Shown piece after piece: positions 1 to 64,000 of a stretch of DNA of 64,000 nucleotides. The DNA lies in NCBI GenBank assembly GCA_946699065.1, contig CAMPDV010001074.1:78285-142284 (forward strand), given 5' to 3'. This stretch comes from Loxodes magnus (Eukaryota; Ciliophora; Karyorelictea; Loxodida; Loxodidae). Every line of letters begins with the position of its first letter. Positions within the stretch are counted from its first letter, which is position 1. A program made the position numbers and the translations under genes. The notes under the pieces were generated by a model. That model was given only the letters and a program-made list of their open reading frames with translations. It searched no databases and was not told the DNA's origin.

Positions 1-2
1 GA

Positions 3-950
3 ATTAACTACACGGTATCAGTTGTTTTAGCTCTTTATCTTGGTATTTTGCTAACTATTATTTACTTTTCTCCAGTCTATGAGACCATCTAATATGACAA
101 ACAGTGTGAGAAATTTTCCATTAAGCAATGCTGAATTAACTTCAAAACTAACATTTGCTTAGAGCGCAAGGAGTTTTAGAAATATAAGTGGTAATTAATC
201 GGATGCATCATATGGTTGGTTGTTTCAACCAGTATTGGAAGGAATTTCGCGTTTTTTGTTCACAAAGCTGGTCCATTAGTGAATGATTTCTGGTTCAATA
301 TCATTCCAGAATGAAGCCATAAATTTCACTATACAGCTGAGAAAATACTTGAGCTTAATCATACATCAATAAACATGGGATTTTTACTTCTTTTTTTCTA
401 AAAAAGAAATCCTTAGAAACCATTTTTTAGTAGTATAATCTCAAGAATATGGGCAATGCTTGCTATAGGCCATTCTCTTAGACTAATTACCTACAGCTTT
501 ACAAGCCTTCCAGGAACAGCTGAGCACTGCTAGCCCTAAAATAGATACTTCTATATGTATGATCCTCCAGATGATTTTTTCAACATATTCACTCGATACG
601 CTTATGCAGGAATAAGAAACTGTGGAGATTTGAACTTTTCAGGCCACATGCTCCATATGATAATCTACACCCTGGCAGCTAATCACTACTTAAAGTTCAC
701 CTTCTGCACAACCTTAAGAAATATAACTCTTAGAATCCTATGGCTTTTCACTATACTCTAGATCCCCTGCATCATAGCCACTCGCAACCACTACTCAATC
801 GATATAGTAGTAGCATGTTACGTAGCTCCTTTGGTCTACTTTATTTATCAAAGATACAATCCAGATCCAACTTTGTACAAATACAAATAATTAGAAGAAA
901 TTAGTGGAAAGGAAATGCTAGAAAGTGAATCAATTTCATTTGATAAATGA
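3..950 (+). CDS. Sphingomyelin/CPE synthase family enzyme, C-terminal part
   Basis: The frame is open from the window edge to TGA at 948-950 (315 residues, start outside the window). Two in-frame TGA are read as Trp and several TAA/TAG as Gln. The three signature motifs of the sphingomyelin synthase family appear in order: a D2-like stretch RLITYSFTSLPGTAEHC (about residue 160), D3 CGDLNFSGH (about 207) and D4 HYSIDIVVA (about 263). The D3 His and the D4 His and Asp form the catalytic triad in characterised members. Hydrophobic segments between the motifs fit a multi-pass Golgi or plasma-membrane protein that moves a phospho-head-group from a phospholipid to ceramide. Whether the head group is choline or ethanolamine cannot be told from the sequence. 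The tail after D4 is short and polar, ending near SISFDK. Confidence 0.85.
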
Positions 951-2047
951 ATACATAGACATATAGTCTAATTTCGTTAATCTCTTCAAATCATTTTTTC
1001 AGTTTATTTCCATTTTTTTCCTCTTAATCTGTATATTAATACTTAAGCATAACTAGACTATGTCTTAACACTCTCGAAGGAGTAGTGAAATAAAGTAAGA
1101 CTACCATGTATAATATTCTTGTTATGTGATATAAGTTAAAGAATAGGTAGTAAGGTGGAGTATGTAAGTGTATTACTAAGAGTACCATAGAAGGTAGAGA
1201 ATGATCAAATGAGCCTATTAAGCGAGTAATAGACTTGTAAAGAGATACCAAGATCTATCTAAGAATTATAGTATTGAACAAGTGTGACTTTATTAGGCAG
1301 CGCTAAATAATTAGCTGGTATTAATTATCTAATCTAGTCATAAGGAGACAATATTATGATATATTGTAAGTATTAAAAGTTATGCTTAGTTTATTTACTA
1401 GCTCTGATAAAAGATATTTAGACTCTCTCTAAGAAATCAATAAAACTTGGGATATTGCAAAAAATCCAAGTTTTTAATTTAACTAACTCATGGAGTCATT
1501 ACTACTTCTACTAACTAAAGACTATGGTAACAAAAACATGACATAAGTAATAAAATTACCACAGTAAAGGTGAATCTAATATTTGCTTATGAAGTAAGCA
1601 ATAAAAATATAATAAGCTATTCAGAGCTAAATCTTAAAGGTTTTGAAACTATATCTTTAAATTCTATTATTAAGCTAATACCTTAAAATATATCTTACCA
1701 TTGAAATTATTAGTAGAAAAGCTAACATTTATTAGCTGTAGTTGTAATTTATTAATAGATATTGAGAAATGGGCTTGATAATAGATTGCAACAGATTTTT
1801 ATTTTAGTGCTTTTATATAATCAAGCAATTAAGTACCCTTGAGCCTTTTCAAGTAGCACTCTAGTATATGAGTCTTAAAAATATCTACATAGACCTTGAA
1901 AATTTATGACCATTTTCCTTAATTGCATTTATCAAAAAACGACTTCAGCATTTTTTCCTCTATTTCCACCGCACCAAATTCTCTTAATAGTACTAAACCC
2001 TTCTATAATTAATCTCCATTTCAACTTAATTTAACTCCCTATCTCCA
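951..2047. other. Intergenic, AT-rich, no gene supported
   Basis: There is no frame with protein-like composition on either strand under the reassigned code. A 71-residue standard-code frame at 1036-1251 on the minus strand has random composition. Confidence 0.5.
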
Positions 2048-2821
2048 ATGATTACCAACACTTCCAATAAACTAGAATTATATGTATTAAAATAACTCTA
2101 TTTAGCTACTTAGAATTAAACTACTTTTAGTAATATTTTCGTAAAAGACTAATCCTGCTTAATACATATACCACTATTATATAAGATTGAGCTTTCAATT
2201 AGCATTGTATCCTTTTTACTAATAACCGGTATAACCTTCTTCTGCATTCCTTTTGTTAAATAAGCTTGGCTTTTTAAACTATAGGTTCTTTTAGTAGAAT
2301 TTCAGCTTACTTTTTGTTAGCTTGAGGTAAATTCTGTTGTTTTAGTACTTGGATTTGAAGTTTAGATTTGTCTAAATTTGTAGATCGGTTGAAAAGAAAT
2401 GCTAGCTGGCGAGTTTGAAAATTTAAGAATTTTCTTAATCAATAAAAACTCCAAAATTCATCGCTATTTCACTCCTTTGACTACCTTGGAGCTTGGAAAG
2501 AGGAAGCTTGGAATAGACTTAGTTTGATCGTTTACTTTCTAACTTAATTCCTTGTAAAATGCTCTTTTTTCGCTCTTTCCTCTAAAAGATACACTGATTG
2601 AAATAGCAGCTAAATTATAAGAAGAAGCTAACTATAAGCTTAGTTAAGATCAGAATAAGCTAAGCTTATATACTAAAATATGAAAGATATCAATAACCAT
2701 TCCTCCAGAACTTGTATAGAATCAAACCTAGCAAAGAATCGCTTACTTTGAAAGGAAGTGAGAATGGAAGTAAGCAGAAGAACCTTCTAGTCTAGGGAAT
2801 AAGGTTAAAATAGTATTCTGA
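2048..2821 (+). CDS. Single-pass membrane protein of unknown function
   Basis: The frame runs 257 codons from ATG 2048 to TGA 2819-2821, with three internal TGA read as Trp and no intron needed. Residues about 55-75 form one clear hydrophobic segment (IVSFLLITGITFFCIPF), followed by a region rich in Leu and Val and then a charged, Gln-containing C-terminal half (for example FERKWEWKQAEEPSSLG near the end). The alternation of charged and hydrophobic residues and the good fit of Gln and Trp at TAA, TAG and TGA codons argue for a real gene. I do not recognise the family. No start is visible upstream in the same frame that looks better than the ATG chosen. Confidence 0.6.
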
Positions 2822-3268
2822 TAACAAAGCTTAAACCTAAAGATATTAATGCTCTTAATATTAATAGACAGGTAGTCTAATACACTTTATATACTTCAAA
2901 GGAAAATAAGCTTCCTTCAAAGCAATTATAGTAGTAATTGGTTAACTTAATGATATAGATAGACAAAAAAAGCATATATAAATAGAATATACTGAAATAT
3001 AATTTTAGTATACTAAAGTAAAGTATCTTTATATAATAATCTAGCTTAAGCTTTCAAATTTAAAGCTAGGCTTTCATATTCTAGTTATATAAGTAAAATA
3101 CATGTAAAAGATATCTTAAAGCTAGCTTTTTAAGATATATCTTATAATATAGTCTGATAAATTTTAGCTAGAGTATGGAGAGATAAATATGCTTTGAAAG
3201 TATTCCAGATTACTAGTTTAATTGGTAGCTTTGAATATTATACAAGATAGGATCTTAAACAAGAAAAT
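2822..3268. other. Intergenic, AT-rich
   Basis: Low-complexity AT-rich sequence between two plus-strand genes. No coding frame, RNA gene or repeat was recognised. Confidence 0.45.
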
Positions 3269-3826
3269 ATGAATTCGACAGAAATTCAATATCTTATTTT
3301 AGTATTTTCTCTTCAAAAAATCAAATACTACAGTCCAGACTTAACCTCTATATTTTACTACAACATACTATTCATTAAAGTATAGAATGTGAATACAATA
3401 ATACTCAACACAGTAAACTTAGCTTTTTCCTTTTATTATATAACATACAATTGACTCTATAAATGGAGCTTTATAATGATTCCTTTTATAGTTTTAAACA
3501 TTCTAGTTGCTTTCCTTCCCATTACTTTGACAGTCAATCCTCTTAATAGTAACTAACCTTGAATCACTAGGAAGACTGCTGGGGTTATTATACTGTTAAG
3601 TCTTGTTCTTGCTTTTTCTTAAGATTCATATGTTTTAGTCTTTTCGTATTGCTAGAATATACTAAATATAGTCTTTCACCTCATCCTTGATAGCAGGTAC
3701 ATCTGTAGTTCAAAACTTATATAGTTAACCTGTCTTGTTTAGTACCTTAATAGCTTAATGAAAAACTAAAATACTCAGTTTTTGCTAACGCTGAGAAACA
3801 GTTAAAAAGAGTATTTGCGTGACTGA
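3269..3826 (+). CDS. Small multi-pass membrane protein, unknown family
   Basis: The frame has 185 codons from ATG 3269 to TGA 3824-3826; two internal TGA read as Trp (in YNWLYKWSF and in NQPWITRK). It has at least three hydrophobic stretches: about residues 55-90 (including MIPFIVLNILVAFLPITLTV), about 100-120 (TAGVIILLSLVLAF) and about 130-140. The C-terminus is soluble and Gln/Lys-rich. The same strand and short spacing from the 2048-2821 gene would allow coordinated expression, but ciliate genes are normally transcribed singly. The family is not recognised. Antisense reads of Gln-rich genes can look hydrophobic in this code, so some doubt remains. Confidence 0.5.
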
Positions 3827-4684
3827 GTAAAGAGTATTTAAAAAGCCTAGCAATTAGAAAAGTGTACATATAGATATTTTGAAGGAGCAAATTAGAAATA
3901 TAAGGTAAGATCTATAACTCAGATCTTAAGTAAGAAGCTTTTATAACCATTATTAATTAGCTTATAAGCTGAGCATGCAGGTAATAAAAAGGAGGTAATT
4001 AACTATCTTCTATAATCCCGCTTTTATATATCTTTTCTAGAAGCTTTTGTTAGCATTATAGGTATTAAATGGAATTAAAGGGGATAAATTAAATCAATAG
4101 TGGTATATATTTCATACTGCTATCCGCTAAATCTAGTTGCTTATATTAAGTTTTCTACTTCGATTTCGTCATAATATATAAACTAAGGCTTAAATATAAC
4201 TCATAAATAGACTATGTATAAATAATTACTAAAGAGTGTTTAGATATGTGCTTTGAACTTTATTAAGATTAATATGCTATAACTTTTTAAAGGGATTTCA
4301 AAATAATATTGTTAGTTCGTAGTAGCCAAAGTGGTGAAAGCACTTGTAGTTAAAATATTTTCTTATCTGTAGCTTAAGTTTTGCCCTTCTAATCTTTATC
4401 TCATACTTTTATCTTTTATGATCTGATTCTCTCTTTTGATTGTCAAAAGGATTGAACATTTTACCTCGTTACTACCTCATCTCTCATCTTAATCAATTAT
4501 ATCTAGTTATTGAGTATTATCAGGACTATGATCAACCTAGTTAGCTTCAATAGAGTTTTTCCTATTTAAAACTTGCTTTATTCACTCTTATTACCTAATA
4601 TAATACTTAATAGATACTGAGCCTTTTAGTCTCATCAATTTAAAAATGATATTAAGATTAAGTTAAATTAAAACTAACAGTCTC
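3827..4684. other. Intergenic between convergent genes
   Basis: No supported coding frame. A stretch near 4313-4360 faintly recalls a tRNA 5' half but lacks a B-box and any closing stem. Confidence 0.45.
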
Positions 4685-7198
4685 TCAAAACCATCCGAAA
4701 ATTTTATCAATAAAACCCTTACTTTTCTTCTCTTTTTGTACTGAATGAAATGCTTAATTGCTTCTCATCTATTAATACTCATTAATTGCTTATTTTAATT
4801 ACTCTTCTCTCTCTTTTAGATCTCTTTGAGCCTCTTCTACGTTGATTAGCTTGTTAAAAGTATGTTCAAAGCTTTCCAAATCACTATATATTAAAGTGAT
4901 TATTAGACTTACTTGAAATCCATAAAGTTTGAGCTTTTATTTTCCTCTTGCACACTAAATCTAGCTCTTTGCTTTTGATCTTAGCTTTAAACTTTTCGAT
5001 TAAATTCTTGTGACTTATTAAGTACTTACACTTGATCGCTTTATCTTTCATTTGGATTTGAGCTAAAAGGATTATTTAATTCCTTTATCTTAGAAAGTTT
5101 AACTGCTTAGACTTAGCTTCCATATTAGCTATTCCCTGATTTTTGACTGCTTTACTAGTATTTCTTTTAATCCTTTACATCTTAAGCAGATTCAAAAAGA
5201 TTTTTCTTTATAACCTTGCTTTCGAACTATTTATTCATCTGCTTTAGATAATTAATTTACTCTTGCTAACTATTAGGTATTCTTTAGGCCTATTGATGTA
5301 ATTTTTCCCTTTTTGGTTAACTTTGATCCTCTTATTAACTTTGAATTCTACTATTTATGTTCTCTTTTGGAGCGCTTCTTTTGTTGAAAACTGGGCTTGT
5401 CTAAAATTAAGGAGTTTCCTGCTTTAAAAAATCGAAGTTTTGTCTTTCCTCTTCTGAAGAGGACGCTTTTGACTCTTCATTTGACATCTCTTCACTTAAG
5501 TTTAAATGCTTTTTTTATATACTCACTGCCTTCTTTTTTTGGCTATGCTCTTAATTATTACTTCTTTGCTTAGTTTACTAAGGTTAGTCTTTCTTCTAGG
5601 TATCGCTTCCTTTAAATCTTAAGAGTATTTCTTCAAAACTTTGCTCCTAAATTAAATATTCGCTTTCCTTCTAAACCTAAAATTATCTCTTTACTTCCTT
5701 TTCTTCTATTTTTTGTCATCTCTCATTCTAATTCATTTACCCAGCGTTATAAAGCCTAAATTAATTATCATTGCTTGATAACTATATTTGAGTTCGCTGC
5801 TCTACCTGTTCTTCATTTTCCTATATAAAGGCATTATCTTATAGCGAAACTTATTTTGACACCTTTTAGTATTGACTTTCATTATTCTCAGTTTAATGAG
5901 ATTCAAATCTCCTTTTTTTTTCCTAGTCTTCATTCTTATACCTTTCTTAAGCCTTCAGTCTCTCCTAGTTTTCCTAAGGTTTAGTTTACATCTTCTCAAA
6001 TACTTCTTATTTTTTGGGTTTATCAATATCTTTATTCTGGCATTCTTATTCTTTATCTGTACTCTTCGTTTTTTAGCTAAATTATAGTTCAGAACTCGTT
6101 TTTTATTCCTATTATGTATCTTAAACCTTAATAGCACTCTATGGTTTTCTCTACTCCAACTTATACTTTGAAGATTCAAAATCAATTTCCTTTAATAAGT
6201 CCTCAAACTCATTTTATCTAGCGGTTAAAGGATAAGCACTTACTTCCTTATATTTAGATTATTCCTTTCCTTTTTCCTCTTTGATTTTGCTCTCATTTTA
6301 GGCGCTTAAAAATTGAGATTGAAAGGTATTTATTTTTTTGTTCATCTGCAGTTGTTGTAAAGTTTGATTCTGTTTATATGTCTTTATACAAACTTACCAT
6401 TTTCATAGCCTAGCTCTATATCTAGTCTGCTAAATTTACCTTGCTCGTCTTTTTTTTCTTACCTTTTCTGTGGTTGCTTTTAGATCTGGTTTAACTAAAC
6501 TTTTTTAATTAGCTTATCACTTCGCTTTCTAAGGTGGCCTTGTTCTCTTCATCAACTTCTGTCTTAATTATCACTGATTGATTATCTTGAGAAGTAGTTA
6601 CAGCACTATTCAAAGTACTTAATTACGATTCTCTTTGTTAGACTTGTTCAATCTTTATTGGAGGAGCTATCTATTACGACTTGCTAAGTGGGTTTCTTTG
6701 AAGTTTACTAACATCTTAAAAAGTTTTCTCGGAAAGCATATTAGCATTACTTGGCTAATGAAAGCTATCTTAGCTCTTAATCTCACTGTTTGATTTCTAC
6801 TCTGAGGGAGATTTATCAGGAGTTTCCTCTAACTATTCCTTATTTTTCTTCACTAATTTATTAGCTTCTCTTTTGACAAGAGATTAGACTTTTTAAAGAG
6901 CCAGTCATTCTTCTACATTAGCTTGTTCGTAAAAAATTAGACACTTTTCATTCTCTTAGTCAATGCTTTTGATAGTACCTTATAGAATTCCTTATCCTTT
7001 AACGTAGTTTTTCAGTTACTAATTGACCGAAATATCAGTCGTCTAGTTAAACTCTCTTTAAGGTATCAAATTGCTGCTATGAGACTTAACAGGAGCATTC
7101 TAATTGATAGTTTATGCTCTTCCTCTTCTAAAATCCATTTATCCTTGCTGCTCTACCTTTTGTGACTAAGTTAGAAGCTTAGATTAATTTTAGTTCAT
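4685..7198 (-). CDS. Gln-rich protein with two mini-introns (gene P)
   Basis: Read on the minus strand from ATG 7198, removing two short GT-AG introns (6370-6397 and 4884-4912), the exons of 801, 1457 and 199 nt join in phase into 818 residues ending at TGA 4685-4687 (...IDKIFGWF). Two internal TGA read as Trp. Residues about 64-105 (VKGQGILQGTIKSID through YEQANVEEWLAL) loosely resemble a Tudor or chromo-barrel-like strand pattern; this is a guess. The remainder is low-complexity, rich in Gln, Lys, Glu and Ser, and probably disordered or coiled-coil (LESFEHTFNKLINVEEAQRD near the C-terminus). A frame stays open upstream of ATG 7198 without an ATG, so a further 5' exon is possible. A decayed paralogue (P2) lies at 23050-24575. 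Confidence 0.7.
4884..4912 (-). other. 29-bp intron in gene P
   Basis: On the minus strand the sequence begins GTAAGTCTAATAATC and ends ATATAG. Removal (phase 2) joins ...SSNFMDF to an Asn codon split by the intron and then DLESFEHTF, giving a clean C-terminus ending in TGA. The consensus GTAAGT donor is the same as in the first intron. Confidence 0.75.
6370..6397 (-). other. 28-bp intron in gene P
   Basis: On the minus strand the sequence begins GTAAGTTTG and ends AACAG. Removing it (phase 0) joins ...SQAMKM to NQTLQQLQMNKK and carries the frame across. Without removal the downstream frame becomes full of TGA codons. Confidence 0.75.
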
Positions 7199-8069
7199 CT
7201 TTAATACTTATAAAAGGTAAATTAAACCTTCATTAGTATTTAATACTTTTTTTATTTAATGCTACTAATGATCAGTCTAATAGAAATATACTGTAAAATT
7301 TGTAATTTATTAATAAGCTTTTTAAGTTACCTTTTTCTTATCTTATAATCCATTTTTAGCTTTAGACCAAATCCTACATTATGCTAGCACATCCTAATTT
7401 CCAAACACTAAACTAGATCTTTCCTTTCTACTACCTTCTTACCATTTTTAGGCTCTAATGGATGCTATAAGCTGTAAATCGGATTTCAATCCTACTTTTC
7501 TTTACTTCTCTATATAACCATAAGCCTCTTATTTCCTTACTTCTGATACTTATTTTAACTATATAGATATATTTATCTAGGATTTTGATTACTTAACTGA
7601 TGATTAGAGAGCATTTAGAGTATATTTTATTAAGAATCAACTAAATCTAATAATATAGGCTAAATATAGAATACTGAGTATGGATTGTGTAATTATTTAC
7701 TAAGTATAGTAAGGCTGAGAAGCTTTCACCGTTTGGCTAGGCCTAGTCTATCTCTTATTAGAATAGAATAAAGAGACTTGGATCAAAGGTAAACGTAGTC
7801 TATTAACTAACCTAAGATGCTTAAATGAAACTTAATGTATAACTACTAGAGAGAAGGTTGAATAGTGTATTATATACTAACCATCTCGTTGGCATTAAAA
7901 GCACTATTTATGTTTATATAAATCCATTATTCATTTTAATCCTAATTAATTGAGTTACCAAGTCAATGTAATAACTTAAATGAAGAGATAATTAGATTAG
8001 CGTTAAATGGAAACTTAATCATCCATTTATTCAGTTAGTAAACTCTAATTGCTTTCTAAGAAGTTAAGC
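7199..8069. other. Upstream of gene P; no gene assigned
   Basis: The minus strand keeps a Gln/Lys-rich open frame in phase with gene P up to about 7620, but with no ATG. The plus strand has a hydrophobic 98-codon frame from 7381 that is probably its antisense image. The part near 7200-7400 is similar to 24580-24770 upstream of P2, so the duplication included 5' flank. Confidence 0.4.
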
Positions 8070-8564
8070 TCAGTTCTCATTATACAAGTTCTTTACTACT
8101 CTGGAAAGATCTTTGAAGAGATTGGATGATATTCTTCTACCTAAAAATAGAGAAAGATTGAAGCAATAAAAAATTGAGAAAGCGTTGACTTTAATAAAGT
8201 CTAGAACTAAAGAATCCTTAGAATTGATTACTTGGCTATTTATTATAAAACAGAGTCTTGAAGATTTAAAGAGACTCAGCCAGATATAAAAATTTATGCT
8301 TCGTTTTCTTTCTTTTAAATGTTTCAAAACCAGACTATAGGCTTCATCATTACAGCTATATTAAGACTACTTGTTCCAATTAAGATTTCATTAATAAAAG
8401 CTAGTAGATTATGAAATTTAATCTACCCAAACTTCTCGAGAAACAGTTTTATAACCAAATGACTCAAATGTTAGCTTGACTTCAAAGCTCTGAGAGGTAT
8501 ATATTATAGCTTCTTTTATTTCTATAGTTTGGTCTTTCTCTTCCTTCCTGCGTTTTTATTGCAT
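8070..8564 (-). CDS. Small protein of unknown function
   Basis: Read from ATG 8564 to TGA 8070-8072 the frame holds 164 codons. It starts with a basic, hydrophilic stretch (MQQKRRKEEKDQ), then EVKLTFESFGYKTVSREVW, then a more hydrophobic C-terminal half containing FYIWLSLFKSSRLCFIIN. One TGA (after FYQ) reads as Trp; alternatively that section could be a short intron of about 57 bp starting at GTAGATT. No family recognised. The composition contrast with the flanking AT-rich DNA supports a real gene. Its 3' end faces gene P's upstream region. Confidence 0.55.
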
Positions 8565-9059
8565 ATATGAAAAGTAAAAAAAGCTTCACAGTCTTTTTAA
8601 AAACATCTTCTCTGGTTTTCAGTTAAGAAATACTTAGGGTTATAACTAAATTTCTATTACAATACTACAACTATAAACAATTAAGATTAGAAAACTCTAT
8701 AAATCTCTAATCATAAATGAGGAAACCCATTAAGCATAAAATAAAGGTAGTCTAAGATATTAATCCTCTTAAGCTATAGAAACTTAATCTTATTATTTCT
8801 AGTTAAGAGAACATAAATTAAAGAAGTTACTTTGATTGAAGATGCATCAAGAAATAATATAAGTGCTATAGATTCTCAGTTTTAAAAAGGATTAACTATT
8901 TTAATATAAGAAGCTAGGAATCTTCATATGAAGATACCAAAATTGGTTAAACTAAGGTGAAATAGCAAATTGTTTCATAGTTAAATATTGAGGTAAGTAA
9001 ATTTAATTCCTCCAAAAAGAGCCATTTAAAGCTAAATCCCAGAACTAGATTATTATTAA
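8565..9059. other. Intergenic, nothing recognised
   Basis: AT-rich sequence between two minus-strand genes with no supported frame. Confidence 0.4.
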
Positions 9060-9801
9060 GTTTTTTAACTTAAATTAAAATAGAACATTTGAATTTATTT
9101 TACTCATTTGATTAAATTTATTTAAATAAACTAAATGTTTAATTATTAAGTTACTCTAAGAATCATTACTTTTGCTTTATAATAATCGTGAGTTCCTACA
9201 AGCTCCTTTCATTTTATACATATCATCTAATTTTTAATGGCCTATGCTTAATAATTAGTAAATTAACAAATCACTCTTTTTATACATCTTATAGAAAATA
9301 AGTTTTTAATAACTTATTTCTGATTTGTGCTCAACTGCAATCTTATTAAAAATGAATGATCTTTAATACTCTAAAATGGAATGCTAATTGTAAATTCTCA
9401 GATTGGATCTAAATTGTTAGACTTATTAGATTAAGCTTGATATTAAAACTTAGCATTGCTCTTTATCATTTTTCTTTTTATTTTCTAGCTTTAGGCTATA
9501 GATAAGGAAATTAGTCTCTATTATTTTGCATTATGAAGCATATTTTAAGCTTTCGCAGCTAAAGTTTAAGATGATAAATATTAAGCATCTTATCATATAC
9601 CCACTATTATCATCATTTGTAAAAGGCACTTTTAACCTCAAGAAATATAAAATACCTTAGCTTTAATTAATTAGTTTTAAAACAAGCAGCTATTATATAT
9701 TTCTATCATTATGAAGATTATATTCTTTACTATCTAATTTTTTTAAAATAATACTTAAAATAAGCCACAATGATTAATATCAAATATTCCATTTTCCTTT
9801 T
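9060..9801. repeat. 3' flank of kinase gene A, duplicated elsewhere in the window
   Basis: The stretch containing CTATGCTTAATAATTAGTAA and the kinase-proximal AT-rich tract is recognisably similar, in the same order, to 15000-15740, and its kinase-proximal part to about 56400-56850. Each copy abuts the 3' end of a minus-strand kinase tail. The copies therefore mark ancient duplications that carried the gene end and its downstream flank together. Confidence 0.6.
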
Positions 9802-12678
9802 TCATTACTTCTTATTAGAATTTTGTCTTTCATACTATTCATTTACATCCTTCATATTCTCTTTCTCTTCCATTGTTGACTACTGAGAAGATTCCATATT
9901 ATAAGCTTAATCTTCTGTTTTATTCTCCAACTACTAGAAGTTTTCCTATTACACCTAATTGATATTCTACTCTTCTCTTCTAGATATCTTGCGTGAAATT
10001 CCCGCCTATTCATTTTGCTAAGCTTATTGAAGCTGCTCTTTTTATTAGTTTTAGCTCTTCCAGTTTTTTTTAATTTAATCTACTTATCTTTTAAAACTAT
10101 AAATATCAGGTCTTTTGGACTAATCATAGCTAAAGCATTAAAGCAATAATTGAGCTAATTCTGGTACTTAAGTTATCTCATTTGAAAACGAGGGGATTTT
10201 ATTATCCACGCAAATAGCTTTCATTATTTATGCCTATGTACTTAGGTCTGGAAAAGGTAAACGCTCATTGAAAATTTCTACTACTATGCAAGCAAGAGAT
10301 CATATATCGCTTTTCTAACTCACTTTGTTATCAAATATCTCAGGAGCCATTCATTGAAAAGATCCTCTAGATTCTAATGTAGTAGTAACGTTAGCTTCAC
10401 TAACTATTCCAAAGTCTGCAATTTTTGGAGAATCACTATCATCTAACAAAACATTCTAAGATTTAAGATCTCTATGAACTAAATTTTTGGAATGAATAGC
10501 TTGTACACCTTCAGCAATTTAGCAAAGCAAATTTAGTTTTCTGAAAAATCTCGTTGGGGATTCTTTTGGCCAATCACAAAGTAATTGTTTGTCTTTTATT
10601 ATTTTGAATAAGCTTCCCTTAGATATATAGTCAGTTAAGAGACAAAATGTATAATTTCCTTATTCTGAAGCATCAATAGAGACTCCTGTAATTCTTAGAA
10701 CTCTTTGATTATTCACTGATAATAAAGCTTTACATTCTAGATAAAAATTGTCTAATAGCTTTAGTAAATCTTCATATGGGTCCAATTTTTTAAGAGCGTA
10801 TTTTTATCCTTCTATCTTTATAAGATAAACAATACTTTAACCACCTTTATCTAAGATTTTCAGTTTAGATTAAAATTATTAATTAGGAATTAAATCTTTG
10901 TAATTTCAGATTCGTATTTGAGATCTTATGTCCTATCCAGCTCCATTTTGTTTTAAAAGCTATCAGATATCATCTAAAGTTGTTTGTTAAGAGTTTTATA
11001 ATTATTTATTTATTTCAATTATTTAAGGAATTGAAAGCTTAGAGTCTAGCTATTTAGCATTATTATAACTTTCAAGAGCTTCTCTATATTAGCCTAGACT
11101 ATGCAAAGCAACACCTTTACTATAAAAGAGTTTAGCATTTATGGGCTCAAGTTTTATAGCTATATTATAGCAGTCTATTGCTTCTTAGTATCTCTCCAAA
11201 CTGTTTAAAGAGTTTCCTTTGTTAACATGCGCATAGACTAAAGCCGAATCAAGTTGAATCGCTATGTTATAACAGTCTATCGCTTCTTAAAATCTTTATA
11301 AGCCGTTTAGAGAATCTCCTTTGTTAACATATGCATAGACTAAAGTTGAATCTAGTTTGATAGCTAACGTTAAGCAGCTTATCGCATCTACATATCTTCC
11401 CAAATTGTTCAATGAGCCCCCTTTATTACTATATATAACAGCCTTATTTGGATAAAGCTATATAGCTATATTATAACAATCTATAGCTTCTTAGTATTAT
11501 TCCAATTTGTTATGAGAGTTACCTTTGCTATAGAATGCATAAGCAAAACTTGAATCAAGTTTGATAGCTTCATTAAAACAATCTATTGCATCTTAGAATT
11601 TTCCCAGATTATTAAGAGATAAACCTTTGTTATAGTATGCAAAAGCATTTTCTTGATCAAGTTTGATAGCTTTATTATAGCTCTCTATTGCCTCTTCATA
11701 TTTTCCCAAGTTATTAAGAGATATAGCTTAAACATGGTGTGTGTAGGCTTAATTAACGTCTAGTTTTAAAGCTATATTAAAATTATTTATAGATTCTAAA
11801 TAACTTCCCATTCTGCTAAGAGTTTCTCCTTTTTTAGCATGCACATAAGCCACTTATGGAGCAAGTTGGATAGCTATATTATAGCAATCTAATGCTTCTT
11901 TATGTCTTTCTAAACTGCTTAGAGTATCTCCTTTGTTGATATACACATCAGAATCATTTGGATCTAACTTGATAGCTTAATTATAGCAATCTATTGCTTC
12001 TTAGTATATACATAATTTTCTCAATAAATCTCCTTTGCTAGCATATGCAACTACCATATTTGGATCAAGTTATATAGCTATATTAAAACATTCTATAGCC
12101 TTTTAGTATTATTCCAATTTGTTATGAGAGTTGCCTTTGCTATATTATGCATAAGCATAACTTGAATCAAGTTGGATAGCTATATTAAAACTCTCTATTG
12201 CTTCTATGTATTTCTCCAAGTGATTAAGAGAAATTCCTTTGCTACAGTGTGCAATAGAGTCTTTAGGATCAAGTTGTATTGTTAAATTATAGCATTCTAT
12301 AGCTTCTGCATATCTTCCCAATTTTCTTAGAGTATCCCCTTTGTTACTATATAAAATTGGCCTATTTTGATCAAGTTTGATAGCTTTATTATAGCAATCT
12401 ATTGCTTCTTAATATTTTTGCAATCTTCCCAAAGAGTTACCTTTGTTGCTATATGCAGCAGCAATATTTGGATCAAGTTAAATAGCTATATTAAAGCATT
12501 CTATAGCTTCTTAGTATTTCCCCAAATGATTAAGGGAGATCCCTTTGCTACAGTAAGCAAAAGTATTGTTTGGATCAAGTTAAATAGCTATGTCATAGCT
12601 CTCTACTGCCTGTTAGTAATTGCTCTAAATATTAAGAGCGATTCCTTGGCTAATTTGGAAGTGGACTTTTTGAGACAT
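9802..12678 (-). CDS. TPR-repeat protein kinase, TKL-type (gene A)
   Basis: A single frame of 958 residues runs from ATG 12678 (MSQKVHFQISQ) to TGA 9802-9804, with no intron. Residues about 15-555 are some 16 TPR units of 34 residues (pattern Y-x-E-A-I-x-x-Y-N-x-A-I-x-L-D-P-N), clearly diverged from one another. Residues about 600-865 form a kinase domain: glycine-loop region LDKGGQSIVY, lysine in YALKKLD (about K630), HRDLKSQN (H735), DFG (D755), GSFQWMAPE and SDIWSLA. All catalytic residues are present, so activity on Ser/Thr is likely; the W-M-A-P-E form points to the TKL group. The Gln-rich tail has Glu/Lys clusters. No signal peptide or membrane segment is visible, so it is probably cytosolic, with the TPRs acting as a scaffold that recruits partners. 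TGA encodes the Trp in the WMAPE and DIWS motifs. Confidence 0.9.
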
Positions 12679-13249
12679 ATTGATAGTGAATAGTAAATAA
12701 TGGAATATAGTTATATGATTATAGTATAAATGGTAGTTACTTAGATTAGATATGATATTGATTATGAAGAGTTGGTATGATAATGAAGGGATAATTAAAT
12801 TAGTTAATGTAATAAGGTTTATTTGGTAGTCTAATTTGGAAATTAAAGTATGATAAATCTAATTCTTAATTAGATTATATGCTTCTATCATTCTAACTTT
12901 GGACCTCAATGTTTAGATAGGTATTAATTGATTTAGTAAGGTTAGTTTGGATTTAAATAGGTAATTTAAAGCTACTGAGTTATATTAAAAGAGGGGAAAT
13001 ATTGATCTGGCTTATATACGTAAGGATATAGGTTTAGCTATACTGTTGGTAGGCTTAAAATATAGTTTGATGTTAATACAAAAGACTTTTGATTTATACC
13101 TATTAAGAGTAATTATCTAGCTAAATCTTAAGTTACTTATTAATATCTTAAAATAAAGCTTATTAAATCAGAACTTTTAACTTACTAAATATTAGTCTAT
13201 TTATACAAATCCTTAAATATATGCTATTTATTACTTACCTAATATTTAA
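12679..13249. other. Intergenic upstream of gene A
   Basis: AT-rich sequence, presumably holding the divergent upstream regions of gene A (-) and the X1 copy (+). No sites recognised. Confidence 0.4.
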
Positions 13250-14880
13250 GTCACTAAGGCTAATGCCATATCATTGCTTAATCCTGCACAATATCCAACT
13301 GTTTAACAAATTACATCATTTCTATACTTCAAATTAGATACATTACCTATAAGATCTTAGAGATACTACAAAATTTACATTCTAGATAAATATTCCAAGC
13401 TAGTTACTGGCTTTTTCCAATCCTTATGATCTAGATTGTGTAAGTTACTCGATATACAATAATAGATGAGGATGTAATTTTACTATATAGCAATTTAAAA
13501 GGAATATAATAAAACTTAATTACTTTTATTTTGCTAATGGAAGCTACCCTTAAGACTAATTAATGACAGATTTTAAGACTACAGAGAACTAAATTTTTAT
13601 AATTAAAGAAGTAACTAACTGTTAAGAAGCTTGGATTGGAATTAAATCACAAATATTTACTATCAACATTTCAAAATCTACAGATTAAGTCTTAGTAGGA
13701 TAAATTACAACCAGAGCTCTATCTATTTTATGCTATTATCATTTTTCACTCATAAGTGCATTATTAAATACAGTCATTGGGATAACCTTTGGGTATACCA
13801 GTCAAGTTCTCTTCGTAGAAAGAAAAACAAAATGCTTAAAACTTCTAAGATTTATCAGAGCAAACTTATTAGCAGGAGAAGACAAAAAAACTTAACTTCT
13901 GAGCAGAAATCTAATACATAATATAAAGACTATTATTAAACGGAAAGACTAATTAAAGCAAAAGAAATAGCAAACTTGAAGGTTGCCTGCTAAGTAACGT
14001 CCAGAATTAAACTTTTCCTTAGTAATAGCAAGGAGTGCCTATTTAAAGAAGTGATATTACAAGCTATAAATTAGATCCTATGCACATTAAAATAAGATAT
14101 AAAATAAAGTGCAGACTTATTAGCGATAAAAGAATAATTACTAGCAGCTTAGAAAAATATTTAAGAATTTAAATTAAAGATTGACAAAAATCCAGAAAGT
14201 GGTTTTTACAAGCTAAATTAATTAAGTTTTAACCAAAGACAATAAAGTAAGAAAATCATAAATTTAGAGACTGAAATAAGAAAATACAAGCTGCTAATAA
14301 CATTTTTAGAGCAAAAAATCGTAAAAGAAAAATATGAGCTTTGAATTTACCTGAGATAATTCAAATAACCTATATCAGAAAGTTCAAAATTCTATCTTTT
14401 AATCCCATATATTAAGATTAAAGGATAGCTTAAAAAGTATAGAATCAGCTTTTAAGTAAAAAGAATACTTTTAGTATAGCTATGCATCTAACTAAGGAAA
14501 ATTTTAATAAAGTATTTATTTTGATTGGTTGTGTCAAACAAAATTTAACTTGATAAAATTCTTCCAGAAGCATAAGACATTCTACTAAGAACTTTAAGCG
14601 TTTAATAGAAGCATGAAAAATTCAATTTAATCAGCATCTTTCTAAATACACAGCAGAAATTATAGTTCTACTTAACTAAACACAAAAATTCAACCTGAAA
14701 GCATTAATAAGTTTTTCTTAAGAATTCTGAATGAGAAATCTAATAACTAAGCTTTTATAGATAATTAAATCAGGAAAATAACCTAAATATTATACAAGGA
14801 ATATCAATCTTTTAAAACTTCTCTTTCAAAATAGTAGCCTAATTATTATAAGATTCAACTATATATGAATCAATAGCCTA
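13250..14880 (+). pseudogene. X-family copy 1 (X1), probably decayed
   Basis: The segment around 13480-13560 translates to a stretch (LLYSNLKGIQQ then LMEATLK) that aligns with X2 at about 22070 and X3 at about 53340. Further downstream KDYYQTERLIKAKE and LPAKQRPELNFSLVIA match X2's RDYGQAERLIQDKK and LPVKYNPERLSFSIVV. Matching pieces lie in different frames. Short introns could explain some shifts, but frames also disagree inside blocks with no visible splice site, so I favour a pseudogene. No family is recognised. The conserved blocks are leucine-rich helices followed by Gln/Lys-rich sequence. Confidence 0.4.
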
Positions 14881-14999
14881 ATTATTTTACTATAATATTA
14901 GCTTTCTCATTTTTAACTTGGTCTAAATGAAGATTATTTATAAAAATCTCCTTCATTTAATAAAGAGTAATAACTAAACATCATTAAGCTATTTATCTT

Positions 15000-15740
15000 A
15001 ATACTAAAGGTAAATTGTAATTTATTTTGTTCATTTGAATCATTTAAGTTTATTAAATTACAGTAAATCTTTGTTAGTTTAGTTACTCTAAATAATCTTA
15101 TTTTAATATTGTACTAGTCATAAACCCTATAAACTCCTTTTATTTAAATTTATAATTTAATTTTTATTGTTCTATGCTTAATAATTAGTAAATTAGATAC
15201 AAAATACTTATAGTTATGAACTTTACAGATAAAAGGTTTCTTATATTTTATTATAGATTTGTACTTAAATGGTATCTTATTAAAAATAAAATAATTCAAA
15301 TAATCTAAAATGGAATTATTTATATGATACTATTATTATTATTTTCTAAGATATAATCTAAATTAATTGGTTTATTACATTAAGTCAGGTATTAAAACTT
15401 AAATTGCTCTTTATCCTTTTTTCTTATTAATTTTGGCTTTAAACTATAATTGAATAATTTAACCTTTATTATTTTGTATTATGAAGTATAATTTAAACTT
15501 GTGAAGCTAAAATTTATATATTTTGAATATCAAACATTTGTTAATGATCCCATTATTATCATCATTTGCGAAAGAACCTCTTAATCACAAGAAATATAAA
15601 ATACCTTAAATTCCCTTAATTAGCATTAAAGCAAGTTACAATTAAATATGTATCTATTTAGTAGATTATATTAATAAATTCTGTCTAAGTTTAATAATTT
15701 AACAACCATACTTAAATAAACTACTACTATCTATATCTAA
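15000..15740. repeat. Second copy of the kinase 3' flank
   Basis: Similar to 9060-9801 over most of its length, including the tract ending CTATGCTTAATAATTAGTAA near 15175-15195. It directly precedes, in plus coordinates, the minus-strand kinase tail pseudogene at 15740-16392, matching the arrangement beside gene A. Confidence 0.6.
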
Positions 15741-16392
15741 TATCTTAATTTCCTTTCTCATTATGTCTTATTTGCCCTTTGTTTTTCAAATTATTCATTT
15801 CCATCCTTCATATTCTCTTTTTGCTGGTTACTGAGAAGATTTCTCATTATAAATTAATAATTCTATTTTATTATACATCTACTAGAAGTTTTCCTATTAT
15901 ACCTAATTGATATTCTAATCTTCTCTTCTAAATAACTAGTTAATTAGTCTCTATTTATTTTGCTGAACTTATTAAAATTACTATTTCTTTTAGTTTTAGT
16001 TTTAATGCTTTTTTAATTTAATTTGCTTACATTTTAAAGCTGCAAAACGTCTGGTCTTTTAGAATAATCATAGTTAAAAAATACCTTTAGTAGAAGAGTT
16101 AATTCTGGTTCTATGAGTTACTTCCTATGAAAATGTTTAAGATCTATAGTCAGAGAAAATAGTTTCATGATTTATGCTAATGACTTATGTCTGGAAAAGG
16201 TAAACATTGATTGAATATTTTACTGCTATACAAGTAAGTATCATATATCAATTTCTAGCTTACTTTGCTATTGAATAGTTCAGGAACCATTCATTATAAA
16301 GATTCTTTATCTTCTAATGTAGTAGTTATAATAGCTTCACTAACTAATCCAAGATCTGCAAATTTAGAAGAATCACTATCATCTAACACAAT
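15740..16392 (-). pseudogene. Kinase C-terminal half, pseudogene
   Basis: The minus strand reads VLDDSDSSKFADLGLVSEA, then a degraded activation segment (ESLQWMVPELF), then the C-lobe and the Gln-rich tail of the TPR-kinase family. The catalytic-loop HRD and everything N-terminal to it are missing: the copy breaks exactly after subdomain VIb. Small indels disrupt the C-lobe. The break point joins head-to-head with a plus-strand TPR fragment (see 16393-16960). The same junction recurs at about 57500. Confidence 0.7.
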
Positions 16393-16960
16393 AATCCCAA
16401 TAATATTATTGCACATTCCAACTAAAGCGATGTTTTAAATAGTTTGGGTAAGATACATAGAAGCTATTGAAAGTTTCAACACAGCTATAAAATTTGATTC
16501 CAATAAAGCTATTGCCAGTTCCAATAAAGGTATCTCACTTAACAATTTGAAAAAAATACGATTAAGCTATTGAAAGACTAGACATAGCTATAAAATTGAT
16601 CATAATAATACCATATTTCATTACAACAAAGGTAACATTCTGAATGGAATGAAATATTTATAATAGCTATTGAAAGCCTATACATCGCTTTAAAATTTGA
16701 ATCCTATAAAGCTATTGCCCATTTCAGCAAATAGAATATTTCAAATGACACAAAAAATATTTTGAAAGTTATAGCAAAGCTATATAGCTTGATTATAATA
16801 ATGCTATAATAAATTTAAACATAGGTTACACTCTAAAAATATTTGAAAACATTCATAGAAACCATTTAAAATTTTTGCAAAACTATAAAACTAAATCCTA
16901 ATCAGCAGAATTAAATAATAGATCATTAATGATAAAGTAAATTTAGCTTGTACTCAAGCA
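16393..16960 (+). pseudogene. Frameshifted TPR fragment
   Basis: On the plus strand about four TPR units can be read (YIEAIESFNTAIKFDSNKAI, then HYNKGNILNG). Single-base shifts at about 16550 and 16605 and further decay break the frame. Homologous to 57501-58060 with the same orientation and the same 5' junction. Confidence 0.7.
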
Positions 16961-17235
16961 CCTCTTAATACCTTTGATCATGCTTAAAACCTAAGATCTT
17001 ATTTTTTCTTTAAAAAAAGAAGAAAGTTCAAATCATTAAAATAAAAACAAGATAGCTTTAAAATAATATTTGATAATTTTGCACTTAAATGGCGCTGAAT
17101 AAAATAAAAGATCTCAAATACGAATCTGAAATTTCCAAAATTTGATTCCAAATTAATAGTTTTTATCCAAATTGCAAGTTTTAGACTAAAGTAGTTTTAG
17201 CATTGCTTATCTTATAAATATAGAGGACTAAACAT
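16961..17235 (+). pseudogene. Relic of kinase linker and N-lobe
   Basis: The strand carries a degraded match to the linker of A and B (the IRSQIRI-type segment, here YESEIS) and to the first beta strands (YLINIEDQTYALK). It is followed immediately by a second, better-preserved N-lobe inside the 17236-18228 frame, so this region looks like a partial duplicate. Confidence 0.5.
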
Positions 17236-18228
17236 ATGCCCTTAAAAATTTAACCCTTAGCTTAAGATTAATATGGAGCTTTTTATTTTGGTTCTATTGA
17301 TGGATCTTATTATGCATTAAAAGTATTTAACTAAAAGGAAGATCTGCAAAAAACTATTGATTAGTTCTACTTAGAATGTAAAGAACTTTTATCACTAAAC
17401 AACTTAAAAGTTTTATAACTTAAGGGAGTTGCTATTGATACTTAAGAATAAGGAAATTACAACTTTTGTCTTTTATTGGACTTTTAGGCTAAAGGAAGCT
17501 TGTTCTAATAAATTTAGACAAAGTAACTATTCAAAGAAAGTAAATAAGGATCTAATACGAAATTTTATAGGAAATTATGCTTACTTAGTTAAATAGCAGA
17601 AGGCTTAATGGCTATTCACTCTAGAAACTTAATCCACAAAGAAATGAAATCTATTAATATTCTATTAGATAATGACTAGCCTAAAATAGTAATTTTTGGA
17701 TTATTCGATAGTACTAACTGATTAACAACATTAGAACTAAGAGGCTTTCATTAATGAATGGCACCAGAATAATTTGAAAAGTAGGTGACCTAAAAGAGTG
17801 ATATCTGATCTTTAGGCTGTATAGGGATAGAGATTTTCAACGAAGAGCTACTTTATCCAAATATAAATGATTAAGAATAGCTAAAATAAATAGTTTATAT
17901 TAGTAAAATAATTCCTTAGTTTTCAAGCGAAATATTATAAGAACCTGAATTAACTGACCTTTTCTACAGATGCTTAGCTTTCGACCAGAACATTAGACCT
18001 GATATTGAAACTTTTATTCAATAGATTGATAAATTTAAATAAAAGTGAAACCCATAAAGATAATAAGAAGCTATAACTTAATAGGGTTAGAATAAAGCGA
18101 TAAAGGAAGAAGAAGGATTTAAAAAATAATATTAAAGTCAAGAGTAGTAGAGAGCATCAGCAGAAGGGTTGCAAGAAATATAGTTTGAGAACTTGAAGAT
18201 AAGTGAAATTGAAGAGAAGAATAGCTGA
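17236..18228 (+). CDS. Pseudokinase with intact reading frame (copy C)
   Basis: From ATG 17236 to TGA 18226 (followed directly by a second TGA) the frame is unbroken for 330 codons. It contains a glycine-rich segment YGAFYFGSIDGSYYALKVF with the ATP-binding Lys, then CLLLDFQAKGSL, then HKEMKSIN where HRDLKxxN is expected (residues 134-136, catalytic Asp replaced by Glu), then VIFG where DFG is expected (residue 153, Asp replaced by Ile), then HQWMAPE and SDIWSLGCIGIEIF. Four TGA codons are read as Trp; one, in FKQKWNPQ, is TGG in genes A and B. The loss of both Asp predicts no catalysis, while the frame and the structural motifs stay intact, which suggests selection as a scaffold or regulator, or a young pseudogene. 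The upstream TPR region is broken, so if expressed it probably lacks TPRs. Confidence 0.7.
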
Positions 18229-18659
18229 TGAATATAGTTGTTTGAAGATGATATTATTAAATCTTATTAAATAATTTGCTGTCTTAAGTAATAAAACTAT
18301 AAATGTATGCATTATCTACATTAATATATGGTATTATTATTTTACCTAAAGAATTACGAATAAAGTGAAATAAACATTTCTACTATTTTTATTTCTAAGA
18401 TCAGCTTCTTAGTAGATTTTCATGATATCGTTTAAATAACTTTTTATGGGAAAAAATGAATCATAACATAAATTGTATATATATGATAACTAAAATACTT
18501 AAAAGACATTAAGATAGGTCCTTTCCAATTAATTTCTATAAAGAAATCTATTTAATAAAGAGACTTTTCAGTATCTATTTTCGGGTTAATTGAAAAAGAA
18601 AGAAACTGAAATGAGTAATATATGATCAATCATAAAACTTAGTCTTATCAGTCTTTTAG
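18229..18659. other. Intergenic, nothing recognised
   Basis: AT-rich sequence with no protein-like frame. Confidence 0.4.
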
Positions 18660-19350
18660 TAGTTTTAGTACTATTAATTTGAACTAGATTCGTATTTATA
18701 TAAACTTACCTCGATAAAGGTATAGTTCTTTTCGGACTTGATTAATATGAAGAAGTCCCAGAGGGCTACAATAAATGTATCTAATCGGATTCTAATTTTG
18801 TTGAAATTTATATTTTAAAGAATAATATTATAATAAAGTAAAAAAATCTAAGAAACCATAGAATGCTCTAATATAGCTAATAATGTAGATACTAAAAAGA
18901 ATATAAACCTGATTTATTAAAGGAAAAGCTCTTTGTGAAATCAATTAATACAAAGAACCAGTTTAAAGCTTTAGTTTTGAAATTGAACTTGACTAAAATC
19001 ATGCTTAAGCTCATGTACTTAAAGAAGTTGCTCTTATTGGAAAAGAAAAGAAAAGAAAGCAGCAGTTGTTGAATAGATTGACGAGTTCATTTGTTATATC
19101 CTAATTTCATCTAAACTCATATTATGAAAGGATTACATCTTCTCAGTTTAGGAAAGAAGGAAGAATCTATTAAAAATTATAATAAAACTAAAAAAGTTGT
19201 TCCTAACAACGAAGAAGCTTGATTTTGGAAAGAAATTATACTTTAAGAATTAGAATAGTAGGAAGAAGCTATCCGTTGCTACAATATGGTTAAGTGATTT
19301 GATTCTAATTTTGTTGATTCATAATTTTAGAATGGATTAGCTTCTTTAAA
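18660..19350 (+). pseudogene. TPR relic
   Basis: Isolated TPR-like pieces on the plus strand (LDKGIVLFGLDQYEEVPEGY, then CIQSDSNFVEIY; again SDSNFVDS near 19300) are separated by sequence with no TPR spacing. A shared ancestry with the TPR genes is likely, but the units are too few and too broken for a working protein. Confidence 0.45.
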
Positions 19351-19569
19351 ATGAGTAGATATTGAGAAGAAAATGATTGCTAGAACTTAGTATTTGATTC
19401 TAATTTAAAGGAATTTCAGTCTATCAAAGAAATAATTTTTGTTTATCAGAAAAGCAAGAAGAAGATGAAGATAAATTGTTGAACTAATCTGGTCCTAATT
19501 ATATAAAGGCATGTATTATCAAGTCAGTTGCTCTTTGCTATTTAGAAAAGAATCTCTGAAATATTTAAG

Positions 19570-20110
19570 CATGATTATTGAATTTACAGGTTCTTTTTAT
19601 TTTTCTAGCTCAACTAACGCATATCTATTATTATTATAGTATATTGCCTTATTATTTTCCAATTTAATAGCTGTCTCAAAGCACTATATAGCTTGGATCT
19701 AATTTAATAGCCTTATTATAGATCTGTTTAGCTTCTTCTATTTTGCATTAATTTAAAGTGCATCTGCCCTATTACTATAGTAAATGGCTTTATTAGGTTA
19801 TATTCCAATAGCTTTTTCATATCTTTATATAAATTTGTTGCATTAGTCCTATTTATAAAGTAAATATCCTGTCTTATTATAATAATTTGAATTCCCAGAC
19901 TATAGTTAAATAGCTTAGTCATAACTCTGTATAGTTTGGTCATATTTGTTTAGCCTGTAAAAAGTATCTCCTTGATTATTATGATATATTGGTTCACTAG
20001 GATCTTCATTAATAGGTTGGTTAAATTTGTGAATTGCTTGAGTATAGTTAGTTTATTTGTATAACTATATTCCTTGATAATTTTTGAAGCAGGTCCGATT
20101 TTGTGAATTA
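19570..20110 (-). pseudogene. Short TPR gene fragment
   Basis: Read on the minus strand: NYQGIQLYKQTNYTQAIHKF, then DPSEPIYHNNQGDTFYRLNK, then PNKAIYYSNRADAL, about four to five TPR units of the Y-N-N-x-G type. A frame change occurs at about 19735 (the next unit, KAIKLDPSYIVL, lies in a different frame). No ATG is obvious at the 5' end. The units differ from the gene B consensus and resemble the TPRs at 25060-26026. Confidence 0.55.
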
Positions 20111-20689
20111 TAGCAATTAGGTTTAAGATTAAAGACTTAGAGATGATTAATTAGTTATAGGTTTAATTAGTAATAATTAAGTAATCTTATATCTTTATTT
20201 CTATTTTAACTTTTAAACTCTTTAGTGATTCTTCATTTGAACTAATTACTCTTAATAAGAAAGCTAATAAGCTGGCTATTTAATAAGAATAGTTCTAAAT
20301 TAATGAATTAAGGAGTAAAATTGTATAGATTACTTCTAGAGATATATTAGTTGAGTGTTATAATAGAACTAGAATAGCTAGAATTTGATTAATAGAAGTA
20401 TTAATGATAGTATACAAATTAGTATCTTAGTTATATTTTATATTACATCTATATAGACTAGTTATATGTACTTGGATAGTTACTTTATATATCCATTTAC
20501 TAGTCTAATAATTAGAAAATTATTTAATTTCTTATTTAGAGACTTCATTTTTAAATATTGGTAAATGATTCTAATATTTTATGTTTTTGGTACTTTAATA
20601 AGCATTAAGTATCTCTTTAATATTTTGGATTAATTAGTTTATTCCTATATTTTTTAACTGCTTACCTTATTTTCATTTAGAGTTTTCCT
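20111..20689. other. AT-rich spacer
   Basis: No supported gene on either strand. Confidence 0.4.
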
Positions 20690-23045
20690 TTAATATGAAA
20701 GCTTTTGATCACTTTAGTTCAAATTTTAGTTCAAAATAATTTCATCTGATTTAGACTCTTAATCTGTCTCTTTAAACATAAATTAAAAATATTGAAATTT
20801 AAATAGTTTTAAAAGTAGCTGTCTATTGCAGAGAATCAAATTAGATGCCATCTTTCTGAAACTCTTAGCCTCTAAATTTAAATCTGAATAGATCTAATAA
20901 TTATGCTTGAATTTAGATTAGACTAACTCCTATAAGTCTGTAAAATAAATTTAAATAGACAGTATGTATTAATTTAGTTTTTATAGCTAAGAATATATCA
21001 ATATTATTGGTTAACTTTACCTTTCATTCAATTTACTTTCCTTTAATGCAATAACTCTTTTAATATATCATTATAAACCATCTTTACCTTAAGTATCTTA
21101 AACTAATTATTTATTAGAATCTCTAAGATCAGTTTATTTACCATTGCTCCCTATTTATAACTGAAAAATAGGAATAATAAAAGCAAAATCTTAATTCAGA
21201 CTGATTTTATTAAATTTAAAGGAATAACACTGTAAAATGTTGAAAGACGAACTGAGTTTATTCAATAGTTTAGCAAAGTTGTAGGATTAGAACCTAAATT
21301 TACTAATTCTTATTTCTGCCCTAAAATAAGCACTTAAATAATTGAATAGAAATGCTGAGGCAATCTTTAACTTTAACCAAGATATCTTATTTATATCCTT
21401 TTAAGAGTTTAGACCTTTAGCTAGAAACATTTGTACTGATATATTTAGGAAAAATCAAGAATCAGTTATGAATTTTAGCAAACCTATTTAACTTTTCCAA
21501 AATAAATAGCTTATTTATAGCCCTAAAAGCTTAACCAAAAATAAAGATTAAATATAAAAGCAATAGAAAAGCTTGCTTTATTTTAAGCAGATTATTTGCA
21601 AGCTATATAAGTTTAGAATACTATCAAACATTATATGGATTCTAGACCTTTCTTAATTTGCAGATCTATTCTCAAGAGTACAAGTAAAGAACCAAATTCT
21701 TATTTATAGTTCCTAGAATATCCTCTCTTAAATTTTAAAATACTCCTTTCTGAAAAAACCATATGAATGTTCAGTCCTTCATCTAAGAAGAAGGAAAAGT
21801 GATAAAACTGGGATGATTTATCAATAGCAAGTTCGATTTTACTAGCTAGTAGTCATTCGAAAATAAAAAATGAAAATATTAGTAAAGTTATTCTAAGGTA
21901 GTTAATGCTTTTTTCCATTCCTCACGAGACAAACTTAAATGTAAATAGTTTGATTTACTTGATATGCAACAAGGGTACATTCCTATGGTCTATGTAGTAA
22001 TATTTAGAAGATAAAAATTATAATAAAAGTAAGATTTAATAAAAAGCAATTAGATGAGAACTTAATTTTACTAGTCAGTGATATAAAAGGATTGGAATCA
22101 AGTATATTACTTATTTTATTGATGGAAGCTGTCCTTCAGATTAAATAATTACAGATTTTCTAAAATCTGCAGAGACAGAATTTTATAAATAAAGAAGTAA
22201 CTCACTTTAAAGCAGCTTAAGTAGAGCCTGAACTTTAATACCATTATTTATTATGAAATATTACAAACTTACAGCTGAAGCTTCTAGAATGAATTCAATA
22301 TGCAGACCAAGATTAATTTTATGTTCTTAGTAATAGTTTTTAATCACAAGAATATTATAAAATAGAGCTATTTTACTAAAGTATTTCTTTGGAATAACAG
22401 TAAACTTTTATTTTTTTAATCGAATTTAACTTAAATAAGAAGCTGACTAATATCAGATTAGAACATAAGAGATTTAGCTGAAGAAAATTAATTACCATGG
22501 AAAATTACGAAAACTATTTAAATGCTGAGAAGAGAATAATTTCACGATATCGAGACTATGGTTAAGCAGAAAGACTAATTTAGGATAAAAAGAAATAACA
22601 AATTTCTAACTTGCCTGTTAAATACAACCCAGAAAGATTAAGTTTTTCTATAGTAGTAGAAATACCAAAAGATAGTGAATAGTGCTAATCTAAAGAAATG
22701 TACACTATGATCTATAGCTCAGACCTGTATAAAGATTAATTACAAAATAAAAAGCAAATTTTCTAGCATTCACAGTCTAATTTGCTTGTATCTTAGAGAA
22801 AATTTGCTAACTTTAATATTAAAAGATGACTGTAATTTCAGAAAAAGAACTTTGTAAGCAAATATTCTTAAGCTATAACTCTCCATCAAAGACGAATCAA
22901 GAAAATGTTGCATTAAAAATACGAAACTCTAAAAATACAGAATGTCAAGCTTTAGTCTAGAACAAAAATGCAAGAAAAGATTTATGATGGAAACTCCTGA
23001 GATTTCCCAAATTATCTAACTAGATAGATACTCACGTTCATTCTA
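20690..23045 (+). CDS. X-family copy 2 (X2), unknown function, 3'-truncated
   Basis: Plus-strand coding-like sequence begins near ATG 20694 and is richest between 21200 and 23000. Blocks shared with X3 include LLVSDIKGLESSI (about 22060), a following Leu-rich helix, and LPVKYNPERLSFSIVVEIPK (about 22610). Different blocks need different frames, consistent with several tiny introns, whose limits I could not fix. The similarity to X3 ends near 23045, where the sequence switches abruptly to the inside of the P2 pseudogene on the other strand, so this copy has lost its 3' end. No domain recognised; helical, Leu- and Gln-rich. Confidence 0.4.
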
Positions 23046-23049
23046 AACC

Positions 23050-24575
23050 TAGGACTATTTCTGTACTTCATTTTCTTCTATTCTTTGTCATCTCTCATTT
23101 TAATTTAATTATTTTAGTATTATATAGTTAAACCACTTTTAATCATTCAATAACTAAATTTGAATTAATAGCTACCTTTTTTTATTTTGCTATGTTTAAG
23201 TATTATCTTATAAGTAGATATTATTTAGGCATATTTTTATGAAGAATTCATTACTCGCAGTTAAATGAGATTTGATTTTCCTTTCTATATTAATGTCTTC
23301 ACTTATTTGCCTTTCTTAAACCTTCGATCTCTCTTAATTTTCTTAGGATTTATAAAAATCTTTTCAACTAATTCCTATTTTGTGATTTTATCTAATTTTC
23401 TACTCAGAAACTTTTATTCTTTCTTCATACTTTCCTTTTTTTGCTAAATTATAATTCAGAAATCCTTTTTGTTCCTACTATTTTTCTTAAACATTAATAG
23501 CACTTTACGGCTTTCTCTAATCTCTCTTATGCTTCAAAAATAAAACTCAAGTTTCATTAATAAATCTTCATAGTAATTTGCCTATTTGCTAAAGGTTAAG
23601 TACTTACTTCTTTTTATTTAGATTATATTTTCTTTAATCTCTTTGATATTGCTTTAATTATAACTTCTTAAAAAAACGAGACTAAAAGGTATTCAATTTA
23701 TGATAATCTGCAGTTAATATAGATTTTACTTCTTTTAAGTGTCCTTTAACAATTATATCATTTTAGACTAGTTCTATATCTAATATGCTAAGGTCAAACT
23801 GTCTATTTTTTTCTTATTCTTTCTGTGATTACTTTTAGATAAGATTTAACTAAGCTTTTATAATAAGTATTTATTTCACATTCTAAGGAGGCTTTGTCCT
23901 CCTCATCAATTTTTAATTTAATTTCATAGATTGATTATCAAAAAAAGAGACTGCAGAACTGTTCAAAGTATTCTAATATGAATCTCTTTGCTCTAATTAG
24001 TCTTTTCTTGATTGGGTCAACTGTTTCTTATTATTTACTAAGAGGCTTTATTTTAAAACTATTAAAGTCTTAGGAGTGTTCTCAGAAAATGTATTTTAAT
24101 TTCTTGATTAAATAAAGCTAACTTAACTCTTAAATTCTTTGTTTTATTTCTACTCAGAGTGAGATTTATCAGTAGTAGCCTCTAATAATCCCTTATATTA
24201 CTTGGCTAATTTACTAGTTTTTCTTTTTTAATAAGAGTCTAAAATTTCTAATGATCCAATCTTTCTTCATATTAGCTTGTTCGCAAAAAATTAGATATTT
24301 TTCTCTTTCTTGATCATTGTTTTATGTCTACCTTATAAATCTTCTCAACCTTTAGCGTAGTTTTTCAGTTATTGATTGATTGATCTAAAAGACAGTGTCA
24401 AGTTAAACTCTCTAGATAGTATAAATTTGCTGCTATTGCTGCTCTTAGACTTAGCAGAAGCATTTGAATAGATAATTTATGGTCTTCCTCTTCTAAAATC
24501 CTTTTTATCCTTATTATTCTTTGATTGGACTAAGTTATAAGGTTAGATTAAATATAGTTAATCTTTAATACTTAT
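23050..24575 (-). pseudogene. Decayed copy of gene P (P2)
   Basis: The stretch follows gene P from about 5690 to beyond its start in the same order on the minus strand. The initiator ATG AAC of P is ATT AAC here, a one-base loss shifts the frame about 14 codons later, and many further indels follow. The C-terminal third of P (4685-5690) is absent, cut off at the junction with X2 near 23045. Confidence 0.75.
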
Positions 24576-25059
24576 GAGAGGTTAATTAAATCTAGCTTAG
24601 TATTTGAATGGTTCTTTAATTTAATTCTAGCAGATATTAATTTAATAGAAGTAAACTGTAATATTAGACATTTTATTATTAAGCTTTTAGATTTTACTTT
24701 CCCTTGTGTATAAAATTTCTAAATAAAGCTTTAAGCATTAGTAGCTAGCTAGTATTTAAGTTTTGAAAATAATAGGTAATTCATATATATTAGTTACATT
24801 TACTTAGGAGTCTCTTAATTTAATATTTCTACTTCTACTAATTTATTAATTTTCCTTTTATATTAGAACTATTAATAAGGATTAAATCATATTAAAACTC
24901 TTTCATATCCTTATTTAAGATCTGCAATCGTAACCAGCATCATTTTAATAAAAAAGTAGTCAAATGTAATATATTGTAATTTGGTTTTATTCTTATTAAC
25001 TTTTATTCATAATTCCTATTTTGCTAATTTCTAGTTTAGGATTTAGTTGTTTTATGGAA
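24576..25059. other. Upstream flank of P2
   Basis: Up to about 24770 the sequence resembles the upstream flank of gene P (7200-7400). The remainder is AT-rich with no gene. Confidence 0.4.
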
Positions 25060-27430
25060 ACCTTCAAGTACCTCTTATTTCTAATATTAAGCTTAAAGAG
25101 CCTTTATTATAATAAGCTTTTGAATACCCAAGATTAAGTTAGATAGCTTTATTACAGTAATCAATTACTTCAGAACATTTTCTTAGCTTTTACAGGAGGA
25201 AGCCTTTATGCTTGTAGGAATTTGGGAAAGTAGAATTATAATAAATAGCTAAATTAAAACTCTCAATGGCTTCATTGTTCTTATCTAGTTTATTCATTGC
25301 AGATCCCTTTTTGTTATACAAAACTTCATTATTAAAATCCAAATTAATAGCTGTATCATAGCATTATATAGCTTAGTTTAATTTTTCTTACTTGTAAAGG
25401 GCATCTCCTTTGTTTTTTACGAAATATTTCATTATAAGAATCAAGTTTTATAGTTACATCACAACTCTCTTAAGCTTCAACGTATTTGCCTTATTAGTAA
25501 AGTTTTTCTCCTTTCTTAATTTAAAATGAAGCTTTTATGGAATCCAAATGAGTAGCAATATCATAGCTTTATTTAGCTTTGTTGATTTTTCCTTATTATT
25601 AAAGTATATTTGCTTGATTATTGAAATATTTAATTATAAGGATCAATCTCTACCGCTTTATCAAAGTTCTATTCAGCTTTATTCCCTTGTTTTTTCAGTG
25701 TGGATCCCTTGTTACTACATAAGATTGCATTATATGAGTCTAACCTAATAGCCTTATCATATTATTAAAGAGCTTCTTTTATTATCCTTAATTTAATGTT
25801 TAGATCGAGCAACCTCTTAAGGTATTCAACAGATAAGATTCTTTTTATAAGTTATTACAATCAGCTAACACCATATCTTATAAAACATATTTCATTTTCT
25901 TATTATTCAAACTCAAACAAGCTAGATAGTCTTCCTATTAATTTTTCTTCAAGAGTTTGGATTCAATTTGAGGCCTTTCTTAGTTATAGAATTCAATTAA
26001 GCAATTCCAAATTTGATTTCCGCCATTCTTAAATCTTTAAAGTTATTTTATCATTTAAATAATAAAAGTAGTAGTAATAATAAAGATTTAGACTATCTTA
26101 AATATATTATTTGCAAGACATATAAATCTACTATAATAGAAGCAAGATACTTAGATACACTAATAATCCAAATAGTATAATAATAGTACTATACTTCTAA
26201 TATATAAATAAGATAATATTTAAGTAACAGTGTTAAGGATAATAGAGAGACTAAGATTAATAAGTAAATCTTTAAGTTAACAGTTATTAATAAGCAAGTT
26301 GGATAGTTTAGTTAATAAGCAAACTAAATTCAACCCTTTAATTATTATCATTAGATAATCCTAAGATTAGTTAGAAAAGAGTTTAATCAATCTAACTTCA
26401 TCTAATTAATCAACTAAGCTATAGGATTCGATTATTCACAACATAAGAAAGACTTAAATTATAAAGTAACCATAGTAGCTAATACTTAATAATAAGATAC
26501 AACTATTAATACTAATATCATAGTTAAAGCTATAATTAAAGGCATCTAATAAATAACCAACTAATAATCCTTTCAATTAAATAAGAAACTAAAAGTAATT
26601 TAGTATTTTATTTTGATAAAGTAGCTAATCAATATTAATCCTTTATTTAAGTGCCTGTTTGCCTTAAGCATTTTTATTAAGATGATATATTTTAGACTTT
26701 TAGGATTTATTGAAATAACCTGAAACACTATTAATAAAGTTAGTTTAGGTACCTTTAGCTTCATAATAAGGTTAGCTTGGTAGTAGAAGATGATGGTTAG
26801 ATTATGATATATAAAAATGGTATTTAAGGGAGGGTTATAATATCTTATAATGGTGTTTTGTAAGAATGAATGATCTTAATTATTCTAGAGTTTAATGATT
26901 TATATGATAATTGGAATTATTTAAAGGGTCAATCTATTTAGTATGTCTTCCTAACCTAATTTTAGTATTTTAGCTACTTTCTTAAGTAAACTATATTCTT
27001 TATTTTTTAGCTTTTATCCAAGCCTCTGTTATTTTGCCCCAGCACAAATTTATAAAGTCTAAGCTTTAAGATGCTAAGTATTAGTTTAAAGCCACATATC
27101 GATTAGATTGTTTCTTAACATCATCAAATAAAGATTATTTAGTTTATATCTTGATACTAAGAGCAATTTAGATAATATCTATACAGATATAGATAAGTAT
27201 TAGAGATATTAAGAATTAGACTATTATTATTTACACTATTATAACCAACCTAGATTTATCATACTAGCCAATAAAAAACACATTATTATTAAGCTATATT
27301 CATATTTCTTCAAATCATACACATTTTACCAAAACTAATTTCATATCCAAATTCATTCTTACTTTACTATTTAAGATACTACTATATATCTTATGCCTTA
27401 TATTCTTACTATCATATTTAATATCAAACC
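24950..27430. repeat. Inverted repeat, left arm
   Basis: This segment is similar, in reverse complement, to about 59190-61870. Good anchors are the stretch around 27170-27220 (AATATCTCTAATACTTATCT on the minus strand) against 59525-59570, and 26060-26160 against 60880-61000 (ATATGTCTTGCAAATAATAT). The arms have diverged by many substitutions and indels, so the duplication is old. Each arm begins just past a kinase 3' end. Confidence 0.7.
25060..26026 (-). pseudogene. TPR gene, frameshifted (arm copy 1)
   Basis: The minus strand begins ATGGCGGAAATC at 26026 (MAEIKFGIAQLN) and continues into TPR units (EALQQYDKAIRLDSYNAI, SNKGSTLKKQGNKAEQNFDK, DPYN). At least two frameshifts break the repeats (near 25640 and 25440). 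An inverted homologue with the same start (MAGIKFRIAQLN) lies at 61024-61795. In this code the absence of TAA/TAG stops makes long frames cheap; the shifts are seen by the TPR pattern changing frame. Confidence 0.65.
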
Positions 27431-27471
27431 AAATATGTTTATTACAATTATCAATACTTTAATTTAAATTT

Positions 27472-30400
27472 TCATTGTTTTTACTTCTATCTCTCATTAC
27501 CAAATTCCTAATTCCCCTAATTCTTATTCATCCAGTCTTACTCTTTTACCCCTTGAGAAATCTACAACCTTTGCATTCCTACTTCAGTATTACCCTACGT
27601 CATCTAGAAGCCTTACTATTACACCTGATTGATTTTCTACTCTTCTTTTGATAGCCTATGAGTATTTATCTCCTGTTAATATTGCTAAACTTGCTAAAAC
27701 TACCCTTATTATTAGTATATCTGTCTCCATTTTTACTTTATTTAATCTATTTACTTTTTAAAACTGTAAATATCAGGTCTTTTGGACTAATCATAGCTAA
27801 AGCATTAGAGCAATAATTGAGTTAGTTCTGGTTCTTAAGTTATCTCATTTGAAAACGAGGGAATTTTATTATCCACGCAAATAGCTTTCGTGATTTATGC
27901 CTATGTACTTAGGTCTGGAAAAGGTAAACGCTCATTGAAAATTTCTACTGCTATGCAAGCAAGAGATCATATATCACTTTTCTAGCTTACCTTGTTGTCA
28001 AACAGCTCAGGAGCCATTCATTGAAAAGATCCTCTAGATTCTAATGTAGTAGTAACGTTAGCTTCACTAACTAGTCCAAGGTCTGCAATTTTAGGAGAAT
28101 CGCTATCATCCAATAAGATGTTTAATGATTTGAGATCTCTATGAACTAGATTCTTAGAATGAATAGCTTGTACACCTTCAGAAATTTAGCTGACTAAATT
28201 AAGTTTTCTGAAATATCTAGTTGGGGATTCTTTTGGTCAATCAGAAAACAATTACTAAGATTTGATTACATTGTATAAGCTTCCTTTAGACATATAATCA
28301 GTCAAGAGACAGAAGATGTAATTTCCTTAATTGGAAGTATCAATAGATACTCCTAGGATTCTTAGAACTCTTAGATTATTTACTGATAACAGAGCTTTGC
28401 ATTCTAGAAAAAAATCGTCTATAAGCTTTTGTAAATTTGCTGCTGGGTTAAACTTTTTAAGTGCATATTCTTATCCCTATATATTTATAAGATAAACTGT
28501 GCTAAAACCACCCTAACCTAAAATTTTTAAGTTGGATAAAAATAATTAACTTGGAATCAAATTTTTGTAATTTCAGATTCGTATTTGAGATCTTATATCT
28601 AATCCTGCCCCATTTTAATATAAAATTTGTCAGATATCGCTCAAACTAATTTATGTTTAAGCTTAAAAATAAAGCTTATCTTCTTACTTTTAAGGAATAA
28701 AAATTTAAGGTCTAAGATTAGAATCAGGATAAATAATATTTTGAGCCAAATTAGAAGAAGTTAAGCTTTAGATTCTTTAGATTTAGTTTTAACGACTATT
28801 AGCCAAGTTTGGGTTAAGTTTTATAGCTATGTTCAAACTCTCAAGGGCTTCTACATGTCTTCCCAAACTGCTAAGAGAACTTCCTTTGTTGGAATGTGCG
28901 CCTGCATTATTGGGATCAATTTTTATTGCTATGTTTTAACTCTCAAGGGCTTCTACATATCTTCCCAAATTGTTAAGAGTACTTACTTTGTTGGAATGTG
29001 CGCCAGCTTTATTGGGATCAATTTTTATTGCTATGTTCAAACTCTCAAGGGCTTCTACATGTCTTCCCAAACTGTTAAGAGAACTTCCTTTGTTGGAATG
29101 AGAGTAAGCATTATTGGGATCAAGTTTTATAGCTATGTTCAAACTCTCAAGGGCTTCTACATATCTTCCCAATCTGATAAGAGAATCTCCTTTGTTGGAA
29201 TGAGAGTAAGCATTATTGGGATCAAGTTTTATAGCTATGTTCAAACTCTCAAGGGCTTCTACATATCTTCCCAATCTGATAAGAGAATCTCCTTTGTTGG
29301 AATGAGAGTAAGCATTATTGGGATCAAGTTTTATAGCTATGTTCAAACTCTCAAGGGCTTCTACATATCTTCCCAATCTGATAAGAGAATCTCCTTTGTT
29401 GGAATGAGAGTAAGCATTATTGGGATCAATTTTTATTGCTATGTTCAAACTCTCAAGGGCTTCTACAAGTCTTCCCAAACTGCTAAGAGAACTTCCTTTG
29501 TTGGAATGTGCGATAGCATTATTGGGATCAAGTTTTATAGCTATGTTCAAACTCTCAAGGGCTTCTACATATCTTCCCAATCTGATAAGAGAATCTCCTT
29601 TGTTGGAATGAGAGTAAGCATTATTGGGATCAATTTTTATTGCTATGTTCAAACTCTCAAGGGCTTCTACAAGTCTTCCCAAACTGCTAAGAGAACTTCC
29701 TTTGTTGGAATGTGCGATAGCATTATTGGGATCAAGTTTTATAGCTATGTTCAAACTCTCAAGGGCTTCTACATATCTTCCCAAACTGTTAAGAGAACTT
29801 CCTTTGTTGGAATGTGCGATAGCATTATTGGGATCAAGTTTTATAGCTATGTTCAAACTCTCAAGGGCTTCTACATATCTTCCCAATCTGATAAGAGAAT
29901 CTCCTTTGTTGGAATGAGAGTAAGCATTATTGGGATCAATTTTTATTGCTATGTTCAAACTCTCAAGGGCTTCTACATGTCTTCCCAAACTGTTAAGAGA
30001 ACTTCCTTTGTTGGAATGTGCGATAGCATTATTGGGATCAAGTTTTATAGCTATGTTCAAACTCTCAAGGGCTTCTACATATCTTCCCAAACTGTTAAGA
30101 GAACTTCCTTTGTTGGAATGTGCGATAGCATTATTGGGATCAAGTTTTATAGCTATGTTCAAACTCTCAAGGGCTTCTACATATCTTCCCAATCTGATAA
30201 GAGAATCTCCTTTGTTGGAATGAGAGTAAGCATTATTGGGATCAATTTTTATTGCTATGTTCAAACTCTCAAGGGCTTCTACAAGTCTTCCCAAACTGCT
30301 AAGAGAACTTCCTTTGTTGGAATGTGCGATAGCATTATTGGGATCAAGTTTTATAGCTATGTTCAAACTCTCAAGGGCTTCTACATATCTTCCCAATCTG

Positions 30401-33400
30401 ATAAGAGAATCTCCTTTGTTGGAATGAGAGTAAGCATTATTGGGATCAATTTTTATTGCTATGTTCAAACTCTCAAGGGCTTCTACATGTCTTCCCAAAC
30501 TGTTAAGAGAACTTCCTTTGTTGGAATGTGCGATAGCATTATTGGGATCAAGTTTTATAGCTATGTTATAACTCTCAATGGCTTCTACATATCTTCCCAA
30601 TCTGATAAGAGAATCTCCTTTGTTGGAATGTGCGATAGCATTATTGGGATCAAGTTTTATAGCTATGTTCAAACTCTCAAGGGCTTCTACATATCTTCCC
30701 AAACTGTTAAGAGAACTTCCTTTGTTGGAATGTGCGATAGCATTATTGGGATCAAGTTTTATAGCTATGTTCAAACTCTCAAGGGCTTCTACATATCTTC
30801 CCAATCTGATAAGAGAATCTCCTTTGTTGGAATGAGAGTAAGCATTATTGGGATCAAGTTTTATAGCTATGTTCAAACTCTCAAGGGCTTCTACATGTCT
30901 TCCCAAACTGTTAAGAGAACTTCCTTTGTTGGAATGTGCGATAGCATTATTGGGATCAAGTTTTATAGCTATGTTCAAACTCTCAAGGGCTTCTACATGT
31001 CTTCCCAAACTGTTAAGAGAACTTCCTTTGTTGGAATGAGAGTAAGCATTATTGGGATCAAGTTTTATAGCTATGTTCAAACTCTCAAGGGCTTCTACAT
31101 ATCTTCCCAATCTGATAAGAGAATCTCCTTTGTTGGAATGAGAGTAAGCATTATTGGGATCAATTTTTATTGCTATGTTCAAACTCTCAAGGGCTTCTAC
31201 ATGTCTTCCCAAACTGTTAAGAGAACTTACTTTGTTGGAATGTGCGATAGCTTTATTGGGATCAATTTTTATTGCTATGTTCAAACTCTCAAGGGCTTCT
31301 ACATGTCTTCCCAAACTGTTAAGAGAACTTCCTTTGTTGGAATGAGAGTAAGCATTATTGGGATCAAGTTTTATAGCTATGTTCAAACTCTCAAGGGCTT
31401 CTACATATCTTCCCAATCTGATAAGAGAATCTCCTTTGTTGGAATGAGAGTAAGCATTATTGGGATCAATTTTTATTGCTATGTTCAAACTCTCAAGGGC
31501 TTCTACAAGTCTTCCCAAACTGCTAAGAGAACTTCCTTTGTTGGAATGTGCGATAGCATTATTGGGATCAAGTTTTATAGCTATGTTCAAACTCTCAAGG
31601 GCTTCTACATATCTTCCCAATCTGATAAGAGAATCTCCTTTGTTGGAATGAGAGTAAGCATTATTGGGATCAATTTTTATTGCTATGTTCAAACTCTCAA
31701 GGGCTTCTACAAGTCTTCCCAAACTGCTAAGAGAACTTCCTTTGTTGGAATGTGCGATAGCATTATTGGGATCAAGTTTTATAGCTATGTTCAAACTCTC
31801 AAGGGCTTCTACATATCTTCCCAAACTGTTAAGAGAACTTCCTTTGTTGGAATGTGCGATAGCATTATTGGGATCAAGTTTTATAGCTATGTTCAAACTC
31901 TCAAGGGCTTCTACATATCTTCCCAATCTGATAAGAGAATCTCCTTTGTTGGAATGAGAGTAAGCATTATTGGGATCAATTTTTATTGCTATGTTCAAAC
32001 TCTCAAGGGCTTCTACAAGTCTTCCCAAACTGCTAAGAGAACTTCCTTTGTTGGAATGTGCGATAGCATTATTGGGATCAAGTTTTATAGCTATGTTCAA
32101 ACTCTCAAGGGCTTCTACATATCTTCCCAAACTGTTAAGAGAACTTCCTTTGTTGGAATGTGCGATAGCATTATTGGGATCAAGTTTTATAGCTATGTTC
32201 AAACTCTCAAGGGCTTCTACATATCTTCCCAATCTGATAAGAGAATCTCCTTTGTTGGAATGAGAGTAAGCATTATTGGGATCAATTTTTATTGCTATGT
32301 TCAAACTCTCAAGGGCTTCTACATGTCTTCCCAATCTGATAAGAGAATCTCCTTTGTTGGAATGAGAGTAAGCATTATTGGGATCAAGTTTTATAGCTAT
32401 GTTCAAACTCTCAAGGGCTTCTACATATCTTCCCAATCTGATAAGAGATCAAGATAGCTATGTTCAAACTCTCAAGGGAATCTCCTTTGTTGGAATGAGA
32501 GTAAGATTATTGAGCTAGTAAGGGCTTCTACATGTCTTCCCAATCTGATAAGAGAATCCTTTGTTGGAATGAGAGTAAGCATTATTGGGATCAAGTTTTA
32601 TAGCTATGTTCAAACTCTCAAGGGCTTCTACATATCTTCCCAATCTGATAAGAGAATCTCCTTTGTTGGAATGAATAAGCATTATTGGGATCAATTTTTA
32701 TTGCTATGTTCAAACTCTCAAGGGTTAAGAGAATCTCCTTTGAATGAGAGTAAGCATTATTGGGATCAATTTTTATTGCTATGTTCAAACTCTCAAGGGC
32801 TTCTACATGTCTTCCCAAACTGTTAAGAGAACTTCCTTTGTTGGAATGTGCGATAGCATTATTGGGATCAAGTTTTATAGCTATGTTCAAACTCTCAAGG
32901 GCTTCTACATGTCTTCCCAAACTGTTAAGAGAACTTCCTTTGTTGGAATGTGCGATAGCATTATTGGGATCAAGTTTTATAGCTATGTTCAAACTCTCAA
33001 GGGCTTCTACATATCTTCCCAAACTGTTAAGAGAACTTCCTTTGTTGGAATGTGCGATAGCATTATTGGGATCAAGTTTTATAGCTATGTTCAAACTCTC
33101 AAGGGCTTCTACATATCTTCCCAAACTGTTAAGAGAACTTCCTTTGTTGGAATGTGCGATAGCATTATTGGGATCAAGTTTTATAGCTATGTTCAAACTC
33201 TCAAGGGCTTCTACATATCTTCCCAATCTGATAAGAGAATCTCCTTTGTTGGAATGAGAGTAAGCATTATTGGGATCAATTTTTATTGCTATGTTCAAAC
33301 TCTCAAGGGCTTCTACATATCTTCCCAAACTGTTAAGAGAATCTCCTTTGTTGGAATGTGCGATAGCATTATTGGGATCAAGTTTTATAGCTATGTTCAA

Positions 33401-36400
33401 ACTCTCAAGGGCTTCTACATATCTTCCCAATCTGATAAGAGAACTTCCTTTGTTGGAATGTGCGATAGCATTATTGGGATCAAGTTTTATAGCTATGTTC
33501 AAACTCTCAAGGGCTTCTACATATCTTCCCAATCTGATAAGAGAATCTCCTTTGTTGGAATGAGAGTAAGCATTATTGGGATCAATTTTTATTGCTATGT
33601 TCAAACTCTCAATGGCTTCTACATGTCTTCCCAAACTGCTAAGAGAACTTCCTTTGTTGGAATGTGCGATAGCATTATTGGGATCAAGTTTTATAGCTAT
33701 GTTCAAACTCTCAAGGGCTTCTACATATCTTCCCAATCTGATAAGAGAATCTCCTTTGTTGGAATGAGAGTAAGCATTATTGGGATCAATTTTTATTGCT
33801 ATGTTCAAACTCTCAAGGGCTTCTACATGTCTTCCCAAACTGTTAAGAGAACTTCCTTTGTTGGAATGTGCGATAGCATTATTGGGATCAAGTTTTATAG
33901 CTATGTTCAAACTCTCAAGGGCTTCTACATGTCTTCCCAAACTGTTAAGAGAACTTCCTTTGTTGGAATGTGCGATAGCATTATTGGGATCAAGTTTTAT
34001 AGCTATGTTCAAACTCTCAAGGGCTTCTACATATCTTCCCAATCTGATAAGAGAATCTCCTTTGTTGGAATGAGAGTAAGCATTATTGGGATCAATTTTT
34101 ATTGCTATGTTCAAACTCTCAATGGCTTCTACATGTCTTCCCAAACTGTTAAGAGAACTTCCTTTGTTGGAATGTGCGATAGCATTATTGGGATCAAGTT
34201 TTATAGCTATGTTCAAACTCTCAAGGGCTTCTACATATCTTCCCAAACTGTTAAGAGAACTTCCTTTGTTGGAATGTGCGATAGCATTATTGGGATCAAG
34301 TTTTATAGCTATGTTCAAACTCTCAAGGGCTTCTACATGTCTTCCCAAACTGTTAAGAGAACTTCCTTTGTTGGAATGTGCGATAGCATTATTGGGATCA
34401 AGTTTTATAGCTATGTTCAAACTCTCAAGGGCTTCTACATGTCTTCCCAAACTGTTAAGAGAACTTCCTTTGTTGGAATGTGCGATAGCATTATTGGGAT
34501 CAAGTTTTATAGCTATGTTCAAACTCTCAAGGGCTTCTACATATCTTCCCAAACTGTTAAGAGAACTTCCTTTGTTGGAATGTGCGATAGCATTATTGGG
34601 ATCAAGTTTTATAGCTATGTTCAAACTCTCAAGGGCTTCTACATATCTTCCCAAACTGTTAAGAGAACTTCCTTTGTTGGAATGTGCGATAGCATTATTG
34701 GGATCAAGTTTTATAGCTATGTTCAAACTCTCAAGGGCTTCTACATATCTTCCCAATCTGATAAGAGAATCTCCTTTGTTGGAATGAGAGTAAGCATTAT
34801 TGGGATCAATTTTTATTGCTATGTTCAAACTCTCAAGGGCTTCTACATATCTTCCCAAACTGTTAAGAGAACTTCCTTTGTTGGAATGTGCGATAGCATT
34901 ATTGGGATCAAGTTTTATAGCTATGTTCAAACTCTCAAGGGCTTCTACATATCTTCCCAATCTGATAAGAGAATCTCCTTTGTTGGAATGTGCGATAGCA
35001 TTATTGGGATCAAGTTTTATAGCTATGTTCAAACTCTCAAGGGCTTCTACATATCTTCCCAATCTGATAAGAGAACTTCCTTTGTTGGAATGTGCGATAG
35101 CATTATTGGGATCAAGTTTTATAGCTATGTTCAAACTCTCAAGGGCTTCTACATATCTTCCCAATCTGATAAGAGAATCTCCTTTGTTGGAATGAGAGTA
35201 AGCATTATTGGGATCAATTTTTATTGCTATGTTCAAACTCTCAATGGCTTCTACATGTCTTCCCAAACTGCTAAGAGAACTTCCTTTGTTGGAATGTGCG
35301 ATAGCATTATTGGGATCAAGTTTTATAGCTATGTTCAAACTCTCAAGGGCTTCTACATATCTTCCCAATCTGATAAGAGAATCTCCTTTGTTGGAATGAG
35401 AGTAAGCATTATTGGGATCAATTTTTATTGCTATGTTCAAACTCTCAAGGGCTTCTACATGTCTTCCCAAACTGTTAAGAGAACTTCCTTTGTTGGAATG
35501 TGCGATAGCATTATTGGGATCAAGTTTTATAGCTATGTTCAAACTCTCAAGGGCTTCTACATGTCTTCCCAAACTGTTAAGAGAACTTCCTTTGTTGGAA
35601 TGTGCGATAGCATTATTGGGATCAAGTTTTATAGCTATGTTCAAACTCTCAAGGGCTTCTACATATCTTCCCAAACTGTTAAGAGAACTTCCTTTGTTGG
35701 AATGTGCGATAGCATTATTGGGATCAAGTTTTATAGCTATGTTCAAACTCTCAAGGGCTTCTACATATCTTCCCAATCTGATAAGAGAATCTCCTTTGTT
35801 GGAATGAGAGTAAGCATTATTGGGATCAATTTTTATTGCTATGTTCAAACTCTCAAGGGCTTCTACATGTCTTCCCAAACTGTTAAGAGAACTTCCTTTG
35901 TTGGAATGTGCGATAGCATTATTGGGATCAAGTTTTATAGCTATGTTCAAACTCTCAAGGGCTTCTACATATCTTCCCAATCTGATAAGAGAATCTCCTT
36001 TGTTGGAATGTGCGATAGCATTATTGGGATCAAGTTTTATAGCTATGTTCAAACTCTCAAGGGCTTCTACATATCTTCCCAATCTGATAAGAGAACTTCC
36101 TTTGTTGGAATGTGCGATAGCATTATTGGGATCAAGTTTTATAGCTATGTTCAAACTCTCAAGGGCTTCTACATATCTTCCCAATCTGATAAGAGAATCT
36201 CCTTTGTTGGAATGAGAGTAAGCATTATTGGGATCAATTTTTATTGCTATGTTCAAACTCTCAATGGCTTCTACATGTCTTCCCAAACTGTTAAGAGAAC
36301 TTCCTTTGTTGGAATGTGCGATAGCATTATTGGGATCAAGTTTTATAGCTATGTTCAAACTCTCAAGGGCTTCTACATATCTTCCCAATCTGATAAGAGA

Positions 36401-39400
36401 ATCTCCTTTGTTGGAATGAGAGTAAGCATTATTGGGATCAATTTTTATTGCTATGTTCAAACTCTCAAGGGCTTCTACATGTCTTCCCAAACTGTTAAGA
36501 GAACTTCCTTTGTTGGAATGTGCGATAGCATTATTGGGATCAAGTTTTATAGCTATGTTCAAACTCTCAAGGGCTTCTACATGTCTTCCCAAACTGTTAA
36601 GAGAACTTCCTTTGTTGGAATGTGCGATAGCATTATTGGGATCAAGTTTTATAGCTATGTTCAAACTCTCAAGGGCTTCTACATATCTTCCCAAACTGTT
36701 AAGAGAACTTCCTTTGTTGGAATGTGCGATAGCATTATTGGGATCAAGTTTTATAGCTATGTTCAAACTCTCAAGGGCTTCTACATATCTTCCCAATCTG
36801 ATAAGAGAATCTCCTTTGTTGGAATGAGAGTAAGCATTATTGGGATCAATTTTTATTGCTATGTTCAAACTCTCAAGGGCTTCTACATGTCTTCCCAAAC
36901 TGTTAAGAGAACTTCCTTTGTTGGAATGTGCGATAGCATTATTGGGATCAAGTTTTATAGCTATGTTCAAACTCTCAAGGGCTTCTACATATCTTCCCAA
37001 ACTGTTAAGAGAACTTCCTTTGTTGGAATGTGCGATAGCATTATTGGGATCAAGTTTTATAGCTATGTTCAAACTCTCAAGGGCTTCTACATATCTTCCC
37101 AATCTGATAAGAGAATCTCCTTTGTTGGAATGAGAGTAAGCATTATTGGGATCAATTTTTATTGCTATGTTCAAACTCTCAAGGGCTTCTACAAGTCTTC
37201 CCAAACTGCTAAGAGAACTTCCTTTGTTGGAATGTGCGATAGCATTATTGGGATCAAGTTTTATAGCTATGTTCAAACTCTCAAGGGCTTCTACATATCT
37301 TCCCAATCTGATAAGAGAATCTCCTTTGTTGGAATGAGAGTAAGCATTATTGGGATCAATTTTTATTGCTATGTTCAAACTCTCAAGGGCTTCTACATGT
37401 CTTCCCAAACTGTTAAGAGAACTTCCTTTGTTGGAATGTGCGATAGCATTATTGGGATCAAGTTTTATAGCTATGTTCAAACTCTCAAGGGCTTCTACAT
37501 ATCTTCCCAATCTGATAAGAGAATCTCCTTTGTTGGAATGTGCGATAGCATTATTGGGATCAAGTTTTATAGCTATGTTCAAACTCTCAAGGGCTTCTAC
37601 ATATCTTCCCAATCTGATAAGAGAACTTCCTTTGTTGGAATGTGCGATAGCATTATTGGGATCAAGTTTTATAGCTATGTTCAAACTCTCAAGGGCTTCT
37701 ACATATCTTCCCAATCTGATAAGAGAATCTCCTTTGTTGGAATGAGAGTAAGCATTATTGGGATCAATTTTTATTGCTATGTTCAAACTCTCAAGGGCTT
37801 CTACATGTCTTCCCAAACTGTTAAGAGAACTTCCTTTGTTGGAATGTGCGATAGCATTATTGGGATCAAGTTTTATAGCTATGTTCAAACTCTCAAGGGC
37901 TTCTACATATCTTCCCAAACTGTTAAGAGAACTTCCTTTGTTGGAATGTGCGATAGCATTATTGGGATCAAGTTTTATAGCTATGTTCAAACTCTCAAGG
38001 GCTTCTACATGTCTTCCCAAACTGTTAAGAGAACTTCCTTTGTTGGAATGAGAGTAAGCATTATTGGGATCAATTTTTATTGCTATGTTCAAACTCTCAA
38101 GGGCTTCTACATATCTTCCCAATCTGATAAGAGAATCTCCTTTGTTGGAATGAGAGTAAGCATTATTGGGATCAATTTTTATTGCTATGTTCAAACTCTC
38201 AATGGCTTCTACATGTCTTCCCAAACTGTTAAGAGAACTTCCTTTGTTGGAATGTGCGATAGCATTATTGGGATCAAGTTTTATAGCTATGTTCAAACTC
38301 TCAAGGGCTTCTACATGTCTTCCCAAACTGTTAAGAGAACTTCCTTTGTTGGAATGTGCGATAGCATTATTGGGATCAAGTTTTATAGCTATGTTCAAAC
38401 TCTCAAGGGCTTCTACATATCTTCCCAATCTGATAAGAGAATCTCCTTTGTTGGAATGTGCGATAGCATTATTGGGATCAAGTTTTATAGCTATGTTCAA
38501 ACTCTCAAGGGCTTCTACATATCTTCCCAATCTGATAAGAGAATCTCCTTTGTTGGAATGAGAGTAAGCATTATTGGGATCAATTTTTATTGCTATGTTC
38601 AAACTCTCAAGGGCTTCTACATGTCTTCCCAAACTGTTAAGAGAACTTCCTTTGTTGGAATGTGCGATAGCATTATTGGGATCAAGTTTTATAGCTATGT
38701 TCAAACTCTCAAGGGCTTCTACATGTCTTCCCAAACTGTTAAGAGAACTTCCTTTGTTGGAATGTGCGATAGCATTATTGGGATCAAGTTTTATAGCTAT
38801 GTTCAAACTCTCAAGGGCTTCTACATATCTTCCCAAACTGTTAAGAGAACTTCCTTTGTTGGAATGTGCGATAGCATTATTGGGATCAAGTTTTATAGCT
38901 ATGTTCAAACTCTCAAGGGCTTCTACATATCTTCCCAATCTGATAAGAGAATCTCCTTTGTTGGAATGAGAGTAAGCATTATTGGGATCAATTTTTATTG
39001 CTATGTTCAAACTCTCAAGGGCTTCTACATGTCTTCCCAAACTGTTAAGAGAACTTCCTTTGTTGGAATGTGCGATAGCATTATTGGGATCAAGTTTTAT
39101 AGCTATGTTCAAACTCTCAAGGGCTTCTACATATCTTCCCAAACTGTTAAGAGAACTTCCTTTGTTGGAATGTGCGATAGCATTATTGGGATCAAGTTTT
39201 ATAGCTATGTTCAAACTCTCAAGGGCTTCTACATGTCTTCCCAAACTGTTAAGAGAACTTCCTTTGTTGGAATGAGAGTAAGCATTATTGGGATCAATTT
39301 TTATTGCTATGTTCAAACTCTCAAGGGCTTCTACATATCTTCCCAATCTGATAAGAGAATCTCCTTTGTTGGAATGAGAGTAAGCATTATTGGGATCAAT

Positions 39401-42400
39401 TTTTATTGCTATGTTCAAACTCTCAATGGCTTCTACATGTCTTCCCAAACTGTTAAGAGAACTTCCTTTGTTGGAATGTGCGATAGCATTATTGGGATCA
39501 AGTTTTATAGCTATGTTCAAACTCTCAAGGGCTTCTACATGTCTTCCCAAACTGTTAAGAGAACTTCCTTTGTTGGAATGTGCGATAGCATTATTGGGAT
39601 CAAGTTTTATAGCTATGTTCAAACTCTCAAGGGCTTCTACATGTCTTCCCAAACTGTTAAGAGAACTTCCTTTGTTGGAATGTGCGATAGCATTATTGGG
39701 ATCAAGTTTTATAGCTATGTTCAAACTCTCAAGGGCTTCTACATGTCTTCCCAAACTGTTAAGAGAACTTCCTTTGTTGGAATGTGCGATAGCATTATTG
39801 GGATCAAGTTTTATAGCTATGTTCAAACTCTCAAGGGCTTCTACATATCTTCCCAAACTGTTAAGAGAACTTCCTTTGTTGGAATGTGCGATAGCATTAT
39901 TGGGATCAAGTTTTATAGCTATGTTCAAACTCTCAAGGGCTTCTACATATCTTCCCAAACTGTTAAGAGAACTTCCTTTGTTGGAATGTGCGATAGCATT
40001 ATTGGGATCAAGTTTTATAGCTATGTTCAAACTCTCAAGGGCTTCTACATATCTTCCCAATCTGATAAGAGAATCTCCTTTGTTGGAATGAGAGTAAGCA
40101 TTATTGGGATCAATTTTTATTGCTATGTTCAAACTCTCAAGGGCTTCTACATATCTTCCCAAACTGTTAAGAGAACTTCCTTTGTTGGAATGTGCGATAG
40201 CATTATTGGGATCAAGTTTTATAGCTATGTTCAAACTCTCAAGGGCTTCTACATATCTTCCCAATCTGATAAGAGAATCTCCTTTGTTGGAATGTGCGAT
40301 AGCATTATTGGGATCAAGTTTTATAGCTATGTTCAAACTCTCAAGGGCTTCTACATATCTTCCCAATCTGATAAGAGAACTTCCTTTGTTGGAATGTGCG
40401 ATAGCATTATTGGGATCAAGTTTTATAGCTATGTTCAAACTCTCAAGGGCTTCTACATATCTTCCCAATCTGATAAGAGAATCTCCTTTGTTGGAATGAG
40501 AGTAAGCATTATTGGGATCAATTTTTATTGCTATGTTCAAACTCTCAATGGCTTCTACATGTCTTCCCAAACTGCTAAGAGAACTTCCTTTGTTGGAATG
40601 TGCGATAGCATTATTGGGATCAAGTTTTATAGCTATGTTCAAACTCTCAAGGGCTTCTACATATCTTCCCAATCTGATAAGAGAATCTCCTTTGTTGGAA
40701 TGAGAGTAAGCATTATTGGGATCAATTTTTATTGCTATGTTCAAACTCTCAAGGGCTTCTACATGTCTTCCCAAACTGTTAAGAGAACTTCCTTTGTTGG
40801 AATGTGCGATAGCATTATTGGGATCAAGTTTTATAGCTATGTTCAAACTCTCAAGGGCTTCTACATGTCTTCCCAAACTGTTAAGAGAACTTCCTTTGTT
40901 GGAATGTGCGATAGCATTATTGGGATCAAGTTTTATAGCTATGTTCAAACTCTCAAGGGCTTCTACATATCTTCCCAATCTGATAAGAGAATCTCCTTTG
41001 TTGGAATGAGAGTAAGCATTATTGGGATCAATTTTTATTGCTATGTTCAAACTCTCAATGGCTTCTACATGTCTTCCCAAACTGCTAAGAGAACTTCCTT
41101 TGTTGGAATGTGCGATAGCATTATTGGGATCAAGTTTTATAGCTATGTTCAAACTCTCAAGGGCTTCTACATATCTTCCCAATCTGATAAGAGAATCTCC
41201 TTTGTTGGAATGAGAGTAAGCATTATTGGGATCAATTTTTATTGCTATGTTCAAACTCTCAAGGGCTTCTACATGTCTTCCCAAACTGTTAAGAGAACTT
41301 CCTTTGTTGGAATGTGCGATAGCATTATTGGGATCAAGTTTTATAGCTATGTTCAAACTCTCAAGGGCTTCTACATGTCTTCCCAAACTGTTAAGAGAAC
41401 TTCCTTTGTTGGAATGTGCGATAGCATTATTGGGATCAAGTTTTATAGCTATGTTCAAACTCTCAAGGGCTTCTACATATCTTCCCAATCTGATAAGAGA
41501 ATCTCCTTTGTTGGAATGAGAGTAAGCATTATTGGGATCAATTTTTATTGCTATGTTCAAACTCTCAAGGGCTTCTACATGTCTTCCCAAACTGTTAAGA
41601 GAACTTCCTTTGTTGGAATGTGCGATAGCATTATTGGGATCAAGTTTTATAGCTATGTTCAAACTCTCAAGGGCTTCTACATATCTTCCCAAACTGTTAA
41701 GAGAACTTCCTTTGTTGGAATGTGCGATAGCATTATTGGGATCAAGTTTTATAGCTATGTTCAAACTCTCAAGGGCTTCTACATATCTTCCCAATCTGAT
41801 AAGAGAATCTCCTTTGTTGGAATGAGAGTAAGCATTATTGGGATCAATTTTTATTGCTATGTTCAAACTCTCAAGGGCTTCTACAAGTCTTCCCAAACTG
41901 CTAAGAGAACTTCCTTTGTTGGAATGTGCGATAGCATTATTGGGATCAAGTTTTATAGCTATGTTCAAACTCTCAAGGGCTTCTACATATCTTCCCAATC
42001 TGATAAGAGAATCTCCTTTGTTGGAATGAGAGTAAGCATTATTGGGATCAATTTTTATTGCTATGTTCAAACTCTCAAGGGCTTCTACATATCTTCCCAA
42101 ACTGTTAAGAGAACTTCCTTTGTTGGAATGTGCGATAGCATTATTGGGATCAAGTTTTATAGCTATGTTCAAACTCTCAAGGGCTTCTACATATCTTCCC
42201 AATCTGATAAGAGAATCTCCTTTGTTGGAATGTGCGATAGCATTATTGGGATCAAGTTTTATAGCTATGTTCAAACTCTCAAGGGCTTCTACATATCTTC
42301 CCAATCTGATAAGAGAACTTCCTTTGTTGGAATGTGCGATAGCATTATTGGGATCAAGTTTTATATCTATGTTCAAACTCTCAAGGGCTTCTACATATCT

Positions 42401-45400
42401 TCCCAAACTGTTAAGAGAATCTCCTTTGTTGGAATGTGCGATAGCATTATTGGGATCAATTTTTATTGCTATGTTCAAACTCTCAAGGGCTTCTACATAT
42501 CTTCCCAATCTGATAAGAGAATCTCCTTTGTTGGAATGAGAGTAAGCATTATTGGGATCAATTTTTATTGCTATGTTCAAACTCTCAAGGGCTTCTACAT
42601 GTCTTCCCAAACTGTTAAGAGAACTTCCTTTGTTGGAATGTGCGATAGCATTATTGGGATCAAGTTTTATAGCTATGTTCAAACTCTCAAGGGCTTCTAC
42701 ATGTCTTCCCAAACTGTTAAGAGAACTTCCTTTGTTGGAATGTGCGATAGCATTATTGGGATCAAGTTTTATAGCTATGTTCAAACTCTCAAGGGCTTCT
42801 ACATATCTTCCCAATCTGATAAGAGAATCTCCTTTGTTGGAATGTGCGATAGCATTATTGGGATCAAGTTTTATAGCTATGTTCAAACTCTCAAGGGCTT
42901 CTACATATCTTCCCAATCTGATAAGAGAATCTCCTTTGTTGGAATGAGAGTAAGCATTATTGGGATCAATTTTTATTGCTATGTTCAAACTCTCAAGGGC
43001 TTCTACATGTCTTCCCAAACTGTTAAGAGAACTTCCTTTGTTGGAATGTGCGATAGCATTATTGGGATCAAGTTTTATAGCTATGTTCAAACTCTCAAGG
43101 GCTTCTACATGTCTTCCCAAACTGTTAAGAGAACTTCCTTTGTTGGAATGTGCGATAGCATTATTGGGATCAAGTTTTATAGCTATGTTCAAACTCTCAA
43201 GGGCTTCTACATATCTTCCCAATCTGATAAGAGAATCTCCTTTGTTGGAATGAGAGTAAGCATTATTGGGATCAATTTTTATTGCTATGTTCAAACTCTC
43301 AAGGGCTTCTACATGTCTTCCCAAACTGTTAAGAGAACTTCCTTTGTTGGAATGTGCGATAGCATTATTGGGATCAAGTTTTATAGCTATGTTCAAACTC
43401 TCAAGGGCTTCTACATATCTTCCCAATCTGATAAGAGAATCTCCTTTGTTGGAATGAGAGTAAGCATTATTGGGATCAAGTTTTATAGCTATGTTTTAAC
43501 TCTCAATGGCTTCTACATGTCTTCCCAAACTGTTAAGAGAACTTCCTTTGTTGGAATATGCGATAGCATTATTGGGATCAAGTTTTATAGCTATGTTCAA
43601 ACTCTCAAGGGCTTCTACATATCTTCCCAATCTGATAAGAGAATCTCCTTTGTTGGAATGAGAGTAAGCATTATTGGGATCAATTTTTATTGCTATGTTC
43701 AAACTCTCAAGGGCTTCTACATATCTTCCCAAACTGTTAAGAGAACTTCCTTTGTTGGAATGTGCGATAGCATTATTGGGATCAAGTTTTATAGCTATGT
43801 TCAAACTCTCAAGGGCTTCTACATATCTTCCCAATCTGATAAGAGAATCTCCTTTGTTGGAATGTGCGATAGCATTATTGGGATCAAGTTTTATAGCTAT
43901 GTTCAAACTCTCAAGGGCTTCTACATATCTTCCCAATCTGATAAGAGAACTTCCTTTGTTGGAATGTGCGATAGCATTATTGGGATCAAGTTTTATAGCT
44001 ATGTTCAAACTCTCAAGGGCTTCTACATGTCTTCCCAAACTGTTAAGAGAACTTCCTTTGTTGGAATATGCGATAGCATTATTGGGATCAAGTTTTATAG
44101 CTATGTTCAAACTCTCAAGGGCTTCTACATATCTTCCCAAACTGTTAAGAGAACTTCCTTTGTTGGAATGTGCGATAGCATTATTGGGATCAATTTTTAT
44201 TGCTATGTTCAAACTCTCAAGGGCTTCTACATGTCTTCCCAAACTGTTAAGAGAACTTCCTTTGTTGGAATGTGCGATAGCATTATTGGGATCAAGTTTT
44301 ATAGCTATGTTCAAACTCTCAAGGGCTTCTACATATCTTCCCAATCTGATAAGAGAATCTCCTTTGTTGGAATGAGAGTAAGCATTATTGGGATCAATTT
44401 TTATTGCTATGTTCAAACTCTCAAGGGCTTCTACAAGTCTTCCCAATCTGATAAGAGAATCTCCTTTGTTGGAATGAGAGTAAGCATTATTGGGATCAAT
44501 TTTTATTGCTATGTTCAAACTCTCAAGGGCTTCTACATGTCTTCCCAAACTGTTAAGAGAACTTCCTTTGTTGGAATGTGCGATAGCATTATTGGGATCA
44601 AGTTTTATAGCTATGTTCAAACTCTCAAGGGCTTCTACATGTCTTCCCAAACTGTTAAGAGAACTTCCTTTGTTGGAATGTGCGATAGCATTATTGGGAT
44701 CAAGTTTTATAGCTATGTTCAAACTCTCAAGGGCTTCTACATATCTTCCCAATCTGATAAGAGAATCTCCTTTGTTGGAATGTGCGATAGCATTATTGGG
44801 ATCAAGTTTTATAGCTATGTTCAAACTCTCAAGGGCTTCTACATATCTTCCCAATCTGATAAGAGAACTTCCTTTGTTGGAATGTGCGATAGCATTATTG
44901 GGATCAAGTTTTATAGCTATGTTCAAACTCTCAAGGGCTTCTACATGTCTTCCCAAACTGTTAAGAGAACTTCCTTTGTTGGAATATGCGATAGCATTAT
45001 TGGGATCAAGTTTTATAGCTATGTTCAAACTCTCAAGGGCTTCTACATATCTTCCCAAACTGTTAAGAGAACTTCCTTTGTTGGAATGTGCGATAGCATT
45101 ATTGGGATCAATTTTTATTGCTATGTTCAAACTCTCAAGGGCTTCTACATGTCTTCCCAAACTGTTAAGAGAACTTCCTTTGTTGGAATGTGCGATAGCA
45201 TTATTGGGATCAAGTTTTATAGCTATGTTCAAACTCTCAAGGGCTTCTACATATCTTCCCAATCTGATAAGAGAATCTCCTTTGTTGGAATGAGAGTAAG
45301 CATTATTGGGATCAATTTTTATTGCTATGTTCAAACTCTCAATGGCTTCTACATGTCTTCCCAAACTGTTAAGAGAACTTCCTTTGTTGGAATGTGCGAT

Positions 45401-48400
45401 AGCATTATTGGGATCAAGTTTTATAGCTATGTTCAAACTCTCAAGGGCTTCTACATATCTTCCCAATCTGATAAGAGAACTTCCTTTGTTGGAATGAGAG
45501 TAAGCATTATTGGGATCAAGTTTTATAGCTATGTTTTAACTCTCAATGGCTTCTACATGTCTTCCCAAACTGTTAAGAGAACTTCCTTTGTTGGAATGTG
45601 CGATAGCATTATTGGGATCAAGTTTTATAGCTATGTTCAAACTCTCAAGGGCTTCTACATATCTTCCCAATCTGATAAGAGAATCTCCTTTGTTGGAATG
45701 AGAGTAAGCATTATTGGGATCAATTTTTATTGCTATGTTCAAACTCTCAATGGCTTCTACATGTCTTCCCAAACTGTTAAGAGAACTTCCTTTGTTGGAA
45801 TGTGCGATAGCATTATTGGGATCAAGTTTTATAGCTATGTTCAAACTCTCAAGGGCTTCTACATATCTTCCCAATCTGATAAGAGAATCTCCTTTGTTGG
45901 AATGAGAGTAAGCATTATTGGGATCAATTTTTATTGCTATGTTCAAACTCTCAAGGGCTTCTACATGTCTTCCCAAACTGTTAAGAGAACTTCCTTTGTT
46001 GGAATGTGCGATAGCATTATTGGGATCAAGTTTTATAGCTATGTTCAAACTCTCAAGGGCTTCTACATATCTTCCCAATCTGATAAGAGAACTTCCTTTG
46101 TTGGAATGAGAGTAAGCATTATTGGGATCAATTTTTATTGCTATGTTCAAACTCTCAAGGGCTTCTACATGTCTTCCCAAACTGTTAAGAGAACTTCCTT
46201 TGTTGGAATGTGCGATAGCATTATTGGGATCAAGTTTTATAGCTATGTTCAAACTCTCAAGGGCTTCTACATATCTTCCCAATCTGATAAGAGAATCTCC
46301 TTTGTTGGAATGAGAGTAAGCATTATTGGGATCAATTTTTATTGCTATGTTCAAACTCTCAATGGCTTCTACATGTCTTCCCAAACTGTTAAGAGAACTT
46401 CCTTTGTTGGAATGTGCGATAGCATTATTGGGATCAAGTTTTATAGCTATGTTCAAACTCTCAAGGGCTTCTACATATCTTCCCAATCTGATAAGAGAAC
46501 TTCCTTTGTTGGAATGAGAGTAAGCATTATTGGGATCAAGTTTTATAGCTATGTTTTAACTCTCAATGGCTTCTACATGTCTTCCCAAACTGTTAAGAGA
46601 ACTTCCTTTGTTGGAATGTGCGATAGCATTATTGGGATCAAGTTTTATAGCTATGTTCAAACTCTCAAGGGCTTCTACATATCTTCCCAATCTGATAAGA
46701 GAACTTCCTTTGTTGGAATGAGAGTAAGCATTATTGGGATCAAGTTTTATAGCTATGTTTTAACTCTCAATGGCTTCTACATGTCTTCCCAAACTGTTAA
46801 GAGAACTTCCTTTGTTGGAATGTGCGATAGCATTATTGGGATCAAGTTTTATAGCTATGTTCAAACTCTCAAGGGCTTCTACATATCTTCCCAATCTGAT
46901 AAGAGAATCTCCTTTGTTGGAATGAGAGTAAGCATTATTGGGATCAATTTTTATTGCTATGTTCAAACTCTCAATGGCTTCTACATGTCTTCCCAAACTG
47001 TTAAGAGAACTTCCTTTGTTGGAATGTGCGATAGCATTATTGGGATCAAGTTTTATAGCTATGTTCAAACTCTCAAGGGCTTCTACATATCTTCCCAATC
47101 TGATAAGAGAACTTCCTTTGTTGGAATGAGAGTAAGCATTATTGGGATCAAGTTTTATTGCTATGTTCAAACTCTCAAGGGCTTCTACATGTCTTCCCAA
47201 ACTGTTAAGAGAACTTCCTTTGTTGGAATGTGCGATAGCATTATTGGGATCAAGTTTTATAGCTATGTTCAAACTCTCAAGGGCTTCTACATATCTTCCC
47301 AATCTGATAAGAGAACTTCCTTTGTTGGAATGAGAGTAAGCATTATTGGGATCAAGTTTTATAGCTATGTTCAAACTCTCAAGGGCTTCTACATATCTTC
47401 CCAAACTGTTAAGAGAACTTCCTTTGTTGGAATGTGCGATAGCATTATTGGGATCAAGTTTTATAGCTATGTTTTAACTCTCAATGGCTTCTACATGTCT
47501 TCCCAAACTGTTAAGAGAACTTCCTTTGTTGGAATGTGCGATAGCATTATTGGGATCAAGTTTTATAGCTATGTTCAAACTCTCAAGGGCTTCTACATAT
47601 CTTCCCAATCTGATAAGAGAACTTCCTTTGTTGGAATGTGCGATAGCATTATTGGGATCAAGTTTTATAGCTATGTTCAAACTCTCAAGGGCTTCTACAT
47701 ATCTTCCCAATCTGATAAGAGAACTTCCTTTGTTGGAATGAGAGTAAGCATTATTGGGATCAAGTTTTATAGCTATGTTTTAACTCTCAATGGCTTCTAC
47801 ATGTCTTCCCAAACTGTTAAGAGAACTTCCTTTGTTGGAATGTGCGATAGCATTATTGGGATCAAGTTTTATAGCTATGTTCAAACTCTCAAGGGCTTCT
47901 ACATATCTTCCCAATCTGATAAGAGAATCTCCTTTGTTGGAATGAGAGTAAGCATTATTGGGATCAATTTTTATTGCTATGTTCAAACTCTCAAGGGCTT
48001 CTACATGTCTTCCCAAACTGTTAAGAGAACTTCCTTTGTTGGAATGTTCGATAGCATTATTGGGATCAAGTTTTATAGCTATGTTCAAACTCTCAAGGGC
48101 TTCTACATATCTTCCCAATCTGATAAGAGAACTTCCTTTGTTGGAATGAGAGTAAGCATTATTGGGATCAAGTTTTATAGCTATGTTTTAACTCTCAATG
48201 GCTTCTACATGTCTTCCCAAACTGTTAAGAGAACTTCCTTTGTTGGAATGTGCGATAGCATTATTGGGATCAAGTTTTATAGCTATGTTTTAACTCTCAA
48301 TGGCTTCTACATGTCTTCCCAAACTGTTAAGAGAACTTCCTTTGTTGGAATGTGCGATAGCATTATTGGGATCAAGTTTTATAGCTATGTTCAAACTCTC

Positions 48401-49186
48401 AAGGGCTTCTACATATCTTCCCAATCTGATAAGAGAACTTCCTTTGTTGGAATGTGCGATAGCATTATTGGGATCAAGTTTTATAGCTATGTTCAAACTC
48501 TCAAGGGCTTCTACATATCTTCCCAATCTGATAAGAGAACTTCCTTTGTTGGAATGAGAGTAAGCATTATTGGGATCAAGTTTTATAGCTATGTTTTAAC
48601 TCTCAATGGCTTCTACATGTCTTCCCAAACTGTTAAGAGAACTTCCTTTGTTGGAATGTGCGATAGCATTATTGGGATCAAGTTTTATAGCTATGTTCAA
48701 ACTCTCAAGGGCTTCTACATATCTTCCCAATCTGATAAGAGAATCTCCTTTGTTGGAATGAGAGTAAGCATTATTGGGATCAATTTTTATTGCTATGTTC
48801 AAACTCTCAAGGGCTTCTACATGTCTTCCCAAACTGTTAAGAGAACTTCCTTTGTTGGAATGTGCGATAGCATTATTGGGATCAAGTTTTATAGCTATGT
48901 TTTAACTCTCAATGGCTTCTACATGTCTTCCCAAACTGTTAAGAGAACTTCCTTTGTTGGAATGTGCGATAGCATTATTGGGATCAAGTTTTATAGCTAT
49001 GTTCAAACTCTCAAGGGCTTCTACATATCTTCCCAATCTGATAAGAGAATCTCCTTTGTTGGAATGTGCGATAGCATTATTGGGATCATTTTTTATAGCT
49101 ATGTTCAAACTCTCAAGAGCTTCTACGTGTTGACCCATCTAACTCAGTGATGCAGCTATGTTTATAAGGTTGCTAGCTTTGTACAT
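27472..49186 (-). CDS. Giant TPR-array protein kinase (gene B)
   Basis: The N-terminus starts at ATG 49186 (MYKASNLINIAASLSQMGQH) and runs straight into TPR units of exactly 34 codons, consensus GRYVEALESLNIAIKLDP followed by NNAIAHSNKGSSLNSL. The frame is continuous from 49186 to about 32745 (161 units). From 32436 down, 35 more units, a Gln-containing linker and the kinase share one frame ending at TGA 27472-27474. A disordered stretch at 32440-32745 makes the two parts out of frame in this sequence. The kinase (27780-28570) has YALKKF, HRDLKSLN, DLG in place of DFG (still Asp), GSFQWMAPE and SDIWSLA, so it should be active. Full length would be about 7,200 residues. TAA occurs as Gln at a few unit ends (ESQNIAIK). 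No signal peptide or membrane segment is seen. The role is inferred: a very long superhelical scaffold carrying a TKL kinase. Confidence 0.85.
28830..49140 (-). repeat. 102-bp tandem array encoding about 196 TPRs
   Basis: Some 20.3 kb of head-to-tail 102-bp units differ at only a handful of positions: Tyr/His/Leu after GR, Leu/Ile in IK[LI]DPNNA, IAH/YSH, GSSL/GDSL, and NSL/IRL/SSL. Units are arranged in higher-order blocks. The 1,020-bp block at 34800-35819 recurs at 35820-36839; 34086-35399 recurs 5,304 bp later at 39390-40703; a block marked by GGAATATGC recurs 918 bp apart (44063 and 44981). From about 45300 a two-unit, 204-bp rhythm dominates. Near-identity including silent sites implies recent expansion or continual gene conversion. 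Confidence 0.95.
32440..32745 (-). other. Disordered, frame-breaking stretch inside the TPR array
   Basis: Reading along the minus strand against the regular unit, there are losses of 4 and 23 bases (net in frame), then 2, 2 and 26 bases, then an insertion of 31 bases that is itself a unit fragment. The net change moves the frame, separating the N-terminal 161 TPRs from the C-terminal 35 TPRs and kinase. Nowhere else in 20 kb is the 102-bp period broken. Confidence 0.85.
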
Positions 49187-50281
49187 TTTTCTTTATTTTC
49201 TTTAAATTATTCCTTTAAAAGTTTAAGTATTATTTTTATTTAATTATGGATGCTTTTTTTGTTTGATTTTTTATAATTTTTAAAGTACTAATTTATTTAT
49301 AAGCTAGAGTTTTTCAAACATAGCAATCAAAATTGTATTTTTCAATGTATTTTTATAAAAAGTTTATGCTTTTTATATAAAAACAGATATTATGTCCTTT
49401 ATTCTTTTATTTTCTTTTTTACTTTTGTCGGGCATTTTATTTTTGTCTCCTATAGACTGTTTTTATGTTTTAGCTCTAAATTATTTTCTAAAAATAATTT
49501 GAATTTATTGTTTTTAACTGATATAATAAAAACAATTTTAAATTAATTTAAGTTAAACTTGCTATTAAATTTAGATTAATTTCTTAATAAAACTTATTTA
49601 TCTTTATGAAGCATTTTCTCCTTTACTATCTTTCAAATTTATTTGCTTGTATATCTTATAATTACTAAGCATTCAAACTCTGTCAAATAGATAATAAGTG
49701 TTTTCATGGATATTTATTTCTCAATATCTTGCATTTCTGATATAAATAGTATTTACTTTAGCTATTAAACTATTAAAAGGTTTATTCTAAAATAAATTTT
49801 CATTAAATTACTTATAAGAGTTAAAATTGAAGATATATGAAAGGATGATATTAAATGAGAAAATGTGAAGAGAGTATTAGATTAATTGCATTAGAAAGCT
49901 TATAAAATGAGGTTTTCTCTTTATTTTTAATAGCATTTAAGAAATTCCAGATTATATTTCTAAAAAGCAAAAATAATAATGAAAGAAATACGGAAATAAA
50001 GTGCTGAGAACAATGGATTAAGGAGTATATTTAGTTATAGGGTTATAAAAATAGATAAAGTTATATAAGTTGGTAAGTTATTAATTGAAGTATTTAAGAT
50101 TCTTTTAAGGATTAGTTAGATGTGATTAAAGGCTTTAAATTAAGATCTAGCAAACATTAAAAATTATAATGCTTAAAGTATTTAATTTTGCTTCTTTATC
50201 TTGTTAATAATAAAGGGTTGAATTTAGAAATTATTTCAATATTTTAGATTATTATGTAGCTGCTTTTATTAGACCAATCAA
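49187..50281. other. AT-rich region upstream of gene B
   Basis: About 1.1 kb of very AT-rich sequence with long T and A runs. It must contain the gene B promoter and possibly that of the plus-strand genes, but no specific sites are recognisable. Confidence 0.5.
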
Positions 50282-50639
50282 ATGTATTCTAGATAAATAA
50301 AAATAGTAAATTGCCAGAAATTTAAGATTAAAAGAGATTTTGACGAAGAAGAGTCATTAGGAATTGGTCAGAATAGGATAAAATTTGTTCCTTTTCCGCA
50401 CTTAGTTAAAGGGAAACTAGTATAATCAAGTTTAAATGTAGCATTCAATCTAATGTTAGAAGTAGAATTTACAGATTAACTCTTTAAGTAACTAATTTTA
50501 GTTAGAGTAAGTAACATAAGCTTATCATAGAAAAAGAATCAGTTATAAACTTGACGAGATTAAGTTAGTTGATGAAAAGGAGAATAATCCCATTTTAAAC
50601 GGTAGAGTTATTTATATAAAATGTCTTATATATGTCTGA
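50282..50639 (+). CDS. Small protein, possible one-intron gene or 5' exon
   Basis: ATG 50282 opens MYSRQIKIVNCQKFKIKRDF, then DEEESLGIGQNRIKFVPF and VEFTDQLF. Removing a candidate 43-bp intron (50488-50530, GTAACT...CATAG) continues as KRISYKLDEIKLVDEKENNP and ends at TGA 50637-50639, giving 104 residues. A 20-bp intron at 50499-50518 would instead join the frame of the next ORF. Composition is clearly protein-like in both exons, but the true splice and whether this belongs to a larger gene are unresolved. Confidence 0.45.
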
Positions 50640-51135
50640 CGAAATGAACGACGCATTTAATCCCTATCTTTGTATTGGTAATTTTCAAAATAAATTGACT
50701 AGTTCCAAAACTCGATTAATATACCAAAAGTCAAAGTTAGTAAATAAGAAAAACAATGAAACTAATTCAGAAAAAATAGTCTTAGAATTAAGTTCTTAAG
50801 AAAGTCGAAACATTACTATCATACTTCATAAAATTAGAAGTAAAAAAGAAAAGCTTTAAAGCTTAAAAATTAATTCCTCTGAAACTCTTCAAACAGAAAA
50901 CTCTAATTTATAAGGGAAAAGTATTCATAATTAATAGAACTTTTTTATGGATATGGAAAAACAATGCTTGTAAAAAATATAAGCAAGTTATTTAATACTT
51001 TTTTATGTTCATTAACTTTATTAAACTTATTAAGTTATAATATCTATTCACAAGTATAAATATCTTAAGATAACCTTTTAAACAATTAGTATAGTAAGAA
51101 GCTAGTTAACCTTATATCATCTAAATTTGAACTGA
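50632..51135 (+). CDS. Hypothetical protein or internal exon
   Basis: ATG 50632 opens MSDEMNDAFNPYLCIGNFQN and the frame stays Ser/Lys/Asn/Gln-rich (NNETNSEKIVLELSSQ, SSETLQTENSNLQGKS) for about 110 residues, with TGA at 51133-51135. The last 50 codons become AT-driven and may be untranslated. It overlaps the end of the preceding frame by a few bases. No family recognised. Confidence 0.45.
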
Positions 51136-51465
51136 AATGCTTTTAACTTCCCAATAATTAAATTTTTATCCTAAACAAAAGACTCAATTTTAAATAAAGA
51201 AGCTGCTTTCTTTTACTTTCACTATCTGCAACTATCGCTCTCTTCTTTTATGAATATTGTAAAAATAATATCCTGCCTCAGAAATACTTTATAGTATATA
51301 ACTTATATTATCTGAGTCACCTAAGTAATATACTTCATTTAGATCTACTTATGCTCATTTGCTATTTTACTTTGATAAAGAGTGGATTTATAAACCTTAT
51401 ATATGATTGCATTAATTTAAATGCTTAGAGTAATTTTTTAAATTAAAAGAAATCATATTTGAACG

Positions 51466-51930
51466 ATGGAGTTACACTGACACAAACAACCTGCTACTGT
51501 ACATTTTTTTCTTAATTAAACCATTCCATTATATGCATTGCATGTCCTCCGTACTTACAGCTTTAACACCACACTCCCCAACTTTTTATCTTTTCCTTAG
51601 TGAGCTGGAGTTCGATTGAAGAGTCTTCAATTAAATTACTCAGAGTTATTTAAGAAGGAAGTGGAAGCTGATAAATAACACATGAAATTTAGTTCTTCGA
51701 TTGATTAAAATAGGTTTGAATAGGCTTTAAAAGGTTATTCTATACTGTTACTAAAGGTTTAGGTACTGCAATAGGTTCTTATTTCTCTTCAAAAGAAGTG
51801 GAAATATTCAAGTGATAACTCTCCTCTTAGCTGTATTTCTCCTGTATATAAGCATAGCTTTCTTCTAGTAAATTTTGTTTTCTAAAAATATAATTTTATA
51901 CTAGTCTATTATGGGTTAGAGGTTTGCTGA
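51466..51930 (+). CDS. Hypothetical 154-residue frame
   Basis: From ATG 51466 (MELHWHKQPATVHFFLNQ) to TGA 51928-51930; the middle (LKSLQLNYSELFKKEVEADK) is convincingly protein-like and GC is locally higher. It overlaps the next start (51911) by 20 bases, so it may be an upstream exon of X3 joined by a short intron. No domain recognised. Confidence 0.4.
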
Positions 51931-54900
51931 TCTTCTATAGGATTCAGATAAAAAGCAAATAAGAAATCTGTTTATAGATCTTTAGACAGAAAGTTAAGTA
52001 TTCTATTATGCCATTTGCTCCTTCTATTAAGAGTTCTTATAATCCTTATAACTACTAGAAATCTTGGATTATTTTCCAGAGTTAATAAATATTAGGAAAT
52101 TATAAGCTATTGCAGCTCTATCTCTTAGTGGGATATATAAAATAAATAATTTAAATAATTGCAGCTAATAGCACTAATAAATGAGTCTTAAAATACTAGT
52201 TTCATAAATATTAGCTAGAGACTTTAGCTTTCCTCCTGCTTATTTATCTTAAATGTGTATTTTTGTAAAGTTGAGCCCAAGTTTAAAGAATGATGTTGTT
52301 TATTATAAATATTTAGATATTTAGTTGATTTATTAAGGTTATTCTAGTTTAAAATAACTGGTTTTAGGTTGTACAGGAGATGATTAAGATAGAAGTATTA
52401 AACTTGGTTTTATAATTAAGGATACATAAATTGCCTTGGTAATATTTGGTTTTATTAAAATAATTATTTATCTTAGTGATGAATAATCCTTTAATATACT
52501 TATTGATATCACTATTATATTACCTTTATAATTTAAAAGTATCTTAAATAATTAATTGATTAGCATCTCTAAAATAAAGTTTATTAACTATTATTTCAAT
52601 TAAGAAAATATGAATCAATCAAATAATTATTCTAAGATAGTACTTTATTTAGACTAATTAACCTCAAATTTAAGCTTAGCTAAACCTAAAGGTATGTGTG
52701 ATGCCTTTTTACTTCAATAACAATAAATTAGTTTCCTTTTCTAGCTATTTATGATGCTTTCTCAAGAATTTGCTTAAAGCTATTTTACTAAGAATAGGTT
52801 TGATGAATCTAGATATAAAGTTTAGGTATAGTCAAAACTTGGAATATATAGCTTAGATGTTTAGAGAATTTAAATTATAAAGCACAATTCTGAATCTTTA
52901 GAAAAGAACTAGCAAATACTTCTTGGCATTCCTTTTTAGGTGCATGCTCTAAAAAGAAAAAATGAAGAAACATATTCTTATTTAAAGTATTAAAACCAGT
53001 CTCTATTTAATCTTAGAGAACATTTTTTGGAGAATGTACATATGCTTGTTATGTACTTCTATGCTCTCAAAGGAATGGAGAAGATAAGAAAGCTAGAATT
53101 ATTTAATTATTCCAAATTAGATTTTTCATTTAAATGGTAAAGAAGAAAAGAGACATCAGCTGAACTACTCAAGACAGTTTTTAGCTTTTTACATTTTTAA
53201 TGAGACAAGCTGCTATGTAAATGGAGCTATTAACTGATATAAGCAAAAAGCCTTTAATTCTGTGGATTATGCAGATATATTAGAGAAAAAGAGTTTCGCA
53301 TCACAATAAAACTGAATAAAAGATAATAGGAAGAAAAGTTTAGATTTACTAGACAGCAATTTAAAAGGAATGGAATAAAGTATTATGCTTCTGGTTTATT
53401 ATATCTCTGTCTTAAATACAAAACTTTCTCAATATAATAGAAAATTAGATTTATCTAATACAGAAATACCTCATTTTAATGCAGCCTTGCAAACAACTGG
53501 AACATAAATAGCTTTACTAAGTAATATTGAAAACCTCCACCACTAACCTTTATGGAACGAGTTCTAAAATACTAGTAAGAATTCATATTCGATTCCTGGT
53601 AGTAATTCTCTAATAAGTTTAGTTATTTTAATATTCTAATTTCTTAGAATTAGCAGTCAAGCTATAAAATCATATCTAGAGATTATCATAATCAGGAAAT
53701 AAATAAATATCACGCTTTAGCTTTAAAGAGTTTAGCTGAGAAAATTTAATGTCAGAGAAGATTACAAAAATCCTTTAAGCCATTAATAGAAATAAGAAAC
53801 TGAAAGAAAACTTTGGATAATGGGAATGAATACTTAAAAGCTAAAATAATAAAAAATACTTTGAACTTGCTAGCTAAATATAATCCAGAGAGAAGTATTT
53901 CTCATAAAGTAAAGAAGGTGAGTATTATTAATTTAAAGATATGTCAATAGCAAGCTATAATTTAGACCAAAATGAAAAATAATTTCAATATCGCTAATAG
54001 ATTTAGTTATAATAATCACCTGAGTTAAAGTATAGCAAAATATAATCATTAAAATCAAAGGATGAAAACAAATCCAAAAATCGGAATTTATAATATAAAA
54101 TATTTAAGTTTAAACTTTTAGCCACAGACGTTGTCTTATAATATTCTTGAAAAGAAGTACTAAATTAGGAAAATACAGATTAAAGGTTAATAGATTAGGA
54201 AAAAATACTTGAAAGTTTATTAAAATAAATATAAAAAAACTTAATTTAAATATAGAAAGATAGATCTATTATTTCCATCTAAATACCATAAACTAAAGTA
54301 ATATAATTTAAAACTATAAAAACAAAATTAAACTTAAAGCAAGAAAGCTGGTATTATCAACTGTAAAAGTTAAGACTAAAATGAGATTTTTTAAATAATC
54401 TTTAAAAGGTATACTGAGAGATTGAATGGGCTAATTGAAATTTATAGTGTTTAGTCTAAGCAATATCCTACATACAAAATAGTAGAAATGAAAGACTAGA
54501 ATGAGTTTAAATGAGTGATAAAAATGAAAGCAGTAAATATGATTCTAAAGAGTCTCTAACATAAATCCAATAAACAAATACTTTGCAGATAATTGAATCA
54601 GCTAGATAGCTAACTATTACAAAAGGAATATCTTAAGCTCCTCACTCAAAATAATATTTTAAGTTATGAAAAAATGAGCTATTTATGAACTAGTAATAAA
54701 TGATGTCTCTCTTCTAAAACTAAAGACATGACAAAAAGCAAGTTTTTTGATAGATACCAATTTCATAAATAAAGAGTAGCAAAATAAGTTTCAATAAACT
54801 ATTTTGAAGAAAAAGAAATTACTTAGATAAACTACTACAGTCTAGTCCTATAGATAGAAATAGCTTACTTCATAAATAATGTTTTATCAAATGAGCTCAC

Positions 54901-55430
54901 AGTAGGATAGGTATTTAAAACTTAAATGTAATATAAGAATCATATATAAGATTCTACATACTAGAGAATAATGGATATTCTTTATGCATCCTATAGTAAA
55001 ACTAGAATAATGTAAAGAAATTAAAGATATCAGTAAATATTTAAATATTTAGCTTATAGGTAATATTCCTAACAATAGTTTAAGATGTTAATAGTAATCA
55101 TTCAACAAATAAACCTAGTAAATACAATACTAACCTAAAAATTACTACAGCCATAACTCTAGCACTATAATAGAGAAAGGTAGATAATATTCTTCTAAAA
55201 TCACTATACAAAGAAATATATTATTTAAACTTAAATTACTTAGCAGCAGAAAGTAATATATTTATTATTATTTTCAAAGCTAAGAAAAAAGGCTAAGATA
55301 GAGATAAAATTAAATGAAAAAGATCTTAAGAACTGAAAAGTAAAATACTAATAAAGCAACTAGAAAGTAGAATAAGGCTTAAATTTATTTAAAGCAGTCT
55401 AAAAGTATTTACCGTAAGTAGAAATAATGA
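51911..55430 (+). CDS. X-family copy 3 (X3), longest copy, unknown function
   Basis: A coding region of about 3.5 kb starts near ATG 51911 (MGQRFADLLQDSDKKQIRNL) and ends with TGA 55428-55430 (...IYRKQKQ). The frame changes several times. One change is explained by a clear 23-bp intron (53137-53159), joining LFQIRFFIQM to LNYSRQFLAFYIFNE. Good coding blocks include LNYKAQFWIFRKELANTSWH, DLLDSNLKGMEQSIMLLVYY, FKRYTERLNGLIEIYSV and a Gln-rich C-terminus (SYEKMSYLWTSNKWCLSS onward). Several TGA codons must be Trp. Other intron limits were not fixed. No known domain is seen: Leu-rich helices followed by Gln/Lys/Tyr-rich sequence. X1 and X2 are partial paralogues. Confidence 0.5.
53137..53159 (+). 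other. 23-bp intron in X3
   Basis: GTAAAG...ACATCAG; its removal joins two strongly coding frames. Length is in line with the 28- and 29-bp introns of gene P. Confidence 0.55.
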
Positions 55431-56399
55431 TAATAGAAAGGATTATTCTAAAGTGGCGTAGTTAGTTAATCATTAATTAACTTTTAGTTGATTTGGTTTT
55501 TAATTAAAGCATTTGCTTATCTTTTAATCTTAAGTTACTTGTAAATCTATGAGATAAGTTCTAAATTACTACTACTTATCTAATAAATAGATAAATCTAA
55601 GGATTTACTAAAAATTATATAAATAGCTTAGTTATTGATATAGTTTACTATAACTAAAACTTAAAATTACTAATCTATCTTTAAGTAAAGATCAAAGAGA
55701 TATAATATTACTATAACTTAGTGCTATGTTATTCTATTCAACTTAGTAGAGGCTAATTTAATTTAATTCTCTATATTTAAGAGTTTAAGCATAGATCCAT
55801 ATAATACTATATCAGAATCTCTTATAATTAGATAGTCCATTGAATGTGCAGCTTATAATTAAGGAAACCTTCATAATGTAAAATATTAAAACTAAATTAA
55901 AGATATCTAGCTGTTTAAGCTTAATTAATATAATCTTAACCAATAAAATAACTAAATATAGTAACTAATTGATATCAAAACTAGCATGCTTCACTAAAGT
56001 ATTTTAATACTTATTCTAATAAATTCTTATTTTCTAGCTAAGAAACTAAAACTAAGCAAATTAGTTTGTTTTAAAGTTATAAGGAAGGATAAAATATTAA
56101 TGAGGCTTTGTTTATAAAGAAAGATTACTTAGATTTAGTTTTAGTAGTTTAGAAACTTCATAAATAGTATTAAATCTGGTAAAAATAAGTTTAAAAAGTG
56201 GTAAAATCAAGGTAGAAAGATTGATAATAACAAATTTAGATTGTTTAGCTAATAATGTTTAAAGAAACAAGTAAGAACTTTAGCTAATTCTAATTATAAT
56301 AAGAAAAGAAAATAATAAACTTAAAGATGTTTAATAAAACCTAAATACTTTATTCTATTTAAGTCTTATGTTATAAAAAGAATGTATGCAGTCCTAAAT
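55431..56399. other. Intergenic, AT-rich
   Basis: No supported frame or RNA gene on either strand. Confidence 0.45.
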
Positions 56400-56850
56400 A
56401 TAGCTTGATAATTTGAACAATGACTAAATATTTCTTGAAAGAAATATTTTATTTCTTTTAAACATAAATATGAAAATTAAAATATTTGCTTTTTTATAAC
56501 CTTTATATTTAGTGTAGTTTATCAGCTTATCATATATATTACTATAATAATTGAATGCTTTCATTTTAAAGACTTAAGTCTATATTACTCATCCTTCTGA
56601 TTAATTTTATGTCTTATGATTAAATAAGAATATTTTGGGACAGCTAAGATTTCTTTATGTCGATAATTCTAAAATATCTTTAATCTCAAGAAATATAAAG
56701 TACCATAAATTCCCTTATTTCGCATTAAAGCAAGTTTGTATAATTTATTTATATTATTTAGTAGATTATATTTATATATTCTATTTAAGTGTAATAATTT
56801 AACAACCATACTTAAATAAACTATAACTATTTATATCTAATATTCTATGT
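56400..56850. repeat. Third copy of the kinase 3' flank
   Basis: The part from about 56640 (TCAAGAAATATAAAGTACC, then the CCTTATTTCGCATTAAAGCA tract) matches 15580-15740 and 9640-9800 in order, just before a minus-strand kinase tail. Confidence 0.55.
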
Positions 56851-57500
56851 CCTTTTTCATTGTCTTATTCCCCCTTTGTATTTCAAGTTATTCATTTTCA
56901 TCCTTCATATTCTCTTCCTTAGCTGAGTTCTGAGAAGACTCCTCATAATAAATTAATACCTCTGTTTTATTCTACATCTACTAGAAGTTTTCCTATTATA
57001 CCTAATTGATATTCTACTCTTCACTTCTAAATGACTTAAGTTAAATTAGTCCCTATTTATTTTACTGAGCTTATTAAAATTGCTCTTTCTTTAGCTTTAG
57101 TTTTAGTTTTAGTTTTTATGCTTTTTTAATTTAATTTACTTACCTTTTAAAGTTGTAAAATGTCTTTTGGAATAATCATAGTTAAAATATACCTTTAGTA
57201 GAAGAGTTAATTCTGATTCTTGAGTTATTTCCTATGAAAATGAGTGAGATATAAAGTCAGAGGGGACAGTTTCACGATTTATGCTAATGTCTTATTTCTG
57301 GAAAAGATAAACATTGATTGAATGTTTTTACTGCTATGCAAGCAAGAATCATATATCACTTTCTAGCTTACTTTGCTATCTAACAGTTCAGGAGACATTC
57401 ATTATAAAGATTCTTTATCTTCTAATGTAGTAGTTATATTAGCTTCACTAACTAATTCAAGATCTGCAAATTTAGAAGAATCACTATCATCTAACGTAAT
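56850..57500 (-). pseudogene. Kinase C-terminal half, pseudogene (second copy)
   Basis: Same content and break point as 15740-16392: the minus strand starts at the residues after HRDLKxxN (LDDSDSSKFADLELVSEA) and runs into a frameshifted C-lobe and the Gln-rich tail. It is joined head-to-head to the TPR fragment that follows. Confidence 0.7.
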
Positions 57501-58060
57501 AATCCCAATAATATATTGCACATTTTTTCAAAAGCGATGTTTTAAACAGATTGGGAAGATATATAGAAGCTATTGAAAGTTTTAACAAAGCTATAAAATT
57601 TTATTACAATAACGCTATTACCATTCCAATAGATACAATTAAGCTATTGAAAGTCTACACATAGATAAAAAAAATTAGATCACAATAATGCTATCTTACA
57701 TTCTAGCAAAGGTAACATTCTGGACAGAATTCAATAATTTATGGTAGCTATTGGAAGCCTAAGCGTAGCTTTAAAATTTGAATTGAATAACGCTATTGCC
57801 CATTCCAACAAATGGATACTTCGAACGATTTAAAAGATACAAATAAGCTTTTGAAAGTTATAACAAAGCTATATAACTTGATCTCAATAATGTTATAACA
57901 CATTTCAACATAGGCTACACTCTAAAAAGTGTAAGAATTTACGAAGAAGCCATTGAAAGTTTTTGCAAAGCTATAAAACTAGATTCTATTCAGGAGAATC
58001 AAAAAAAGACCATTAATGGGAATGTAAATTTAGCTTGCACTAAATCACCTCTTAATAGTT
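57501..58060 (+). pseudogene. Frameshifted TPR fragment (second copy)
   Basis: Plus-strand TPR pieces such as RYIEAIESFNKAIKF and the later EAIESFCKAIKLDS are separated by frame changes and a deletion relative to 16393-16960. The 5' junction sequence (AATAATCCCAATAATAT) is shared with the first copy. Confidence 0.7.
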
Positions 58061-58129
58061 TTAATCCTGCCTAAAACCTAAATTCTTATTGTTTTCTTAA
58101 AAGAAAGAAGAAAGCTCAAATTAATAAAA

Positions 58130-59165
58130 TTAAAATAAGATAACTTTAAATGGTATTTGATAATTTTGCATTTAAATGGCGTTGAATAAAATAAAAGATC
58201 TTAAATACAAATCTGAAATAACAAAAATTTTATTCAAAGCTAATAGTTTTTATCCAAATTGCAAATTTTATGCTAAGGTGGTTTTATCATTCTTTATCTT
58301 ATAATTAAAGGACTAAAAATATGCCCTTAAAAATTTTAATCCTTAAGCAAATTTAAAAAAATTGATAGACAATTTTTATCTAGAAGACAAAACTTTATTA
58401 TCACCTAGCAATCAACAATTTATAAGAATTCTAGAAGTATCTATTGATACTTCTAATTAAGGAAGATACGTCTTTTGTTTCTTGACTGATTATATGTTAG
58501 GGAAGTTTTTTTCAATGTAATAAAAACTTAACAATTATTTTCAGAATGGTCAAAAAATCTCCAATAAGATTTACTAGAAAAATTAATTTGGTATATTAAA
58601 TTGCTGAAGGTGCACAAGCTATTCCTTCCAAAAATTTAGTTCTTAGAGATTTTAAATAATTAAATATCTTACTAGATGATAGTGATTCGCCTAAGATTGC
58701 AGACCTTGAATAATTAGTGAAGCTAATGTTACTACAACATTAGAATCTAAAGAATCTTTATAATGAATGACTCCTGAATTGCTCGATAACAAAGTAAACT
58801 AGAAAAGCGACATATGATCTCTTGCTTGTATAACAGTAGAAATTTACAATGAATGTTTACCTATTCCCAGACCTTAATACATAGGCATAAATCATTACTT
58901 AGAATAAAAAATCCTTGATTTTCAAAGGAAATAACTTAAGAACCAGAACTAGTTTAATTGTTGCTTTAATGCTTTAGTTATGATTAGACTAAAAGACCAG
59001 GTATTTTAATTTTTAAAAGGTAATTAGATTAAATAAAGCAGAAATGGAAGCAGATAAACTAGTAATAAGGGTTATCTTAATATTTAAACAATATTAAAAG
59101 GGTTAAATTTCATGCAAGATACTTAAAAGAGAAGAGTATATTATTAATTAGATGCAATAAGAAAA
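58130..59165 (+). pseudogene. TPR-family kinase domain, pseudogene (copy D)
   Basis: The plus strand follows the gene B kinase: ADGT-loop remains, then LRDFKQLNILLDDSDSPKIA (HRD changed to LRD), then a one-base loss inside the DLG codons that shifts the frame before VSEANVTTTLESKE, QWMTPELLDN and SDIWSLACITVEIY. Further shifts break the C-lobe. N-lobe sequence is partly deleted. It lies in inverted orientation to gene B and is followed by the right arm of the inverted repeat, as gene B is by the left arm. Confidence 0.75.
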
Positions 59166-59189
59166 CTTCTGGATGAGTAAGAAGTTAGG

Positions 59190-61870
59190 AAATTAGAAAT
59201 TGGAAATAAAAGTAGGAATTATTGAAAAGTTATAATGGGTTATTTGATATTTCTAATTTAACTTAATTAAATTAATAATAAAATGGTATGCTTAGAAAGT
59301 TAAGAAAGAGTATTTTGATCTAAACTTGAGAAAATAAAAAAGTAAGTAGGTTTTATACTTGTAGAGTATTTGTATGGATTATATATAAGTAGAAGTTAAG
59401 AATATGTAATGTAGATGATGATAAATGTGAATATAAGATTAAAAATAGCAAGTTTTGTATTTGCTTATATTTAGATTATAAATCTACCTTGCTTAGAATA
59501 GTGAAAATAAGATATTATATAATTCTTAATATCTCTAATATTTATCTATATCTGTATAGATATTAAACCTATATATTTTGGATCCTATCTAAATTTCTCT
59601 TAGCTCCAAGAGTAAATTAATAAAACTTTTTTTAGAGTGTTAAGAAAATAATCTTATGGATATATCATTAAAAACTAATGCTTAACATTTGAAAATTTAG
59701 ACTTTATAAACTAAAGTTAGGTTTCATAAGTACATAGGCTTAATTATTAGAATATGGATAGAAGCTAAAAAACTAAGAATATAAACTATTAAAGAAGCTA
59801 ACTATAATACTAAGTTTAGTAAAACATTTTAGATTAAGCCTTGAAATATTTAATTTATAATTAAACTCTAGAATAATTAAATGATCCATTCTTATTAAAA
59901 TACCTACAAACACTAAATATTTATAAGATATTATAAACCTTATTATATATCAGCCTCATAGTAAGATTATTATATATTTACTAACTATTTCATCTATATT
60001 ATTACAAACAAAAGCCTAAATATATTGAACACTCTTACTAACATTATTATTAAGTCCTAATTTGCTAGACCTACTAAATTAACACATCTTTTAGATTATT
60101 TCTATCTATTGCTTCAAGAACCTTTTTATTCCGTTTCTTAGTTAAAATCTTAATTGAACTTCATTCTTTAAATATCGCTATCTCTTAAAGAAGTAAGAAG
60201 CTATAAATGCTTATTGATTTGAGCTTTTAAGTTTCATCAGATTTAATAGCAAATGTTTAGTGATAATTTCTGAAATTATAGATGTCTACTATTCGTATAA
60301 GCTTTAATTAAGTATCTTAATTAAATAAATCCTAAAAGTCTAAAATATATGATCCTAATGCTTAAAGCAAATAATTACTTAAATAGAAAATCAGTAACTA
60401 TTAGCTATTCTATTAAATAAAATACTAAATAGCTTTATAATTTATTTGAGTTTCTTATTTAATTGATAGGATTATTAATTCGTAATTTATTAGATTCCTT
60501 TAATTATACCTTAACTATTAATAGTTGTATCTTGTTATTAAAAGTTAACTACTATTATTTGATTTGCTTACTTTATTATTTAAGTCTTTCTTATGTTCTT
60601 AATATTATTCAATCTTTTAAGCTTAGATGATTAATTAGATTACCATAGATTTATTAAACTCTTTTCTAACTAATAATAGGAGTATCTTAATGATTATAAT
60701 TAAGGCTTTAATTTACTTTCCTTATTAACTGATCTATTTAATTTCCTTATTAGCAACTTTGAATTTAAACTTAAAGGCTTATTTAATTAATCTTAGTTTC
60801 CTTTATTATCCTTAATACTGTTACTTATATATTATCTTATTTATACTAGTATAGTACTATTATTATGCTATTTAATGTTGTACTTGTTAGTGGATTATTA
60901 ATGTATCTAAGTATCTATTATAGTGGATTTATATGTCTTGCAAATAATATATTTAAGATAGTCTAAAATCTTTGCTATTGCTTGTATTATTTTAATTATA
61001 CAAGTAAATTTATGGGCTTAAGAATGGCGGGAATTAAATTTAGAATTGCTTAATTAAATTTCTATAATTTAGAAACATCTCAAAACGAATCCAAACTCTT
61101 GAAGAAAACTGATTCAGAAGACTATCTAGCTTTGTTTGAAGCTTGAATAATAAGAACAAGAAGTATTTTTTATTACATATGATGGTAACTTATTAGCAGA
61201 AATTTACTGTTGTAAGCATTAAGAGATTGATAAGTGTTAATAGGAGAGTTAGAGCAAAGCTGTTCCTAAATGGTCTTATTTAATAATAAGGTATAAAATG
61301 AAAAATACAGCTATTAAAATCAAAATAATAAGTATTGAGGATTTAAGTCTTTAAAGTAAATGCCTTCAATTATTATAGTCATTAATATGATAAGCAACTA
61401 CACTAAGTATAAAGCTTATAAAAGGATGGATACTCCCATTTCTTTTATGCTAAAAAGAACTAAATTTCTTCTTAATATTATAATAATAAATGAGATGCCC
61501 TTTATAATTGAGGGCAATATAACGAAGCTCTATAAAGCTATGATAAGGTAATTAGGTTAGATTCATATAATGCAAACTTATATAGTAACGAAAGATACAC
61601 TCTGGAAAATAAGGGAAATAAAATGAAGCTGTATAGAACTTTGATAAAGAATTGTAGATTGATCCTTATAATTAAATATTTTTAGTAATAAAGGAAATAT
61701 ACTTTAATAATGAAGGAAATTTAAGGAAGCTAAATAAACCTATGAAATAGCTATTAAATTAGATTCTACTAATGCTTCATTTTAAAGTATGAACTTTATT
61801 CTTATAATTATTGATAAAAATTAGTTTAGCTTTCTTAATATTAAAAATAAAGATAACTAAATAGTTTTGT
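59190..61870. repeat. Inverted repeat, right arm
   Basis: Reverse-complement partner of about 24950-27430 (see that entry). With kinase copies B and D at the inner edges, the whole unit is an inverted duplication of a kinase 3' end, its flank and a neighbouring TPR gene. Confidence 0.7.
61024..61795 (+). pseudogene. TPR gene, frameshifted (arm copy 2)
   Basis: Starts ATG 61024 (MAGIKFRIAQLN), close to the left-arm copy. TPR units such as YDKVIRLDSYNANLYSNERY and, after a shift, AIKLDSTNASF follow, with at least two frame changes. More degraded than the left-arm copy. Confidence 0.6.
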
Positions 61871-64000
61871 TATACTTTAATTCTCATAATATTTCCTAAT
61901 ATAAAGGAAATTAATAAATTAGTAGAAATATAAATATTAAATTTAGAGTCTCCTAAGTAAATCTAACTAATATATATGAATTACCTAAGTTTAAATATTA
62001 GGTTCTAATACTTAAGCCTTATCATTATTTTCTTAAATTCTTAGGACTTAAATTTATTTAAAATTATAAATAGTCTAGTATAGAATACTTATAAAGGCTT
62101 TTTAGTTTATTTTAAGAATCTCTTACTAGAAACTTTTCCAAAAGAAATATATAAATGATTCAAAATTTCAAGGAGATACCAATATCAATCCCTTTGTGTG
62201 TATATTTGTTTCCTACATATTATTATTACATTGAGGCTTTTAATATCTTCTATACTTACTATTTTAGGTATCTCCCTTAAACATTTTAGTAAAAGGTTTA
62301 AAAATAAGAAGTAACTATATAGTAATAGTTCTTATAGTAGCTATATTACTAGATATACGTAATATTAGTTATCTCTTAATTATTACATGCATTCAATAGA
62401 ATTTTAGCTTAGATTAAGATTAAGTAAATATTTAAACTTTCAGTCTTAAAATCTTAATTTAAAGATATAAAAAGTATTTTAGCTGATATTAGAAAGATAA
62501 AAAGCTAACTATAAATTACTAATTATACCTTAATAAAAGTTAGCTTGCTTAAATTATTAATGATAACTAATTCTAGTTATTTGACTAGTTTAGTAATTAA
62601 ATGTGAGTTATTATAATTAAGATCTAAAATTAAAATATTTAACTACTTTCTATAGCTTAAAGATATCTTAGGTATTAAGTTGTATATAATTAGATAGTAT
62701 TTCTATATTGGTATGTATATATGATTATTTAGATAGTTACCTATAAATCTTTCTTAATTGCTAGTCAATCTTAGCTAATATTTAATTAATGGCTAAGCTA
62801 TCACTATAATCACTTCATAACTAAATATAACAGCTTTTGATATAGATTTAGTCTTAAGGTATTCCTTTCTTTATAGGTCTAATTAAGTTGAGAAATATGA
62901 TAGAAAGAAAATAAGGGAGATTTAGTTATTTGATAGGTAAACAACTAGAATATTAAATGGTTATAAACTAGCAGACTTTAATATGCTCTACTTAATAATT
63001 AGATATATAGTAGTTTAAATAATTAAAATGATACTACTAAATATTAAGTATAAGTAACTAATTTCAGCTTGCTAATTAATTTGAATAACTTTAAATAGAA
63101 TAGCTAAAAATTATTAAGTAAGTGTAAAGATTCAATTAGCCTTTTAAATATTTTTCTAGTTCTACTAAAATTAAATAAATTATAAGTCTTTAGCTTTGAT
63201 TATATAGTAAATGTTTTAATATTATGTATAATTATATTGATAATATTATACTTCTTTATTATCTACTTTAATTAATCTTGGTCTTCTAATGTAGATAGCC
63301 TTTATTCTGAAATAAAGTATTTAAGTTTCTAAGTGTTAATCCTAAAGGAATTATAGTATCTTTAATAATAAATACGCTATTTATATTTATTGTCTTTTTT
63401 AGTTAATTATATAAAGCAACCTTATCTAATTTCTTGATTTAAATAAGATTTACTAAACTTTTATTAACTAACTTGTATAATAATTTCAATGGGTGGCTAT
63501 AAATTTAGTTTATTAGTTATAAAGATGTAAGGAGTAAGTTAATAAGTTAGTTATACTTAATTAACTATATTAAATATAATGCTAATTTATTCATTAGTAA
63601 GATATTGAGTCTCACTTTATGCAAACAATCTAAGTGTCTATAGCAGGAATAACTATAAAGCTATAAATATTTACTTTTCCTTCAAATTTTATTTTCTAAT
63701 TTAAGTTTCAGATTAAGCTTTTAACTGTCTCATGTATTTGCTTAAAATAAGATACAAATAGATCACATAGATTAATAGTAAATGTAGCATAAGATTTAAT
63801 TTGCTCTATTAGTAAATATAAAAGATAAGGATGGAAAAAATTAAAGGTAATACAAGTAAAAATAAGGAAGTATTAGAATAATCATTTGTATTAGAAGAGT
63901 AACTAATATTATATAATAAATCTAATTAATTCTTAAGTCTATTGTTTATCCTAAGCCTTAGTGGCTCAAGAATTACCTTTATTATCTTCACTCTTAGAGT
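61871..64000. other. AT-rich region, no gene seen
   Basis: About 2.1 kb of strongly AT-rich sequence; no frame with protein-like composition, no structured RNA and no repeat unit recognised. Confidence 0.5.

Follow-up and report, generated by a model that had tools for sequence, protein, structure and literature searches.

A candidate hypervariable TPR-array kinase in the ciliate Loxodes magnus

Results and Discussion

A stretch of 64,000 nucleotides from the Loxodes magnus genome (hereafter the window) carries on its minus strand a gene, here called gene B, in which a long array of near-identical tetratricopeptide repeat (TPR) units precedes a predicted protein kinase. Comparison of its copies within the same genome indicates that the array between its caps shifts in length and in unit types far faster than the kinase. 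Judging from the sequences, units differ from one another mainly in the residues of the concave ligand face and less at their other positions. The reading that we favour, at a little short of an even chance, is that gene B encodes a hypervariable TPR-array kinase, a modular recognition sensor whose array would be renewed by unequal exchange and gene conversion. 

Organisation of gene B

Gene B (minus strand) runs from an ATG start at position 49186 to a putative TGA stop at 27474-27472. A short N-cap is followed by tandem TPR units of 34 residues, and these by a linker, the protein kinase domain and a tail rich in Q. The ATG and the first, atypical TPR unit, which together form the N-cap, were located at 49082..49186 from the translation and the parsing of units, and the same leader, with small changes, also begins other copies of the gene. 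The 102-bp tandem array is intron-free open sequence spanning 28809-49126. An earlier note, made from the letters of the window alone, had counted about 196 units of exactly 34 codons; we detect 198, with 195 of the 197 spacings equal to exactly 102 bp, so that the period stands, while the exact count is uncertain. These 198 units represent 30 DNA types and 29 protein types, with mean inter-unit identities of 93.7% (nucleotide) and 88.1% (amino acid). Three of them reached 82.1 bits against PF00515 (TPR_1), for which the Pfam cut-off is 27.8, and are thus members of the TPR family.

As assembled, gene B is not one open frame. The first 161 units share a frame (32762..49183, minus strand; 102-bp spacing, frame 0) and are followed by a damaged patch at 32430..32761 (minus strand), in which alignment to the unit types reveals the remains of about 3-4 units with several deletions and one insertion. 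The two spacings across the patch, 175 and 207 (at ~32.80-32.42 kb), together 382 bases (3n+1), shift the frame by 1, which leaves the last 37 units (35 intact) and the kinase in a frame other than that of the first 161. The single frame of about 7,200 residues joining array and kinase that had been proposed earlier is consequently interrupted at ~32.43-32.80 kb. Outside the patch no other array spacing deviates from 102 bp. We read the patch as local damage of the reads or the consensus, a reading supported by single-base indels that two other copies (C2916 and C2996) carry in a 3' flank identical in the remaining 11 copies; a real rearrangement is a possible alternative. The 35 intact units that share the frame of the kinase occupy 28810..32379 (minus strand; unit spacing and translation).

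The remainder of the gene, all on the minus strand, comprises the array-kinase linker (28546..28809; translation), the kinase domain (27727..28545; placed by its PF00069 match), the Q-rich C-terminal tail (27475..27726; translation) and the putative TGA stop (27472..27474). TAA and TAG are read as Gln in gene B, and TGA is found at two Trp positions of the kinase that we take to be conserved. A plain table-6 reading was rejected on account of these two positions, and the code reported for the species agrees: the L. magnus MAC assembly (706 Mbp) is assigned code table 27, in which TGA is either stop or Trp (PMC11441545), as we propose for the end of gene B and for its upstream TGA codons, respectively. 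The length of the open frame was rejected as coding evidence: the plus strand is likewise open over 5,468 codons. With a period of 102 bp, any frame without a stop in the unit stays open along the array, and frame length is uninformative by itself.

The C-terminal kinase that had been noticed on the array is borne out by a score of 152.1 bits against PF00069 (Pkinase; cut-off 31.7). In the legible stretches of this predicted kinase we recognise the Lys, the αC Glu, HRD, DLG (replacing DFG) and APE, the letters being those of the translation and the motif names our own presumptive assignment. The label TKL, which it had been given, is best regarded as tentative: the best 60 of 1,259 solved-structure matches mix TKL with tyrosine kinases (EGFR, CSK, MAP3K2, TAK1, IRAK4, CTR1, B-Raf). 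When the C-terminal 479 residues and the three units were compared with Pfam, the matches included neither NACHT nor NB-ARC; the remainder of the gene is array.

Copies of gene B across the genome

In the assembly (705,730,643 bases, 7,843 contigs), all 141 scored candidates of a kinase-domain search (141 scored of 4,540) matched. The 13 best matches, with 89-93% amino-acid identity, are contig copies of gene B, in which the same N-cap, C-cap and kinase recur; the window's own copy also shows 93%, owing to 19 stop-type codons among 273. The same 13 copies possess the 3' flank at full length (98-100% identity), and a further 27 partial matches to it were found at 80-96%. When the genome was scanned with a pattern for the unit core there were 785 matches, against none for the same pattern reversed.

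Arrays could be parsed in 12 of the 13 copies (C2996 was left out) and fall into short and giant ones. Nine copies have 9 (C2672), 11 (C2916), 12 (C1119a, C2957), 13 (C1598), 14 (C2127, C1119b, C4229) and 24 units (C2893), and three are giants, with ~184 units in C2205, 198 in the window and at least 256 in C2124. The last figure is a lower bound, the array running past the stretch examined, and is probably in part misassembled; although hits extend down to C2124:21143 among the matches listed, C2124 was not used as the longest array because it contains an exact 67-unit repeat. Some of the short copies are redundant or nearly so: C1119a and C2957 have all unit types in common and identical kinases, C1119b and C4229 have all unit types in common, and C2996, whose kinase is identical to that of C2916, is its twin. 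Of the other 11 arrays, only that of C2124 has unit types in common with the window array (8 types); C2205 has 2 in common with C4229 and C1119b.

Gene A (9952..12666, minus strand), the neighbouring TPR kinase gene, served as a control, its copies being compared. In agreement with the earlier note it has about 16 units, which are divergent and followed by a kinase of the same family as that of gene B. Over its TPR part (~1.4 kb), identity is 96.6-99.9% in pairs that include the window or the C2124 copy, and the alignment of 14 copies is nearly gap-free (3 of 17 loci were left out), so that, unlike in gene B, unit number is constant between copies. TPR proteins usually have 2 to 20 units (PMC7279152). 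Gene A and ordinary TPR proteins thus share the 34-residue unit with gene B, but the units of gene A are divergent and fixed in number, whereas those of gene B are near-identical and variable in number.

Tempo of change and exchange between copies

The kinases of the 13 copies are 93-100% identical at the DNA level, yet copies whose kinases are near-identical differ by a factor of more than 20 in array length. The kinase of the window copy shows a dN/dS of 0.06 against C2672 and of 0.07 against C2124; other pairs reach up to 0.65, and up to 1.2 with C1119b. Values near 1 or above are confined to comparisons involving C1119b, whose sequence is frameshifted close to where the compared stretch ends.

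Such variation bears directly on a function suggested earlier, that of a molecular ruler or rod, in which a superhelix of constant length, about 0.18 micrometre by the geometry of TPR superhelices, would set the spacing of cell structures. Uniform 34-residue units should indeed stack regularly. A ruler, however, needs a set length, and copies with 93-100% identical kinases in one genome hold from 9 to ~200 units, a more than 20-fold range, which makes this function highly improbable. That unit number itself is the selected trait is also unlikely.

Exchange is seen in at least one copy, C2205. Its kinase is nearest to that of C4229 (99.6% identical), but the two arrays have 184 and 14 units with 2 unit types in common, and the 5' flank of C2205 is nearest to that of C2127 (98.5%), being only 91.1% identical to that of C4229. 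This discordant ancestry of flank and kinase indicates that C2205 is recombinant, the junction lying in or beside the array. C2205 and C4229 were also considered as alleles, an option rejected since 5' flanks are 91-93% identical. Across 55 pairs from 11 copies, identity of the 5' flank and of the kinase is weakly correlated (Spearman 0.28). The 3' gene end and flank (26230..27675, minus strand) are nearly invariant, the final 1.2 kb being identical in 11 of 13 copies and 99.5% identical in the other two. An initial view of this 3' part as an invariant cassette with sharp boundaries had to be softened: over the following 2.8 kb, identity remains at 98-100% across all 13 copies, and diversity is thus merely lower downstream of the gene.

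Variation on the predicted ligand face

In TPRs, ligand contacts are made by positions 2, 5, 6, 9, 12 and 13 of the unit, and the most variable, concave positions are 2, 5, 9, 12, 13, 33 and 34 (PMC1261162). We pooled 162 distinct units from ten arrays, having dropped C2957 and C4229 as duplicates and removed array ends and units beside odd spacings; within this set C2916 and C1119a, with 5 unit types in common, are not independent. The contact positions carry 21 nonsynonymous and 2 synonymous variants, against 22 and 16 at other positions (Fisher p=0.005), and the corresponding pN/pS values are 2.10 and 0.40, a contrast to be read as face versus rest and not versus 1. The seven concave positions behave similarly, with 19 nonsynonymous and 3 synonymous variants against 24 and 15 elsewhere (p=0.037), and permutation tests show entropy to be greater for face positions (p=0.0001 and 0.0007). 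The entropy contrast is also seen within single giant arrays (window, p=0.012 and 0.020). The contrast in variant counts is not significant within single giant arrays (window, p=0.20; C2124, p=0.23 and 0.31; C2205, p=0.085 and 0.13). Position 33, a concave one, is invariant in the pooled set, and several off-face positions vary too, notably 24, 3, 21, 10, 17 and 30. Relaxed constraint may account for part of the face pattern, since it is at the concave positions that TPRs in general vary most freely (PMC1261162).

A second subfamily displays a comparable pattern. In C1412, a kinase 62% identical to that of gene B is preceded by a TPR array, of which 24 units were examined; these 24, which include 14 distinct ones, have a DNA identity of 91.8%, and the kinase-proximal units are divergent. 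Variable positions are 1, 2, 5, 9, 12, 13 and 34, and also 15, 23 and, weakly, a few more. The entropy at the seven concave positions was matched by none of 20,000 permutations, and nonsynonymous to synonymous counts are 10:1 at these positions against 4:5 elsewhere (p=0.038), or 9:1 against 5:5 for the six contact positions (p=0.070). Homogenised arrays ahead of this type of kinase have thus arisen in more than one subfamily.

The face pattern and the largely array-specific unit types also weigh on a further alternative, likewise among the roles listed in the earlier note: a multivalent scaffold in which equivalent sites would collect a partner in many copies around the kinase, avidity rising with the number of units. 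An array of many near-identical units, with 30 DNA types among 198, is what a scaffold would look like; equivalent sites, however, require neither variation focused on one face nor unit types specific to a copy, and we regard this role as decidedly unlikely.

Are the giant arrays real and functional?

The giant arrays may alternatively be runaway coding minisatellites, i.e. neutral expansions through slippage and unequal exchange of a 102-bp unit that keeps the frame, tolerated or already pseudogenised, whose length and composition have no function. Non-triplet spacings are present in 5 of the 12 arrays, including all three giants (1 in the window, 1 in C2205 and 12 in C2124), and the frame is intact as assembled in none of the three giant copies but in seven of the nine short ones. 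Off-face pN/pS in the window array is 0.78-0.80, so that constraint is not clear there, and the window contains more TPR-kinase-like stretches that are at least partly split across frames. Ten other table-6 frames of the window gave no Pfam match at E 0.01. On the other hand, the rate of non-triplet spacings is not raised in two of the giants (1 per ~20 kb in the window and 1 per ~19 kb in C2205, against 4 per ~10 kb in the seven distinct short arrays), that of C2124 being high, and the flank indels of one low-quality copy, at sites identical in 11 others, indicate that some indels in the copies are sequence errors. Moreover, the face bias and the low kinase dN/dS of two giant copies are not expected of junk, and C1412 keeps its 24 near-identical units within an open frame of 2,156 codons. 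We therefore give the minisatellite a real but minor chance of being the right explanation.

The length of the giants could also have been produced by the assembly, a real gene with tens of units having been inflated by overlaps in a false register. The L. magnus assembly was made from PacBio HiFi reads with Falcon at an overlap threshold of 96%, and its authors attribute size differences to misassembled low-complexity repeats (PMC11441545); exact unit numbers are for this reason unreliable. Off-register overlaps of at least 96% identity do exist in the window array (10 of 147 lags at 5 kb, 0 of 117 at 8 kb), in C2205 (30 of 128 and 14 of 98) and in C2124 (5 of 200 and 3 of 170), the length of C2205 being by this measure less protected than that of the window, and the exact 67-unit repeat of C2124 points in the same direction. 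Against such inflation, no run of identical units longer than 13 (of 198) recurs in the window array, and in C2205 the recurring runs stay below 6 (of 179); this argues against a long stretch of sequence having been used twice in either array. An assembly origin of the giant lengths is accordingly unlikely in our view, and the variability among the short copies would stand even if the giants proved to be minisatellites or artefacts.

A candidate recognition sensor and its relation to known systems

Returning to the favoured reading of a hypervariable sensor, the combination of unit types would determine binding specificity, the array would be renewed through unequal exchange and gene conversion, and ligand binding along the array would control the C-terminal kinase as the signalling output. 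Selection may favour new combinations of face residues, and the giant arrays could be the upper extreme of the lengths reached by an unstable array whose length is weakly constrained. Candidate targets include self/non-self, prey, symbionts and parasites. The case for recognition is a pattern in the sequences, and its mechanism is drawn by analogy; largely array-specific unit types, exchange in or next to the array and face-focused variation nevertheless lend support to the rapidly evolving recognition protein that the earlier note had listed among possible roles.

The closest analogues are fungal NLR/STAND proteins whose WD40, ANK or TPR repeats show high internal conservation (HIC), among them Podospora HNWD/HET-D, E and R, which likewise combine near-identical repeats with an attached signalling domain (PMC4986451, PMC12222747, PMC2873952). 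These fungal proteins share with gene B variation in repeat number, concerted evolution and variation at interaction surfaces, TPR versions included; hypervariable sites lie inside conserved repeats (PMC12222747), positive selection acts at predicted interaction surfaces, also in TPR representatives (PMC4986451), and mutants whose recognition is altered show spontaneous rearrangement of the array (PMC2873952). By the identity that defines HIC repeats (>85% over at least 100 residues), the window array and those of C2124 (mean amino-acid identity between units 86.9%) and C2205 (89.0%) qualify, whereas the nine short arrays, at 72-85%, fall below; the accompanying variation in repeat number is evident, from 9 to ~198 units within one genome. 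Gene B differs in that a kinase replaces the nucleotide-binding domain and in that the order is reversed, the repeats being N-terminal; Podospora TPR arrays have from 2 to more than 14 units (PMC4986451), those of gene B up to ~200. It thus resembles the fungal HIC receptors but, no nucleotide-binding domain having been found among the Pfam matches, is not a member of that group.

Among ciliates, the nearest parallel is provided by the LRR arrays of Tetrahymena, a gene family in which close paralogues have from 1 to 51 exons of 90 bp and ectopic recombination takes place between repeats (PMC6564038). There the units are LRRs encoded by 90-bp exons flanked by phase-2 introns, whereas gene B has 102-bp TPR units in continuous sequence. 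Giant TPR kinases in ciliates were not described in the literature matches listed, those for Loxodes and tetratricopeptide were limited to one paper on Tetrahymena radial spokes, and the main text of the L. magnus genome paper does not contain 'tetratricopeptide', 'TPR' or 'kinase' (PMC11441545). By analogy, then, the hypervariable repeat receptor would be of a kind already known, and its kinase-joined version a variant.

In its widest form, which we advance as somewhat unlikely, the proposal would be that Loxodes holds a large, fast-diversifying repertoire of intracellular TPR-kinase receptors, NLR- or allorecognition-like but of independent ciliate origin, with specificity residing in combinations of up to ~200 swappable units and the kinase as readout. 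Receptors built from near-identical repeats are best described from fungal NLRs, which have ~10-20 repeats. If gene B is expressed, a ciliate would use the same diversification strategy with a kinase output and at far larger size. One genome with versions of 9 and of ~200 units would then make the effects of repeat number and order on recognition testable, as well as the question of how cells make a solenoid kinase with an estimated mass of ~0.8 MDa.

Divergence among copies of the TPR-array kinase gene

Among the copies of gene B, the TPR-array kinase gene of the window (27472..49186, minus strand), divergence is far lower at the 3′ end and its flank (window 23500-27675; 98-100% identity among 13 copies) than in the 5′ flank (86-100% identity, 11 copies) or in the kinase. 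The array itself (window 28001-48000) has a G+C content of ~37%, versus 21-31% elsewhere in the window. In another giant-array copy, on contig C2124, an exact run of 67 units recurs 143 units onward and spacings of 101 or 103 bp are numerous, and this array is therefore probably misassembled.

Other TPR-containing sequences

Both strands of the window bear additional TPR-kinase-like stretches (16000-18150, 18737-20436, 24885-25794 and 56999-59154), which resemble the neighbouring TPR kinase gene A (9952..12666, minus strand) with 22-57% identity. Those at 57-59 kb are scattered across several frames, and at least some of these stretches thus appear decayed; a single-frame match of 382 residues is found at 17029-18150 (plus strand). 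Separate from the gene B copies, further spaced TPR matches and long open frames are present on contigs C57, C752, C676 and C213 of the same assembly, one example being an open frame of 837 codons with spaced TPR matches on C57.
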